The notes under the pieces: generated by a model
Seen by the model: the letters and a program-made list of their open reading frames with translations, nothing else
What the model was told of the DNA's origin: nothing
Databases searched by the model: none
Assembly (NCBI GenBank): GCA_020723345.1
Contig: DYJA01000048.1
Location: 1-48,653 of the forward strand
DNA: 48,653 nt
Direction: 5' to 3'
Origin: Candidatus Aquidulcis sp.
Lineage (GTDB): Bacteria > Chloroflexota > Anaerolineae > UBA4142
Part shown: positions 1 to 48,653 of the stretch, piece after piece
Layout of the letters: each line of letters starts with the position of its first letter
Position numbering within the stretch: position 1 is the first letter of the stretch
Position numbers and translations under genes: made by a program

Positions 1-177
1 CGGCAGTGCATACCATCACGAGCAAACTGTCCACCGGCTTTGGGGGACCGTACACGCTGACGCTAGGTGGTGCGCCGGCGGATGCCAAGTATCTGCGGAT
101 CTCAGTGAGTGCGAACGGCTATGACTATGCCAAGGTGGACGCGTTCTGTCTGCAAGCGCAGCCCGGAACTCCGCCGC
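1..177 (+). repeat. Intragenic duplication, copy 1 (copy 2 at 1177-1353)
   Basis: Bases 1-177 match 1177-1353 with roughly a dozen substitutions. Only one (Phe to Leu before CLQAQ) changes the protein. The repeat encodes the second half of the module that starts NLVLNPSFE. The pattern indicates a recent domain duplication kept under purifying selection or gene conversion. Confidence 0.9.
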
Positions 178-1724
178 AGACCGCATCGTTGGGCGATTTC
201 GTGTGGAAAGATTTGAACGGCAACGGCATCCAAGACAGCGGCGAACCTGGTGTCGCGGGCGTGACGGTGAAACTGCTTGGCAGTGACGGCACAACCGTAC
301 TTGCCACGACGACAACCGATGCGAGCGGCAAGTATCTGTTCAACAATCTCGCCGCGGGGACGTACTCGGTGCAGTTCGTTGCGCCGACAGGTTACACTTT
401 CACAACGGCAAATGTCGGATCGAACGATGCCATCGATAGCGACGCGAACGCGACGACCGGCAAGACGACCGCAGTCACGCTGGCGGCTGGGCAGAGCAAT
501 TTGACAGTCGACGCCGGGCTCAAGTCGACCACGCCACCGGCGACGGCGTCTCTTGGCGACTATGTCTGGGAAGACAAAGACGGCGACGGCATCCAAGATA
601 GCGGCGAACCCGGCATCGCCGGCGTCACCGTGAAACTGCTCAAGAGCGACGGCACAACCGTACTTGCCACGACGACAACCGATGCGAACGGCAAGTATCT
701 GTTCAACAACTTGGCGGCGGGCACGTACTATGTGCAGTTCGTCAAACCCGCGGGCTATACCGGCTTTACGACTGCCAACGCTGGTTCGGATGATGCCAAA
801 GACAGCGATGCCGATGCGAATGGCAAGACCGGTGCGATCAATCTGGCGGCGGGACAGAACAATCTGACGATCGATGCCGGATTGAAGAAGGCGGCGAGTT
901 GGGTCTGTGCGAACAATCTCGTGCTGAATCCGAGTTTCGAGTTGAACACGGGTTCGCCGCCGACGAACTGGACGAATGGCACGGCGGGGAATATCGGGGT
1001 GTATGTCGATGGGAAGAATGTTGGCTACATCAACGGCTCGGGCGTGATGTATCAGAACGTGAACGTGACGCCGGGGTACAGTTATACGCTGACGTTCTAC
1101 TCGGGGTCGCACAATCCGAAGAACCAGACCGTGAAATTGCAGTACTACAATGCGAGCAATGCAGCGATCGGTACGCCGGCAGTGCATACCATCACGAGCA
1201 AACTGTCCACCGGCTTTGGGGGACCGTACACACTGACGCTAGGTGGTGCGCCGGCGGATGCCAAGTACCTGCGGATCTCAGTGAGTGCGAATGGTTACGA
1301 CTACGCCAAGGTCGATGCGCTGTGCCTGCAAGCGCAGCCAGGAACCCCGCCGCCAAGCGCGCCAGGTACAGGTACGCCCGGCTACTGGATGAATCACCCT
1401 GATGCGTGGCCCTCGAATAGCATCGTGATTGGCGGAGTCACGTACTCCAAGACCGACGCGATCAACTTGATGAAAAAACCGACGAGCACGGATATGACCT
1501 ACCAGATGTTCCAACATCTCGTCGCCGCCAAGTTGAATGTGGCAGTGGGCAACACTGCCAGCTGCATCAACAGCGGTATCACGGCAGCAGACAACTGGAT
1601 GAAGGATCACAAGGTTGGAAGCGGAGTCGCGGCAAGTTCGCCCGCGTGGCAAAGTATCTCGGCAACATTCACGGCGCTCGATAATTACAACAACGGCAAA
1701 CTCTGCGCACCGGCTCGCAACTAG
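1..1724 (+). CDS. Secreted SdrD B-like repeat surface protein, 3' part only
   Basis: The reading frame is open at the left edge (GCA GTG CAT from base 3), so the true start lies upstream. Visible order: end of a beta-rich carbohydrate-binding-like module, two SdrD_B domains (each starting SLGD[FY]VW and containing NGIQDSGEPG-type Ca-binding loops and a GKYLFNNLAAGTY core), a second complete copy of the beta-rich module beginning NLVLNPSFE, then a C-terminal domain of about 115 residues starting GYWMNHPDAWP and ending DNYNNGKLC. SdrD_B domains are rigid Ca-binding spacers of cell-surface proteins; the C-terminal domain recurs in exported proteins of environmental bacteria but I know no function for it. 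No membrane anchor follows. A strong terminator follows the stop, so this gene is probably unrelated to the lasso cluster. Confidence 0.85.
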   Translation, partial: AVHTITSKLSTGFGGPYTLTLGGAPADAKYLRISVSANGYDYAKVDAFCLQAQPGTPPQTASLGDFVWKDLNGNGIQDSGEPGVAGVTVKLLGSDGTTVLATTTTDASGKYLFNNLAAGTYSVQFVAPTGYTFTTANVGSNDAIDSDANATTGKTTAVTLAAGQSNLTVDAGLKSTTPPATASLGDYVWEDKDGDGIQDSGEPGIAGVTVKLLKSDGTTVLATTTTDANGKYLFNNLAAGTYYVQFVKPAGYTGFTTANAGSDDAKDSDADANGKTGAINLAAGQNNLTIDAGLKKAASWVCANNLVLNPSFELNTGSPPTNWTNGTAGNIGVYVDGKNVGYINGSGVMYQNVNVTPGYSYTLTFYSGSHNPKNQTVKLQYYNASNAAIGTPAVHTITSKLSTGFGGPYTLTLGGAPADAKYLRISVSANGYDYAKVDALCLQAQPGTPPPSAPGTGTPGYWMNHPDAWPSNSIVIGGVTYSKTDAINLMKKPTSTDMTYQMFQHLVAAKLNVAVGNTASCINSGITAADNWMKDHKVGSGVAASSPAWQSISATFTALDNYNNGKLCAPARN

Positions 1725-1734
1725 GCAGTAAGTC

Positions 1735-1769
1735 AATCGGGGCGAGGGGAACACCTTCGCCCCGATTTT
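1735..1769 (+). terminator. Intrinsic terminator after the SdrD-B gene
   Basis: An 11-bp perfect stem (AATCGGGGCGA with TCGCCCCGATT) closes an 11-nt loop and is followed by TTTT. It lies 10 bp after the stop codon and separates the surface protein from the lasso operon. Confidence 0.85.
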
Positions 1770-1777
1770 CTAACTTG

Positions 1778-1796
1778 GCGTCACACTTGCGTCACA
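1778..1796 (+). promoter_or_regulatory. Direct repeat GCGTCACA upstream of the lasso promoter
   Basis: GCGTCACA occurs at 1778-1785 and 1789-1796, 11 bp apart, about one helical turn. The pair lies about 20 bp upstream of the proposed -35 element, a normal place for an activator site. The binding protein is unknown; the NarL-type regulator at 5719 is one candidate. Confidence 0.4.
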
Positions 1797-1816
1797 GTTT
1801 GAACGGCGCGCGGCGC

Positions 1817-1845
1817 TTGCTTGCCAAGCGTCTTCGTGGTAAAAT
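1817..1845 (+). promoter_or_regulatory. Sigma70-type promoter for the lasso operon
   Basis: TTGCTT (1817-1822), a 17-bp spacer and TAAAAT (1840-1845) preceded by TGG. Transcription would begin near 1852, so the message for the first gene would be almost leaderless (ATG at 1859). Confidence 0.55.
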
Positions 1846-1858
1846 GCACGTGTATCCA

Positions 1859-2146
1859 ATGGCGACGCTTGAATCAAGAATCAGTATTCCGCAGGATGTG
1901 CTCTTTCGCGACGTAGACGGCGAAGCGGTCATCCTGAATCTGGCGACCGGAAAATATTTCGGGCTGGATCAGGTCGGCACGCGGATGTGGGCGTTGCTGG
2001 CTCAGCACAAATCCATCTCCGACGCGTACCACGCCTTGCTGGATGAGTACGACGTGACGGCGGAGCAACTACAGCACGATTTGCTTAATCTCGTCGAGAA
2101 TCTCGCTTCGCATCGACTGATAATAGTAGATGAAACACAAACTTGA
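1859..2146 (+). CDS. Lasso peptide PqqD-family leader-binding protein (RRE, B1-type)
   Basis: A 95-residue PqqD-like winged-helix protein. It has the family pattern of a beta hairpin (VLFRDVDGEAVILNLATGKYFGLDQVG), then TRMWALL and helices containing the DEYDV turn before the last wing (HRLIIVDE). In lasso biosynthesis this protein binds the leader of the precursor and delivers it to the B2 peptidase and the cyclase. It is first in a tight operon and overlaps the next gene by 17 bp. The start was set at ATG 1859 because the upstream in-frame ATG at 1844 lies inside the -10 box; GTG 1850 is possible. There is no clear Shine-Dalgarno, consistent with near-leaderless translation. Confidence 0.85.
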   Translation: MATLESRISIPQDVLFRDVDGEAVILNLATGKYFGLDQVGTRMWALLAQHKSISDAYHALLDEYDVTAEQLQHDLLNLVENLASHRLIIVDETQT

Positions 2147-2567
2147 GACCGCGCGCGCTTTTTCTCCGATTGATTGGTGGATGCTCGCTCAAGCATGGTT
2201 CCTACTCCTCGTAGTTGATCTGGGTTTGCGTGTTCTGCCGTTCAAGCGTGTTCAAGTATTTGCCGCGCAAGCGAAGCAGCCAGATTCCGCACCGAAGCGG
2301 AACGACACCCATAAAACGATTGCGCGTCTGCAACGATTCGTCGACATTGCTGCGCGCTATCATCTGTATCCGATGACATGCCTGCGCCAAGCATTGGCGT
2401 TGCAGCGACTAGCGGGACAACGCGGCATCGCGTCGGAGCTGCGGATCGGCGTGCGGAAAGACGGCGGCGCGCTGGAAGCGCACGCGTGGGTGGAATGTGA
2501 TGAGACACCGCTTGGCGAGACAGAACGAGCTGCTAATCGGTTTGCTCCGCTAGTTTCAAAGGGCTAA
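2130..2567 (+). CDS. Lasso peptide leader peptidase (B2 protein, transglutaminase-like)
   Basis: A 145-residue protein with a hydrophobic N-terminal helix (about residues 16-37) and a Transglut_core3-type cysteine protease domain. Cys84 sits in MTCLRQALAL and His118 in EAHAWVE, the pattern of the Cys-His(-Asp) triad in McjB-type and B2-type proteins. It removes the leader from the precursor so that the new core N-terminus can be cyclised. The length fits stand-alone B2 proteins, whose leader-binding domain is a separate gene (here the one at 1859). The start overlaps the end of that gene, suggesting translational coupling. The precursor follows after about 20 bp. Confidence 0.9.
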   Translation: MKHKLETARAFSPIDWWMLAQAWFLLLVVDLGLRVLPFKRVQVFAAQAKQPDSAPKRNDTHKTIARLQRFVDIAARYHLYPMTCLRQALALQRLAGQRGIASELRIGVRKDGGALEAHAWVECDETPLGETERAANRFAPLVSKG

Positions 2568-2589
2568 AAGCCGAATGAGAGAGGAAAAC

Positions 2590-2799
2590 ATGATAAGTGT
2601 AAAAACGATCTCGCGCGGTGGTGTTTCTCTAGAATTACTCGAACCACGCACTATCCGCAAGGAATACAAAATGCCTGAGTTGATATGTTATGGCGATGTC
2701 GCTGAGTTGACCCAAGGAGGTACTTGGGGGAACCCGGAAGATTTTGTCTCTGCGACTGGCGGTGTCACTGCGCCTCCACGGTTCCTGGAGCAGAGATAG
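2590..2799 (+). CDS. Lasso peptide precursor
   Basis: A 69-residue precursor. The leader has the lasso consensus YxxPxLxxxGxxxxLT, read here as YKMPELICYGDVAELTQ. With the conserved Thr at -2, cleavage after Gln gives a 27-residue core encoded at 2716-2796, starting GGTWGNPED and ending FLEQR. Gly1 can be joined to Glu8 (8-residue ring) or Asp9 (9-residue ring). The ring would contain Trp4 and Pro7; Phe10 and Phe23 are possible steric plugs. My summed monoisotopic residue masses give about 2827.4 Da for the macrolactam, one water less than the linear core. ATG 2590 was chosen because GAGAGG lies 5-6 nt upstream; an in-frame ATG at 2575 would add five residues. Confidence 0.9.
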   Translation: MISVKTISRGGVSLELLEPRTIRKEYKMPELICYGDVAELTQGGTWGNPEDFVSATGGVTAPPRFLEQR

Positions 2800-2864
2800 T
2801 CCCATAATCAAGGATAGCAGATCAATGAGATCGGCACAATGCTTATACCGTTGGTAACCAATTA

Positions 2865-4586
2865 ATGGTTAGTGAGGTCTTTATAGTCAGATGGGATCGG
2901 GAACGAGAGACGCCGGTATTTTGCAAAGAAGGTTCAAATTCTGTGGCATTCGATGTTACCGATGGAGGTACATGTCTTTGGACCACCGGATTCATCTCGA
3001 ATCGCAGATCACTCGCGAGGCAGGAGGGTAAGAGAGACTCGATCTCTGATCGGGAACTCACACTTTACCTGCATCAAAAATATGGGCAGTTTGCGGCACA
3101 GCATATTGCAGGTCCATTTGCTTGGGTTCTTTGGGATTCCAATCGCCGGATGCTGATCGGTGCGCGAGATCGCGTCGGGATATGCGGTCTTTATTACTTC
3201 GTGACTGGCAAAACAGTCCTCTTAGCGAATCGTGTAGATATACTACTCGATTCGCTTCCATTTTCTCCAAGGATGAATTCTCGCTCAGTTGTTGCGCATC
3301 TCTGTGGGGAAACACCGCTCGAGGGCGAAACGTTCTATGAAAATGTGTGCGAGGTCGTACCGGGTGGCTATGTTCAGATTAACCGCGGATGTGTCGAATC
3401 GAAGCAATACTGGCGGATTGAACCGCAACCCGAACTCAAGTGTTCTTCGGATGCTGAATACGCTGAGGTTTTTCGTTCGCGCTGGTTCCAGATAATAGCA
3501 GAATATGTGCCTCCCGAACGTGTCGGGGTAACATTAAGCGGGGGAATGGACTCGACCACGATTGCTGCGGGAATGCGAGAGGCATCTCCAAACGCGGATG
3601 TTATTGCTTTTTCCCATATCGCTCCTGAGTTATCTGAGGCGGATGAGAGTCATTCTATCTCGGCGGTAGCACAGTGCTTGGGCATGCCGGTTGTCTATAC
3701 GCGCGCAGATGAACACTGGTCACTGAGTTCGCCCGAAGGAATCAGAACCTTGCGGGATGCGCCTTTCTATAACATCTATTATGATACTTGGGAAGTGATT
3801 TACCAAACCATGCGGCAGCAAGGAATAGAGATCGCTTTCACCGGCTCGGGTGGCGATCAGCTGTTTGGTGCTGACGTGGTTGCATATCCTGATCTATTTC
3901 TTACTGGGCACTGGATACAACTTGCTCGTCAAATGCGGGTACATTTGCCGTATTCAGGATTATCTCTTCTGCAATTCATTCGGCTAAGGATTGCCAGTCC
4001 AATCAAGCAAGCATATTTTCCAATGTTGCGAAAGCATCAGCCTCCTGTTGAGTGGCTTGGTACGGCACATCGTAGGTTATATCGCGCCTTGTCCGATCAG
4101 CCCGAGAGGTTCTCATGGAATCTGCCTGGGAAACAGCAACGTCTGAGGATTTTACGCGATCGTCAAATATCTCATTTTGCTCAGCACATGAATCTTCAGG
4201 CATCTCGATTTGCCATTCATCTCCGACATCCATTCTTGGATCATCGCTTGATGGAGTTTGCTGCCAGCCTTCCTACGAGTCAGACCTGTTATGCAGGTAT
4301 CCAGAAGGTCATTATGCGAAATGCGATGCTTGGCATACTTCCTGATGCCATTGTAGATCGGACTTACAAAACTTTGCCATTGGCAGTAGCCGAACGCGGG
4401 CTAAGAGAGCGCGAACAACCCAAAGTGTGGAAACTGCTCACGAATATGCGGGCGGCGGAACTTGGATTTGTGGATGAGAAATGTCTGCAAAAGACATACC
4501 GCGCATTCCTTTCAGGGAATGACAATGTCGGATGGCTTTGGTTGCACGCACTCTCCCTCGAAGACTGGCTGAGGCGGTACTTTTGA
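2865..4586 (+). CDS. Lasso macrolactam synthetase (asparagine synthetase-like cyclase)
   Basis: A 573-residue AsnB-like protein. The N-terminal Ntn-hydrolase-like domain (about 1-190) lacks the catalytic Cys2 of true glutaminases, as expected for lasso cyclases. The ATP-pyrophosphatase motif SGGMDS is at 225-230, and TGSGGDQLFG matches the second nucleotide-binding loop. The enzyme adenylates the ring-acceptor Glu or Asp of the core and lets the Gly1 amine attack it, making the threaded ring. It follows the precursor by 65 bp and overlaps the kinase gene. Base composition is visibly more AT-rich than the CGCG-dense genes further right, which suggests transfer of this part of the cluster. Only a weak ribosome binding site precedes ATG 2865. 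Confidence 0.92.
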   Translation: MVSEVFIVRWDRERETPVFCKEGSNSVAFDVTDGGTCLWTTGFISNRRSLARQEGKRDSISDRELTLYLHQKYGQFAAQHIAGPFAWVLWDSNRRMLIGARDRVGICGLYYFVTGKTVLLANRVDILLDSLPFSPRMNSRSVVAHLCGETPLEGETFYENVCEVVPGGYVQINRGCVESKQYWRIEPQPELKCSSDAEYAEVFRSRWFQIIAEYVPPERVGVTLSGGMDSTTIAAGMREASPNADVIAFSHIAPELSEADESHSISAVAQCLGMPVVYTRADEHWSLSSPEGIRTLRDAPFYNIYYDTWEVIYQTMRQQGIEIAFTGSGGDQLFGADVVAYPDLFLTGHWIQLARQMRVHLPYSGLSLLQFIRLRIASPIKQAYFPMLRKHQPPVEWLGTAHRRLYRALSDQPERFSWNLPGKQQRLRILRDRQISHFAQHMNLQASRFAIHLRHPFLDHRLMEFAASLPTSQTCYAGIQKVIMRNAMLGILPDAIVDRTYKTLPLAVAERGLREREQPKVWKLLTNMRAAELGFVDEKCLQKTYRAFLSGNDNVGWLWLHALSLEDWLRRYF

Positions 4587-5563
4587 GCGACACCTCACGA
4601 CCCCGGTCGTACTCCGTCTACGGCTTGGTTCTCCAAACCGATCTGGATTTCGCCGACATATTGCCGCTCAGCCCCAAGCCCGCTGACCTAGTTTACCGCG
4701 TCTCCCAGTCTCCCGATACCTGGGCGCAAGCGGAGATGGTTTTCGATTCCCCTTATCTCCTGCCGGATGGGTCTCCCCATTTGCAAATCTGGCGGAGGGG
4801 CGACGCGCTCCGCGTCCGGCTCCCCCAACTCGCCACGTACGATTTGACACCTACCTCGATTGTGTGTTATCCTAGACTTGGAGTCTCGGAGACGACGCTC
4901 CAACTCAACCTTTTGGCAGACGGACTCGCGCTGTGGCTAGAACTGCGCGGCTGTCTGACTTTACATGCGTCCGCCGTCGTCGTGGAGGGCGGCGCGGTGG
5001 GCTGGCTTTCCCACAGCGGGAACGGCAAAAGTACTCTCGCCGCGACGTTCGTACAGGCAGGGTATCCGTTGTTGACGGACGACATTCTGCCTGTCGAGAC
5101 ACGCGGCGATCTTTTTAGCGCGCGACCGGGGTATCCGCGCATGCGCTTGTGGGAAAACGAAGCGCAGCACTTTCTCGGACATTACGCGGACTTGGCGAAG
5201 GTTCACCCAGCCATCGTGAAACGCTGGGTGCCGATTGGCGCGGATGGCATGGGTACTTTTTGCGACGCCGCACAACCCTTGCGGTGTCTCTACGTACCGG
5301 AACGCCGCGCACCCACCGACGCGAATGCGGAGATCGAAATCGCGCCGGTTTCTGCGCGGGACGCCGTGATCGATCTGATTCGCTATTCGTTCGAGTCGTA
5401 CGTCGTCGAAGCGCTGGGGCTGCAAGCGCGCCGGTTGGACTTGTTCGCGCGGCTGGCGCGCCAGATTCCCGTCCGCCGGTTGAGTTATCCCTCCGGGCTG
5501 CCATACCTAGCGCAAGTTCGTGCCGCCATCCTGGATGATTTGCGAAACCTGGGATCGAGATAA
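4583..5563 (+). CDS. HprK-like kinase of the lasso cluster
   Basis: A 326-residue protein if it starts at TTG 4583, whose TTGA overlaps the stop codon of the cyclase; an in-frame ATG at 4532 exists but its extra residues only reread the cyclase C-terminus. The domain resembles the HPr kinase catalytic core: P-loop SHSGNGKST at 143-151 after HASAVV, and the metal-binding pair in LLTDDILP (about 166-167). Relatives in some lasso clusters phosphorylate the C-terminal serine of the precursor. The precursor here ends in Arg, so either an internal Ser/Thr or another target is used, or the protein has a non-catalytic role. It is co-transcribed with the cyclase. Confidence 0.8.
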   Translation: MSDTSRPRSYSVYGLVLQTDLDFADILPLSPKPADLVYRVSQSPDTWAQAEMVFDSPYLLPDGSPHLQIWRRGDALRVRLPQLATYDLTPTSIVCYPRLGVSETTLQLNLLADGLALWLELRGCLTLHASAVVVEGGAVGWLSHSGNGKSTLAATFVQAGYPLLTDDILPVETRGDLFSARPGYPRMRLWENEAQHFLGHYADLAKVHPAIVKRWVPIGADGMGTFCDAAQPLRCLYVPERRAPTDANAEIEIAPVSARDAVIDLIRYSFESYVVEALGLQARRLDLFARLARQIPVRRLSYPSGLPYLAQVRAAILDDLRNLGSR

Positions 5564-5634
5564 CGGGCGCGATTTGTTATCGTCCCGAAATGAAACTGTA
5601 ACAATTCTTTACGTACCCCTCGCGGAAAATCTGC

Positions 5635-5640
5635 TACAAT
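5635..5640 (+). promoter_or_regulatory. Candidate -10 element for the regulator/exporter genes
   Basis: TACAAT lies 7 bp before an in-frame GTG (5647). No convincing -35 was found at 16-18 bp, so the assignment is tentative. Confidence 0.35.
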
Positions 5641-5718
5641 GGTTCTGTGAGATCGCCGACCATCTATCCAATCGTGACTCCCAAGCCCCCAGCCAATTCG
5701 GCGCTGGGTATCCCTGTC

Positions 5719-6390
5719 ATGACCAAAGACCCGATCCGAATTTTGCTCATCGACCGGCACGCGCTCGTGCGCGCGGGCTTGCGCGTCCTGCTCGAAAGCC
5801 GCTCCGGCTTGATCGTCGTCGGCGAAGCGTCCGACTCAGCCGAAGCGCTGACCCTGGCTGCCAAAGAAGACCCCGACATCATCTTGTACGAATCAGACGA
5901 GGAACACGCCGAGAGCGTCGATTGCATCGCGGAATTGCTGGCGGCGGCGCGCAAGGCGCGCGTGGTGCTCGTGACCGGCGGACGCAATACCGAAGTCCAT
6001 CACCGCGCCGTGCGGCAAGGCGCGATTGGCATCGTGTTCAAAGACCAACCCGCCGACGTGCTCTTCAAAGCGATTGAAAAAATTCACGCCGGCGAGGCGT
6101 GGTTCGATCGCACGATGGTCGCGAACGTGCTGACGCAATTCTCGCGTGCCCGTAACGGTCCCGCGAATCCCAATGCGGAAAAGATCGCGACGCTGAGCGA
6201 GCGGGAACGCGAAATCATCACGCTGATCGGCATGGGCTTGAAGAACAAAGAGATCGGCGAACGGCTGTACATCAGCGAGATCACCGTTCGCCATCACCTT
6301 ACCTCGGTTTTTGCCAAACTCGGTACCGCCGATCGTTTGGAACTCGTCATCTACGCGTATCAAAATGGGCTGGCGCAATTGCCGCGTTGA
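5719..6390 (+). CDS. NarL/FixJ-type regulator with Glu in place of the phosphoacceptor Asp
   Basis: A 223-residue protein with a receiver-like domain followed by a LuxR-type helix-turn-helix (LSEREREIITLIGMGLKNKE, then ISEITVRHHL). In the receiver the usual IILLDL reads IILYES, so the phosphoacceptor position holds Glu (codon 5890-5892). The acidic pair near the N-terminus is reduced to one Asp (LLIDRHALV) and the conserved Lys is kept (FKDQP). This suggests an aspartate-less receiver, perhaps locked in an active-like state or controlled by other means. No kinase gene is adjacent. It lies 3 bp before the exporter gene, so it probably governs the RiPP genes around it. The start is uncertain: GTG 5647 would add 24 residues. 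Confidence 0.85.
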   Translation: MTKDPIRILLIDRHALVRAGLRVLLESRSGLIVVGEASDSAEALTLAAKEDPDIILYESDEEHAESVDCIAELLAAARKARVVLVTGGRNTEVHHRAVRQGAIGIVFKDQPADVLFKAIEKIHAGEAWFDRTMVANVLTQFSRARNGPANPNAEKIATLSEREREIITLIGMGLKNKEIGERLYISEITVRHHLTSVFAKLGTADRLELVIYAYQNGLAQLPR

Positions 6391-6393
6391 GTA

Positions 6394-8238
6394 ATGAAAG
6401 ACTGGTTTGTCTACCTAAACCGAGGACTGGCGCGGCAACGCCCGCTCGACCGGCTCGCCGATGCGCGGGGCGAAGCCGAGCCGCGCGCGCGCTTGCAAAA
6501 TCTCCGTCCATTCGTCGCGCGGCACTGGCGCAAAGGCGCGCTCGGCGCGCTGCTCATTCTCGTCAACGCGCTCCTCAGTTTTCCCGATCCCCTCATTTAT
6601 CGTTACATCGTCGACGACGTGATTCTGGCGCGGCAATTGAACTGGCTCGTCGTCGGCATCGGCGTGCTGCTCGCGGTGCAAGCGTTCGACGTGTTGAGCG
6701 GGATGCTGCGGCAATTTTATTTCGCGCGCTTCGAGCAGGATATTCTGCTCGATCTCCAGCGCGATTTGCTCGACCGCACGCTGCGTTTCCCGCAATCTTT
6801 TTTCGACGAAAAAGAGACCGGCTATTTGATGGCGCGTCTCTTGTCCGACGTGCAGGGCTTGCGCTGGTTTTTCTCCAGCACGCTCGTTTACATCGGCACG
6901 AACGCGGTGCAATTGATCGGCGGCGCGCTGCTCTTGTTCTACCTCGAATGGCGGCTCGCGCTGATCACGATTGTTTTCCTGCCCGCGCTCTTTTTCATCG
7001 TCCGCTATTTTTCCGCACGCTTGTACGCCCTCAGTCATCAAAGCATGGAGCGCCAGGCGAACGTCACGCGCACGGTCGAAGAATCGCTCGCGACGACGAC
7101 GCTCATCAAGGCATTCGCGTCCGAAAAACGCGCGCTCGGACGCGTGGTGGATCAATTGACCGCCGCGCGCGAAATCGCGCTGGAGCAGACGACCGTCGGC
7201 GCGTTGGCGAATGTCATCATCACTTCGCTGCCGGGCGTTGCGCGCGTCGTCGCGCTGGCGGGCGGCGCGTTCTGGGTGATCCGCGGCGAATGGACGCTCG
7301 GCTCGCTCCTCGCGTTCCAATCGTACATCGGCTATGTGTACAGTCCGGCGACGTATCTCGCGTCGGCGAATCTCGCGCTGCAAAACGCGCGCGCCGCGCT
7401 GGAACGCGTCTCGGCGTTGTACGACATCGTGCCGGAAGAAAACCTGGGTGTCGGCAAACCGGTCGCGCGGCTGACCGGCGCGGTCGAATTCAAAAACGTG
7501 TCGTTCTCGTACGGCGGGCGCGAGGCGGTGCTTGCCGATGTGTCGTTCCGCGCGCAACCGGGACAGCACATCGCGATTGTCGGACCGAGCGGCGTCGGCA
7601 AGACGACGTTGCTCAGTTTGCTCTTGCGATTTTACAAACCGACGCGCGGCGAAATCTGGTTTGACGATACGCCCGCGTCGGAGTACGATGTCAGCGCGCT
7701 GCGCCAACGCATCGGCTATGTCGCGCAGAGTACGTTGCTCTTGTCCGGCACGATCCGCGACAATTTGTGTTACGGCAATCCAGATGCCAGCGACGCGCAG
7801 ATCACGCGCGCGGCAAAGATCGCGGGCATTCACGATTTCATCGCGGGCTTGCCGCAGGAATACGACGCGGTCGTCGGCGAGCGCGGCGTCAATTTATCGG
7901 AAGGACAAAAGCAGCGACTCGCGATTGCGCGCGCGTTGATCAAGGATCCCGACATCATCATTTTGGACGAGCCGACTTCCGCGCTCGACAGCATCGTCGA
8001 AAAATCGATCTTCGACGCGCTGCCGGAATTGGCGCGCGGTAAGACGCTGTTCGTCGTCGCGCATCGCCTCGCGACAATTCAAAATTCGGATCGCATTTTG
8101 TTGCTGAACGAAAATCGGCTCGTGGACGCGGGGACGCACGCGGAGTTGATGGCGCGGAACGCGTACTATCAGTCGCTTGTAGTCAATCAGTCGATCAGTC
8201 AACCAGGCAATCAGGCAATCGGTCAACCAGTTGCCTGA
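6394..8238 (+). CDS. ABC exporter (fused permease-ATPase)
   Basis: A 614-residue half-transporter. The membrane domain with six predicted helices spans about 45-330. The ATPase domain has Walker A GPSGVGKTT at 397-405, signature LSEGQ at 501-505, Walker B IIILDE at 521-526 and an H-loop in VVAHRLA. There is no N-terminal C39 peptidase, so the leader must be removed by another enzyme, as in lasso systems where an LasD/McjD-type exporter secretes the finished peptide. It begins 3 bp after the regulator and is followed by an HprK-like kinase and a PqqD-like protein. It could serve the lasso peptide, the radical SAM product, or both. The last 17 or so residues are encoded by a repetitive CAATCAG-rich tract and are probably not functional. 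Confidence 0.88.
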   Translation: MKDWFVYLNRGLARQRPLDRLADARGEAEPRARLQNLRPFVARHWRKGALGALLILVNALLSFPDPLIYRYIVDDVILARQLNWLVVGIGVLLAVQAFDVLSGMLRQFYFARFEQDILLDLQRDLLDRTLRFPQSFFDEKETGYLMARLLSDVQGLRWFFSSTLVYIGTNAVQLIGGALLLFYLEWRLALITIVFLPALFFIVRYFSARLYALSHQSMERQANVTRTVEESLATTTLIKAFASEKRALGRVVDQLTAAREIALEQTTVGALANVIITSLPGVARVVALAGGAFWVIRGEWTLGSLLAFQSYIGYVYSPATYLASANLALQNARAALERVSALYDIVPEENLGVGKPVARLTGAVEFKNVSFSYGGREAVLADVSFRAQPGQHIAIVGPSGVGKTTLLSLLLRFYKPTRGEIWFDDTPASEYDVSALRQRIGYVAQSTLLLSGTIRDNLCYGNPDASDAQITRAAKIAGIHDFIAGLPQEYDAVVGERGVNLSEGQKQRLAIARALIKDPDIIILDEPTSALDSIVEKSIFDALPELARGKTLFVVAHRLATIQNSDRILLLNENRLVDAGTHAELMARNAYYQSLVVNQSISQPGNQAIGQPVA

Positions 8239-8275
8239 TTACCCGATACTGATCGCCCGATTACCGATTGACTGT
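8183..8275. repeat. CAATCAG/CAATCGG repeat tract with internal inverted repeats
   Basis: Repeated CAATCAGG, CAATCGG and their complements (CCTGATT, CCGATTACC, CCGATTGAC) span the end of the exporter gene and the whole gap to the kinase gene. The tract supplies the exporter C-terminus (QAIGQPVA) and its stop codon. Confidence 0.6.
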
Positions 8276-9091
8276 ATGAACTCGCTTACCATCCGCATTG
8301 CCGATCTCGATACGACGCTCGATCTGACCGAGTGTCACGCCGCGACGCGCGCGCGTTTGGCGGAGCATTACGCCGCGTTCGTCGCGCCGCCGTCGCCGGA
8401 CGCGTTCACCGTGCGCGTCCGCGTCGAGCCGGGCGCGGCGTACATTTCGCCGGATTCGTCGCGCACCTGGCAAGTTCGTTCCGCGCTGCGCGATGGTCGG
8501 CTCGAATTTGTTTCGCTTTTTGAATCCGGCGAAATGGATTGGGCGACGCGGCAAGGCGCGCTCGTGATGCGTTCGGAAGGCGATCCCGAAAATTTTTTGC
8601 GCGTGCTGTACGCGTGGCGTTGTCTCGAAAGCGGCGCGCTGCTCGTCCACGCGAGCGGCGTCATCCGCGACGGGCGCGGCTATGTCTTTTTCGGTCCGTC
8701 GGGCAGCGGCAAAACGACGGTGACGCGCCTGTCGTCGCGCGATACGATCTTGAGCGACGATTTGGTGATCGTCAAAAAACGCGCGGCGCGTTTTTGCGTT
8801 TACGGCGTCCCGTTTCGCGGCGATTTGCCGGAAGCGCCGCGCGCGAACGCGGTCGCCGAGTTGCACGGTCTGTTCGCGCTGACGAAATCTTCCGAGCATC
8901 GCGTCGCGGCGATGCCCGCGTCCGAAGCGGTGGCGCGGTTGGCGGCGTGTGTGCCGTTCGTCATGACGCGCCCGGCGCACGCGCAGCGCGTCGCGGAAAT
9001 TTGCGCTGAGTTGCACGCCGCCATGCCGGCGCGGCGGTTGTATTTTCTGCGCGATGAAAGATTCTGGGAGGTGATTGATGGATTGGTCTAG
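8276..9091 (+). CDS. HprK-like kinase of the second RiPP system
   Basis: A 271-residue protein with a variable N-terminal half and an HPr-kinase-like C-terminal half: HASGVI, then P-loop FGPSGSGKTT at 139-148 and ILSDDLVIV with the Asp pair at 161-162. It shares the core architecture of the lasso kinase at 4583 but little sequence outside the motifs. Such genes accompany PqqD-like proteins in many RiPP and peptide-modification loci; the substrate is unknown. ATG 8276 was chosen because upstream in-frame codons lie in a repetitive tract. It overlaps the PqqD-like gene by 14 bp. Confidence 0.75.
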   Translation: MNSLTIRIADLDTTLDLTECHAATRARLAEHYAAFVAPPSPDAFTVRVRVEPGAAYISPDSSRTWQVRSALRDGRLEFVSLFESGEMDWATRQGALVMRSEGDPENFLRVLYAWRCLESGALLVHASGVIRDGRGYVFFGPSGSGKTTVTRLSSRDTILSDDLVIVKKRAARFCVYGVPFRGDLPEAPRANAVAELHGLFALTKSSEHRVAAMPASEAVARLAACVPFVMTRPAHAQRVAEICAELHAAMPARRLYFLRDERFWEVIDGLV

Positions 9092-9356
9092 TCGTCCGAC
9101 GCCGCACCCGCAAACGGCGGCGCGCATCGTCGATGGGTCAGCAGTGATCGTGCTGGCGGATACCGGACAAGTGAATGTGTTGAATGCCGTCGGAACGCGC
9201 GTGTGGGAATTGTGCGATGGTTCGCGCAGCGCGCGCGAAATCGCCGAGACGCTCGCGGCAGAATTTGAGGTGACGCCGGAACAGGCGTTGAGCGACACGG
9301 CGGAATTTTTGGAATCGCTCGTCCGCGCGCAAGCAATTGTGCTTGAATCGCCGTGA
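9078..9356 (+). CDS. PqqD-family protein (RRE) of the second RiPP system
   Basis: A 92-residue PqqD-like protein: VIVLADTGQVNVLNAVGTRVWELCDG, then ARE[IL]AETLAAEFEV and a closing wing RAQAIVLES. Such proteins bind the leader of a precursor peptide and present it to a radical SAM enzyme. GGGAGGTG ends 5 nt before ATG 9078. It overlaps the kinase gene, and the radical SAM gene follows after a regulated leader. Compared with the lasso PqqD-like protein at 1859 it keeps the fold motifs but is clearly a different paralogue. Confidence 0.85.
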   Translation: MDWSSRPTPHPQTAARIVDGSAVIVLADTGQVNVLNAVGTRVWELCDGSRSAREIAETLAAEFEVTPEQALSDTAEFLESLVRAQAIVLESP

Positions 9357-9376
9357 GAAAAATTGAGTCCATCGTC

Positions 9377-9422
9377 AACGCCGCGTCACAAAAATTCAGC
9401 AACTCGGCGGGCGCGGCGTTTT
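9377..9422 (+). terminator. Terminator of the kinase/PqqD unit
   Basis: AACGCCGCG (9377-9385) pairs with CGCGGCGTT (9412-9420), followed by TTTT that runs into the next promoter's -35 box. The 26-nt loop is long, so efficiency is uncertain. Confidence 0.55.
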
Positions 9423-9450
9423 GACAGTCCCCGTCGTATCACGGTATAAT
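9421..9450 (+). promoter_or_regulatory. Consensus sigma70-type promoter for the radical SAM transcript
   Basis: TTGACA (9421-9426), 18-bp spacer, TATAAT (9445-9450): both hexamers are perfect. Transcription should start near 9457, 164 nt before the radical SAM start codon. Confidence 0.85.
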
Positions 9451-9456
9451 GGCAGC

Positions 9457-9620
9457 AAGAATTTCTGATCCGTTAAATTTGTCTGCTCGAAGCATTTCTG
9501 TACGGAGGCAATGAACTCCAGTCTCGATTTGGACGCCTTGACTGGAAGGAGTGAGTGGCGTAACCGACCGTTCGCTTTTTCGCGCGACGGTCGGTTTTTG
9601 TTTCGTTTGGGAGTGTAGCG
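9457..9620 (+). ncRNA. Structured leader RNA or small RNA upstream of the radical SAM gene
   Basis: The RNA from the consensus promoter to the terminator is about 143 nt. CCAGTC (9518-9523) pairs with GACTGG (9540-9545). Inside that loop ACGCC (9533-9537) can pair with GGCGT (9557-9561) outside it, giving an H-type pseudoknot. GGAG (9504-9507) can instead pair with CTCC (9516-9519), a competing fold. The terminator at 9562-9599 follows at once. This is the layout of a riboswitch or attenuator, or of a free small RNA. I do not recognise a known riboswitch consensus. A 35-codon ORF (ATG 9511 to TAG 9618) runs through it, but its GGAGG is only 2 nt from the ATG. Confidence 0.55.
9562..9599 (+). 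terminator. Intrinsic terminator/attenuator before the radical SAM gene
   Basis: CCGACCG (9564-9570) pairs with CGGTCGG (9588-9594), extended inwards by TCGC/GCGA after a bulged T and outwards by A-T pairs, and is followed by five T. It sits 21 bp before the start codon at 9621, so readthrough must be allowed for the gene to be expressed from the promoter at 9421. Confidence 0.8.
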
Positions 9621-10739
9621 ATGTCTGTCGAAGGAGCCGACTTTAATCCGCAGTCTGATAATTTATACAACCAAATCCTCGCCAAGACGCGCGAAGAGCA
9701 TCGTCTGTTCACCGCGCATTGGGAACTCACGTATCGCTGCAACGAACGCTGCGCGCATTGCTACCTTGATGTGTTGCCGGCATCCGCGCGCGCGCCGGAG
9801 GAATTGACGACGGACGAATGTCGGCGCGTGGTGGACGAACTTGCCGCGCTCGGCGTACTGAATCTGACGTTTTCCGGCGGCGAGATTTTTGCGCGCCGCG
9901 ATTTTTTCGCGCTGGCGGAGTACGCGCGCGCCAAACGCTTTTTGCTGCGACTCTTTACGAACGGCATCGCGATCACGCCCGCGCGCGCCGAGCGCATCGC
10001 CGCGCTGCACCCGTACGCCGTCGAAATCAGCGTGTACGGCGCGCGCGCCGAAACGCACGAGCAGATCACGCAGCGCGCGCGCTCGTTCGCGTTGACGACG
10101 CGCGCGTTTCGATTGTTGCGCGAACGCGGCGTGCGGACGGTGTTCAAAACGGTGTTGATGCGCGAGAACGCGCGCGAGTTCGACGCGCTCAAAGCATTGG
10201 CGAACGCGTTGGGCGCGCAATTTCGTTACGACATCACGCTCACGCCGATGGACAATGGCGGGCGCGCGCCGCTGCAGCATCGAATGGCGTACGATGATTT
10301 GGTGCGGCTTTTCCGCGCAACGCTCGACCCGGCGGTGTGGACCAAGCGAACGTTGCGACCAGATCAGCCAACGTGCGGCATCGCGAGTAACGCGCTGTTG
10401 ATCGATCCGTACGGAAATATTTTCCCTTGCGTGCAAGCGCGTGTGCCGATTGGCAATCTGCGCGCGCAATCGCTCCAAACGCTTTGGCAAGCATCGCCGG
10501 TGTGGCAAGAATTGGCGCGCTTGACGCTCGACCAATTGCCGGTGTGTCGCCAGTGTGAGTTGAATAGTTTGTGCGTTCGTTGTCATGGCTTGGCGCGATT
10601 GGAAGACGGCGATTTGCGCGCGCCCGCCACAAGCAATTGTATGGCTGCGCTCGCGCGCCGCCAAGCGCTAGTGGAGCAAGGCGCGCTGCCGCAAGATTTT
10701 CCAATTCCGGCTCATTTGCAAAAACAGTCACGCGGATAG
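9621..10739 (+). CDS. Radical SAM/SPASM peptide-modifying enzyme
   Basis: A 372-residue protein. The radical SAM cluster motif is CNERCAHC (Cys40, 44, 47) at the start of a partial TIM barrel with FSGGE at 84-88 binding SAM. The C-terminal SPASM domain has seven cysteines (252, 270, 309, 312, 318, 321, 340), enough for two auxiliary iron-sulfur clusters. Enzymes of this type make thioether, C-C or related crosslinks in ribosomal peptides and work with a PqqD-like partner, here the gene at 9078. The likely substrate is the Cys-containing peptide at 11949. The N-terminal 30 residues are not typical of the family and might hold a contact for the leader binder. The exact chemistry cannot be read from the sequence. 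Confidence 0.92.
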   Translation: MSVEGADFNPQSDNLYNQILAKTREEHRLFTAHWELTYRCNERCAHCYLDVLPASARAPEELTTDECRRVVDELAALGVLNLTFSGGEIFARRDFFALAEYARAKRFLLRLFTNGIAITPARAERIAALHPYAVEISVYGARAETHEQITQRARSFALTTRAFRLLRERGVRTVFKTVLMRENAREFDALKALANALGAQFRYDITLTPMDNGGRAPLQHRMAYDDLVRLFRATLDPAVWTKRTLRPDQPTCGIASNALLIDPYGNIFPCVQARVPIGNLRAQSLQTLWQASPVWQELARLTLDQLPVCRQCELNSLCVRCHGLARLEDGDLRAPATSNCMAALARRQALVEQGALPQDFPIPAHLQKQSRG

Positions 10740-10747
10740 ATGTGAAG

Positions 10748-10780
10748 AGAAACCCGTTTTCTCGCAGAAAACGGGTTTCT
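10748..10780. terminator. Terminator hairpin after the radical SAM gene
   Basis: A 15-bp perfect inverted repeat (AGAAACCCGTTTTCT and its complement) with a 3-nt loop, 8 bp after the stop codon. The T-rich 3' arm makes it a good terminator in this direction. Confidence 0.75.
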
Positions 10781-10851
10781 GGTGAAGGCGGTGTGTTTAT
10801 GAAACGGATACGAAACTGCAATTCTACTTTACGGATAACGACGCGGGAATG

Positions 10852-10860
10852 TGCTATAGT
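10852..10860 (+). promoter_or_regulatory. Extended -10 promoter element
   Basis: TGC-TATAGT is an extended -10 (TGn) with no clear -35 at normal spacing. It lies 27 bp before ATG 10888 and would drive the secreted protein and the second precursor. Confidence 0.45.
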
Positions 10861-10887
10861 GGGATCACTAAATTCTCAAAGGAAAAA

Positions 10888-11889
10888 ATGAAGCGTCCTT
10901 TCGCGACCGTAGATATTTTGCTCGCCATTTCAATCATTCTCGTTGCGACCGGCATCGCGCTTTTGATGGCGCCGCCCGTTCACGCGGCAAATCCGAGCAT
11001 GGAACTGTGGGACTGTGCGAATGGCATCAGCGGTTCGGTGGGCGGGTGCGACATTTTGCAGAGCGGCAATAGCCACGGCTGGACGGCGACCGGCAACATT
11101 GGGAATTCTTCGCACTATACGTACGGCGACGTTGTGCCGTGGCGAATTGAATTCATGAATTTGCCGACTACGCCCGGCACGGTGGTCGCGGTAACATTTC
11201 TCACCGCGTTTGCGAAAAGTCCCGCGTACGATTTCGACTATATGGCGAATTGGTATACAACGGTCTACACGGTGACGTCGAACGATCCATGCGTCGGGAC
11301 GGCGCTTTCAGCATCGTGTACTCAATCGTCGATTTTCCCGCTGCCTCAAGATCCCACCGAATCGGCTGGGACATGCCCGGCGGCACCCGCAGGAAATGGC
11401 TGGACTTTTCCGGCTGGCTCGATGCAAGGTTATGGTGGAATAACGATCAACGACATCGTGTACAACGGCACTCACGCTTGCGATGGCAGCACCGTCGATG
11501 CCAGTGTTACCGTCACATTCACCACCAGCGGGGGCGCGGATGCCATTCTTCTTTGGGGGATGCACATTGCGTCCCCAACCCACTGGGTCACCGTCCCCGG
11601 CTCGACCGAGTCGCCGTATCACGTCCAGTTGAGTACGTTCAGCATCAATGGTGTGCCCGCATCGCCTTGTTCCGGGTGCGGCAAGCAATTGCAGTTGAAG
11701 GTTCAGGACGCGCCCACGGCGGTAACGCTCTCTCAGTTTTTCGGCACGCGCTTGCCTGCCCGCGTCGCGCTGGCGTGGAGCGCGGGCAGCGCGCTTGATA
11801 CGACGATGCTTGGCGCATTCGGATTGGTTATGCTGGGATTCGCGGCGGTCGGGGTTTACCAGATACACAGACAAGATTGGCGGCGATAG
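10888..11889 (+). CDS. Secreted protein with C-terminal membrane anchor, unknown function
   Basis: 333 residues; AAAGGAAAAA precedes ATG 10888. The N-terminal signal peptide (hydrophobic DILLAISIILVATGIALLM, cleavage likely after VHA) leads into a Ser/Thr/Gly-rich extracellular region with several cysteines, including a CSGCGK motif near the end. The C-terminus is one hydrophobic helix (about 305-325) followed by HRQDWRR, the layout of a tail-anchored surface protein or sorting-signal substrate. No catalytic motif was recognised. It lies between the radical SAM enzyme and the precursor and shares its signal-peptide/C-terminal-helix plan with the protein at 16332, so it may belong to the same surface system. 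Confidence 0.75.
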   Translation: MKRPFATVDILLAISIILVATGIALLMAPPVHAANPSMELWDCANGISGSVGGCDILQSGNSHGWTATGNIGNSSHYTYGDVVPWRIEFMNLPTTPGTVVAVTFLTAFAKSPAYDFDYMANWYTTVYTVTSNDPCVGTALSASCTQSSIFPLPQDPTESAGTCPAAPAGNGWTFPAGSMQGYGGITINDIVYNGTHACDGSTVDASVTVTFTTSGGADAILLWGMHIASPTHWVTVPGSTESPYHVQLSTFSINGVPASPCSGCGKQLQLKVQDAPTAVTLSQFFGTRLPARVALAWSAGSALDTTMLGAFGLVMLGFAAVGVYQIHRQDWRR

Positions 11890-11948
11890 ACTAGTCGCCG
11901 ATAATGCGACGTGCAGATCAGTGGGAGATTTCAAGCGGACGTACAAAT

Positions 11949-12137
11949 ATGCGTGACAAGATGAATGTAGAGAAAATCAAAAACGCGGCAACGCGGCAAC
12001 AACCCGACAAAAAACCATACGCGAAACCGCAGATCATCTATCAGGGAGTTTTGGAAGCGATGGCAGCCGTGTGCCTGCCTGCTCCGCCCGGCAAATCAGT
12101 TCCCGGCATCGGCGGCTGTTCGACCGCGTATAGTTGA
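11949..12137 (+). CDS. Candidate RiPP precursor for the radical SAM enzyme
   Basis: A 62-residue peptide with a charged N-terminus (Lys/Arg/Gln-rich), then the leader-like motif YAKPQIIYQGVLEAMA and a short C-terminal core with two cysteines 15 residues apart (AVCLPAPPGKS, then GIGGCSTAYS). The YxxPx[IL]xxxG part matches the RRE-binding motif of the lasso precursor at 2590. The two Cys, the Ser/Thr next to the second one and the Pro/Gly-rich spacer make a plausible substrate for thioether or related crosslinks. Start choice is uncertain (ATG 11949 or 11961; no good ribosome binding site). It is 59 bp after the secreted protein and 38 bp before the FN3-like lipoprotein. Confidence 0.75.
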   Translation: MRDKMNVEKIKNAATRQQPDKKPYAKPQIIYQGVLEAMAAVCLPAPPGKSVPGIGGCSTAYS

Positions 12138-12175
12138 TCCAAACAAGGCGTGACTGCAAAGAAGCTGTGACACTG

Positions 12176-12649
12176 ATGTCAGTCAATTCATGGATTCGAT
12201 TGACGTTCGTTTTTTGTCTTGCGCTGACCGCGTGCAGCACTTCGCCGCAAGCGGGTGTCGTCGTCGAGTGGACGACTGCGACGGAAATCGATACGGCGGG
12301 TTTCAATCTCTATCGCAGCGAGCAAGCGGGAGGAACGTACACCAAAATCAACAGCGCGCTCATTCCTGCCTCGACGGATCCGCTGCGCGGCGGCAAGTAT
12401 CGGTACGAAGACCGGGACGCGCTGCCCGGTCGGATTTACTACTACAAACTCGAAGACGTGGAACTCGACGGCACGACGACGTTGCACGGACCGATCCAGG
12501 CGAGCGCGGGATCGAATTCTGGAGCCGATGCGGCGATCCTATTGATCGGCGCGGGCGCGCTTGCGATAATCGGTCTAGCCGCGCTTGCCGTGCGCCGGCG
12601 GGGGAAAAACCGTCAAGCGGATTCAGACCGACGCGATGAAGGGAAATGA
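12176..12649 (+). CDS. FN3-like lipoprotein with C-terminal membrane helix
   Basis: A 157-residue protein. The N-terminus is a lipoprotein signal peptide (FVFCLALTAC; lipobox LTAC). One fibronectin-III-like domain follows, with the pattern VEWTTATEIDTAGFNLYRS and YYYKLEDV. A C-terminal hydrophobic helix (AAILLIGAGALAIIGLAALAV) and an Arg/Lys-rich tail finish the protein. The FN3 unit closely resembles that of the protein at 16332 (INWTTASEISNVGFHILRS and YYYKLQSV). It overlaps the C25 peptidase gene by 14 bp, so the two are translated together. A role as docking or anchoring partner of that peptidase is inferred. Confidence 0.8.
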   Translation: MSVNSWIRLTFVFCLALTACSTSPQAGVVVEWTTATEIDTAGFNLYRSEQAGGTYTKINSALIPASTDPLRGGKYRYEDRDALPGRIYYYKLEDVELDGTTTLHGPIQASAGSNSGADAAILLIGAGALAIIGLAALAVRRRGKNRQADSDRRDEGK

Positions 12650-15600
12650 TCGATTGCCGTACAGGGAACATCTAGGGCGTCTTTCGGGACTCAGTATGCT
12701 TGTGCTGAGTCTTGTTTTTACCTTCTTTGTTTTAGATTCTGACGCGCGCGCGTTCGCGCAGTCGACGTCGCGCCTGAACGTGATCCAGTCGGACGCGCAT
12801 CGCGTCGTGGTGGAATTGGAACTCGATAGTTATTCGGCGCGCGCGCAGCGCGTCGGCGGAACGATTTATACCGCGCTCTCCGTGCCGGAGTTTGGATCGA
12901 CCGGCGAGCGCGGCAAGCCGCAAATGCCGGTGCGCGGCGCGTTCATCGGCGTTCCGCCCGGCGCGCAACCAACGCTCAAAATTCTCGCGGACGACGTGCG
13001 GAGCGACGCGCTGGCGCGCCCGCCGCTGCCGGTGCCGACCCCGCGCGTCTCTATCGATCCCAGGTCCAGATTTCCGCGCGATCTGGGCGATGCGATCATT
13101 CCCAACGCCGCCGCGTACGCGTCGAATCAGAATTATCCGGCGGACGTCGCGCGGATCACGTCCGTCGGCGATTGGCGCAGCCAGCATTTCGCCGTCGTCG
13201 AATTTCATCCGCTGCAGTACAACGCGGCGTCGTGGCAATTGCTCTTCCATCGCCGCGTGCGCGTCGAGATTACGCTCAGTTATCCGCGCGGCGTGTCGGC
13301 GCAAACGCTGGGCGGCGCGGTGAACGAAGGCGCGTTCGAAACGGTATTCCAAAAGAGCATTCTCAATTACGCGTCGGCGAAAAATTGGCGCGCGCGGAGC
13401 GCGCCCCGGCTGTCCGCGCAACGCGCTTGGGCGCCGTCGTCGACGCAGACGTGGTACAAACTTGGCGTGAACGCGGACGGGATTTATCAGGTGACGTGTT
13501 CGCAACTTCAGAGCGCGGGCGTGAACCCGTTGCCCAATCCCAGCACGTTCCAAATTTTCAAACAAGGTGTTGAGGTCGCGATCAACGTCGTCGGAGCGTG
13601 GAGCGGCGGTTGCGCGTCCGGCGATTACATCGAATTTTTCGGCGAGAAAGCGAACACCAAGTACGCCGACCCGAATGTCTATTGGCTCACGTTTGGCACG
13701 GCGGCAGGCAAACGCATGTTGCCGCGCGACGGAACCGGCAGCGGCGCGGCAACGGCGACGTTTACGGACACGCTGCGCGTTGAAAAAAATTCGATTTACA
13801 TTTCGATGTATCCCGCGCTTGCGGACTATCCATCCCCGGCAAACGAGAACTATGAACATTGGTATTGGGACTATGTGAGCCAGGCGTATGGAAAACCGTC
13901 GGCGGATTTTCCATTCGCACTAAACTATCTCGCGACGGCAAGTGTTTCAGCGACGGTACAGGTCAATCTCGTCGGTTACCAACCGGCGAATGAGTCGGTG
14001 CCGGTTGGTCATTACACGCGCGTCTACATCAACAGCCACCCTGATCCGATTGGCGAAATTACGTGGAGTGGTTCGGTCACGCAAGCGGTGACCTTTGCGT
14101 TTCCGCAATCGTATTTGAATGTCGGAGCGAACACGATTCGGGTCAACGAGCCGAATTCAACTTCGGGCGATCTGATCTACGTGGATAGTTTCAATCTGAG
14201 ATACACGCGTCCCTTTTCCGCGAGCAACGACGCGCTGCGTTTCAGGCAATCGGCGGCGGGACCCTGGCAGTACCAACTTACCGGCTTTACAAGTTCAAAC
14301 ATCGAACTGTTCGACATCACCGATCCATCCAACGTCGCGTCGATCAACGGAACGATCACTCCGGGGTCGCCGTACTCGACGCTCCAGTTTGCCGACGCCA
14401 GCGCGCCGCCGCGCGAGTACATCGCGCTCACGACCGCGCAGCGCAAAACGCCGACGCTCGCGCTCGATGCCGCGTCCAATTTGCGGAGCGGGAACAATCG
14501 CGCCGATTATCTCATCATCGCGCACGGCGATTTTGTCGCGACGGTTCAAGCGTTGCGAACATTTCGCGAGACGCAACAGTTGTATTCCCAGGTCGTCAAC
14601 GTGCAGGACGTGTACGACGAGTTCAACTATGGCGTGGTCGATCCGCAAGCGATCCGCGATTTTCTCGCGTACGCCTACGCCAACTGGACCGGCGGCGGAC
14701 AATGGTCGCCGCCGTCGTACGTCTTGCTCGTCGGCGATGGGACGTACGATCCCAAAGAATATTGCGCGACCGGCTGTTGGTACACGACGCCGCGCACGCT
14801 GATTCCGCCATTTCTTCGGATGGTCGATCCGTGGCTTGGGGAAACGGCAAGCGATAATCGTTTCGTCGCGTTCTTCGATGGCGCCGGCAATTTGATGCCG
14901 CAAATGCACATCGGTCGCTTGCCCGCGAACAATGTGAGCGAAGCGAGCGCGATGGTGACCAAGATTTTGAATTACGAACAGAGTACGCCCGGCGGCGCGT
15001 GGCGTTCGACCGTTTCGTTCGTCGCGGATTCCAAGTACAAAGCGGATGGCAATATTGATGAAGCCGGAGATTTCTGGGCGGCGTCGGACGAACTGTACGA
15101 CAATGTGCTTTACACACCCGCGTCTCTCGCGAAAGAACGGATCTATTACAACCTTTGTCCGGCGTGTCCCGCGCCATATCCGACGTACACCACGGCGACG
15201 GACGCCGAGAACGCGATCAACTCGGCGATCAATACCGGACGCGTGATCGTCAACTATGTTGGTCACGGAAGTTATATTCAGTGGAGTAACTATCCGGCGA
15301 TTTTCAGTACAGCCGATGTGCCTGGGTTGGGCAACGGCAACAAACTCCCGGTGATGTTGGAAATGACGTGCATGACCGGCTATTTTCACGAGCCGAGTAC
15401 GTCGAGTCTTGCCGAAACGAATGTCCGCGCGGCGGGCAAGGGCGCGCTCGCGAGTTGGGCGCCGACCGGCTGGGGCTTGGTGAACGGGCACAGTCTGCTC
15501 CACAAAGGTTTTCTCGACGCGGTGATGAATCAAAGCGTGCGCCAATTGGGTCCCGCGACGACGTTGGGCAAAGCGTATCTCTGGGCGAATAGCACCGGCT

Positions 15601-15704
15601 TTCGCGATTTGATCGATACGTACGCGTTGCTCGGCGATCCGGCTTCGCGCATGCAGATCGAATTTCGCGGCACGCACTTTTTCCCATTTATTCGACGACA
15701 GTGA
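12636..15704 (+). CDS. C25 family (gingipain-type) cysteine peptidase, secreted
   Basis: 1022 residues. The signal peptide (LSMLVLSLVFTFFVLDSDARAFA) is followed by a propeptide-like region, a domain starting WYKLGVNADGIYQVT shared with the peptidase at 17291, a beta-rich domain and the C-terminal caspase-like domain. The catalytic dyad is visible as His in NYVGHGSY (codon 15264-15266) and Cys in EMTCMTGYF (codon 15369-15371). C25 peptidases cleave after Arg or Lys or act as sortase-like transpeptidases (PorU). The Bacteroidetes type 9 secretion C-terminal domain is absent, so export should be by the Sec system. ATG 12636 overlaps the lipoprotein gene. Confidence 0.88.
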   Translation: MKGNDRLPYREHLGRLSGLSMLVLSLVFTFFVLDSDARAFAQSTSRLNVIQSDAHRVVVELELDSYSARAQRVGGTIYTALSVPEFGSTGERGKPQMPVRGAFIGVPPGAQPTLKILADDVRSDALARPPLPVPTPRVSIDPRSRFPRDLGDAIIPNAAAYASNQNYPADVARITSVGDWRSQHFAVVEFHPLQYNAASWQLLFHRRVRVEITLSYPRGVSAQTLGGAVNEGAFETVFQKSILNYASAKNWRARSAPRLSAQRAWAPSSTQTWYKLGVNADGIYQVTCSQLQSAGVNPLPNPSTFQIFKQGVEVAINVVGAWSGGCASGDYIEFFGEKANTKYADPNVYWLTFGTAAGKRMLPRDGTGSGAATATFTDTLRVEKNSIYISMYPALADYPSPANENYEHWYWDYVSQAYGKPSADFPFALNYLATASVSATVQVNLVGYQPANESVPVGHYTRVYINSHPDPIGEITWSGSVTQAVTFAFPQSYLNVGANTIRVNEPNSTSGDLIYVDSFNLRYTRPFSASNDALRFRQSAAGPWQYQLTGFTSSNIELFDITDPSNVASINGTITPGSPYSTLQFADASAPPREYIALTTAQRKTPTLALDAASNLRSGNNRADYLIIAHGDFVATVQALRTFRETQQLYSQVVNVQDVYDEFNYGVVDPQAIRDFLAYAYANWTGGGQWSPPSYVLLVGDGTYDPKEYCATGCWYTTPRTLIPPFLRMVDPWLGETASDNRFVAFFDGAGNLMPQMHIGRLPANNVSEASAMVTKILNYEQSTPGGAWRSTVSFVADSKYKADGNIDEAGDFWAASDELYDNVLYTPASLAKERIYYNLCPACPAPYPTYTTATDAENAINSAINTGRVIVNYVGHGSYIQWSNYPAIFSTADVPGLGNGNKLPVMLEMTCMTGYFHEPSTSSLAETNVRAAGKGALASWAPTGWGLVNGHSLLHKGFLDAVMNQSVRQLGPATTLGKAYLWANSTGFRDLIDTYALLGDPASRMQIEFRGTHFFPFIRRQ

Positions 15705-15712
15705 TCTATGAT

Positions 15713-15770
15713 CCTTGCGAAGGTTTCCTTCGACTCCGCGCGGCTTCGCTCAGGACGAACTTTCGCAAGG
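15713..15770. repeat. 58-bp element with imperfect terminal inverted repeats (family C)
   Basis: CCTTGCGAAGGTT at the left end and AACTTTCGCAAGG at the right end are inverted with one mismatch. The middle holds the CCTTCGACTCCGC...GCTCAGGA motif seen again at 28894 and 29981. It fills the gap between the peptidase and the signal peptidase gene. Confidence 0.75.
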
Positions 15771-15786
15771 TTGTGCAGTGACGACA

Positions 15787-16320
15787 ATGAGTATGGTGAC
15801 CGATTCAGTTCGCGCCAAGAAGGATGCCGTCGACGCGCTGGCGGACGATTCGCTCCGGGCGGGGCAAGCGATCAACTTGACGCTCACGACGCCGAGCATG
15901 TTACCAACTTTGCAACCGGGCGATCAAGTGATCGTGCGCGGCGCGCGCGCAGACGAACTGCGTCTCGGCGACATCGTGCTGATCCAGGCGGGCGCGGCGC
16001 GGATCGCGCACCGGCTGATCGGCTGGCGGCGCGTCGACGACGTCGCGTGTCTGGTGACCAAAGGCGACCACGCGCCGGTCGCGGACGCGATTTGCCTGCC
16101 GACCGATTTGTGTGGTATTATTATAGCGGCGCAACGTGGTGAGCGTCGGCTGAATTTTCAATCGGCGGGCGCGCGCGGCGTGAATCGGCTGCTCGCATTC
16201 TTCTCGCGCGGCGAAGATGTCATTTTTCGCGCGCCGCCCAGTTTGCTCCGACGAATTGTGTTGAAGGGTGTACGCGTTTTCTTGCGCGCGGGTGTGTTGT
16301 TGTTGGATCGGTTAGTTTAG
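15787..16320 (+). CDS. Signal peptidase-like S24/S26 protease (SipW-like)
   Basis: A 177-residue protein. Catalytic Ser37 lies in TPSMLPTLQPGD, and His75 in ARIAHRLIG replaces the bacterial Lys, as in the archaeal/ER-type (SipW) signal peptidases. TKGDHAPVAD (about 91-100) matches the conserved Asp region. No N-terminal transmembrane helix is present; the C-terminus is amphipathic (FLRAGVLLLDRLV). SipW-type enzymes process special exported proteins rather than the bulk secretome. S24/S26 proteins also occur beside HprK/PqqD RiPP genes. Its place between two FN3/C25 pairs suggests it matures those proteins or the RiPP product. ATG 15787 was chosen because the earlier frame is encoded by a repeat; ATG 15793 is also possible. 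Confidence 0.85.
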   Translation: MSMVTDSVRAKKDAVDALADDSLRAGQAINLTLTTPSMLPTLQPGDQVIVRGARADELRLGDIVLIQAGAARIAHRLIGWRRVDDVACLVTKGDHAPVADAICLPTDLCGIIIAAQRGERRLNFQSAGARGVNRLLAFFSRGEDVIFRAPPSLLRRIVLKGVRVFLRAGVLLLDRLV

Positions 16321-16331
16321 GAGACGACCGC

Positions 16332-17189
16332 ATGAACGGATCGCGGCGACTTGCAGTGAAACAATCTCTGGCGTGCTTGGTGTTGGCGGCGCTGTTGCTG
16401 CTCGGTTACGCGCGCGTATCGGCGGCGGTCACCATTTCGTCTTTCGGCGCGCAGGCGCAGGGTAGCGCAATCCAAATCAATTGGACGACGGCGAGCGAAA
16501 TCAGCAATGTCGGCTTTCACATTTTGCGGAGTACGTCTTCGGGCGGCAGTTACGCGCAGATCAACGCGAGCATCATTCCGAGCAAATGTATCGGCTGCGT
16601 CGCGGGCGCGAGTTATTCTTTCACCGACTCGGCGGTTTCGTCCGGGCAAACCTATTACTACAAACTTCAAAGTGTGAGCAGCAGCGGCGGCACGCAACTT
16701 TTCGGACCTCAATCTGCGAGCATTGTCGGAGCGACTCCCACGCCGACGACCAAGCCGCACGCGACCGCAACTTCCGTCGCGCCCCCCGCGACGCAACCGG
16801 TTGCGTCTACCGCGACGAATACGCCCGTCAAAACTTCCGCGCTGCCAACCGCGACGAGCACGCGCGCGCCAATTGTCTCGTCCGCTGCCGCGCCAACCGC
16901 GATGTCGACGCGCGTCGCGATCTGGATCGGTCCCACCGCGTCGCCCGCGCCCGGCGCGAACAATGCTGCCCCGCCCGCGTCTCAAGTTGCCGTTGCGATC
17001 AAATCAACGCCGCCGGAATCGGATGAAGAGCCAGTGATGGAAACTGCCGCGCCTGCCGAGCAATCTTTCGACGCGCGCCGCGCGATCGGCATCGGCGTTT
17101 CGCTGCTCGCCAGCGTTTTGTTGATCGGCTCCATCGGGCTGGGTGCGGCGTCGCTCTATTTCTTCTTGTGCGCTTTTTTGCGCCGATGA
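16332..17189 (+). CDS. FN3-like surface protein with Thr/Pro stalk and C-terminal anchor
   Basis: 285 residues. A signal peptide (ACLVLAALLLLGYARVSA) precedes one FN3-like domain (about 33-130) of the same type as the lipoprotein at 12176. A 100-residue Ala/Thr/Pro-rich stalk, a hydrophobic helix (IGIGVSLLASVLLIGSIGLG) and a terminal RR follow. The domain contains a CIGC pair absent from the paralogue. The layout is that of a wall-spanning protein exposing the FN3 domain. It starts 12 bp after the signal peptidase gene and is followed by the second C25 gene, repeating the FN3-then-C25 order seen at 12176. Confidence 0.8.
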   Translation: MNGSRRLAVKQSLACLVLAALLLLGYARVSAAVTISSFGAQAQGSAIQINWTTASEISNVGFHILRSTSSGGSYAQINASIIPSKCIGCVAGASYSFTDSAVSSGQTYYYKLQSVSSSGGTQLFGPQSASIVGATPTPTTKPHATATSVAPPATQPVASTATNTPVKTSALPTATSTRAPIVSSAAAPTAMSTRVAIWIGPTASPAPGANNAAPPASQVAVAIKSTPPESDEEPVMETAAPAEQSFDARRAIGIGVSLLASVLLIGSIGLGAASLYFFLCAFLRR

Positions 17190-17216
17190 ATTCCTCCGCC
17201 GCGCGTATTTCCCTTT

Positions 17217-17295
17217 GTCATTTCGAGCGGAGCGAGAAATCCCGATTCTCCCCTAGTCGAGATTTCTCGCCGCACAAACCGCTCCTCGAAATGAC
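17217..17295. repeat. 79-bp nested inverted-repeat element (family D)
   Basis: The ends GTCATTTCGAG and CTCGAAATGAC are a perfect 11-bp inverted pair; inside, CGAGAAATC and GATTTCTCG form a second pair. Its right end contains the ATG at 17291 used by the next gene. Confidence 0.8.
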
Positions 17296-19357
17296 GATTT
17301 TGTTTGCGAAACTGGGTCTCCTGCTGTTCCTCCTCGCGGGTTGCGCGTCCGCGCCGGTTTCGACCGCGCGCTTGAAACTCCTCGTCTCCGCCGACGGACT
17401 GTACCGCGTGCGCGCTGCCGAATTGCAGCGCGCCGGTTTGCCGCGCGACAATGTCGACCTGACGACGCTTCAACTTTTCCTGGGCGACCGCGAGATCGCG
17501 ATCCGCGTTCTCGGCGACGCGAAAGATTTCTCCATCGAATTTTACGGACAGGCAAGCGCGTCGCCGTACTCCGCGTTCAACGCGTACTGGTTGCAGTGGG
17601 GCGTCGCCAACGGAAAACGCATGCGCGAAATTTCCGCGCTGCCCGCGACCGATCCGCCGCAGCGATCATTTCAAGAAACCATCCGCGCGACGCAACCGAC
17701 GCTGTACCTCGCGCAAGCCGACGATCATTGGTATTGGCACGCGCTCACCGCGCCGATCACGACGACGATCGCGCTGACGTTGCCCGCCGCGCTTGCCGCG
17801 CCCGCGCGGTTGCAGTTGAATCTTTGGGGAAACACGCAAGATGTCGCCGCGCCCGATCATCATCTCCGCGTTTTCTTCAACGACGCGCGCGTCGCGGATG
17901 AAACCTGGGACGGTCAAGGCGCGCATCCGATTGTCGCGAATATTCCGGCGAACGCAATGCGCGCCGGGGAAAATGTGTTGCGCCTCGTCGCGCCCGGCGA
18001 CACGCGCGCCAAAGCCGACGTCGTTCTGCTCAGTTCGGTCGAGGTTGCGTACACGCGCCAACTCGTCGCGCAAAAAGAGAACATTCGCTTCGACGGCGCG
18101 GCGGGATCGTACCGCGTCGAAGGATTTTCCGGCGGCGCGCCCGATCTGTTCGACATTACGGATCCCGGCGAGCCGATGCGCGTTGTCAACGCGGCGTTCG
18201 CTTCCGGCGCGCTCACTTTTCGCGCGGATGCGCCGCGCCGTTGGCTGGCGATTGGCGCAAGCGCGCGGCAATCCGTTGCGCGGATCGCGCCGATGCTGAC
18301 ACTCCCGCCGACCGCGAACGCCGATTACGTGGTCATCACGCATCCCGATTTTGTCGACGCGCTGGAACCGCTCGTCAAATGGCGCGCGCAGCGCGGACTC
18401 AAGCCCGTCGTCGTCACGACGAGCGCGATTTACGACGCGTTCGGGTACGGCGCGGAATCGCCGCTCGCGCTCCGCGCGTTTCTGGATTCGCTGCAACCCA
18501 AGCCGCGCTTTGTGTTGTTGGTCGGCAAAGCAAGTTACGATTATCGCGATTACTTGAACGCGCCGAACAAAAATCTGACGCCAACTTTTTTGGTGAACAC
18601 GCCACATCTCAATCAAGTCGCGAGCGACAATCGGTTTGCGGCGGCGAGCGCGGCGGACGCGCGTCCGGTGTTCGCGGTGGGACGCATCCCTGCGAAAACG
18701 AAAGAGCAGGTCGCGCGCGTCGTCAACAAAATCATCGCGTTCGAATCGGGGCAGCGCGGCGCGGATTGGCGCAATCGCGCGATCTTTATCGCGGATGATA
18801 AAGAGCCATCATTTGTGGCAATGGCGGATGCGTTGGCGCAGGCGCTGCCGCCGCCCATCGCCGCGCAGAAGATTTACTTGGCGATGCGCCAGGGCGATGT
18901 CAATGCGACACGCGCGGAAATCGTCGCGCGGTGGAACGCAGGCGCGCGGTGGATCACGTACATCGGGCACGGCTCGCTCGATACGTGGGCGGAGGGTCCG
19001 CTGTTCAGCGCGGTGAATCTGGGTGAACTCAAAAACGCGGAGCGTCTGCCGATTCTTTTCACGCCGACTTGCCTCGACGGTTTTTTTTATCACCCGCAAA
19101 AAGATTCGCTCGCGGAGGAGTTGCTGTTCAAGCACGACGGCGGCATCGTCGCCGGCATCGTGCCGACGGGACTCTCGTTGCCGCCGGATCAGCAGACGTT
19201 GATGCGCGCACTCTTCGACGAGTTGTTCGCGCAGCGCGCGCCCACCCTCGGCGAAGCGTTGACGCGCGCGAAGCAAAAGATGGATGTCTCCGCCGAGACG
19301 TTGCGTGAAGTCGTGGAGACGTTTGGCTTGTTGGGCGATCCGGCGTTGGAATATTGA
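17291..19357 (+). CDS. C25 family cysteine peptidase, lipoprotein form
   Basis: 688 residues. ATG 17291 begins a short lipoprotein signal (FAKLGLLLFLLAGC; lipobox LAGC). The domain order parallels the C-terminal two thirds of the protein at 12636: LKLLVSADGLYRVRAAEL, a beta-rich region, then the caspase-like domain. His is in TYIGHGSLD (codon 18968-18970) and Cys in TPTCLDGFFY (codon 19070-19072). The long propeptide region of the larger paralogue is missing. Membrane attachment would place it at the outer face of the cytoplasmic membrane. The start codon lies in the terminal bases of a dispersed repeat and no Shine-Dalgarno is visible, so expression may depend on coupling with the gene before it. 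Confidence 0.85.
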   Translation: MTILFAKLGLLLFLLAGCASAPVSTARLKLLVSADGLYRVRAAELQRAGLPRDNVDLTTLQLFLGDREIAIRVLGDAKDFSIEFYGQASASPYSAFNAYWLQWGVANGKRMREISALPATDPPQRSFQETIRATQPTLYLAQADDHWYWHALTAPITTTIALTLPAALAAPARLQLNLWGNTQDVAAPDHHLRVFFNDARVADETWDGQGAHPIVANIPANAMRAGENVLRLVAPGDTRAKADVVLLSSVEVAYTRQLVAQKENIRFDGAAGSYRVEGFSGGAPDLFDITDPGEPMRVVNAAFASGALTFRADAPRRWLAIGASARQSVARIAPMLTLPPTANADYVVITHPDFVDALEPLVKWRAQRGLKPVVVTTSAIYDAFGYGAESPLALRAFLDSLQPKPRFVLLVGKASYDYRDYLNAPNKNLTPTFLVNTPHLNQVASDNRFAAASAADARPVFAVGRIPAKTKEQVARVVNKIIAFESGQRGADWRNRAIFIADDKEPSFVAMADALAQALPPPIAAQKIYLAMRQGDVNATRAEIVARWNAGARWITYIGHGSLDTWAEGPLFSAVNLGELKNAERLPILFTPTCLDGFFYHPQKDSLAEELLFKHDGGIVAGIVPTGLSLPPDQQTLMRALFDELFAQRAPTLGEALTRAKQKMDVSAETLREVVETFGLLGDPALEY

Positions 19358-19393
19358 CCGGTTAGCCGAACTAGATTACAATCCGAGCAAATC

Positions 19394-19425
19394 GAATCGG
19401 GGCGAGGCAAATGCTTCTCCGATTC
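19394..19425 (+). terminator. Weak hairpin after the second C25 gene
   Basis: GAATCGG pairs with CCGATTC across an 18-nt loop. It resembles the terminator at 1735-1769 but has no T tract, so it may only be a partial terminator. Confidence 0.3.
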
Positions 19426-19439
19426 ACAAGGGGAGAGAA

Positions 19440-20093
19440 ATGTTCAAATTAATTTGGTTTTGTGTTCTCGCGCTGATCGCGTTCGTCGGTGTCGGATGCG
19501 CGACGCCGACGCCGACGCCCACCCCCATTCCGCCGCCAACGTTCACGCGCGTTCCAACCGCTACGGCGATCCCGACTGCCACGCCGGTTCCGCCAACGGT
19601 TGCGCCGACGTTCACGCCAGCCCCGCCACCGACCGCGACACGGATACCCACCGCTGTGCCAACTCGGCAATTGTTCCGCCGATCCTGGACGGGTTCGTAT
19701 CTGTTTTATCCGGTGCCTCCGGCGCGCGAGGGCTGCGGTACGCTCGCAATCGAAAACAATCTCGATCTGGATGTGGTCGTCGCGCTCGCCAAGTACTCCG
19801 CGACTGCCACGCGTCCGAATTTTATCGTGGGTGTGTATGTCATCGCGCACCAGTACTATGCGATTTTGAATATCGGCTCCGATAATTTTCTGGGCGAAGT
19901 CTATGTGGCGGCGGGCGAAGATTGGGATCCGGATCTGTCAAAGTTCACGCGCAAGAATCAGTATTTCCGAACTACGGATCGACTGATGTTCTTCGCCAAC
20001 CCAAGTTGTTCCAATTGGACGATCAAACTTGCTCCGGGCTTGGGTCCGGATCTACAGGTGGTTCCGGAAAACCAGTTCCCCAGTTTCCAGTAA
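19440..20093 (+). CDS. Lipoprotein with Pro/Thr linker, unknown function
   Basis: 217 residues; GGGGAGAG ends 3 nt before the ATG. The lipoprotein signal (LALIAFVGVGC) runs straight into a 55-residue Thr/Pro/Ala repeat linker, then a globular domain of about 140 residues with two or three cysteines (REGCGTLAIENN; NPSCSNWTIKL). The globular part looks like a small beta-sandwich; I do not recognise the family. It may be the last gene of the secreted block; a strong terminator follows. Confidence 0.75.
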   Translation: MFKLIWFCVLALIAFVGVGCATPTPTPTPIPPPTFTRVPTATAIPTATPVPPTVAPTFTPAPPPTATRIPTAVPTRQLFRRSWTGSYLFYPVPPAREGCGTLAIENNLDLDVVVALAKYSATATRPNFIVGVYVIAHQYYAILNIGSDNFLGEVYVAAGEDWDPDLSKFTRKNQYFRTTDRLMFFANPSCSNWTIKLAPGLGPDLQVVPENQFPSFQ

Positions 20094-20106
20094 ATCGTGA
20101 TGAAAG

Positions 20107-20150
20107 ACAAGACCTTCCAGGTTGCTGCAACCTGGAAGGTCTTGTTATTT
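20107..20150. terminator. Bidirectional terminator hairpin between convergent genes
   Basis: ACAAGACCTTCCAGGTTG (20107-20124) pairs perfectly with 20128-20145, leaving a 3-nt loop, followed by TATTTTAT. It is related in sequence to the AGACCT...AGGTCT palindromes (family B). Confidence 0.85.
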
Positions 20151-20199
20151 TATCCAATCCATCACCCGTTCGTTCGAATAATCAAATCTCTTATTTCCC

Positions 20200-22296
20200 T
20201 CAATTCTTTTTCCCCGCGCAATTGTACAACGACACCTGCATCCCTCCGAATCCCGGCGCGTTTGTGTTCGCGGTTCCATCCGGTGCGCCGAAATTTTGCG
20301 TCGTCGTGTTAAAGCCGACGAGCGTACACGCGTTGGTGATCCACGACGAAACATCCGATTGCATCGCGTTGGGTCCGCCCATTCCGCCGCCGCGTGCGTC
20401 GTAGTAGATAAAGCGCAACTCGTTCGCCGCGACCATCGCTTGCAATTCCGCGCTCGAAACGACTTTGTCATTCCCGTTGAATCCGCCGAGATACAGCACC
20501 GGACGTCCGGTCGCGAGCACGTAATCTGCGCCTTGCATCGAACTGGGAACTGCCAGCAAATATTTGACGTCTTGCGTGTTTGCTTGCAGATAATCGAGCA
20601 ATTGCTGATTTACTTGCGACCGGCCCATATTTGGCGGACCGGATGATCGTCCATCGTACGCGCTCGGCAGCGATTGATTCGCGCTGGAGTTGAAGACGGT
20701 CAGCGCAGACCAAATCGTCGGCGTGAGCAACAGCGCGGCGACGACGCAAACAAATCCGATCAGCGCGACGCGTTGCAATCTGCGGAACGGAATCAGCATC
20801 ATCGCCCCGATAACGTACAAACCAATCGCGACTGGCAGCCACCAGGCATTTCTCACGAATGAATTCGCCGTCGCGATTTGCAGCCATAGCGTGCCGGTCG
20901 CGGCGACGACGATCAGCGCTAGCGCGATCCAGGGATGCTTTTCGCGAATCCGCCACAACTCGACGACGCCGATGCCGACCAACGCGGCGATGGGCGCGCC
21001 GAGAATCGCGAGATAGTACTCGTGAAAGAATCCAGCGATGCTGAAGAACACTCCGCCGGTCAACAGCCAGCCGCCCCACAAAACGACGGCTTGATGTTTT
21101 GGCGCGATGTGCCATTGCGGGCGCGCGCGGAAGACGAGCACGCCCGCGCTGAACAACGCGAGGATCAACAGCCAACTTGTTTCTTTGCTCAACGGCGCGG
21201 TAAACAATCGCCACGCGCCGGGTTGTCCGATGTTGAAACCGCCGGGACCGCCGCCACCCGCCGGTCTACCTTGCGGCGGTTGAAATCCTTGCGGCGGCGC
21301 TTGACGTTGTGGAAGCGCGTCGTCGCGGATTTGACTTTGCGGAGGTTGGAATGTGCCGCCCGGCATTTGTCCGGGCGCGCCAGCGCGCGCGACGGTGCTC
21401 TGATTGCCGCCGAAGAGCGCGCTCAAAAAATTACCGCGCCCCATCGGTCCCATTCCGATCAACCGGTTCAATCCGTTGTAGCCGGTGATGAGATTCAATT
21501 CGGAATTGTCGCTGCTGCTGCCGACGTACGGGCGTTGATCCTCCGGCGTCAGATCGACGACGATCGCCCACGAAAGCGAAACGGCGAGCAGCACGATCGT
21601 CATCAACGCGAGATTAATCGCTTTGCGCCACAATCGCTCCGGCGAACCCAGGAAGTACAGCGCGTAAAACGCCGGCACCGGCAGGTACGCTTGGAGCATT
21701 TTGATATTGAAACCGACGCCGACCAAAATCGCGCCCAGAAATAAATAGCGCAATTTGCCGCGCTCGGTTGCGGCGATGAACGCCCACGCCGCGAGGAGCA
21801 GCGTCAAGATCAGTGTGCTGTCCATCGTGTTGTTGCGATCCGTCGCGACGACGATCGGCGTGATCGCCAACGCGAGTCCCGCGAGCAATCCGGCAATCGC
21901 GCCGAACGATTTGCGGACGAGATGATAGACGACGATCACCGACAAGATCCCGGCGACGATCTGCGGCAGCAGTACGCCGAAACCATTTACGCCGAAAAAG
22001 TACGCCGAGAGCACCTGAAACCACAAACCGACCGGTGGCTTGTCCACGCTGACTGATCCGCCCGGCTCGGCGGCGGCGAAGAAAAAGTTGTGCCACGATT
22101 GCAGCATCGCTTTGACCGCCGCGGTGTAATAGTGATTCGCGTCGCCGAGCGCGTCGAGATTGGCGAAGCGCAAGCCCGCCGCGAGCGCGACAATCGCCGC
22201 AAGCGCGATCAATTCGAGCGCGCGTTCACGCGAAATGCGCCACGCGCGCGTTCGCGCGATGTTTGGCGTAACTGTTTCGGAAACGAAAGTATTCAT
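20200..22296 (-). CDS. ArnT/YkcB-type membrane glycosyltransferase (GT39/GT83 fold)
   Basis: About 698 residues with 10 or more predicted membrane helices. The first extracellular loop has GDANHYYTAAVKAM and the following DKPPVGLW, the PMT-superfamily pattern for using a polyprenyl-phosphate sugar donor. A Gly/Gln/Pro-rich loop (about 320-390) interrupts the membrane part; the C-terminal soluble domain includes YVLATGRPVLYLGGFNGND and DARGGGMGGPNAM, typical of the YkcB group. It would transfer a sugar from a lipid carrier to an envelope polymer or lipid on the outer face. It is downstream of a GtrA-type protein, a common pairing. ATG 22296 is preferred because GGAG lies 9 nt upstream; ATG 22311 is in frame. 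Confidence 0.85.
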   Translation of the reverse strand: MNTFVSETVTPNIARTRAWRISRERALELIALAAIVALAAGLRFANLDALGDANHYYTAAVKAMLQSWHNFFFAAAEPGGSVSVDKPPVGLWFQVLSAYFFGVNGFGVLLPQIVAGILSVIVVYHLVRKSFGAIAGLLAGLALAITPIVVATDRNNTMDSTLILTLLLAAWAFIAATERGKLRYLFLGAILVGVGFNIKMLQAYLPVPAFYALYFLGSPERLWRKAINLALMTIVLLAVSLSWAIVVDLTPEDQRPYVGSSSDNSELNLITGYNGLNRLIGMGPMGRGNFLSALFGGNQSTVARAGAPGQMPGGTFQPPQSQIRDDALPQRQAPPQGFQPPQGRPAGGGGPGGFNIGQPGAWRLFTAPLSKETSWLLILALFSAGVLVFRARPQWHIAPKHQAVVLWGGWLLTGGVFFSIAGFFHEYYLAILGAPIAALVGIGVVELWRIREKHPWIALALIVVAATGTLWLQIATANSFVRNAWWLPVAIGLYVIGAMMLIPFRRLQRVALIGFVCVVAALLLTPTIWSALTVFNSSANQSLPSAYDGRSSGPPNMGRSQVNQQLLDYLQANTQDVKYLLAVPSSMQGADYVLATGRPVLYLGGFNGNDKVVSSAELQAMVAANELRFIYYDARGGGMGGPNAMQSDVSSWITNACTLVGFNTTTQNFGAPDGTANTNAPGFGGMQVSLYNCAGKKN

Positions 22297-22316
22297 TCGT
22301 GCAAACTCCATCTTCC

Positions 22317-22350
22317 AGACCTGTCAGGTTTTGGGAAACCTGACAGGTCT
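22317..22350. repeat. Family B palindrome, copy 1
   Basis: AGACCTGTCAGGTTT and its exact complement with a 4-nt loop. It encodes the last residues (RPVRFPKT) and stop codon of the GtrA-like gene and fills the gap to the glycosyltransferase. Confidence 0.85.
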
Positions 22351-22731
22351 GCCCGTGTTGAACGTCCAAAAATTGTTGATGAGAAAATTCCAGCCCAGCC
22401 CCACGCCGGTCGCGCAAATCTTGGCGACGAGCGCACCGAAAGATGGCGCGAGCAGCAGCACGATCAAATTGTTCAACATCAGCGCGCTCAGACTGACGAT
22501 CGCGAATTGCGAGAACTGCGCGCCGGTTGTTTTGCGCGGTCGATCCGTAAACGTCCAATTGCGATGCCACACAAAATTGTTGACGATGCCCGCGCTGTAC
22601 GAAAGCGTATTCGCCGCGAGCGTCGGCGCGCCGACCCAGGTGTGCAGCGCGGCAAAAAGCGAGATGTCGATGAGTGTTCCCAGCATCCCGACGATTAGAA
22701 AGCGCGAGATAGATCGGAGATCGTGAACCAT
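22324..22731 (-). CDS. GtrA-family membrane protein
   Basis: 135 residues with four predicted membrane helices. Family signatures are FLIVGMLGTLIDISLFAAL, the NTLSYSAGIVNNFVWHRNWTF segment and, in the second half, NFLINNFWTFN. GtrA-like proteins help move polyprenyl-phosphate sugars across the membrane, or regulate that step, for a partner glycosyltransferase, here the gene at 20200. ATG 22731 was chosen because it lies 10 bp after the stop of the small upstream gene; a GTG at 22803 is in frame but would overlap that gene. The C-terminal tail is encoded by a dispersed palindrome. Confidence 0.85.
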   Translation of the reverse strand: MVHDLRSISRFLIVGMLGTLIDISLFAALHTWVGAPTLAANTLSYSAGIVNNFVWHRNWTFTDRPRKTTGAQFSQFAIVSLSALMLNNLIVLLLAPSFGALVAKICATGVGLGWNFLINNFWTFNTGRPVRFPKT

Positions 22732-22741
22732 AGACCGCGCC

Positions 22742-22960
22742 CTACCTTTTTGGTTGTGACCGCTTGGTGTTTTCGATGATTGCGTTGCGGTCTGGGTGTC
22801 CACACAAATAACTGTACCCGAATGGCATCGCGTACTGACATCCGTGTGGTTTCGCGACCAGACATTCGGCGAACGTGCCGGTCAAATCCGCCGCGCGACA
22901 GACTTGCAGATCGGGCAGTGCGCGGATGACGCGATTGTTAGTATCTTCGTTGGACAACAT
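22742..22960 (-). CDS. Small Cys-containing protein, conserved-looking hypothetical
   Basis: 72 residues starting MLSNEDTNNRV. It has four cysteines: VCRAADLTGTFAECLV, GCQYAMPFGYSYLCGHPDR. The spacing C-x13-C, C-x11-C with FG and CxHP resembles small soluble proteins found in many environmental bacteria and could bind a metal or an iron-sulfur cluster; no function is known to me. GGAAAAG lies upstream of the ATG. The stop is 10 bp before the GtrA start, so they probably share a message. The reading frame is free of the skewed composition typical of shadow frames here. Confidence 0.6.
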   Translation of the reverse strand: MLSNEDTNNRVIRALPDLQVCRAADLTGTFAECLVAKPHGCQYAMPFGYSYLCGHPDRNAIIENTKRSQPKR

Positions 22961-22974
22961 AGACTTTTCCGGGT

Positions 22975-23009
22975 CAGACCTTCGAGGTCTTGTGGACCTC
23001 GAAGGTCTG
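22975..23009. repeat. Family B-like palindrome, copy 4 (CAGACCTTCGAGGTC)
   Basis: A 15-bp perfect inverted repeat with a 5-nt loop, between the helical exported protein and the small Cys protein. It could act as a terminator in either direction. Confidence 0.8.
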
Positions 23010-23018
23010 GTTACATTT

Positions 23019-23678
23019 CTAGCGTCTGCCTCCGCGACCGCCGCCCGGCGCACCCGCGCCATCGAATGGGACACCCATTCCGCGGACTCCGTCCTGACCA
23101 AAGCCGCCGACCCCGCCGCGTCCTCCGATGCCGAAGGGGCGCGTCAGATCGATGTTCTCTGGCTTGAGGTTCGCCTTCATCGTGTCGGCTTGCGCTTGCG
23201 TGAGTTTGCCGTCTTTCACCGCTTGATCGATCGCGGCTTTCTCCGCGTCCGCAATCGCGGTGCGAAGTTTAGTCACGTCGACGTTCTTTTCCTGCGCCAA
23301 CGCGAGCAGCGTCTTGGTTCGCAGCGCGGTCGTCAAGTCAGCACTCGTCATGCCCAGCGTCTTTGCCGCCGCGTCGAGTCCTGCGCTCGCAATGGTGCCG
23401 CCCGCTGTCGAACCCAGGATGCGATCGGCTTCTTGCTGCGTCAACAGACCTTGCTTGACGCCTTGCGCGGCGGCGTCCTTGCGCGCATCGGTCATCGCTT
23501 GTTGCAGTTTCTCGACGGTCGTGCCGAGTTTCTGCGCGAGCGTCTGCCAGTACAGATCCGCCCATGTCGTGGCGCTGGTCGTCGGACCTTGCGCGAACGC
23601 AATCGTTCCGCCGATCCCAGCGGCAAGCAGGACAAAGACCAGCGCGCCTGCCACGATGAATTTGGTTTTGTTTGACAT
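23019..23678 (-). CDS. Exported helical protein with Gly/Arg-rich tail
   Basis: 219 residues. A signal peptide or anchor (FIVAGALVFVLLAAGIGGTIAFA) is followed by repeated helical units, each with a short motif such as LAQKLGTTVEKLQQAM, AAKTLGMTSADLTTAL and LAQEKNVDVTKLRTAI. These resemble the tandem helix-hairpin repeats of small periplasmic or wall proteins in Chloroflexota and Actinobacteria. The last 40 residues are rich in Gly, Arg and Phe (GGRGGVGGFGQDG). Function unknown. It is the third gene downstream of the adaptor/permease pair and may be part of that unit. Confidence 0.75.
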   Translation of the reverse strand: MSNKTKFIVAGALVFVLLAAGIGGTIAFAQGPTTSATTWADLYWQTLAQKLGTTVEKLQQAMTDARKDAAAQGVKQGLLTQQEADRILGSTAGGTIASAGLDAAAKTLGMTSADLTTALRTKTLLALAQEKNVDVTKLRTAIADAEKAAIDQAVKDGKLTQAQADTMKANLKPENIDLTRPFGIGGRGGVGGFGQDGVRGMGVPFDGAGAPGGGRGGRR

Positions 23679-23738
23679 TTATCCTCCAGTGTTTTTTTTC
23701 GCGGAGCAAAGTTTTCGCGGAGCATGGCACGTAAAGTG

Positions 23739-23782
23739 GAGCCCACCGAGTGTACGCGTGAGATGGGGGTCCCAGTGGGCTC
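23739..23782. repeat. Hairpin in the 237-bp gap upstream of the helical protein
   Basis: GAGCCCAC (23739-23746) pairs with GTGGGCTC (23775-23782). The rest of the gap 23679-23915 holds only the CAGTGTTCAG repeat tract at 23830-23915; no gene was seen. Confidence 0.45.
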
Positions 23783-23829
23783 AACACATAGTCGGTATTA
23801 TTCGATAGGGCATCACCCCCTTTCCAGCA

Positions 23830-23915
23830 ACAGTGAACAGTGAACAGTGAACAGTATTCAGTGTTCAGTATCGAGTGTGGTGACTGTTCACTGTTCACCG
23901 CTGACTGTTTACTGC
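23830..23915. repeat. CAGTGAACAGT/CAGTATTCAGT repeat tract (family E), copy 1
   Basis: Tandem ACAGTGA units and CAGTATTCAGTGTTCAG are followed by the complementary GACTGTTCACTGTTCAC, giving a large imperfect hairpin right after the permease stop codon. A sister copy lies at 25169-25251. Confidence 0.75.
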
Positions 23916-25151
23916 TTATTCAAACCGCAGCGCTTCGATCGGGCGAAGCCGCGCCGCGCGATTCGCGGGATAACTGCCGAAGAATAATCCGACGCACGCG
24001 GAGAACACGATTGCCAGCACGACCGAATCGAGATCGACGACGGTGCGTAACGACGTTGAGCCGACCGACACGCCGGAGATTAGTCCGGCGATCAGCGCGC
24101 CGAGCAAAATTCCGATCAAGCCGCCCGCAAGACTCAGGATCATCGCTTCCGTCAGAAATTGGATCAGAATATCGCGTCGCCGCGCGCCGATGGCTTTCCG
24201 CAAGCCGATCTCGCGCGTCCGCTCCGTCACCGAGACGAGCATAATATTCATAATCCCGATGCCGCCGACGATCAACGAGATCGCCGCGAGTCCGCCGAGG
24301 AAGATCGTCAGCGTGCCGCTCACCTGGCTTGCCGTGTTCAGAATATCTTGCTGACTCGTGATGTTAAAGTCGTCCTCGAATTGAATGCGATGCCGGTCGC
24401 GCAATACTTCGCTGATCGATTGGATCACCGAATCCTGCACCGACGAATCGGCGATCTTGACGTTGATGACCGAGACCGAGTTGCCGCCGCGATATTGTCC
24501 CGTGCGACTCAGCCGCGTCATCGCCGTCGTCAGCGGCACGTACACCTGGGTGTCGCTGTTCATAAAGCCGGTGCCGCCTTTCGATTCCATCACGCCGATC
24601 ACGCGAAAGGTCTGCCCGCTGATGCGAATGGATTGTCCAATTGGATCCGCCGTGTCGAACAACGTCGTCGCGATCGATGAGCCGAGGACGACGACAGCCG
24701 AATTTGCGGTGACGTTCTGCGCGGTGACGAAATCGCCGCTCGCGAGTTTGACGTTCATCGCGTCGAGATATTCCGGCGTCACACCCAGCACGCGTCCGTT
24801 GGTGTTGTTGCCGAGATAGGCAAACTGTCCGAAACTTTCCACCTGCGGCGCAACCGCGACGACGTTTGGCAAGTCCTCCAGCGCGGTCGCGTCTTCTTTC
24901 GTCAACGTCGCCGCCGATCCTTCGGCGGAGCGAACGCCGCTGCTCGAAGTCGAGCCGGGGCGAACGTAGAGCAAGTTCGTGCCCATACTGTTGATCTGAT
25001 CGGTGATGCTCGCTTGCGTCCCGCGCCCAATTGAAAGCATTGCGATCACCGCCATCACGCCGATGATGATGCCGAGCATCGTCAAGCCCGACCGCATTTT
25101 ATTTGCGCTGAGACTCCGCAGCGCCACGCGTAAGATTTCTTGGAAATTCAT
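23916..25151 (-). CDS. MacB-like ABC transporter permease
   Basis: 411 residues: one N-terminal membrane helix (RSGLTMLGIIIGVMAVIAML), a large extracytoplasmic MacB_PCD domain (about 45-265) and a C-terminal FtsX domain with three helices, ending in the usual ANRAARLRPIEALRFE. MacB-type permeases are mechanotransmission proteins that work with an HlyD-type adaptor and an ATPase. The adaptor is directly upstream (25256), but no ATPase gene is in the neighbourhood. Likely function is export of a drug, peptide or lipid, or envelope-stress sensing. A divergent two-component system lies next to the adaptor. Confidence 0.9.
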   Translation of the reverse strand: MNFQEILRVALRSLSANKMRSGLTMLGIIIGVMAVIAMLSIGRGTQASITDQINSMGTNLLYVRPGSTSSSGVRSAEGSAATLTKEDATALEDLPNVVAVAPQVESFGQFAYLGNNTNGRVLGVTPEYLDAMNVKLASGDFVTAQNVTANSAVVVLGSSIATTLFDTADPIGQSIRISGQTFRVIGVMESKGGTGFMNSDTQVYVPLTTAMTRLSRTGQYRGGNSVSVINVKIADSSVQDSVIQSISEVLRDRHRIQFEDDFNITSQQDILNTASQVSGTLTIFLGGLAAISLIVGGIGIMNIMLVSVTERTREIGLRKAIGARRRDILIQFLTEAMILSLAGGLIGILLGALIAGLISGVSVGSTSLRTVVDLDSVVLAIVFSACVGLFFGSYPANRAARLRPIEALRFE

Positions 25152-25168
25152 TGTATCCTCTTTCGCCC

Positions 25169-25251
25169 AGTATTCAGTGTTCGGTATTCAGTTTTCAGTG
25201 TAAGTTTCTGAATACTGAACACTGGATACTGTTTACTGTTCACTGTTCACC
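25169..25251. repeat. CAGTATTCAGTGTTC repeat tract (family E), copy 2
   Basis: CAGTATTCAGTGTTC faces GAATACTGAACACTG across a short loop, then TGTTTACTGTTCACTGTTCACC. It occupies the whole gap between adaptor and permease genes. Confidence 0.75.
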
Positions 25252-25255
25252 ACGA

Positions 25256-26668
25256 TCACGGGGGCGGTCCGCCGCCGCTGATGCCCGGAATTCCCATGCC
25301 ACCGGTCGAAGTGCTCTTCGTCGTCGTTGTGTTGACGACGACCACGTCGCCTTCTTGCAAGCCGTCCATAATTTCGACGTACGAATCATTCGACAAGCCG
25401 ACAGTGACAACTTTCGTCGCGGTTTGATCTTTCTGCTTCACCGTCACGACTTTTTGATTGCCCTTGGTCGTCACGGCGCGCGGCGGGATCAACAGAACAT
25501 TGTCGCGGCGTTCGACTTCGAGCGTCAGGTTCGCAGTCATGCCGGGCTTGATCGAGCCATCGGCATTGGTGATTTCCAGGGTCACCGCATAGTTGACGAC
25601 GCCTGACGTGACTGAGCCGACCGGACTGATCGCGATCACTTGCGCGTTGTACGTTTTGCCGGTCAACGCATCCAGCGTCATCGTCGCGGTCTGTCCGATG
25701 TTGATCTTGGCGATGTCCACCTCTGCGACGGTCACTTTAACTTGCAAAGTCGATAGATCGACGATCGTCACGGCGGTTCCGTTCGCGTTATCGCCGATGC
25801 CGTAGTTCACCGCTGAGACAACGCCATCGTACGGCGCGACAAGTTTCGCATTGTCGAGCGCGCGCTGGGCTTGTTCGACGTTGAGTTTCGCGTTGTCGAG
25901 CGTGGCTTGCGCGGTCGCGAGTTTCGTCTCCAGATTTTTTTGCGCTTGTTCCAGCGCGACTTGCGCGTTCGTGTACGTTGCCTGCGCCGCTTTGAGATCG
26001 GAATCGTTGATCTTGGCTGCCGCGATTTTGTAACTCGCGAGCGCGGATTGGTACGAGATGGTCGCGGTTTGCAGCGTCGCCGCTTGCGTCGTCATGCCGA
26101 CATCGCCGCGCCACGCCACCGTGTTGTAATCGGCTTGCGCTTTTTTCAGCGCAATCTCCGTGGTATCCAAATTGGCTTTGGCGACGATCAGGTTATTCGG
26201 ATTCTGCGCGTTGTTCGCTTGTGCTGCCGCGAGCGCGGTCTTGGCGCTGTCGAAACTGGCTTGCGCGGTGCGGAGCGCAAAGTTCAAATCGTTTTTGGTC
26301 TGGTCATAACTGACTTGCGCGCTCGCGAGATTCGATTGCGCGGTCTTGAGCGCGAGATTGAGATTAGTCGTGTCGACTTCCATCAGCACGTCGCCCTTTT
26401 TCACCGTGTCGCCAACTTTGACGTTCACTTTAGCCACGCGCGCGCTGACTTCGAGTGTGCTGCTTTCGAACGCGGCGGCGACTGAGTTCGGCGCGGACAC
26501 ATTGCCTGCCGCGCTCACTGTCGCCGCGAGCGAGCCGCGTTTAACTGTCGTCGTTTGGACGCTAGCGGCGGCGGTCGTCTTCGCTTGCTGCGTCTGCCAG
26601 ACGTACACTCCGCCGGCGATGAGTGCGAGAACGAGGATAATTCCGATAAGAATAGTTTTGCGTTTCAT
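25256..26668 (-). CDS. HlyD/MacA-type efflux adaptor protein
   Basis: 470 residues. An N-terminal anchor helix (TILIGIILVLALIAGGVYVW) precedes a barrel-sandwich/lipoyl half (ARVAKVNVKVGDTVKKGDVL), a coiled-coil region of about 200 residues made of repeated A-x-L-x-x-A-Q heptads, the second lipoyl half (APYDGVVSAVNYGIGDNANG) and a beta-barrel domain. The long hairpin suits bridging to an outer structure or wall. GGGAGAG lies upstream of the ATG. It is the first gene of the unit containing the permease and is divergent from the response regulator. Confidence 0.9.
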   Translation of the reverse strand: MKRKTILIGIILVLALIAGGVYVWQTQQAKTTAAASVQTTTVKRGSLAATVSAAGNVSAPNSVAAAFESSTLEVSARVAKVNVKVGDTVKKGDVLMEVDTTNLNLALKTAQSNLASAQVSYDQTKNDLNFALRTAQASFDSAKTALAAAQANNAQNPNNLIVAKANLDTTEIALKKAQADYNTVAWRGDVGMTTQAATLQTATISYQSALASYKIAAAKINDSDLKAAQATYTNAQVALEQAQKNLETKLATAQATLDNAKLNVEQAQRALDNAKLVAPYDGVVSAVNYGIGDNANGTAVTIVDLSTLQVKVTVAEVDIAKINIGQTATMTLDALTGKTYNAQVIAISPVGSVTSGVVNYAVTLEITNADGSIKPGMTANLTLEVERRDNVLLIPPRAVTTKGNQKVVTVKQKDQTATKVVTVGLSNDSYVEIMDGLQEGDVVVVNTTTTKSTSTGGMGIPGISGGGPPP

Positions 26669-26736
26669 AAATGTCTCTCCCGATGAAGCGATTTCTGGCT
26701 AGATTGTAGATGGAGCGGATTAGAATTTTCCAAACC

Positions 26737-26814
26737 GAAATTGAAGTTATGCTGAGAAAATGCGCCGCCGTTCTCAACATTCCTTCAGCTCATCTTTAGT
26801 TTATTCTCAGGAAA
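26737..26814. promoter_or_regulatory. Tandem 11-bp boxes for an OmpR-type regulator between divergent genes
   Basis: On the plus strand four consecutive 11-bp units start at 26771, 26782, 26793 and 26804 (TTCTCAACATT, CCTTCAGCTCA, TCTTTAGTTTA, TTCTCAGGAAA), sharing T-C/T-A-G at the same positions. On the minus strand two similar units (TTCTCAGCATA, ACTTCAATTTC) lie at 26758-26737. Direct repeats of about 11 bp are the usual target of PhoB/OmpR-type dimers. The last plus-strand unit takes the place of the -35 of the promoter at 26822. Confidence 0.55.
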
Positions 26815-26821
26815 ACCATGC

Positions 26822-26827
26822 TATAAT
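26822..26827 (+). promoter_or_regulatory. -10 element of the two-component operon
   Basis: A perfect TATAAT 15 bp before ATG 26843, with no consensus -35 (GTTTAT at 17 bp). This is typical of promoters that need an activator bound just upstream. Confidence 0.65.
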
Positions 26828-26842
26828 AACGCCGGGCACTCG

Positions 26843-27550
26843 ATGACGAACTCGTTCGAGGAGAGAGAAAAAACAAATCCACCGCGCGTTCTCGCGGTGG
26901 ATGACGAACCGAATATCGTCGAATTTCTGCGCGTTGGACTGGGATACGAAGGTTATCACGTCGACGTGGCGATGGACGGACGCGCCGCGATTGATCGGCT
27001 GCGCGAAGAAACTTTCGATCTGGTGATTCTGGATGTGATGCTGCCGGGCGTGGACGGTTTTGAAATTTGCAAGCGCATCCGCGCGAATAGCGACGTACCG
27101 ATTCTGATGCTAACCGCGCGCGACGAAATTTCCGACCGCGTGCAAGGACTCGATCTCGGCGCGGACGATTACTTGACCAAGCCGTTCAGTTTCGCCGAAC
27201 TGCTGGCGCGTGTGCGCGCAATCTTGCGGCGGCGCGGCGCGATCATGGCGCGCGCGGTCTTGCGCTCGGCGGACATCACGCTCGATCGCGACGCGCACAC
27301 CGTCGAACGCGCGGGGCGGTCCATCGTGCTGACTGCCAAAGAATTCGAGTTGCTCGAGTTTTTCATGTCGCATCCGCGCCAAGTTTTTCGGCGCGACGTG
27401 ATCTTGGATCGCGTCTGGGGCTATGACTTTGCGGGCGACACCAATCTAGTTGACGTACACATCGGTCATTTGCGCGACAAACTGGGCGACCGTCCAGCGC
27501 GACTGTTGCACACCGTACGCGGCGTCGGTTACGTGTGGCGGGAGGAGTGA
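26843..27550 (+). CDS. OmpR/PhoB-family response regulator
   Basis: 235 residues. The receiver has the acidic pair in VDDEPN, the phosphoacceptor in LVILDVMLPGVDG, Thr in LMLTAR and Lys in LTKPFSFAEL. The C-terminal winged helix reads from about 140, with VLTAKEFELLEFFM and VDVHIGHLRDKLG, ending in TVRGVGYVWRE. It overlaps no gene but is 2 bp from the sensor kinase. Probable targets are its own promoter and the divergent adaptor/permease genes. The 5' leader is very short with no Shine-Dalgarno. Confidence 0.93.
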   Translation: MTNSFEEREKTNPPRVLAVDDEPNIVEFLRVGLGYEGYHVDVAMDGRAAIDRLREETFDLVILDVMLPGVDGFEICKRIRANSDVPILMLTARDEISDRVQGLDLGADDYLTKPFSFAELLARVRAILRRRGAIMARAVLRSADITLDRDAHTVERAGRSIVLTAKEFELLEFFMSHPRQVFRRDVILDRVWGYDFAGDTNLVDVHIGHLRDKLGDRPARLLHTVRGVGYVWREE

Positions 27551-27552
27551 CG

Positions 27553-32330
<4,778 letters not shown>

Positions 32331-32340
32331 AACGAAATGC

Positions 32341-32369
32341 TTGACACAAACCATCGTCGGGAATATATT
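32341..32369 (+). promoter_or_regulatory. Promoter for the GH106-related gene
   Basis: TTGACA (32341-32346), 17-bp spacer, TATATT (32364-32369). It is back to back with the beta-galactosidase promoter. A LacI-type palindrome like those at 45101 and 45178 was not seen here. Confidence 0.75.
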
Positions 32370-32389
32370 TCGACACGCAACTGATCATT

Positions 32390-32457
32390 GGGACACTGAT
32401 GAACACTGATTCGCACTGATTTTTTGATCTGTGTACATCTGTGTTAATCTGTGTCCC
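32390..32457. repeat. GGGACAC...GTGTCCC hairpin repeat (family F), copy 1
   Basis: Units CTGATGAACACTGAT and CTGTGTTAATCTGTG face each other and close with GGGACAC/GTGTCCC. It lies in the 5' leader of the GH106-related gene; another copy is at 48566. Confidence 0.8.
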
Positions 32458-32500
32458 AAATTATTTTCGATGATGTTGAACGCCACAAGGAGAATTTCCC

Positions 32501-35500
32501 ATGGACAACCTGCTGCACGAATTCCAACAACCCCCGCTCGCGCTGCGCGGCGCGCCGTTCTGGTCGTGGAACGACAAATTGCAAGTGGATGAACTCGCGC
32601 GGCAAGTGCGCGATATGCAAGCACACGGCATGGGCGGTTTTTTCATGCACTCGCGCGACGGACTCGAAACGGTATACATGGGACCCGAATGGCTCGAATG
32701 TATTCGCGAGACCGTGCGCGTCGCGAAAGAAACTGGCATGAGCGCGTGGCTGTACGACGAAGACCGCTGGCCCTCCGGCGCGGCGGGCGGACTCGTGCCG
32801 GCGCGCGGCGGCGACGCGTTTCGCGTCAAGGTGCTGACCGTCGAAGAACGTGTTGCGCCGCCGCAAGACACGTCGGATGTGCTCGCGCTTTTCGCGGCCA
32901 CGCTGCGCGACAGACACCTCACCGCGCTCCGGCGCTTGCGCGATCAATCCGCGTCGCAACCCGACGAAACGTATCTCGTTTTCCGGCGCGAGATTTCCGC
33001 TCCGAGCGAATGGTTCAACGACGACACGTACGCCGACAATCTCAACCCCGACGCGGTCGCCGCGTTCATCGACATTACGTACGAAGCGTATCGTAAAGAG
33101 ATCGGACACGAGTTTGGCAAAACTGTGCCGGGCATTTTCACCGACGAACCGAATTTCGCCGCGTCGACAATCGGCTCCGGACGACGCGCGGTTCCCTGGA
33201 CGGATGGCTTGCCCGATTTCTTTCGCGCGCGGCGCGGCTACGATCTGCTCGACGTGCTCCCCTGGCTGCTGTACGACGGCGAAGGCGCGGCGCGCGCGCG
33301 TCACGATTTTTGGTACACGATCAGTCAGCGTTTCACCGAAGCGTACTCGAAACAACTCGGCGAGTGGTGCGAGCGCAACGGACTCGCGTTCACCGGGCAT
33401 TACAATTGCGAACAAGAAATGGGCAAGGGAATTTTGAACGGCGGCGCGCTGATGCCGCATTATCGTTACCAACACGTCCCCGGCATTGACATGCTCACCG
33501 AACAGAATCACGAGTTCTTGACGATCAAGCAATGCACGAGCGTCGCGAATCAATTCGGGCGCAAGCAAGTGCTTTCGGAATTGTACGGCTGCACCGGTTG
33601 GGAATTTACTTTCGAAGGACAAAAATGGGTCGGCGATTGGCAGTACGTCCTCGGCGTGAATTTGCGCTGCCAACATCTCGCGCTCTACACGCTGCGCGGC
33701 TGCCGCAAGCGCGATTATCCGCCCGCGTTCAATTACAACACGACGTGGTGGAAATACAACCAGGTCGTCGAAGATTATTTTGCGCGCATCGGGCGCGCGC
33801 TGACCGAAGGCGATGCGGTGCGCGATGTTTTGCTGCTACATCCGATCGCGACCGGCTGGACGATGCTCGGCGATGTGCAAGTCGATCTGGAAACCGTCAA
33901 CGCGTACGGCGAACGATTGAACGATTTCGTCCAGGCGTTGCTCGCGACGCATTACGATTTCGATTTCGGCGACGAACAAATTATGGCGACCGACGCGCGC
34001 GTCGAGCGGCAAAGCGTGGTCGTCGGACGCGCGCCGTATCAGGTCGTCGTGATTCCGCCGGACACGCGCACGCTCTTCGCGTCGACCGTCGCGCTGCTGG
34101 AGCGATTCGTCGCGGCAGGCGGCAAGGTGATCGCGGTCGATCTGCTGCCGACGATGATGGACGCGATGCCGAACGAACGACTCGGCGCGCTGTGGCAACA
34201 TTCCGGCGTGACGATTTTGCGCGATGCGTCCGCGCTCAACCACACTTTGGAAACGATTCTGCCGCGCCGCGTTTCGCTCGTCACGCCGCAAGGTCAACAA
34301 GCCGCGCGCTTGCTGTACATGCAGCGCCGCGCCGGCGATCGGCAGATTTATTTCATCGTGAATAACGACCGCAACAACGGTTACGAAATCGAATTGGCTT
34401 TGGAAGGGCGCGGTCGTTTGGAAGAATGGGATCCGCTGACCGGCGAGACGCGCGGTGTGTTCGCCACGGAACGCGACGGCGCGCTCCATTTCTCCGCCGA
34501 GTTTGCACCTGCTGGTTCGCGGCTCTACGTCGTCGATCCTGACGGAACGCCGGAGTCAATTCGCCCGCAAACGAAATTATGGAATCTGCACGGCGACACG
34601 CGTCCCGCGAGTTTCATCGGTCCCGCGTGCGCGTTCACGCGCACCGATCCGAACGTGCTGACGCTCGACTTATGCGAGTATCGCGCGCAGCGGGGCGACG
34701 CGGCGTGGTCGGAGACGCTGGAGGTCTGGCGCGCGCAGGACGCGGTTCGCAAGACGCTGGGGATGCGCGAGAATTATCGCAATCGTTTGCCGCAGCGCTA
34801 CAAATGGGCAACCGCGCCGCATCCGAAAGACGGCGCGCCGGTCTCGATGCGTTTTCGCTTCGACGTGCGCGATGTACCGCAGAACCCAGTTTATCTTCTC
34901 GTCGAAGGCGCAACGCAATTTGAAATCGCGCTCAACGGTGAACGCGTTTCCAACGCGCCGGTCGGCTGGTATCTCGATCGCGCGTTTCATAAGGTCGCGT
35001 TGCCCGCGCTCAAGCCCGGCGAAAACGAATTGATCTTGAGTTGCGCGTACACCAACCATACGGAAATCGAAGATTGTTTCATCCTCGGCGATTTTGCCGT
35101 TACGCCGGAACGCGTCATCGTCGCCGAACCCAGATTGCTGCATTTCGGCGATTGGACGAAACAGGGTTATCTGCATTACGCGGGCAGCATGATCTATCAC
35201 GGGAAAGTAGAATATCGCGCAGGGCAAACAGTGTGCGTGCGCTTGGGTGAATATCGCGCGGTGCATGTCGCGGTGTTCGTCAACGGAAAACTCGCGGGAC
35301 ACATTCCCTGGCAAGCGGCGAACGGCGTGGACATCACGCGTCTTCTCGCGCTGGGCATCAACGCGGTCGACCTCGAAGTGGTGAGCAGTCCGCGCAACAT
35401 GCTGGGACCGCTGCATCTCGCGCCCGGACGCGAGCCGTGGACGGAGTGGCGCTCGTTCCGCTGCACCGACGAAACGTTTACGCCGGAGTACGTCGTTTAT

Positions 35501-35551
35501 CCGTGGGGTTTGTACGGGCAAGTTGGGTGTCAACGAATGTCGAACGAATAA
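32501..35551 (+). CDS. Large glycoside hydrolase related to GH106 (rhamnosidase-like)
   Basis: 1016 residues; AAGGAG lies 8 nt before the ATG. The N-terminal TIM barrel starts RGAPFWSWNDKLQVDELARQ, GMGGFFMHSRDGL and AWLYDEDRWPSG, a pattern shared by GH106 alpha-L-rhamnosidases and uncharacterised relatives. A Rossmann-like middle part and two C-terminal galactose-binding-like beta domains follow. No signal peptide, so it is cytoplasmic. The substrate is not certain; rhamnose from a uronic-acid-rich glycan would fit the neighbours. It converges with the GH88 gene. The stop codon lies in a palindrome. Confidence 0.75.
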   Translation: MDNLLHEFQQPPLALRGAPFWSWNDKLQVDELARQVRDMQAHGMGGFFMHSRDGLETVYMGPEWLECIRETVRVAKETGMSAWLYDEDRWPSGAAGGLVPARGGDAFRVKVLTVEERVAPPQDTSDVLALFAATLRDRHLTALRRLRDQSASQPDETYLVFRREISAPSEWFNDDTYADNLNPDAVAAFIDITYEAYRKEIGHEFGKTVPGIFTDEPNFAASTIGSGRRAVPWTDGLPDFFRARRGYDLLDVLPWLLYDGEGAARARHDFWYTISQRFTEAYSKQLGEWCERNGLAFTGHYNCEQEMGKGILNGGALMPHYRYQHVPGIDMLTEQNHEFLTIKQCTSVANQFGRKQVLSELYGCTGWEFTFEGQKWVGDWQYVLGVNLRCQHLALYTLRGCRKRDYPPAFNYNTTWWKYNQVVEDYFARIGRALTEGDAVRDVLLLHPIATGWTMLGDVQVDLETVNAYGERLNDFVQALLATHYDFDFGDEQIMATDARVERQSVVVGRAPYQVVVIPPDTRTLFASTVALLERFVAAGGKVIAVDLLPTMMDAMPNERLGALWQHSGVTILRDASALNHTLETILPRRVSLVTPQGQQAARLLYMQRRAGDRQIYFIVNNDRNNGYEIELALEGRGRLEEWDPLTGETRGVFATERDGALHFSAEFAPAGSRLYVVDPDGTPESIRPQTKLWNLHGDTRPASFIGPACAFTRTDPNVLTLDLCEYRAQRGDAAWSETLEVWRAQDAVRKTLGMRENYRNRLPQRYKWATAPHPKDGAPVSMRFRFDVRDVPQNPVYLLVEGATQFEIALNGERVSNAPVGWYLDRAFHKVALPALKPGENELILSCAYTNHTEIEDCFILGDFAVTPERVIVAEPRLLHFGDWTKQGYLHYAGSMIYHGKVEYRAGQTVCVRLGEYRAVHVAVFVNGKLAGHIPWQAANGVDITRLLALGINAVDLEVVSSPRNMLGPLHLAPGREPWTEWRSFRCTDETFTPEYVVYPWGLYGQVGCQRMSNE

Positions 35552-35600
35552 ACGAATGAGTGCGCAAGCCCAGCCAAATTCGTTTATTCGTTCCGATTCG
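35534..35600. terminator. Bidirectional hairpin between convergent GH genes
   Basis: CGAACGAATAAACGAAT faces ATTCGTTTATTCGTTC, with outer CGAAT/ATTCG arms, about 35 bp apart. It includes the TAA of the GH106-related gene and lies 13 bp from the stop of the GH88 gene. Confidence 0.65.
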
Positions 35601-35612
35601 TTGAAGCGGCGA

Positions 35613-36737
35613 CTACAATTCAATCTCCGGCTTGGTCAGCCGCGTCAGCGCTTCCACGAAATTATAGTCGCCGTAAATCAACCCGTGATCCAGCGAACCC
35701 TCCGGCTTGGAGCGTGTGCCGCGCAAGAGGACGCACGGTTCAGGTGTGCCGCGACTGCTATAGTTATTCCACAACGATTCCAATGTCGCGATCGCTTCCG
35801 CGCGCCAACGCGCGGCTCGCGCCGAGTCGGCTTCGAGTTTCGCCAACAGTAACAATCCGGACGCGAGAATCGCGGCGGCTGAACTATCGCGCACGTCGTT
35901 CGGAATTAGCGGGCTGTCGTAATCCCAGTACGGCACGCGATCCGGCGGCAATCGGCGCAAACAATATTTCGCAAGATTGCGCGCGGCATCGAGGAATGTT
36001 GCATCGCCGGTCTCGCGATAACATTCGGCAAAGCCGTAGACCGCCCACGCTTGCCCGCGCGACCAACACGACGTCGCGCTCAATCCCTGCGCGGTATCCT
36101 GTCGGATGAACGCGCCGGTCTCCGGATCGAAATCGGCGACGTGCGACGTAGACCAATCCGCGCGCGCGTGCCGCTGGAGCGCGGTGCGCGCGTGCGCGAT
36201 CGCGCTGTCGGCGAAGCGGGGTTCCCCGGTTTCCTTGCTCGCCCAAAAGAGCAAGTCGAGATTCATCAGTGTGTCAATGATCGCGCGCCCGCGTTCGCGC
36301 GGTGTTCCCTCCAGCGGTCCCCACGCTTGAAAGAACTTGCCTTGCGCGTTGAAGCGTCGCGAAAGCGTTCGCGCGGCTTGCAGCGCCGGCGCTTTGAACG
36401 CCGCGTCGCCGGTCAATTTCCAACCCAGGATGTGCGACAACTCGAAAAGAAATCCCAGGTCGTGCGTCGTCGTGTCGTGCTGACGCGGCGCGAGCCGCGC
36501 CGTCCATGCGCGCGCCGCGCGCTCGAACGTGTGATCGCGCGTGTGCGCGTACGCGAGCCAGAGCAAGCCGGTCCAATGTCCGCCAACCCAGCCGCCGTCG
36601 TCCGCGCAAAACCACGCGCCGCATTTTGCGAACTCGGGAAAACTTGTCAGGGTCGCAAGGTTGCGGCGCGTCAGGACGATGCAGTACGCGAGCGCGTCTT
36701 GGACAAACGGCGGAAAAGTTTCAGGATGGATTGGCAT
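35613..36737 (-). CDS. Unsaturated glucuronyl/galacturonyl hydrolase (GH88)
   Basis: 374 residues with an (alpha/alpha)6 barrel. Family blocks: GGWVGGHWTGLLWLAY, TTHDLGFLF with one catalytic Asp, RAIIDTLMNLDLLFWAS with the second Asp, and SCWSRGQAWAVYGFAE. These enzymes remove the 4,5-unsaturated uronic acid left by polysaccharide lyases. No lyase gene is in the window, so the substrate must be produced elsewhere or by other organisms. It is the last gene of the minus-strand operon that begins with the solute-binding protein. No signal peptide. Confidence 0.92.
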   Translation of the reverse strand: MPIHPETFPPFVQDALAYCIVLTRRNLATLTSFPEFAKCGAWFCADDGGWVGGHWTGLLWLAYAHTRDHTFERAARAWTARLAPRQHDTTTHDLGFLFELSHILGWKLTGDAAFKAPALQAARTLSRRFNAQGKFFQAWGPLEGTPRERGRAIIDTLMNLDLLFWASKETGEPRFADSAIAHARTALQRHARADWSTSHVADFDPETGAFIRQDTAQGLSATSCWSRGQAWAVYGFAECYRETGDATFLDAARNLAKYCLRRLPPDRVPYWDYDSPLIPNDVRDSSAAAILASGLLLLAKLEADSARAARWRAEAIATLESLWNNYSSRGTPEPCVLLRGTRSKPEGSLDHGLIYGDYNFVEALTRLTKPEIEL

Positions 36738-36754
36738 CTTCGCAAATTGGAATG

Positions 36755-36785
36755 ACTCCGCGTTCGGAGTTGGCGATTCATCGCC
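36755..36785. repeat. Twin small hairpins between the GH88 and beta-glucuronidase genes
   Basis: ACTCCG-cgtt-CGGAGT and GGCGAT-tc-ATCGCC lie side by side. They may adjust expression between the two genes. Confidence 0.5.
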
Positions 36786-36806
36786 GTCTCATGCGCCAAG
36801 CGCGTA

Positions 36807-38546
36807 CTACGAACGCCAGAGTTCGCGCAGGCGATGCGCCGCGAGTTTGGGGCGACGGTCGCGCGTAAACACGCCTTTGAGATTCATCCCGCCCATGCGT
36901 TGAACGGCTTGCGACGTTTTGAAATCGCACAAATTCCAGACGTGCTCGCCGACGACGAAGGATTTGCTCCGCAACACGTTGATGTACGCCGTCAGCATCT
37001 CGGCTTGGTATTCTTCGGCGAACATTTCCGGCGGTTGCGCGTGAAAACCGGCAATCGTATCCGCGCCAAACTCAGTCAGAATCACCGGCTTGCGAAATTT
37101 CTGATACAGCGCGTCGAGTTCCGCCGCGAGACACGCCGCGCCTTCCTCGATTTTTCCGGATTGCGAGTACCAACCCGCGTACCGATTGAGGCACATCAAA
37201 TCGCAAAACTCGAACGATTCTTCCGCCGCGCCCAGGTAGGTCGCGAGTGTGATCGGTCGCGTGGGATCGAGCGCGCGGCACAGATCGGACAGATTCTTGA
37301 AGAAGGGTTTGGCGGAGGGCAGCCAGGAATGCGGTTCGTTCGCGATGCTCCACGCGATCACGCTCGGATGATTTTTATCGCGCGCGATCAGGTCGCGCGT
37401 GTACTGCCGGCACAATTCCAGGCGACGCGCCAATCCTTCTGCGGCAAAGAACAAACCGACCGCCGGAGTTTCGTCGATGATCAAGAAACCCAATCGATCC
37501 GCCAGATCCATCATTTGTTCCGAGTACGGATAATGCGTCGTCCGAAATGAATTTGCGCCCACCCATTTCATCAGCGCATAGTCTTTGACGATGACTGCCG
37601 GAGCAAGCCCGCGCCCGACGATCGGAAAATCCTCGTGGCGACCAAAGCCCTTCAAGTAAATCGGCTTGCCGTTGAGCAGCAGCGCGTCGCCCTCGATTGC
37701 GATCGTGCGAATGCCGATCGACAAGGTGTAGCGATCGTACGGCGCGCCGTCGCGCGTCAACTCGATCGTGAGATCGTACAGGTTCGGCGCTTCCGGCGAC
37801 CAGAGCGCGGCGTCGGGCACACGCATCTCAACTTCGTCTGCGGTTGTTTCGGCGAGGATGTTCGCGCCGTGACCGCGCAGCGCGAATCGCGCGGTGTGGG
37901 GAACGCTAGCGCCAGCGTCCCCTACACTCACGCGCACGCGTCCGGTCGTGCCCGCGATGTCGGTGATCACGGTCAGATCGCCGAGCGCGTCGCGCGGCGT
38001 CGCGTACAGCAGCACCGGGCGCTGAATGCCGCAGAACGGAAAAAAGTCGAACGAAGACGGCGGATTGTTTTCTTTTTGCGTGAGGAACATGTGCTGAGGA
38101 TCGGATGGCACATTCCCGGGCGGCACGCGGTCGGGCGCGAGTTCGCCTTCGACGCGCGCGACGAGCACGTTACCTTCGCGCCGGACGTGCGACGTGACGT
38201 CGAACTCGAACGGCAAATGTCCGCCTTCGTGCTGACCCAGGCGCGCGCCGTTCAACCACACTTCGGCGAAATAGTTGACCGAGTTAAAGCGCACGCGCAA
38301 CTGCTGCCGCGACGCATCCCAGCCCCACGGCAAATCAAAACGCGTCTGATACCAGGTATTGCCCAAGTAATCGCGCCGATCCTCGAACTGATCGTTCCAA
38401 CTCGCGGGAACGGCTGCCGGGCGCCCGCCTGTAAAACCGGCAAACCAATTCGATTTGATTCCGTCGCCCTCTGGATCAAAACGCAAATCCCAGATACCGG
38501 ACAAGTCAACACACTGGCGAAATGGATTGGATTGAGGATATAGCAA
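36807..38546 (-). CDS. Beta-glucuronidase-like GH2 enzyme
   Basis: 579 residues from TTG 38546, chosen because GGAGG lies 5 nt upstream; the longer frame to 38597 only reads a palindromic repeat. The order is jelly roll, Ig-like domain, TIM barrel. The acid/base is Glu404 in WSIANEPHSW and the nucleophile Glu492 in LTEFGAD. The C-terminal WNLCDFKTSQAVQRMGGMNLKG and FTRDRRPK match beta-glucuronidases rather than galactosidases. No signal peptide. It would release glucuronic acid from imported oligosaccharides. It lies between the importer ATPase and GH88 genes on the same strand. A family A palindrome is in frame in the Ig-like region. Confidence 0.88.
   Translation of the reverse strand: MLYPQSNPFRQCVDLSGIWDLRFDPEGDGIKSNWFAGFTGGRPAAVPASWNDQFEDRRDYLGNTWYQTRFDLPWGWDASRQQLRVRFNSVNYFAEVWLNGARLGQHEGGHLPFEFDVTSHVRREGNVLVARVEGELAPDRVPPGNVPSDPQHMFLTQKENNPPSSFDFFPFCGIQRPVLLYATPRDALGDLTVITDIAGTTGRVRVSVGDAGASVPHTARFALRGHGANILAETTADEVEMRVPDAALWSPEAPNLYDLTIELTRDGAPYDRYTLSIGIRTIAIEGDALLLNGKPIYLKGFGRHEDFPIVGRGLAPAVIVKDYALMKWVGANSFRTTHYPYSEQMMDLADRLGFLIIDETPAVGLFFAAEGLARRLELCRQYTRDLIARDKNHPSVIAWSIANEPHSWLPSAKPFFKNLSDLCRALDPTRPITLATYLGAAEESFEFCDLMCLNRYAGWYSQSGKIEEGAACLAAELDALYQKFRKPVILTEFGADTIAGFHAQPPEMFAEEYQAEMLTAYINVLRSKSFVVGEHVWNLCDFKTSQAVQRMGGMNLKGVFTRDRRPKLAAHRLRELWRS
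37896..37925. repeat. Family A palindrome inside the beta-glucuronidase, copy 3
   Basis: GTGGGGAACGCT and AGCGTCCCCTAC with imperfect pairing. It encodes VGDAGASVPH in frame. Confidence 0.7.
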
Positions 38547-38565
38547 CAGTGCCTCCAAAGATGTT

Positions 38566-38691
38566 GGACAAATTTGCGAATTTGTCCTGTTGGCCAAGTT
38601 CTGGAAACTTGTCCTACGACACCACGCCGCGCAAATTCAATTCCTCCGCGCGATGACACGCCGCAAAGTGGGACAAGTTGCCAACTTGTCC
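38566..38691. repeat. GGACAAGTT/AACTTGTCC palindromes (family G), three copies
   Basis: 38566-38587 (GGACAAATT/AATTTGTCC), 38593-38614 (imperfect) and 38671-38691 (perfect 10-bp arms around one base). The first two lie in the gap between the ATPase and beta-glucuronidase genes. The third encodes VGQVGNLS in frame near the ATPase C-terminus. Confidence 0.8.
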
Positions 38692-39648
38692 TACCGCGCG
38701 CAGCGCCGGCGTCTCGGTCTTGCAACGATCCTCCGCGTAACGACAACGCGGATGAAAATAGCAGCCACGCGGCGGATTCGCCGGATCGGCGACATCGCCT
38801 TCCAGGACGATGCGTTTGGAGCGCATCGTCGGATCCGGCTTGGGAACGGCGGAGAGGAGCGCTTCGGTGTACGGATGCTTGGGCTGTGCGAACAGCGCGG
38901 TCGTCTCCGCCAGTTCGACGATCTTGCCGACGTACATCACCGCGACGCGATCGGCGACGTACTCGACGACGCTCAGATCGTGCGAGATGAACAGGTACGT
39001 CAAATTCAGTTCGGCTTGCAAATCTTCGAGCAAGTTCAGAATCTGCGCCTGCACCGACACGTCGAGCGCGGAGACGGCTTCGTCCGCGACGACGATGCGC
39101 GGGTCGAGCGCGAGCGCGCGCGCGATACCGATGCGTTGCCGCTGCCCGCCGCTGAACGCGTGCGGATACCGGCGCATGTATTCGGGACGCAAACCGACGC
39201 GCTTGAGCAGATTCGCGACGCGGTCTTCCAACTCCGCGCCGCGCGCGACCCCGTGCACCTTGAGCGGTTCGCCGACAATATCGAGCACCGTCATGCGCGG
39301 GTTGAGCGATGAGTACGGGTCTTGGAAAATCATCCGCAACTCGCGGCGGTACGGTTTGAGGTCGCTGGACTTGAGCGCGGCAAGATCGACCTGCTCATTC
39401 TTGGCGTTGCAATACAAAATCGCGCCTGCGGTCGGATCGTACGCGCGCATAATGCAGCGCCCGATCGTTGTCTTGCCGCAGCCGCTTTCGCCGACGAGAC
39501 CCAGCGTCTCGCCGCGGCGCACCGCGAAACTCACATCGTCCACCGCTTTGACGTGACCGACGACGCGCTGCCGAAATCCTTTGCGGATCGGAAAGTGCAT
39601 TTTCAAGTTATTTACTTCAAGCATGACCTCTGGGGTCAAAGTTTGCAT
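38614..39648 (-). CDS. Oligopeptide/oligosaccharide ABC importer ATPase (OppF-like)
   Basis: 344 residues. Walker [10 protein letters not shown], signature FSGGQRQR, Walker [15 protein letters not shown]-loop FISHDL, and the OppD/F C-terminal Cys-rich region ([18 protein letters not shown]) that can bind an iron-sulfur cluster. An in-frame palindrome inserts VGQVGNLS between PALRA and the last conserved CHR block. GGAG lies 5 nt before ATG 39648 (39651 is the alternative). It is the second ATPase of the importer; a gap of about 90 bp with a GCGTGTTGCGTGTT repeat (39695-39744) separates it from the first. Confidence 0.92.
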
Positions 39649-39739
39649 CATTTCTCCGAGCAAAATGCCAAAGGACAAGGGACACGTGATCAGACGTGTT
39701 GCGTGTTGCGTGTTCCGTTTCGTTTTTACGCAACACGCA

Positions 39740-40765
39740 TCACGGCTCACACAACAAACACCGCACCGCGCGATTGTCGCGCCGTTCGATCAACTCTGGA
39801 TGAATTCGATCGCATGTGCCCGGCATCATTTGCGCGCAACGCGGATGGAACGGACAACCTACTGGACGATTGTACGGATCCGGTACCGCGCCTTGAATCG
39901 GATCGAGACGACCTTGCTTGATCTGCCCCAGGCGCGGAATCGAGCGCAAGAGCGCGCGGGTGTACGGATGCAGTGGCTCGCGAAAGAGCGAAAAGACGTC
40001 GGCGCGCTCGACGACCTCGCCCAGGTACATCACGACGATCTCTTCGCAGATTTCGGCGACCATGCCCAGGTTGTGCGTGATGAGCATCACCGCCATACCC
40101 AAGTCGCGCTGCAATTCTTGAATCAGTTCGAGAATCTGCGCCTGCGTCGTCACGTCGAGCGCGGTCGTCGGTTCATCCGCGATCAGCAAACTGGGATGAC
40201 ACGCGAGCGCCATCGCGATCATCGCGCGCTGCCGCATTCCGCCGCTCAATTGAAAAGGGTAGGCGTCGACGCGTTCTTCCGGCTTGGGAATGCCGACCCG
40301 GCGCAGCATGTCGACGGCTTGTCGGCGCGCGGTCGCGTGATCGACGCGGCGGTGCAGCGTAATCACTTCTTCAATCTGATTGCCGATCGTATGCACCGGA
40401 CTGAGCGAAGTCATCGGCTCTTGAAAGATCATCGCGATTTCTTCGCCGCGAATGTCGCGCATCGCGCGGCTGTTCGGCGCGAGCGCAGCCAGATCGATCA
40501 CGTCCATCATCTGCGATTGCCCGTTGCATTTCAACTGCCGATGGAAAAGAATCTGCCCCGCGACGATCCGCCCCGGCGATTCGACGAGTTGTAGAATCGA
40601 GTACGACATCACGCTCTTGCCGCACCCGCTCTCGCCGACGACGCCGAGCGTGCCGCCGCGCCGGATCGTCAAATCCGCGCCTTCGACCGCTTTGACTGTG
40701 CCTTCGTCGAGGAAGAAGTGGGTCTTGAGATTTTTCACTTCAAGCAACGTGCTTTCATCCTTCAT
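39740..40765 (-). CDS. Oligopeptide/oligosaccharide ABC importer ATPase (OppD-like)
   Basis: 341 residues from ATG 40765 ([12 protein letters not shown]), 17 bp after the permease stop; the frame is open further upstream only as a shadow of the permease. Walker [10 protein letters not shown], signature LSGGMRQR, Walker [14 protein letters not shown]-loop LITHNL, and a C-terminal [13 protein letters not shown] block. The stop codon lies in a GCAACACG repeat. It pairs with the ATPase at 38614 to drive the importer. Confidence 0.92.
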
Positions 40766-40782
40766 CCTTCCGCCTTCATCCT

Positions 40783-41883
40783 TTACCGCGCGTACGGATC
40801 CGCCGCATCTCTCAACCCATCGCCGAGAAAATTCAGCGCGAGCACGGAGACGACGACGGCGAGCGCGGGAATCAGCAGCCACGGCGCGGTCGCAATCGAG
40901 CGAATGTCTTGCGCGTTTTGCAACAGCACGCCCCAACTGACGACCGGCTCGCGCAGCCCCAAGCCGAGAAAACTGAGCGCGGTCTCGGAAAGAATCATGC
41001 CCGGAATCGCGAGTGTGATCGCGGCGATGATGTGGCTGGTGAACGCAGGCAGCATGTGACCCAGGATGATCCGCATTTCGCTCGCGCCGTCCAAGCGCGC
41101 CGCCATCACGAAATCTTCTTCGCGCAGCGAGAGAAAGCGTCCGCGCACGACGCGCGCCAAGCCCGTCCAACCGATGAGCGAAAGAATCACCGTGATCGCA
41201 AAATAGACGCGGAGCGGATCCCAGTCGAGCGGCAGCGCGGCGGACAAGCCCATCCACAACGGAATGGATGGGATCGAACGCAAAAATTCGATGACGCGCT
41301 GAATCAAATTGTCGATGTTGCCGCCGTAATAACCGGACAACCCGCCCAGCAAAATACCAAGCACGAGACTTAGCAAAACGCCGACCAAGCCAATCGACAT
41401 CGAAACGCGCGTACCGACGATCAGACGGCTGAGCACATCGCGCCCGAGCCGGTCCGCGCCGAGCAAGTACATCGGCTGATCCGGATCGAGCGGCGCGAGC
41501 AAATGCCGATTGCCCGGAATCAAGTTGAACAATTTGTAGGGTACGCCTTCGACGAGCAAGCCGACTGGGATCTTGACGCTCGAATCTATTTCAAACGTGC
41601 GACGCAGCGCGACCGGATCGATCTTGGAGGTATAACCGTAAACGTACAAGCCCCAATTGCCCTGCTCGTCGACGAAATGAAGGGACTGCGGCGGAGCGTA
41701 CAGATATTTGGAATTGGTTTGGTCGGGCAGAAAGGGTGCGAGAATTTCAACAAACAGCGCGACCAGATAAATCAAAAGGATGACGATTCCGCTAACCAGC
41801 GCGAGTTTGTGCTTGCGGAATTTCCACCAGACCAATTTCCATTGCGGCGCGACGTAGACCGGGGTTTCTTTTTCAGTATTCAT
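40783..41883 (-). CDS. ABC importer permease (OppC-like)
   Basis: 366 residues. An N-terminal helix (LALVSGIVILLIYLVALFVEIL), an unusually long extracytoplasmic insertion (about 55-135) and five further helices. The EAA loop reads VMAARLDGASEMRIILGHMLP and contacts the ATPases. GADRLGRDVLSRLIVGTR is the family hallmark. ATG 41883 overlaps the stop of the partner permease by 4 bp. Confidence 0.93.
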   Translation of the reverse strand: MNTEKETPVYVAPQWKLVWWKFRKHKLALVSGIVILLIYLVALFVEILAPFLPDQTNSKYLYAPPQSLHFVDEQGNWGLYVYGYTSKIDPVALRRTFEIDSSVKIPVGLLVEGVPYKLFNLIPGNRHLLAPLDPDQPMYLLGADRLGRDVLSRLIVGTRVSMSIGLVGVLLSLVLGILLGGLSGYYGGNIDNLIQRVIEFLRSIPSIPLWMGLSAALPLDWDPLRVYFAITVILSLIGWTGLARVVRGRFLSLREEDFVMAARLDGASEMRIILGHMLPAFTSHIIAAITLAIPGMILSETALSFLGLGLREPVVSWGVLLQNAQDIRSIATAPWLLIPALAVVVSVLALNFLGDGLRDAADPYAR

Positions 41884-42866
41884 TGATACCTAATCCGCGG
41901 ATCCAACCACGCCAACAAAATATCAGAGAGCAGCGTGCCGATGATCGTCAGGACGCTGAGAATCAGAATCAACGCGCCCGCGAGGTACATGTCTTGCACT
42001 TGGAGCGCGCGCAAGAGCATCGGCCCCGTCGTCGGCAGATTCATCACGACCGACAAGATGATCGAGCCGGACACCAGAAAGGGCAGCGTCCAGCCAATCG
42101 TGCTGACGAAGGGATTGAGCGCGAGGCGCACCGGATATTTGAGGAGCACGCGCCATTCCGGCAAGCCCTTGGCGCGCGCGGTGATCACGTACGGCTTGCG
42201 GAGTTCGTCGAGCAAATTCGCGCGCATGATGCGAATCAGTTCCGCCGTGCCGCCGACCGCGAGAATGATTACCGGGAGCCAAATATGTTGCAACAGATCG
42301 AGCACTTTGTCCCAACTCCACGGCGCAGTCAAAAATTCGGAGGAAAATAATCCGCCCGAGGTTTGACCCAGGTATTTGAATTGAACGTACATCAACACCA
42401 AAGCCAATAGAAAACCCGGCACGGCGATGCCGATAAAACCCAGGAATGTGAAAAAATAATCGCCGATGGAATATTGCTTGACCGCGGAATAAATCCCAAT
42501 CGGAAAGGCGAGTGCCCAAGTAATGAGAATGCTGCCCAACGAAAGCGCCAGCGTCAACCAAACGCGTTCCCAGATGAATGACGAGACCGGTTGGCGTAAT
42601 TCAAACGCGATGCCAAAGTTGCCCTGCGTCAGAATGCCCTGCATCCATTTCAGATAGCGCACCGTCGCCGGTTGATCCAAACCGTACTGCTCGCGAATAA
42701 CCCGGGCGGTTTCCTGGCTCGCCATGTCGCCTTGCGCGGCGAGGTTCGCCACGTACGACGTCGCAAAATCGCCCGGCGGCAGTTCGATGATGATGTAGGC
42801 GACCAGAGATGTGACAATCAGCGTGGGGATCATCAACAGCGCGCGACGGAGGATGTACTGGAGCAT
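41880..42866 (-). CDS. ABC importer permease (OppB-like)
   Basis: 328 residues with six membrane helices; typical start MLQYILRRALLMIPTLIVTS. The EAA loop lies in VITARAKGLPEWRVLLKYPV. It forms the translocation pore with the protein at 40783. It follows the binding-protein gene after a 69-bp gap that holds a strong hairpin, which may lower expression of the membrane genes relative to the binding protein. Confidence 0.93.
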   Translation of the reverse strand: MLQYILRRALLMIPTLIVTSLVAYIIIELPPGDFATSYVANLAAQGDMASQETARVIREQYGLDQPATVRYLKWMQGILTQGNFGIAFELRQPVSSFIWERVWLTLALSLGSILITWALAFPIGIYSAVKQYSIGDYFFTFLGFIGIAVPGFLLALVLMYVQFKYLGQTSGGLFSSEFLTAPWSWDKVLDLLQHIWLPVIILAVGGTAELIRIMRANLLDELRKPYVITARAKGLPEWRVLLKYPVRLALNPFVSTIGWTLPFLVSGSIILSVVMNLPTTGPMLLRALQVQDMYLAGALILILSVLTIIGTLLSDILLAWLDPRIRYQ

Positions 42867-42887
42867 ACGTCTTCTCTCTTTCAGATT

Positions 42888-42922
42888 AGACCTGACAGGT
42901 TTGGGAAAAACCTGTCAGGTCT
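42888..42922. repeat. Family B palindrome, copy 3, between binding protein and permease genes
   Basis: Perfect 15-bp arms (AGACCTGACAGGTTT and complement) with a 5-nt loop. In this position it can stabilise the 3' end of the binding-protein message or cause partial termination, as REP hairpins do downstream of malE-type genes. Confidence 0.85.
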
Positions 42923-42935
42923 CGATTTCGCGCGC

Positions 42936-44936
42936 CTATTTGGCGAAAAAGTAAGCGAAGGTGTTGGTCGGCGCGGGCGTCGGATACTGCCAACCGTTGA
43001 TCATTTTCTTCGGCACGTTTGCCATGTTGTTCTTGACGATGCCGTACACGAGCGGCGGCGTCGTCACGCCGATGCAGAAGAAATAATCCGCCGACATTTG
43101 CAGCATTTCGTTCATCGCCTTGACCTGACCCTCGAACGTGGATTGGGTCACGGCTTTGTTGAAGCCATCCATGATCTTTTTGACATCGGCGGGCGGTTCT
43201 TCGGCGGTGGCATCGCGCACGCCATTATACCAGTACGCCCAGGCAACCGCGAATCCCGACTCGGTGCTGTACGGGAAGAAATTGCGCGGATCGAACATCG
43301 GGCCCAAGCCGCCTTCGCCGTTCCAGATCATCGCGTCCAGATCGTTGGCGTCTTTGCGCTGATACATCAACGAGCGATCCTCCGGTTTCGCCTGCGCGTT
43401 CACGCCGACGGCTTGGAAGTATTTGGCGATCATGTTGCCGGCATCCACTTGATCTTGGAGGGAGTTGGCTATCTCGATGACAAAGGTCAAGGGTTTGCCG
43501 TCGGCGCGCAAGCGCATCCCGTTCGCGTCTTTCTTCGGCAGCACTTTGTCGAGATACTCGTTCGCTTTTTTCACGTCGTACTCGAGGTACTGCGTCGCGA
43601 GTTGTTTGTGGTAGAACGGCGTGTCCGCCAGCGGCGCGGGTTGCGCCGGGGTGCCCTGACTGACGTAAACCGTGTCGATGATCGCTTTGCGATTGATCGC
43701 GTACGACAAGCCGATGCGGAAATCCTTGTTCTGGAAAATTTCGCGCAGCGCCTTGTCCTTGTGCGTCAAGTTCAAATGGACGACCACCGCGTTGCTGGTC
43801 ACCTGCACGAGGTCAATGAAACTGTAATCGCCCTTCTTTTGATTGTCGAAGAGCACCGCTTTATTCGGCAGCGTGTTAAAGTGGCGCATTTGCAAATCGA
43901 TTTCGCCGTTGGTGGCTTTGAGCAACATCGCCGCGGCGTCCGCGTACACGCCGTACGTCAAGCGATCGATGTACGGATACTGCTGCCCGTTCTGATCGAC
44001 TTTGAAGTAGTACGGATTGCGGACGAACGTGACCTGGGTTGCGGTGCCGGACATCGGTTGTTCGGTCATCCACGCGTAGAGCATCGGACGACCGACGACG
44101 CTGTATTGTCCAAAGCCGCCGCCGTCGGGTTGACCGACGCGCGCGATAAAGTACTCGCGCCAACTGTTGAACCCCGCGGCTTTGACGTCCGCGTCCAGTT
44201 TCGCTTTCTCGACGTACTTGGCGTGATACTGCTGGGCAAAGTGCTTGGGAAAGTTGAGCATCGAGCGCCCGTTCGCGCTGGCGACGTTGTGCAAAAAGAG
44301 TCCGTTCGGCGCGGGGAAGGTGAATTTGACGGTGGTGTCGTCAACCTTGGTCACGGAACCGGGCTTGCCGCCGATCAACATGAAAGACGGCGGCGCGGTC
44401 GTGAGGTCTTTGTTCAGTTCGACGTCTTCCCACCAGAACACAATGTCGTCGGCGGTAAAGGGTTTGCCGTCCGACCATTTGACGCCTTTGCGGAGGGAGA
44501 AAGTGTACTCGGTCGCGGCCTTGCTCACCTCCCACTTTTCGGCGAGGTTCGGCACAATGTCGGACCACTCGACGTTCCATCGCACGAGAGGTTCGTACGT
44601 AAAGATTTTGTAGAACGAAGGATCGTCCGTCCCAGCGGTCATGCCCATCCGCCAGGTGCCGCCGTACGTTCCGATCTTTTCGGCTTTGACGACCAATGGA
44701 TTTTGCGGCAGGCGTTGATCGACCGGCGGAAGTTTACCGGCTTTGACTTGCTCCGCGAGCGTCGGCGCTTCCGAGTACTTGGAGGCGGGCGCGGTAGTGG
44801 GGGCTGGCGCGACCGCTTTCGTCGGCTCGGGTACCTTGGTTGGAGTGACCGTTGGCGCGGGCGCGGCGCAACCGACGATCACCAGCAGAATGGCGAGCAC
44901 GAACACGGCTCGCTGGATCATTCGAACCGTAGACAT
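42936..44936 (-). CDS. Solute-binding lipoprotein, family 5 (ABC importer)
   Basis: 666 residues. AGGAG lies 9 nt before ATG 44936. Lipoprotein signal VFVLAILLVIVGC, Pro/Thr/Ala linker, then an SBP_bac_5 fold: FTYEPLVRWN, NLAEKWEVSKAATEYTFSLR, GVKWSDGKPFTADD. Family-5 proteins bind peptides, and in Thermotoga and Chloroflexota often oligosaccharides. The downstream uronic-acid hydrolases point to a sugar ligand here. It is the first gene of the operon and has the promoter and operator at 45101-45157. Confidence 0.9.
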   Translation of the reverse strand: MSTVRMIQRAVFVLAILLVIVGCAAPAPTVTPTKVPEPTKAVAPAPTTAPASKYSEAPTLAEQVKAGKLPPVDQRLPQNPLVVKAEKIGTYGGTWRMGMTAGTDDPSFYKIFTYEPLVRWNVEWSDIVPNLAEKWEVSKAATEYTFSLRKGVKWSDGKPFTADDIVFWWEDVELNKDLTTAPPSFMLIGGKPGSVTKVDDTTVKFTFPAPNGLFLHNVASANGRSMLNFPKHFAQQYHAKYVEKAKLDADVKAAGFNSWREYFIARVGQPDGGGFGQYSVVGRPMLYAWMTEQPMSGTATQVTFVRNPYYFKVDQNGQQYPYIDRLTYGVYADAAAMLLKATNGEIDLQMRHFNTLPNKAVLFDNQKKGDYSFIDLVQVTSNAVVVHLNLTHKDKALREIFQNKDFRIGLSYAINRKAIIDTVYVSQGTPAQPAPLADTPFYHKQLATQYLEYDVKKANEYLDKVLPKKDANGMRLRADGKPLTFVIEIANSLQDQVDAGNMIAKYFQAVGVNAQAKPEDRSLMYQRKDANDLDAMIWNGEGGLGPMFDPRNFFPYSTESGFAVAWAYWYNGVRDATAEEPPADVKKIMDGFNKAVTQSTFEGQVKAMNEMLQMSADYFFCIGVTTPPLVYGIVKNNMANVPKKMINGWQYPTPAPTNTFAYFFAK

Positions 44937-45100
44937 GGCTGTGTCTCCTTTCAGTTTCATCATCGAAAATCTTGAACGCGCTTCGATCAGGCATCGGCTG
45001 TCGCGCAGCCGCGGGTCGCCAGCCCGGGGCGATGCCTACCGATCTCGAAATTTACTCGGCAGAACCCTCCTCAATGAAAATGGATCGGCGCTCAGATCAC

Positions 45101-45123
45101 TGTAATTTTCACAGTAAATTACA
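45101..45123. promoter_or_regulatory. LacI-type operator O1 (over the importer start site)
   Basis: A 23-bp palindrome with half-sites TGTAATTT and AAATTACA around a 7-bp centre. It covers the predicted start of transcription of the importer operon (about 45122, minus strand). Its half-sites match those at 45178-45200. Confidence 0.7.
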
Positions 45124-45128
45124 CCATT

Positions 45129-45157
45129 ATCTTACTATCTTTCTGGGTTTTTGTCAA
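45129..45157 (-). promoter_or_regulatory. Promoter of the importer/hydrolase operon
   Basis: On the minus strand a perfect TTGACA (45157-45152), 17-bp spacer, TAAGAT (45134-45129). Confidence 0.65.
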
Positions 45158-45166
45158 TATCGATTC

Positions 45167-45195
45167 TTGACTTTTTGTGTAAGTTCCAATATAAT
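45167..45195 (+). promoter_or_regulatory. Promoter of the LacI-family gene
   Basis: TTGACT (45167-45172), 17-bp spacer, TATAAT (45190-45195). The -35 is only 9 bp from the -35 of the divergent operon, so the two promoters are back to back. Confidence 0.8.
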
Positions 45196-45200
45196 TTACA
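45178..45200. promoter_or_regulatory. LacI-type operator O2 (over the repressor's own -10)
   Basis: A 23-bp imperfect palindrome, half-sites TGTAAGTT and AATTTACA, which covers the -10 box. The centre is 77 bp from O1, so looping between the two sites is possible. Confidence 0.6.
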
Positions 45201-45216
45201 TGAAAGGAGTGGCGCA

Positions 45217-46248
45217 ATGAAAACAAGAAAACCAGCCACGCTTGCCGATGTTGCCCGCCACGCGCGCGTTTCGACCGCGACGGCTTCACGCGTGCTGCAC
45301 CACACGGGACCCGTCAGCCAAGAACTCCGCAAAAAAATCGAATCGTCGGTTTCCACGTTAGGTTACAAGCCGCACCGCGCCTCCAAACCGCGCAGTCAGG
45401 GCACGATCGCGCTCCTCGTCGAAGATTTGCTCAATCCCTATTTCCCGGAAATCATTCGCGGGGTTCAAGAGGAAGCCGACAATTACGGAACGATTCTCAC
45501 GCTGTACACTTTGACCGATCACCCCCAACGCCCCCATCAACTCCTCCAAAAGCTGGGCAAGCAATCGGTCGAAGGCATCATCGTCACCGGCTCGTCGCCC
45601 TTTCCCGAATTGTTGGAATGGCGCGACCGGCATCAGGCGCCGATGGTCGTCATCAACCGCCAAGTCGCGCGCGAGGGCGTCCATTGCATCAAAGTCGATT
45701 TCGAGAATGCGATGTATCGCGCCACGCAGCACCTGTTGAGTCTGGGTCACACGCGCATCGGACACCTGGCATCGCCCGTCACGGGTGAGATCGCGCAAAG
45801 CCGGCAGCGGGGCATCGAGTCGGCGCTGAAGGAAGCCGGTTTGATTCTCCGCCCCGAGTGGTGTCCGGCGGTTTCGCCCGGCGCGGAAGTCGAAGGCGGT
45901 TATCAGACGATGCGCGTGCTGCTCGATCTGCCCGCCGACAATCGCCCCACCGCGGTGCTCGCGTTCAACGACATCATCGCGGTCGGCGCGCTGCACGCGG
46001 TGCGCGCGTGCGGGTTGCGCGTGCCGCAGGACATTTCGATCATCGGCGTGGACGACATTTCGATCGCGGCGCACGTTTATCCGCCGCTCACCACAATCGG
46101 TCAGCCGAAATATCGGATGGGCAAGTTGGCGGTGCAAATGGTGCGTCAAATGCGCGAAGGCAAAATGCCCCTCGGAAATAATTGCACGCTCTTGGAATGC
46201 CCCTTGATTGTGCGCGAGTCCACCGGGGTTGCGCCTCTGTCACTCTAA
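45217..46248 (+). CDS. LacI-family transcriptional regulator
   Basis: 343 residues; AAAGGAG lies 8 nt before ATG 45217. The N-terminal helix-turn-helix is TLADVARHARVSTATASRVL with the hinge helix region after GYKPHRAS. The C-terminal part is a sugar-binding periplasmic-protein fold (TIALLVEDLLNPYF, GIIVTGSS, HLLSLGHTRIGHL, VLAFNDIIAVGAL, IIGVDDISIA). It should repress the divergent importer/hydrolase operon and itself until a sugar, probably a uronic-acid oligosaccharide or monomer, is bound. Confidence 0.93.
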   Translation: MKTRKPATLADVARHARVSTATASRVLHHTGPVSQELRKKIESSVSTLGYKPHRASKPRSQGTIALLVEDLLNPYFPEIIRGVQEEADNYGTILTLYTLTDHPQRPHQLLQKLGKQSVEGIIVTGSSPFPELLEWRDRHQAPMVVINRQVAREGVHCIKVDFENAMYRATQHLLSLGHTRIGHLASPVTGEIAQSRQRGIESALKEAGLILRPEWCPAVSPGAEVEGGYQTMRVLLDLPADNRPTAVLAFNDIIAVGALHAVRACGLRVPQDISIIGVDDISIAAHVYPPLTTIGQPKYRMGKLAVQMVRQMREGKMPLGNNCTLLECPLIVRESTGVAPLSL

Positions 46249-46258
46249 GCCCTTCGCG

Positions 46259-46385
46259 GTCATTCGGAGCGAAGCGAAGAATCTCGTTACTCGCTCAGGA
46301 TAAACCATGTGGTGAGCGGAGCGAATCCATCCGCAAAGTGGCTCGTTGGCGCGACGACACGATGCTTCGCCTCGCTCGGCATGAC
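46259..46385. repeat. Family D-type element, 127 bp, between the LacI gene and the hybrid kinase
   Basis: GTCAT...ATGAC ends with inner segments GGAGCGAAGCGAAGAATC, GGTGAGCGGAGCGAATCC and ACGATGCTTCGCCTCGCT. It looks like two or three family D units in tandem. No gene is in this gap. Confidence 0.6.
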
Positions 46386-46405
46386 GGACAGGATTGAGGA
46401 CACCC

Positions 46406-48598
46406 ATGCGCGACAGCTTTTTTCGCAAGCGCTTCGTCAGCGCGACGGAATCAGCCGACCTGGACGATGTGCGCCGCGATCTGATCGCGATCGTCAGCGT
46501 CGTCGTCTTGGGTCTTGGTTGGCTCCTGACATTATCCGCGCTTGGTTTTGATGGACGCCCAGAGTATCTGCCAGCCGGCTTCATGTTGCTCGCCGGTTCG
46601 GTGCTCGGCTTGTGGCTGCGTCCGCACAACTATCGCGCCGCGCTGTATTGGTTGATCGCGGTTTTGCTCGGCGCGATCGCGAGCGTCAAGTGGTTGCTGC
46701 CCAATGATCCGGCGCAGTACTTTTTCCCAGTCGTCATCGTCGTCTCCAGTTTGATGGTGTCGCGCGTCGGCGTGTTCGCGGTCGCGACTTTCACGAGCAT
46801 CGTTTGCGCGACCATCGCGCGCGCCCACGGCGCGAGTTGGTTCGAGCCCCAGGAAATCGTCACCCCGATCACGCTGATCTATTTGACCGCGCTCGCCGGT
46901 TGGCTCAACGCGCGGCACGTCAACGTCGCGCTCGACAGCATGGAAACCGGCTACGTGCGCGCGCGCGATCTGTTGGAGCAACGACGCGACGAGCGGATGA
47001 AATTGGCGCGCACGCTCAAATCGCTCGAAGACGCGTACGTCCGCATCGAAAAAATGAACTACGCGCTGATCGAAGCGCACCGCGTCGCGGAGCAAGCGCG
47101 GCGCTTCAAAGCCGAATTCGTCGCGAACGTGAGCCACGAACTGCGGACGCCGCTCAACCTCATCATCGGTTTCACCGAAATGATGACCGCCGCGCCGGAG
47201 AGTTACGGCGATGTCCCACTGCCCGCCGCGTATCGCGGCGATATGATGGCGACGTACCGCAACGCGCGGCACCTGCGCGCGCTGATCGACGACGTGCTCG
47301 ATCTCTCGCGCATCGAAGCGGGGAGTATGCCGCTCAACACAGAGGCGGTGAATCTGGACGAAGTGATTCGCGAAGCGGCGGAGATGGTACGCGGCTTGGT
47401 CGAAGCGCGCGGGTTGAATTTGGAATTGGAACTGACGGACGGATTGCCCGTTTTGCAAATTGATCGCACGCGCATTCGGCAGGTGCTTTTGAATCTGCTC
47501 ACGAATGCGACGCGCTTTACCGACGCGGGAGAAATTTGTGTGCGAACGCGCATGGAAAATGCGGAGGTGATTGTCGCGGTCGAAGACAGCGGACGCGGGA
47601 TCGAACCGGCGCGATTGGCGCAGGCGTTCGAGGCGTTCAGTCAACTGGAGAATGATCAAGCGCGTCAGGGCAGCGGCTTGGGACTCGCAGTGAGCAAACG
47701 CTTTGTCGAACTGCACGGCGGCGCGATGCGGATCGAAAGCGAAGTGGGGCGCGGGACGACGGTTTATTTTTCGCTGCCGCTGCCCGGCGAATTGCAATCC
47801 GTTGCGCCGCCGCGCTGGACGCTCGGCTATGCGTTGCGAATTTCCGGCGAGCCAAGCGTACTCGTGTTGCACGATGATTTGCGCGTCCTGCCGCTCTTGC
47901 GCCGCTATGTGCCGGGTTATCAATTCCAACTAGCCGAAACCGCCGCGCAAGCGCGCGCGCTGATCCGGCAAGCGTTACCCATCGCCGTGATTATGGATGC
48001 GACTTGGGCGGCGCGTTCGGGTGACCACGTCGCGGAACTGGCTCTACCGCCGGAACTCGCGCTGATCGAATGTCCGCTGCCGAGCGCGCGCCGGTTGGGC
48101 GCGCTCGTCGGCGCGGTCGATTACATCGTCAAGCCGGTGAGCCGCGCGGATTTGTCGCGCGTGCTCGCGCGGTTTGACCCACCGCCGAAGACGATCATAG
48201 TCGTGGACGACGAGCCGGATTTGGTGCGCTTGATCGAACGAATGTTGCAAGCGGATCATCCATCGCTGCGCGTGCTGGAAGCGTTCGGCGGGAAACAAGG
48301 TTTGGAAATTTTGCGCGCGGAACATCCCGACCTGGCGCTTTTGGATCTGGTGATGCCGGACATGGACGGCTACGGATTCTTGGAGCAAATGGCAAACGAT
48401 CCGGCGACCAAAGACACGAACGTCGTCATCATCTCCGCGACCGGTTTGGGAGAGGACGATGTTCCGCTCGCGGGCGATGTGCGGCTGGCGCGGCAAGCCG
48501 GTTTTTCGTTGACGCAAATTTTGCGGACGCTGCAAGCGACGCTGGCGACAGCGACGCCCGGATTAGGGACACAGATGAACACTGATAAACACAGATAG
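46406..48598 (+). CDS. Membrane-bound hybrid histidine kinase
   Basis: 730 residues; GAGGA lies before ATG 46406. Five or six N-terminal helices (about 25-180), a coiled coil, HisKA with phospho-His in ANVSHELRTPLNLI, HATPase_c with DSGRGIEP and GSGLGLAVSKRF, a degenerate receiver-like domain (about 480-595) and a C-terminal receiver with VVDDEPD and the phosphoacceptor in LALLDLVMPDMDG. The last receiver lacks the usual Lys-Pro near its end (VVIISATGLGEDD, then VRLARQAGFSLTQIL). The final residues GTQMNTDKHR and the stop come from a dispersed repeat. The signal sensed is unknown; no separate output gene is adjacent. Confidence 0.88.
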   Translation: MRDSFFRKRFVSATESADLDDVRRDLIAIVSVVVLGLGWLLTLSALGFDGRPEYLPAGFMLLAGSVLGLWLRPHNYRAALYWLIAVLLGAIASVKWLLPNDPAQYFFPVVIVVSSLMVSRVGVFAVATFTSIVCATIARAHGASWFEPQEIVTPITLIYLTALAGWLNARHVNVALDSMETGYVRARDLLEQRRDERMKLARTLKSLEDAYVRIEKMNYALIEAHRVAEQARRFKAEFVANVSHELRTPLNLIIGFTEMMTAAPESYGDVPLPAAYRGDMMATYRNARHLRALIDDVLDLSRIEAGSMPLNTEAVNLDEVIREAAEMVRGLVEARGLNLELELTDGLPVLQIDRTRIRQVLLNLLTNATRFTDAGEICVRTRMENAEVIVAVEDSGRGIEPARLAQAFEAFSQLENDQARQGSGLGLAVSKRFVELHGGAMRIESEVGRGTTVYFSLPLPGELQSVAPPRWTLGYALRISGEPSVLVLHDDLRVLPLLRRYVPGYQFQLAETAAQARALIRQALPIAVIMDATWAARSGDHVAELALPPELALIECPLPSARRLGALVGAVDYIVKPVSRADLSRVLARFDPPPKTIIVVDDEPDLVRLIERMLQADHPSLRVLEAFGGKQGLEILRAEHPDLALLDLVMPDMDGYGFLEQMANDPATKDTNVVIISATGLGEDDVPLAGDVRLARQAGFSLTQILRTLQATLATATPGLGTQMNTDKHR

Positions 48599-48653
48599 TA
48601 GACTTTATCGGCAATAATTTTGGACGCTGATAAACACAGATGCACACAGATTG
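48566..48653. repeat. ACACTGATAAACACAGAT repeats (family F), copy 2
   Basis: GGGACACAGATGAACACTGAT, then GATAAACACAGAT twice; it runs off the right edge of the window. It supplies the C-terminus of the hybrid kinase. Confidence 0.75.

Follow-up and report, generated by a model that had tools for sequence, protein, structure and literature searches.

Gene content of the locus

The window, that is, the whole 48,653-nucleotide stretch of Candidatus Aquidulcis sp. DNA that was analyzed, carries beside a lasso-peptide cluster (1823-8238) a set of genes on the + strand that begins at 8276 and extends to 19357. The first two encode a 271-residue HprK-like peptide kinase (HprK2, 8276..9091), assigned from sub-cut-off NCBIfam matches and catalytic residues, and a PqqD-type RiPP recognition element (RRE, 9078..9356), assigned by Pfam PqqD and a PDB profile match. 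After PqqD and before the radical SAM gene stand a promoter-like TTGACA-18-TATAAT (9421..9450; 12/12 consensus match), a c-di-GMP-II riboswitch aptamer (9495..9578) and an intrinsic terminator hairpin (9562..9599), whose 5' half overlaps the 3' part of the aptamer. The radical SAM/SPASM peptide maturase (9621..10739) and the precursor peptide (11952..12137) are separated by a gene for a secreted protein (10888..11889) with a C-terminal APTAVTLSQF tail, a TM helix and a basic end.

Five further genes complete the set: an FnIII-like lipoprotein with a C-terminal TM (12134..12649; lipobox and tail by sequence), which is kept beside the peptide and C25 genes; a C25 peptidase with a gingipain-type propeptide (C25a, 12585..15704); an S26/S24-like signal peptidase (15715..16320; weak sub-cut-off Pfam match and S..H pattern); an FnIII-like surface protein with a C-terminal TM (16332..17189); and a second C25 peptidase, a lipoprotein by its lipobox (C25b, 17168..19357), homologous to C25a. 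The signal peptidase and the surface protein are conserved in the cassette.

A first-pass annotation had described the kinase, the PqqD-like protein, the radical SAM/SPASM enzyme and a two-Cys precursor as a RiPP-type system distinct from the lasso cluster. Pfam, NCBIfam and the sequence itself place all four where it had put them, and its separation from the lasso cluster is supported. It missed the riboswitch and the C25/surface half, and its interpretation as a whole is partly supported. The lasso B2 protease and the asparagine-synthetase-like cyclase belong to the cluster at 1823-8238 and are not part of the conserved set; such genes mostly do not travel with the cassette, and some are held by three loci (L094, L098, L147). 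No exporter is conserved within the cassette.

Recognition element and maturase

The PqqD-type protein scored 62.9 bits with Pfam PqqD (cut-off 23.4), and its family profile matched the lasso RRE TbiB1 in PDB (E 2.4e-14). The maturase matched Radical_SAM (80.9 bits) and SPASM (38.5 bits), both above the Pfam cut-offs, and the CxxxCxxC motif was kept in 57/57 radical SAM homologues. A short conserved precursor with a leader, an RRE and a modifying enzyme are thus encoded together, as is general for RiPPs.

The first-pass annotation could not place the system in a named sactipeptide, ranthipeptide or PQQ-like class, and the curated NCBIfam models agree. The best model for the maturase was mycofactocin MftC, at 145.3 bits against a cut-off of 265. 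The sactipeptide maturase models stayed below their cut-offs (StsB 124.1/625, AlbA 68.6/850, SkfB 55/300), as did the PQQ equivalogs (PqqE 98.7/381.35, PqqD 34.2/46). Mycofactocin and PQQ resemble the window set in using a PqqD-type RRE and a SPASM enzyme on a short precursor, and they supplied the best-scoring maturase models; they differ in the ends and core of the precursor, and the window has a kinase. SynChlorMet (ScmC/D/E/F, NCBIfam TIGR04248-04251) likewise brings together an HprK-like protein, a PqqD homologue and radical SAM/SPASM enzymes, whereas the window has one radical SAM gene and its members fall far below the curated cut-offs (ScmC 28.1/125, ScmD 36.9/100, ScmE 95.4/400, ScmF 71.9/400). 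The C25 peptidases and the riboswitch are features of the window set; the comparison with SynChlorMet covered the four Scm models. No named family cut-off was reached and no description was found in the literature searched. The best reading is that of a RiPP family not previously described.

Precursor peptides and their distribution

The window precursor has the leader KKPYAKPQIIYQGVLEAMA and a core with two Cys (...CLPAPPGKSVPGIGGCSTAYS); candidate start codons are at 11904, 11952 and 11964. Three groups of precursors share the leader form [KR]x[YW]xxPx[IV]xxxxL. Group A, to which the window peptide belongs, has the leader motif KxYxxPxIxxxxxLExxA (alignment A1), extended to KxYxxPxIxxxxxLExxAxxC and usually followed by GK, a second Cys and a terminal Ser. 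The invariant residues are the P, E and A, the first Cys, a Gly and the terminal Ser, which is Ser in 21/22 and Thr in 1/22. K45 and the second Cys are each more than 90% conserved; the rest of the tail is variable, and the residues preceding the terminal one vary freely. A conserved leader motif had been proposed in the first-pass annotation and is present in this form, but the Gly that it had included is not conserved.

Group B precursors read KxWxxPxIxxERxLExxAQGGPP...GPL...C and mostly have one Cys; a kinase is present with them, but they mostly lack a terminal S/T. Group C precursors read KxYxxPxVxxVxL...VLGxCK. No precursor family in Pfam, NCBIfam or PHROGs matches the window peptide, and nine precursors drawn from groups A to C gave 0 matches with NCBIfam models.

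Homologues of the group A precursor were found in 8/14 genomes of the family (own genome included), and the own genome encodes a second copy at another place (contig C52, locus L020); the precursor is therefore not a chance reading frame. The second copy has C25a, S26 and surface genes of its own next to it, but a radical SAM gene is absent from its surroundings. As the window gene is the only close radical SAM relative in this genome, a single maturase probably acts on both precursors in trans. Two further radical SAM genes, L035 and L036, lie in this genome without a cassette.

Pairing of the peptide with the radical SAM gene in relatives was the test that the first-pass annotation had set for itself, and the pairing is conserved: sixteen further loci have a close radical SAM relative with sequence available downstream, and in 14/16 the peptide adjoins that gene. 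The two without it are L090 and L089, and the genome of L089 encodes precursors at other places. Searches covered the window's own phylum, Chloroflexota, and some loci stop at contig edges. Radical SAM profile relatives occur in 38/249 genomes of the class and 18/400 of the phylum, and most of those fetched sit in cassettes of the same kind. Among radical SAM loci flanked by 4 kb or more on either side, the companions of the radical SAM gene are PqqD (27/29), the HprK-like kinase (25/29) and C25 (24/29); in G008, G002, G012 and G001 the kinase gene lies apart from the cluster, at another place in the genome. The profile search of the 400 phylum genomes gave one further clear group A precursor (G140), with kinase, PqqD, radical SAM, C25 and S26 genes. 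In one scan of contigs, the only matches to the radical SAM protein were a pair of Armatimonadetes genes for radical SAM enzymes, which are unrelated and lack a cassette.

The kinase and the C-terminal serine

The kinase had weak, sub-cut-off NCBIfam matches (HprK_rel_B 34.6 bits, ScmC 28.1). Its profile matched mainly P-loop proteins in PDB, its similarity to HPr kinase is weak by sequence, and a single-sequence fold gave no usable structure (pLDDT 37). The residues conserved in 42 homologues are H125, G140, G143 (39/42), G145, K146, S/T147, D161 and D162; the last two vary D/E, with DD in most. The window kinase has Thr at 147 and the complete H-G-G-G-K-S/T-D-D motif, made of the residues reported for BsfK and the lasso kinases (PMC10368454).

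The first-pass annotation saw no established role for an HprK-like kinase in systems of this kind. This was too strong, since lasso precursors are known substrates of HPr-kinase homologues, at the C-terminal Ser in most characterized cases (PMC8498205) and at an internal Ser in that of BsfK (PMC10368454), and the window kinase has the lasso-kinase catalytic residues while its precursors end in Ser or Thr. The lasso-precursor kinases (PadeK, ThcoK, SyanK, BsfK) share with it an HPr-kinase-like P-loop and act on precursors with a YxxP leader, BsfK together with an RRE. The window kinase differs in being paired with a radical SAM/SPASM enzyme and not with a lasso protease and cyclase; this comparison is one of residues.

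Among the precursors, an S/T end was found in 28/28 loci with a DD kinase and in 5/15 with DE or ED (Fisher p 1.6e-6). The association is taken as supportive only, because it rests on about four independent kinase changes on the radical SAM tree, where independent pairs were not significant in a test of low power.

An alternative that we consider rather unlikely is that the HprK-like protein is a regulatory kinase or acts on an internal site, and that it is the radical SAM enzyme or some protease which recognizes the terminal Ser/Thr. Mycofactocin MftC, the closest named maturase (145 bits), acts on a C-terminal residue, and group B has the kinase and yet variable C-termini. BsfK phosphorylates an internal Ser of a lasso precursor (PMC10368454). 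Most characterized lasso kinases, however, recognize the terminal Ser (PMC8498205), and the terminal S/T is lost only where the DD motif of the kinase has changed, which argues against this alternative.

A c-di-GMP riboswitch before the maturase gene

The aptamer at 9495-9578 matched RF01786 with 57.3 bits (gathering score 53.5; E 3.5e-11) and is the sole above-cut-off c-di-GMP-II match in its genome. Folding of 9555-9612 gave the terminator, with -24.5 kcal/mol, a z-score of -3.1 and a T run after it. The overlap between aptamer and terminator exists by computation; an ON switch is suggested by it, because the ligand-bound aptamer shares bases that the terminator needs.

Riboswitches in the same position, between PqqD and radical SAM, were found with sub-threshold scores in two other genomes (G007:C89 and G009:C80). 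A tandem pair precedes the operon in L055; in G140 the two above-cut-off c-di-GMP-II matches are the tandem pair before its operon. In L023 and L032 an above-threshold riboswitch stands before the gene for a surface protein; in L024 a PTAVTLSSF protein is preceded by an aptamer of the c-di-GMP-I type. Only some of the group A loci carry a riboswitch, and none was found in the group B and C loci scanned, a scan that left out L099, L103, L113, L122 and L139-L148.

A related arrangement is known in Clostridioides difficile, in which a c-di-GMP-II riboswitch raises a sortase substrate, while the protease that frees this substrate is repressed through a riboswitch of the c-di-GMP-I class (PMC4591827). 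The surface protein CD2831 and the protease ZmpI resemble the window set in that a c-di-GMP riboswitch controls a surface protein beside a surface protease (PMC4591827); the window differs in having C25 instead of a metalloprotease and sortase, and in having a modified peptide.

C25 peptidases and surface proteins

C25a matched Peptidase_C25 (293 bits) and Propeptide_C25 (48.9 bits), both above the Pfam cut-offs, and also matched PorU (E 1.9e-17) and the Lys-gingipain propeptide (1.4e-10). The catalytic His was present in 51/51 and the Cys in 50/50 readable homologues, and C25b also keeps both. The likeness to PorU and the gingipains lies in the C25 domain, the catalytic His/Cys and the gingipain-type propeptide; no type IX secretion domain is claimed for the window. 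PorU is a sortase-type member of C25. Lys-directed cleavage by C25 at the conserved GK of the precursor is one possibility, but GK is mostly absent from group B precursors.

Orphan precursors in L024, L026, L027 and L057 adjoin secreted proteins with a PTAVT[LV][SA]SF ending, followed by a short tail, mostly a TM and basic residues. The secreted protein of the window, whose tail resembles those of these neighbours, carries the variant PTAVTLSQF. With only about 7 PTAVTLSSF-type tails per genome, this adjacency is unlikely to be due to chance.

These surface genes bear on a second alternative, an antimicrobial or signalling RiPP of sactipeptide or ranthipeptide type, with two Cys thioethers, its leader removed and its product exported, to which the C25 and surface genes would be mere neighbours. 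It agrees with the two conserved Cys of group A, with relatives of the radical SAM/SPASM enzyme that include SkfB (PDB search) and StsB (NCBIfam), and with the closeness of the kinase to the lasso cluster's ABC exporter in the window, L029 and L030. We hold it to be unlikely: the StsB and AlbA scores given above are far from their cut-offs, C25 is present in 24/29 loci, the second precursor (L020) has C25 but no radical SAM gene, and group B precursors mostly have one Cys.

It is also improbable that the locus holds two unrelated units, one a cytoplasmic pathway for the peptide and the other a C25/surface unit under c-di-GMP control, which travel together and do not act on each other. The splitting of PqqD from the radical SAM gene by riboswitch and terminator in the window and the riboswitches directly before a surface gene (L023, L024, L032) might suggest this. 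Against it, C25 and the peptide remain linked in more than one class of the phylum although gene order is rearranged, and orphan precursors retain the PTAVTLSSF-type neighbour.

Proposed pathway

We interpret the locus, with moderate confidence, as a cassette that combines RiPP biosynthesis with surface functions under the control of c-di-GMP. Against this count the presence of riboswitches in only some group A loci, the group B precursors that have a kinase but mostly lack a terminal S/T, the weak sequence similarity to HPr kinase and the lack of a conserved exporter. The predicted ON switch would, at high c-di-GMP, allow read-through into the genes for maturase, surface protein, precursor and C25. 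The PqqD-type RRE would bind the KxYxxPxIxxxxxLExxA leader and present it to the enzymes, as expected from its family. The radical SAM/SPASM enzyme would modify the core, and a cross-link centred on the conserved Cys may be the most likely product. Catalytic residues, substrate end and precedent together suggest that the HprK-like kinase adds phosphate to the hydroxyl of the C-terminal Ser/Thr. The kinase step would thus resemble that of the lasso kinases and the radical step that of PqqD/SPASM pairs, and one kinase and maturase set could serve several precursors in trans. After export, the signal-peptidase-like and C25 peptidases would process the peptide, the PTAVTLSSF-tailed proteins or both at the surface.

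The peptide may therefore act at the cell surface rather than as an antibiotic. A more specific version, which we regard as doubtful, is that the phosphorylated modified peptide is an anchor, linker or activator of c-di-GMP-gated surface sorting and not a secreted antibiotic, and that a PorU-like C25 transpeptidase processes the PTAVTLSSF-type tails.

If the c-di-GMP-gated cassette is correctly read, it would represent a RiPP family that joins radical SAM chemistry to a Ser kinase acting on the precursor, as well as a RiPP maturase controlled by a c-di-GMP riboswitch; neither combination was found in the literature searched. In a phylum that is widespread but little studied, it would also connect modified peptides with the surface programme. 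The terminal Ser, the two Cys, GK and the PTAVTLSSF tail are the exact sites to probe.

Some clusters may carry out one further step. A PF14907 nucleotidyltransferase gene adjoins the kinase gene in L055, L091, L107 and L111. Pseudomycoidin, a lasso peptide, receives hexose by the action of a nucleotidyltransferase after it has been phosphorylated (PMC8498205), and by this precedent the PF14907 protein may decorate the phosphate once the kinase has acted.

The lasso peptide cluster (1823-8238) encodes B1, B2, a precursor (2575-2799), a cyclase, an HprK-like kinase (4532-5563), a LuxR-type regulator and an ABC exporter, and lies close to a surface protein with repeated SdrD/B-like domains (6-1724). 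The lasso precursor does not end in Ser, despite the HprK-like kinase in its cluster. Homologues of the lasso exporter were found near the second-system kinase at two loci from two other genera, L029 (742-2568) and L030 (3-1064). Given this proximity, the exporter may be common to both systems.

At four loci of related genomes, L055 (12051-13370), L091 (2345-3772), L107 (6657-7793) and L111 (6353-7606), a PF14907 nucleotidyltransferase gene adjoins the kinase; likewise, some lasso clusters with a kinase contain a nucleotidyltransferase gene. L030 also carries a strong c-di-GMP-I riboswitch (17911-17995, minus strand), which scores 86.4 bits; the gene of the second C25 peptidase (C25b) lies about 1.2 kb away on the opposite strand.

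The same cassette adjoins group B precursors (core GGPP...GPL...Cys) at L097-L107 and L109-L111, where the kinase catalytic motif ends in DE in place of DD. In other families of the phylum (L108, L112-L122, L141-L148), the precursors belong to group C, with a VLGxCK core, and most of them have a C-terminal Ser or Thr. Locus L090 (genome G011, contig C35) has no recognisable precursor; radical SAM, PqqD and C25 genes are present, and the kinase, which adjoins a masked stretch, looks broken.
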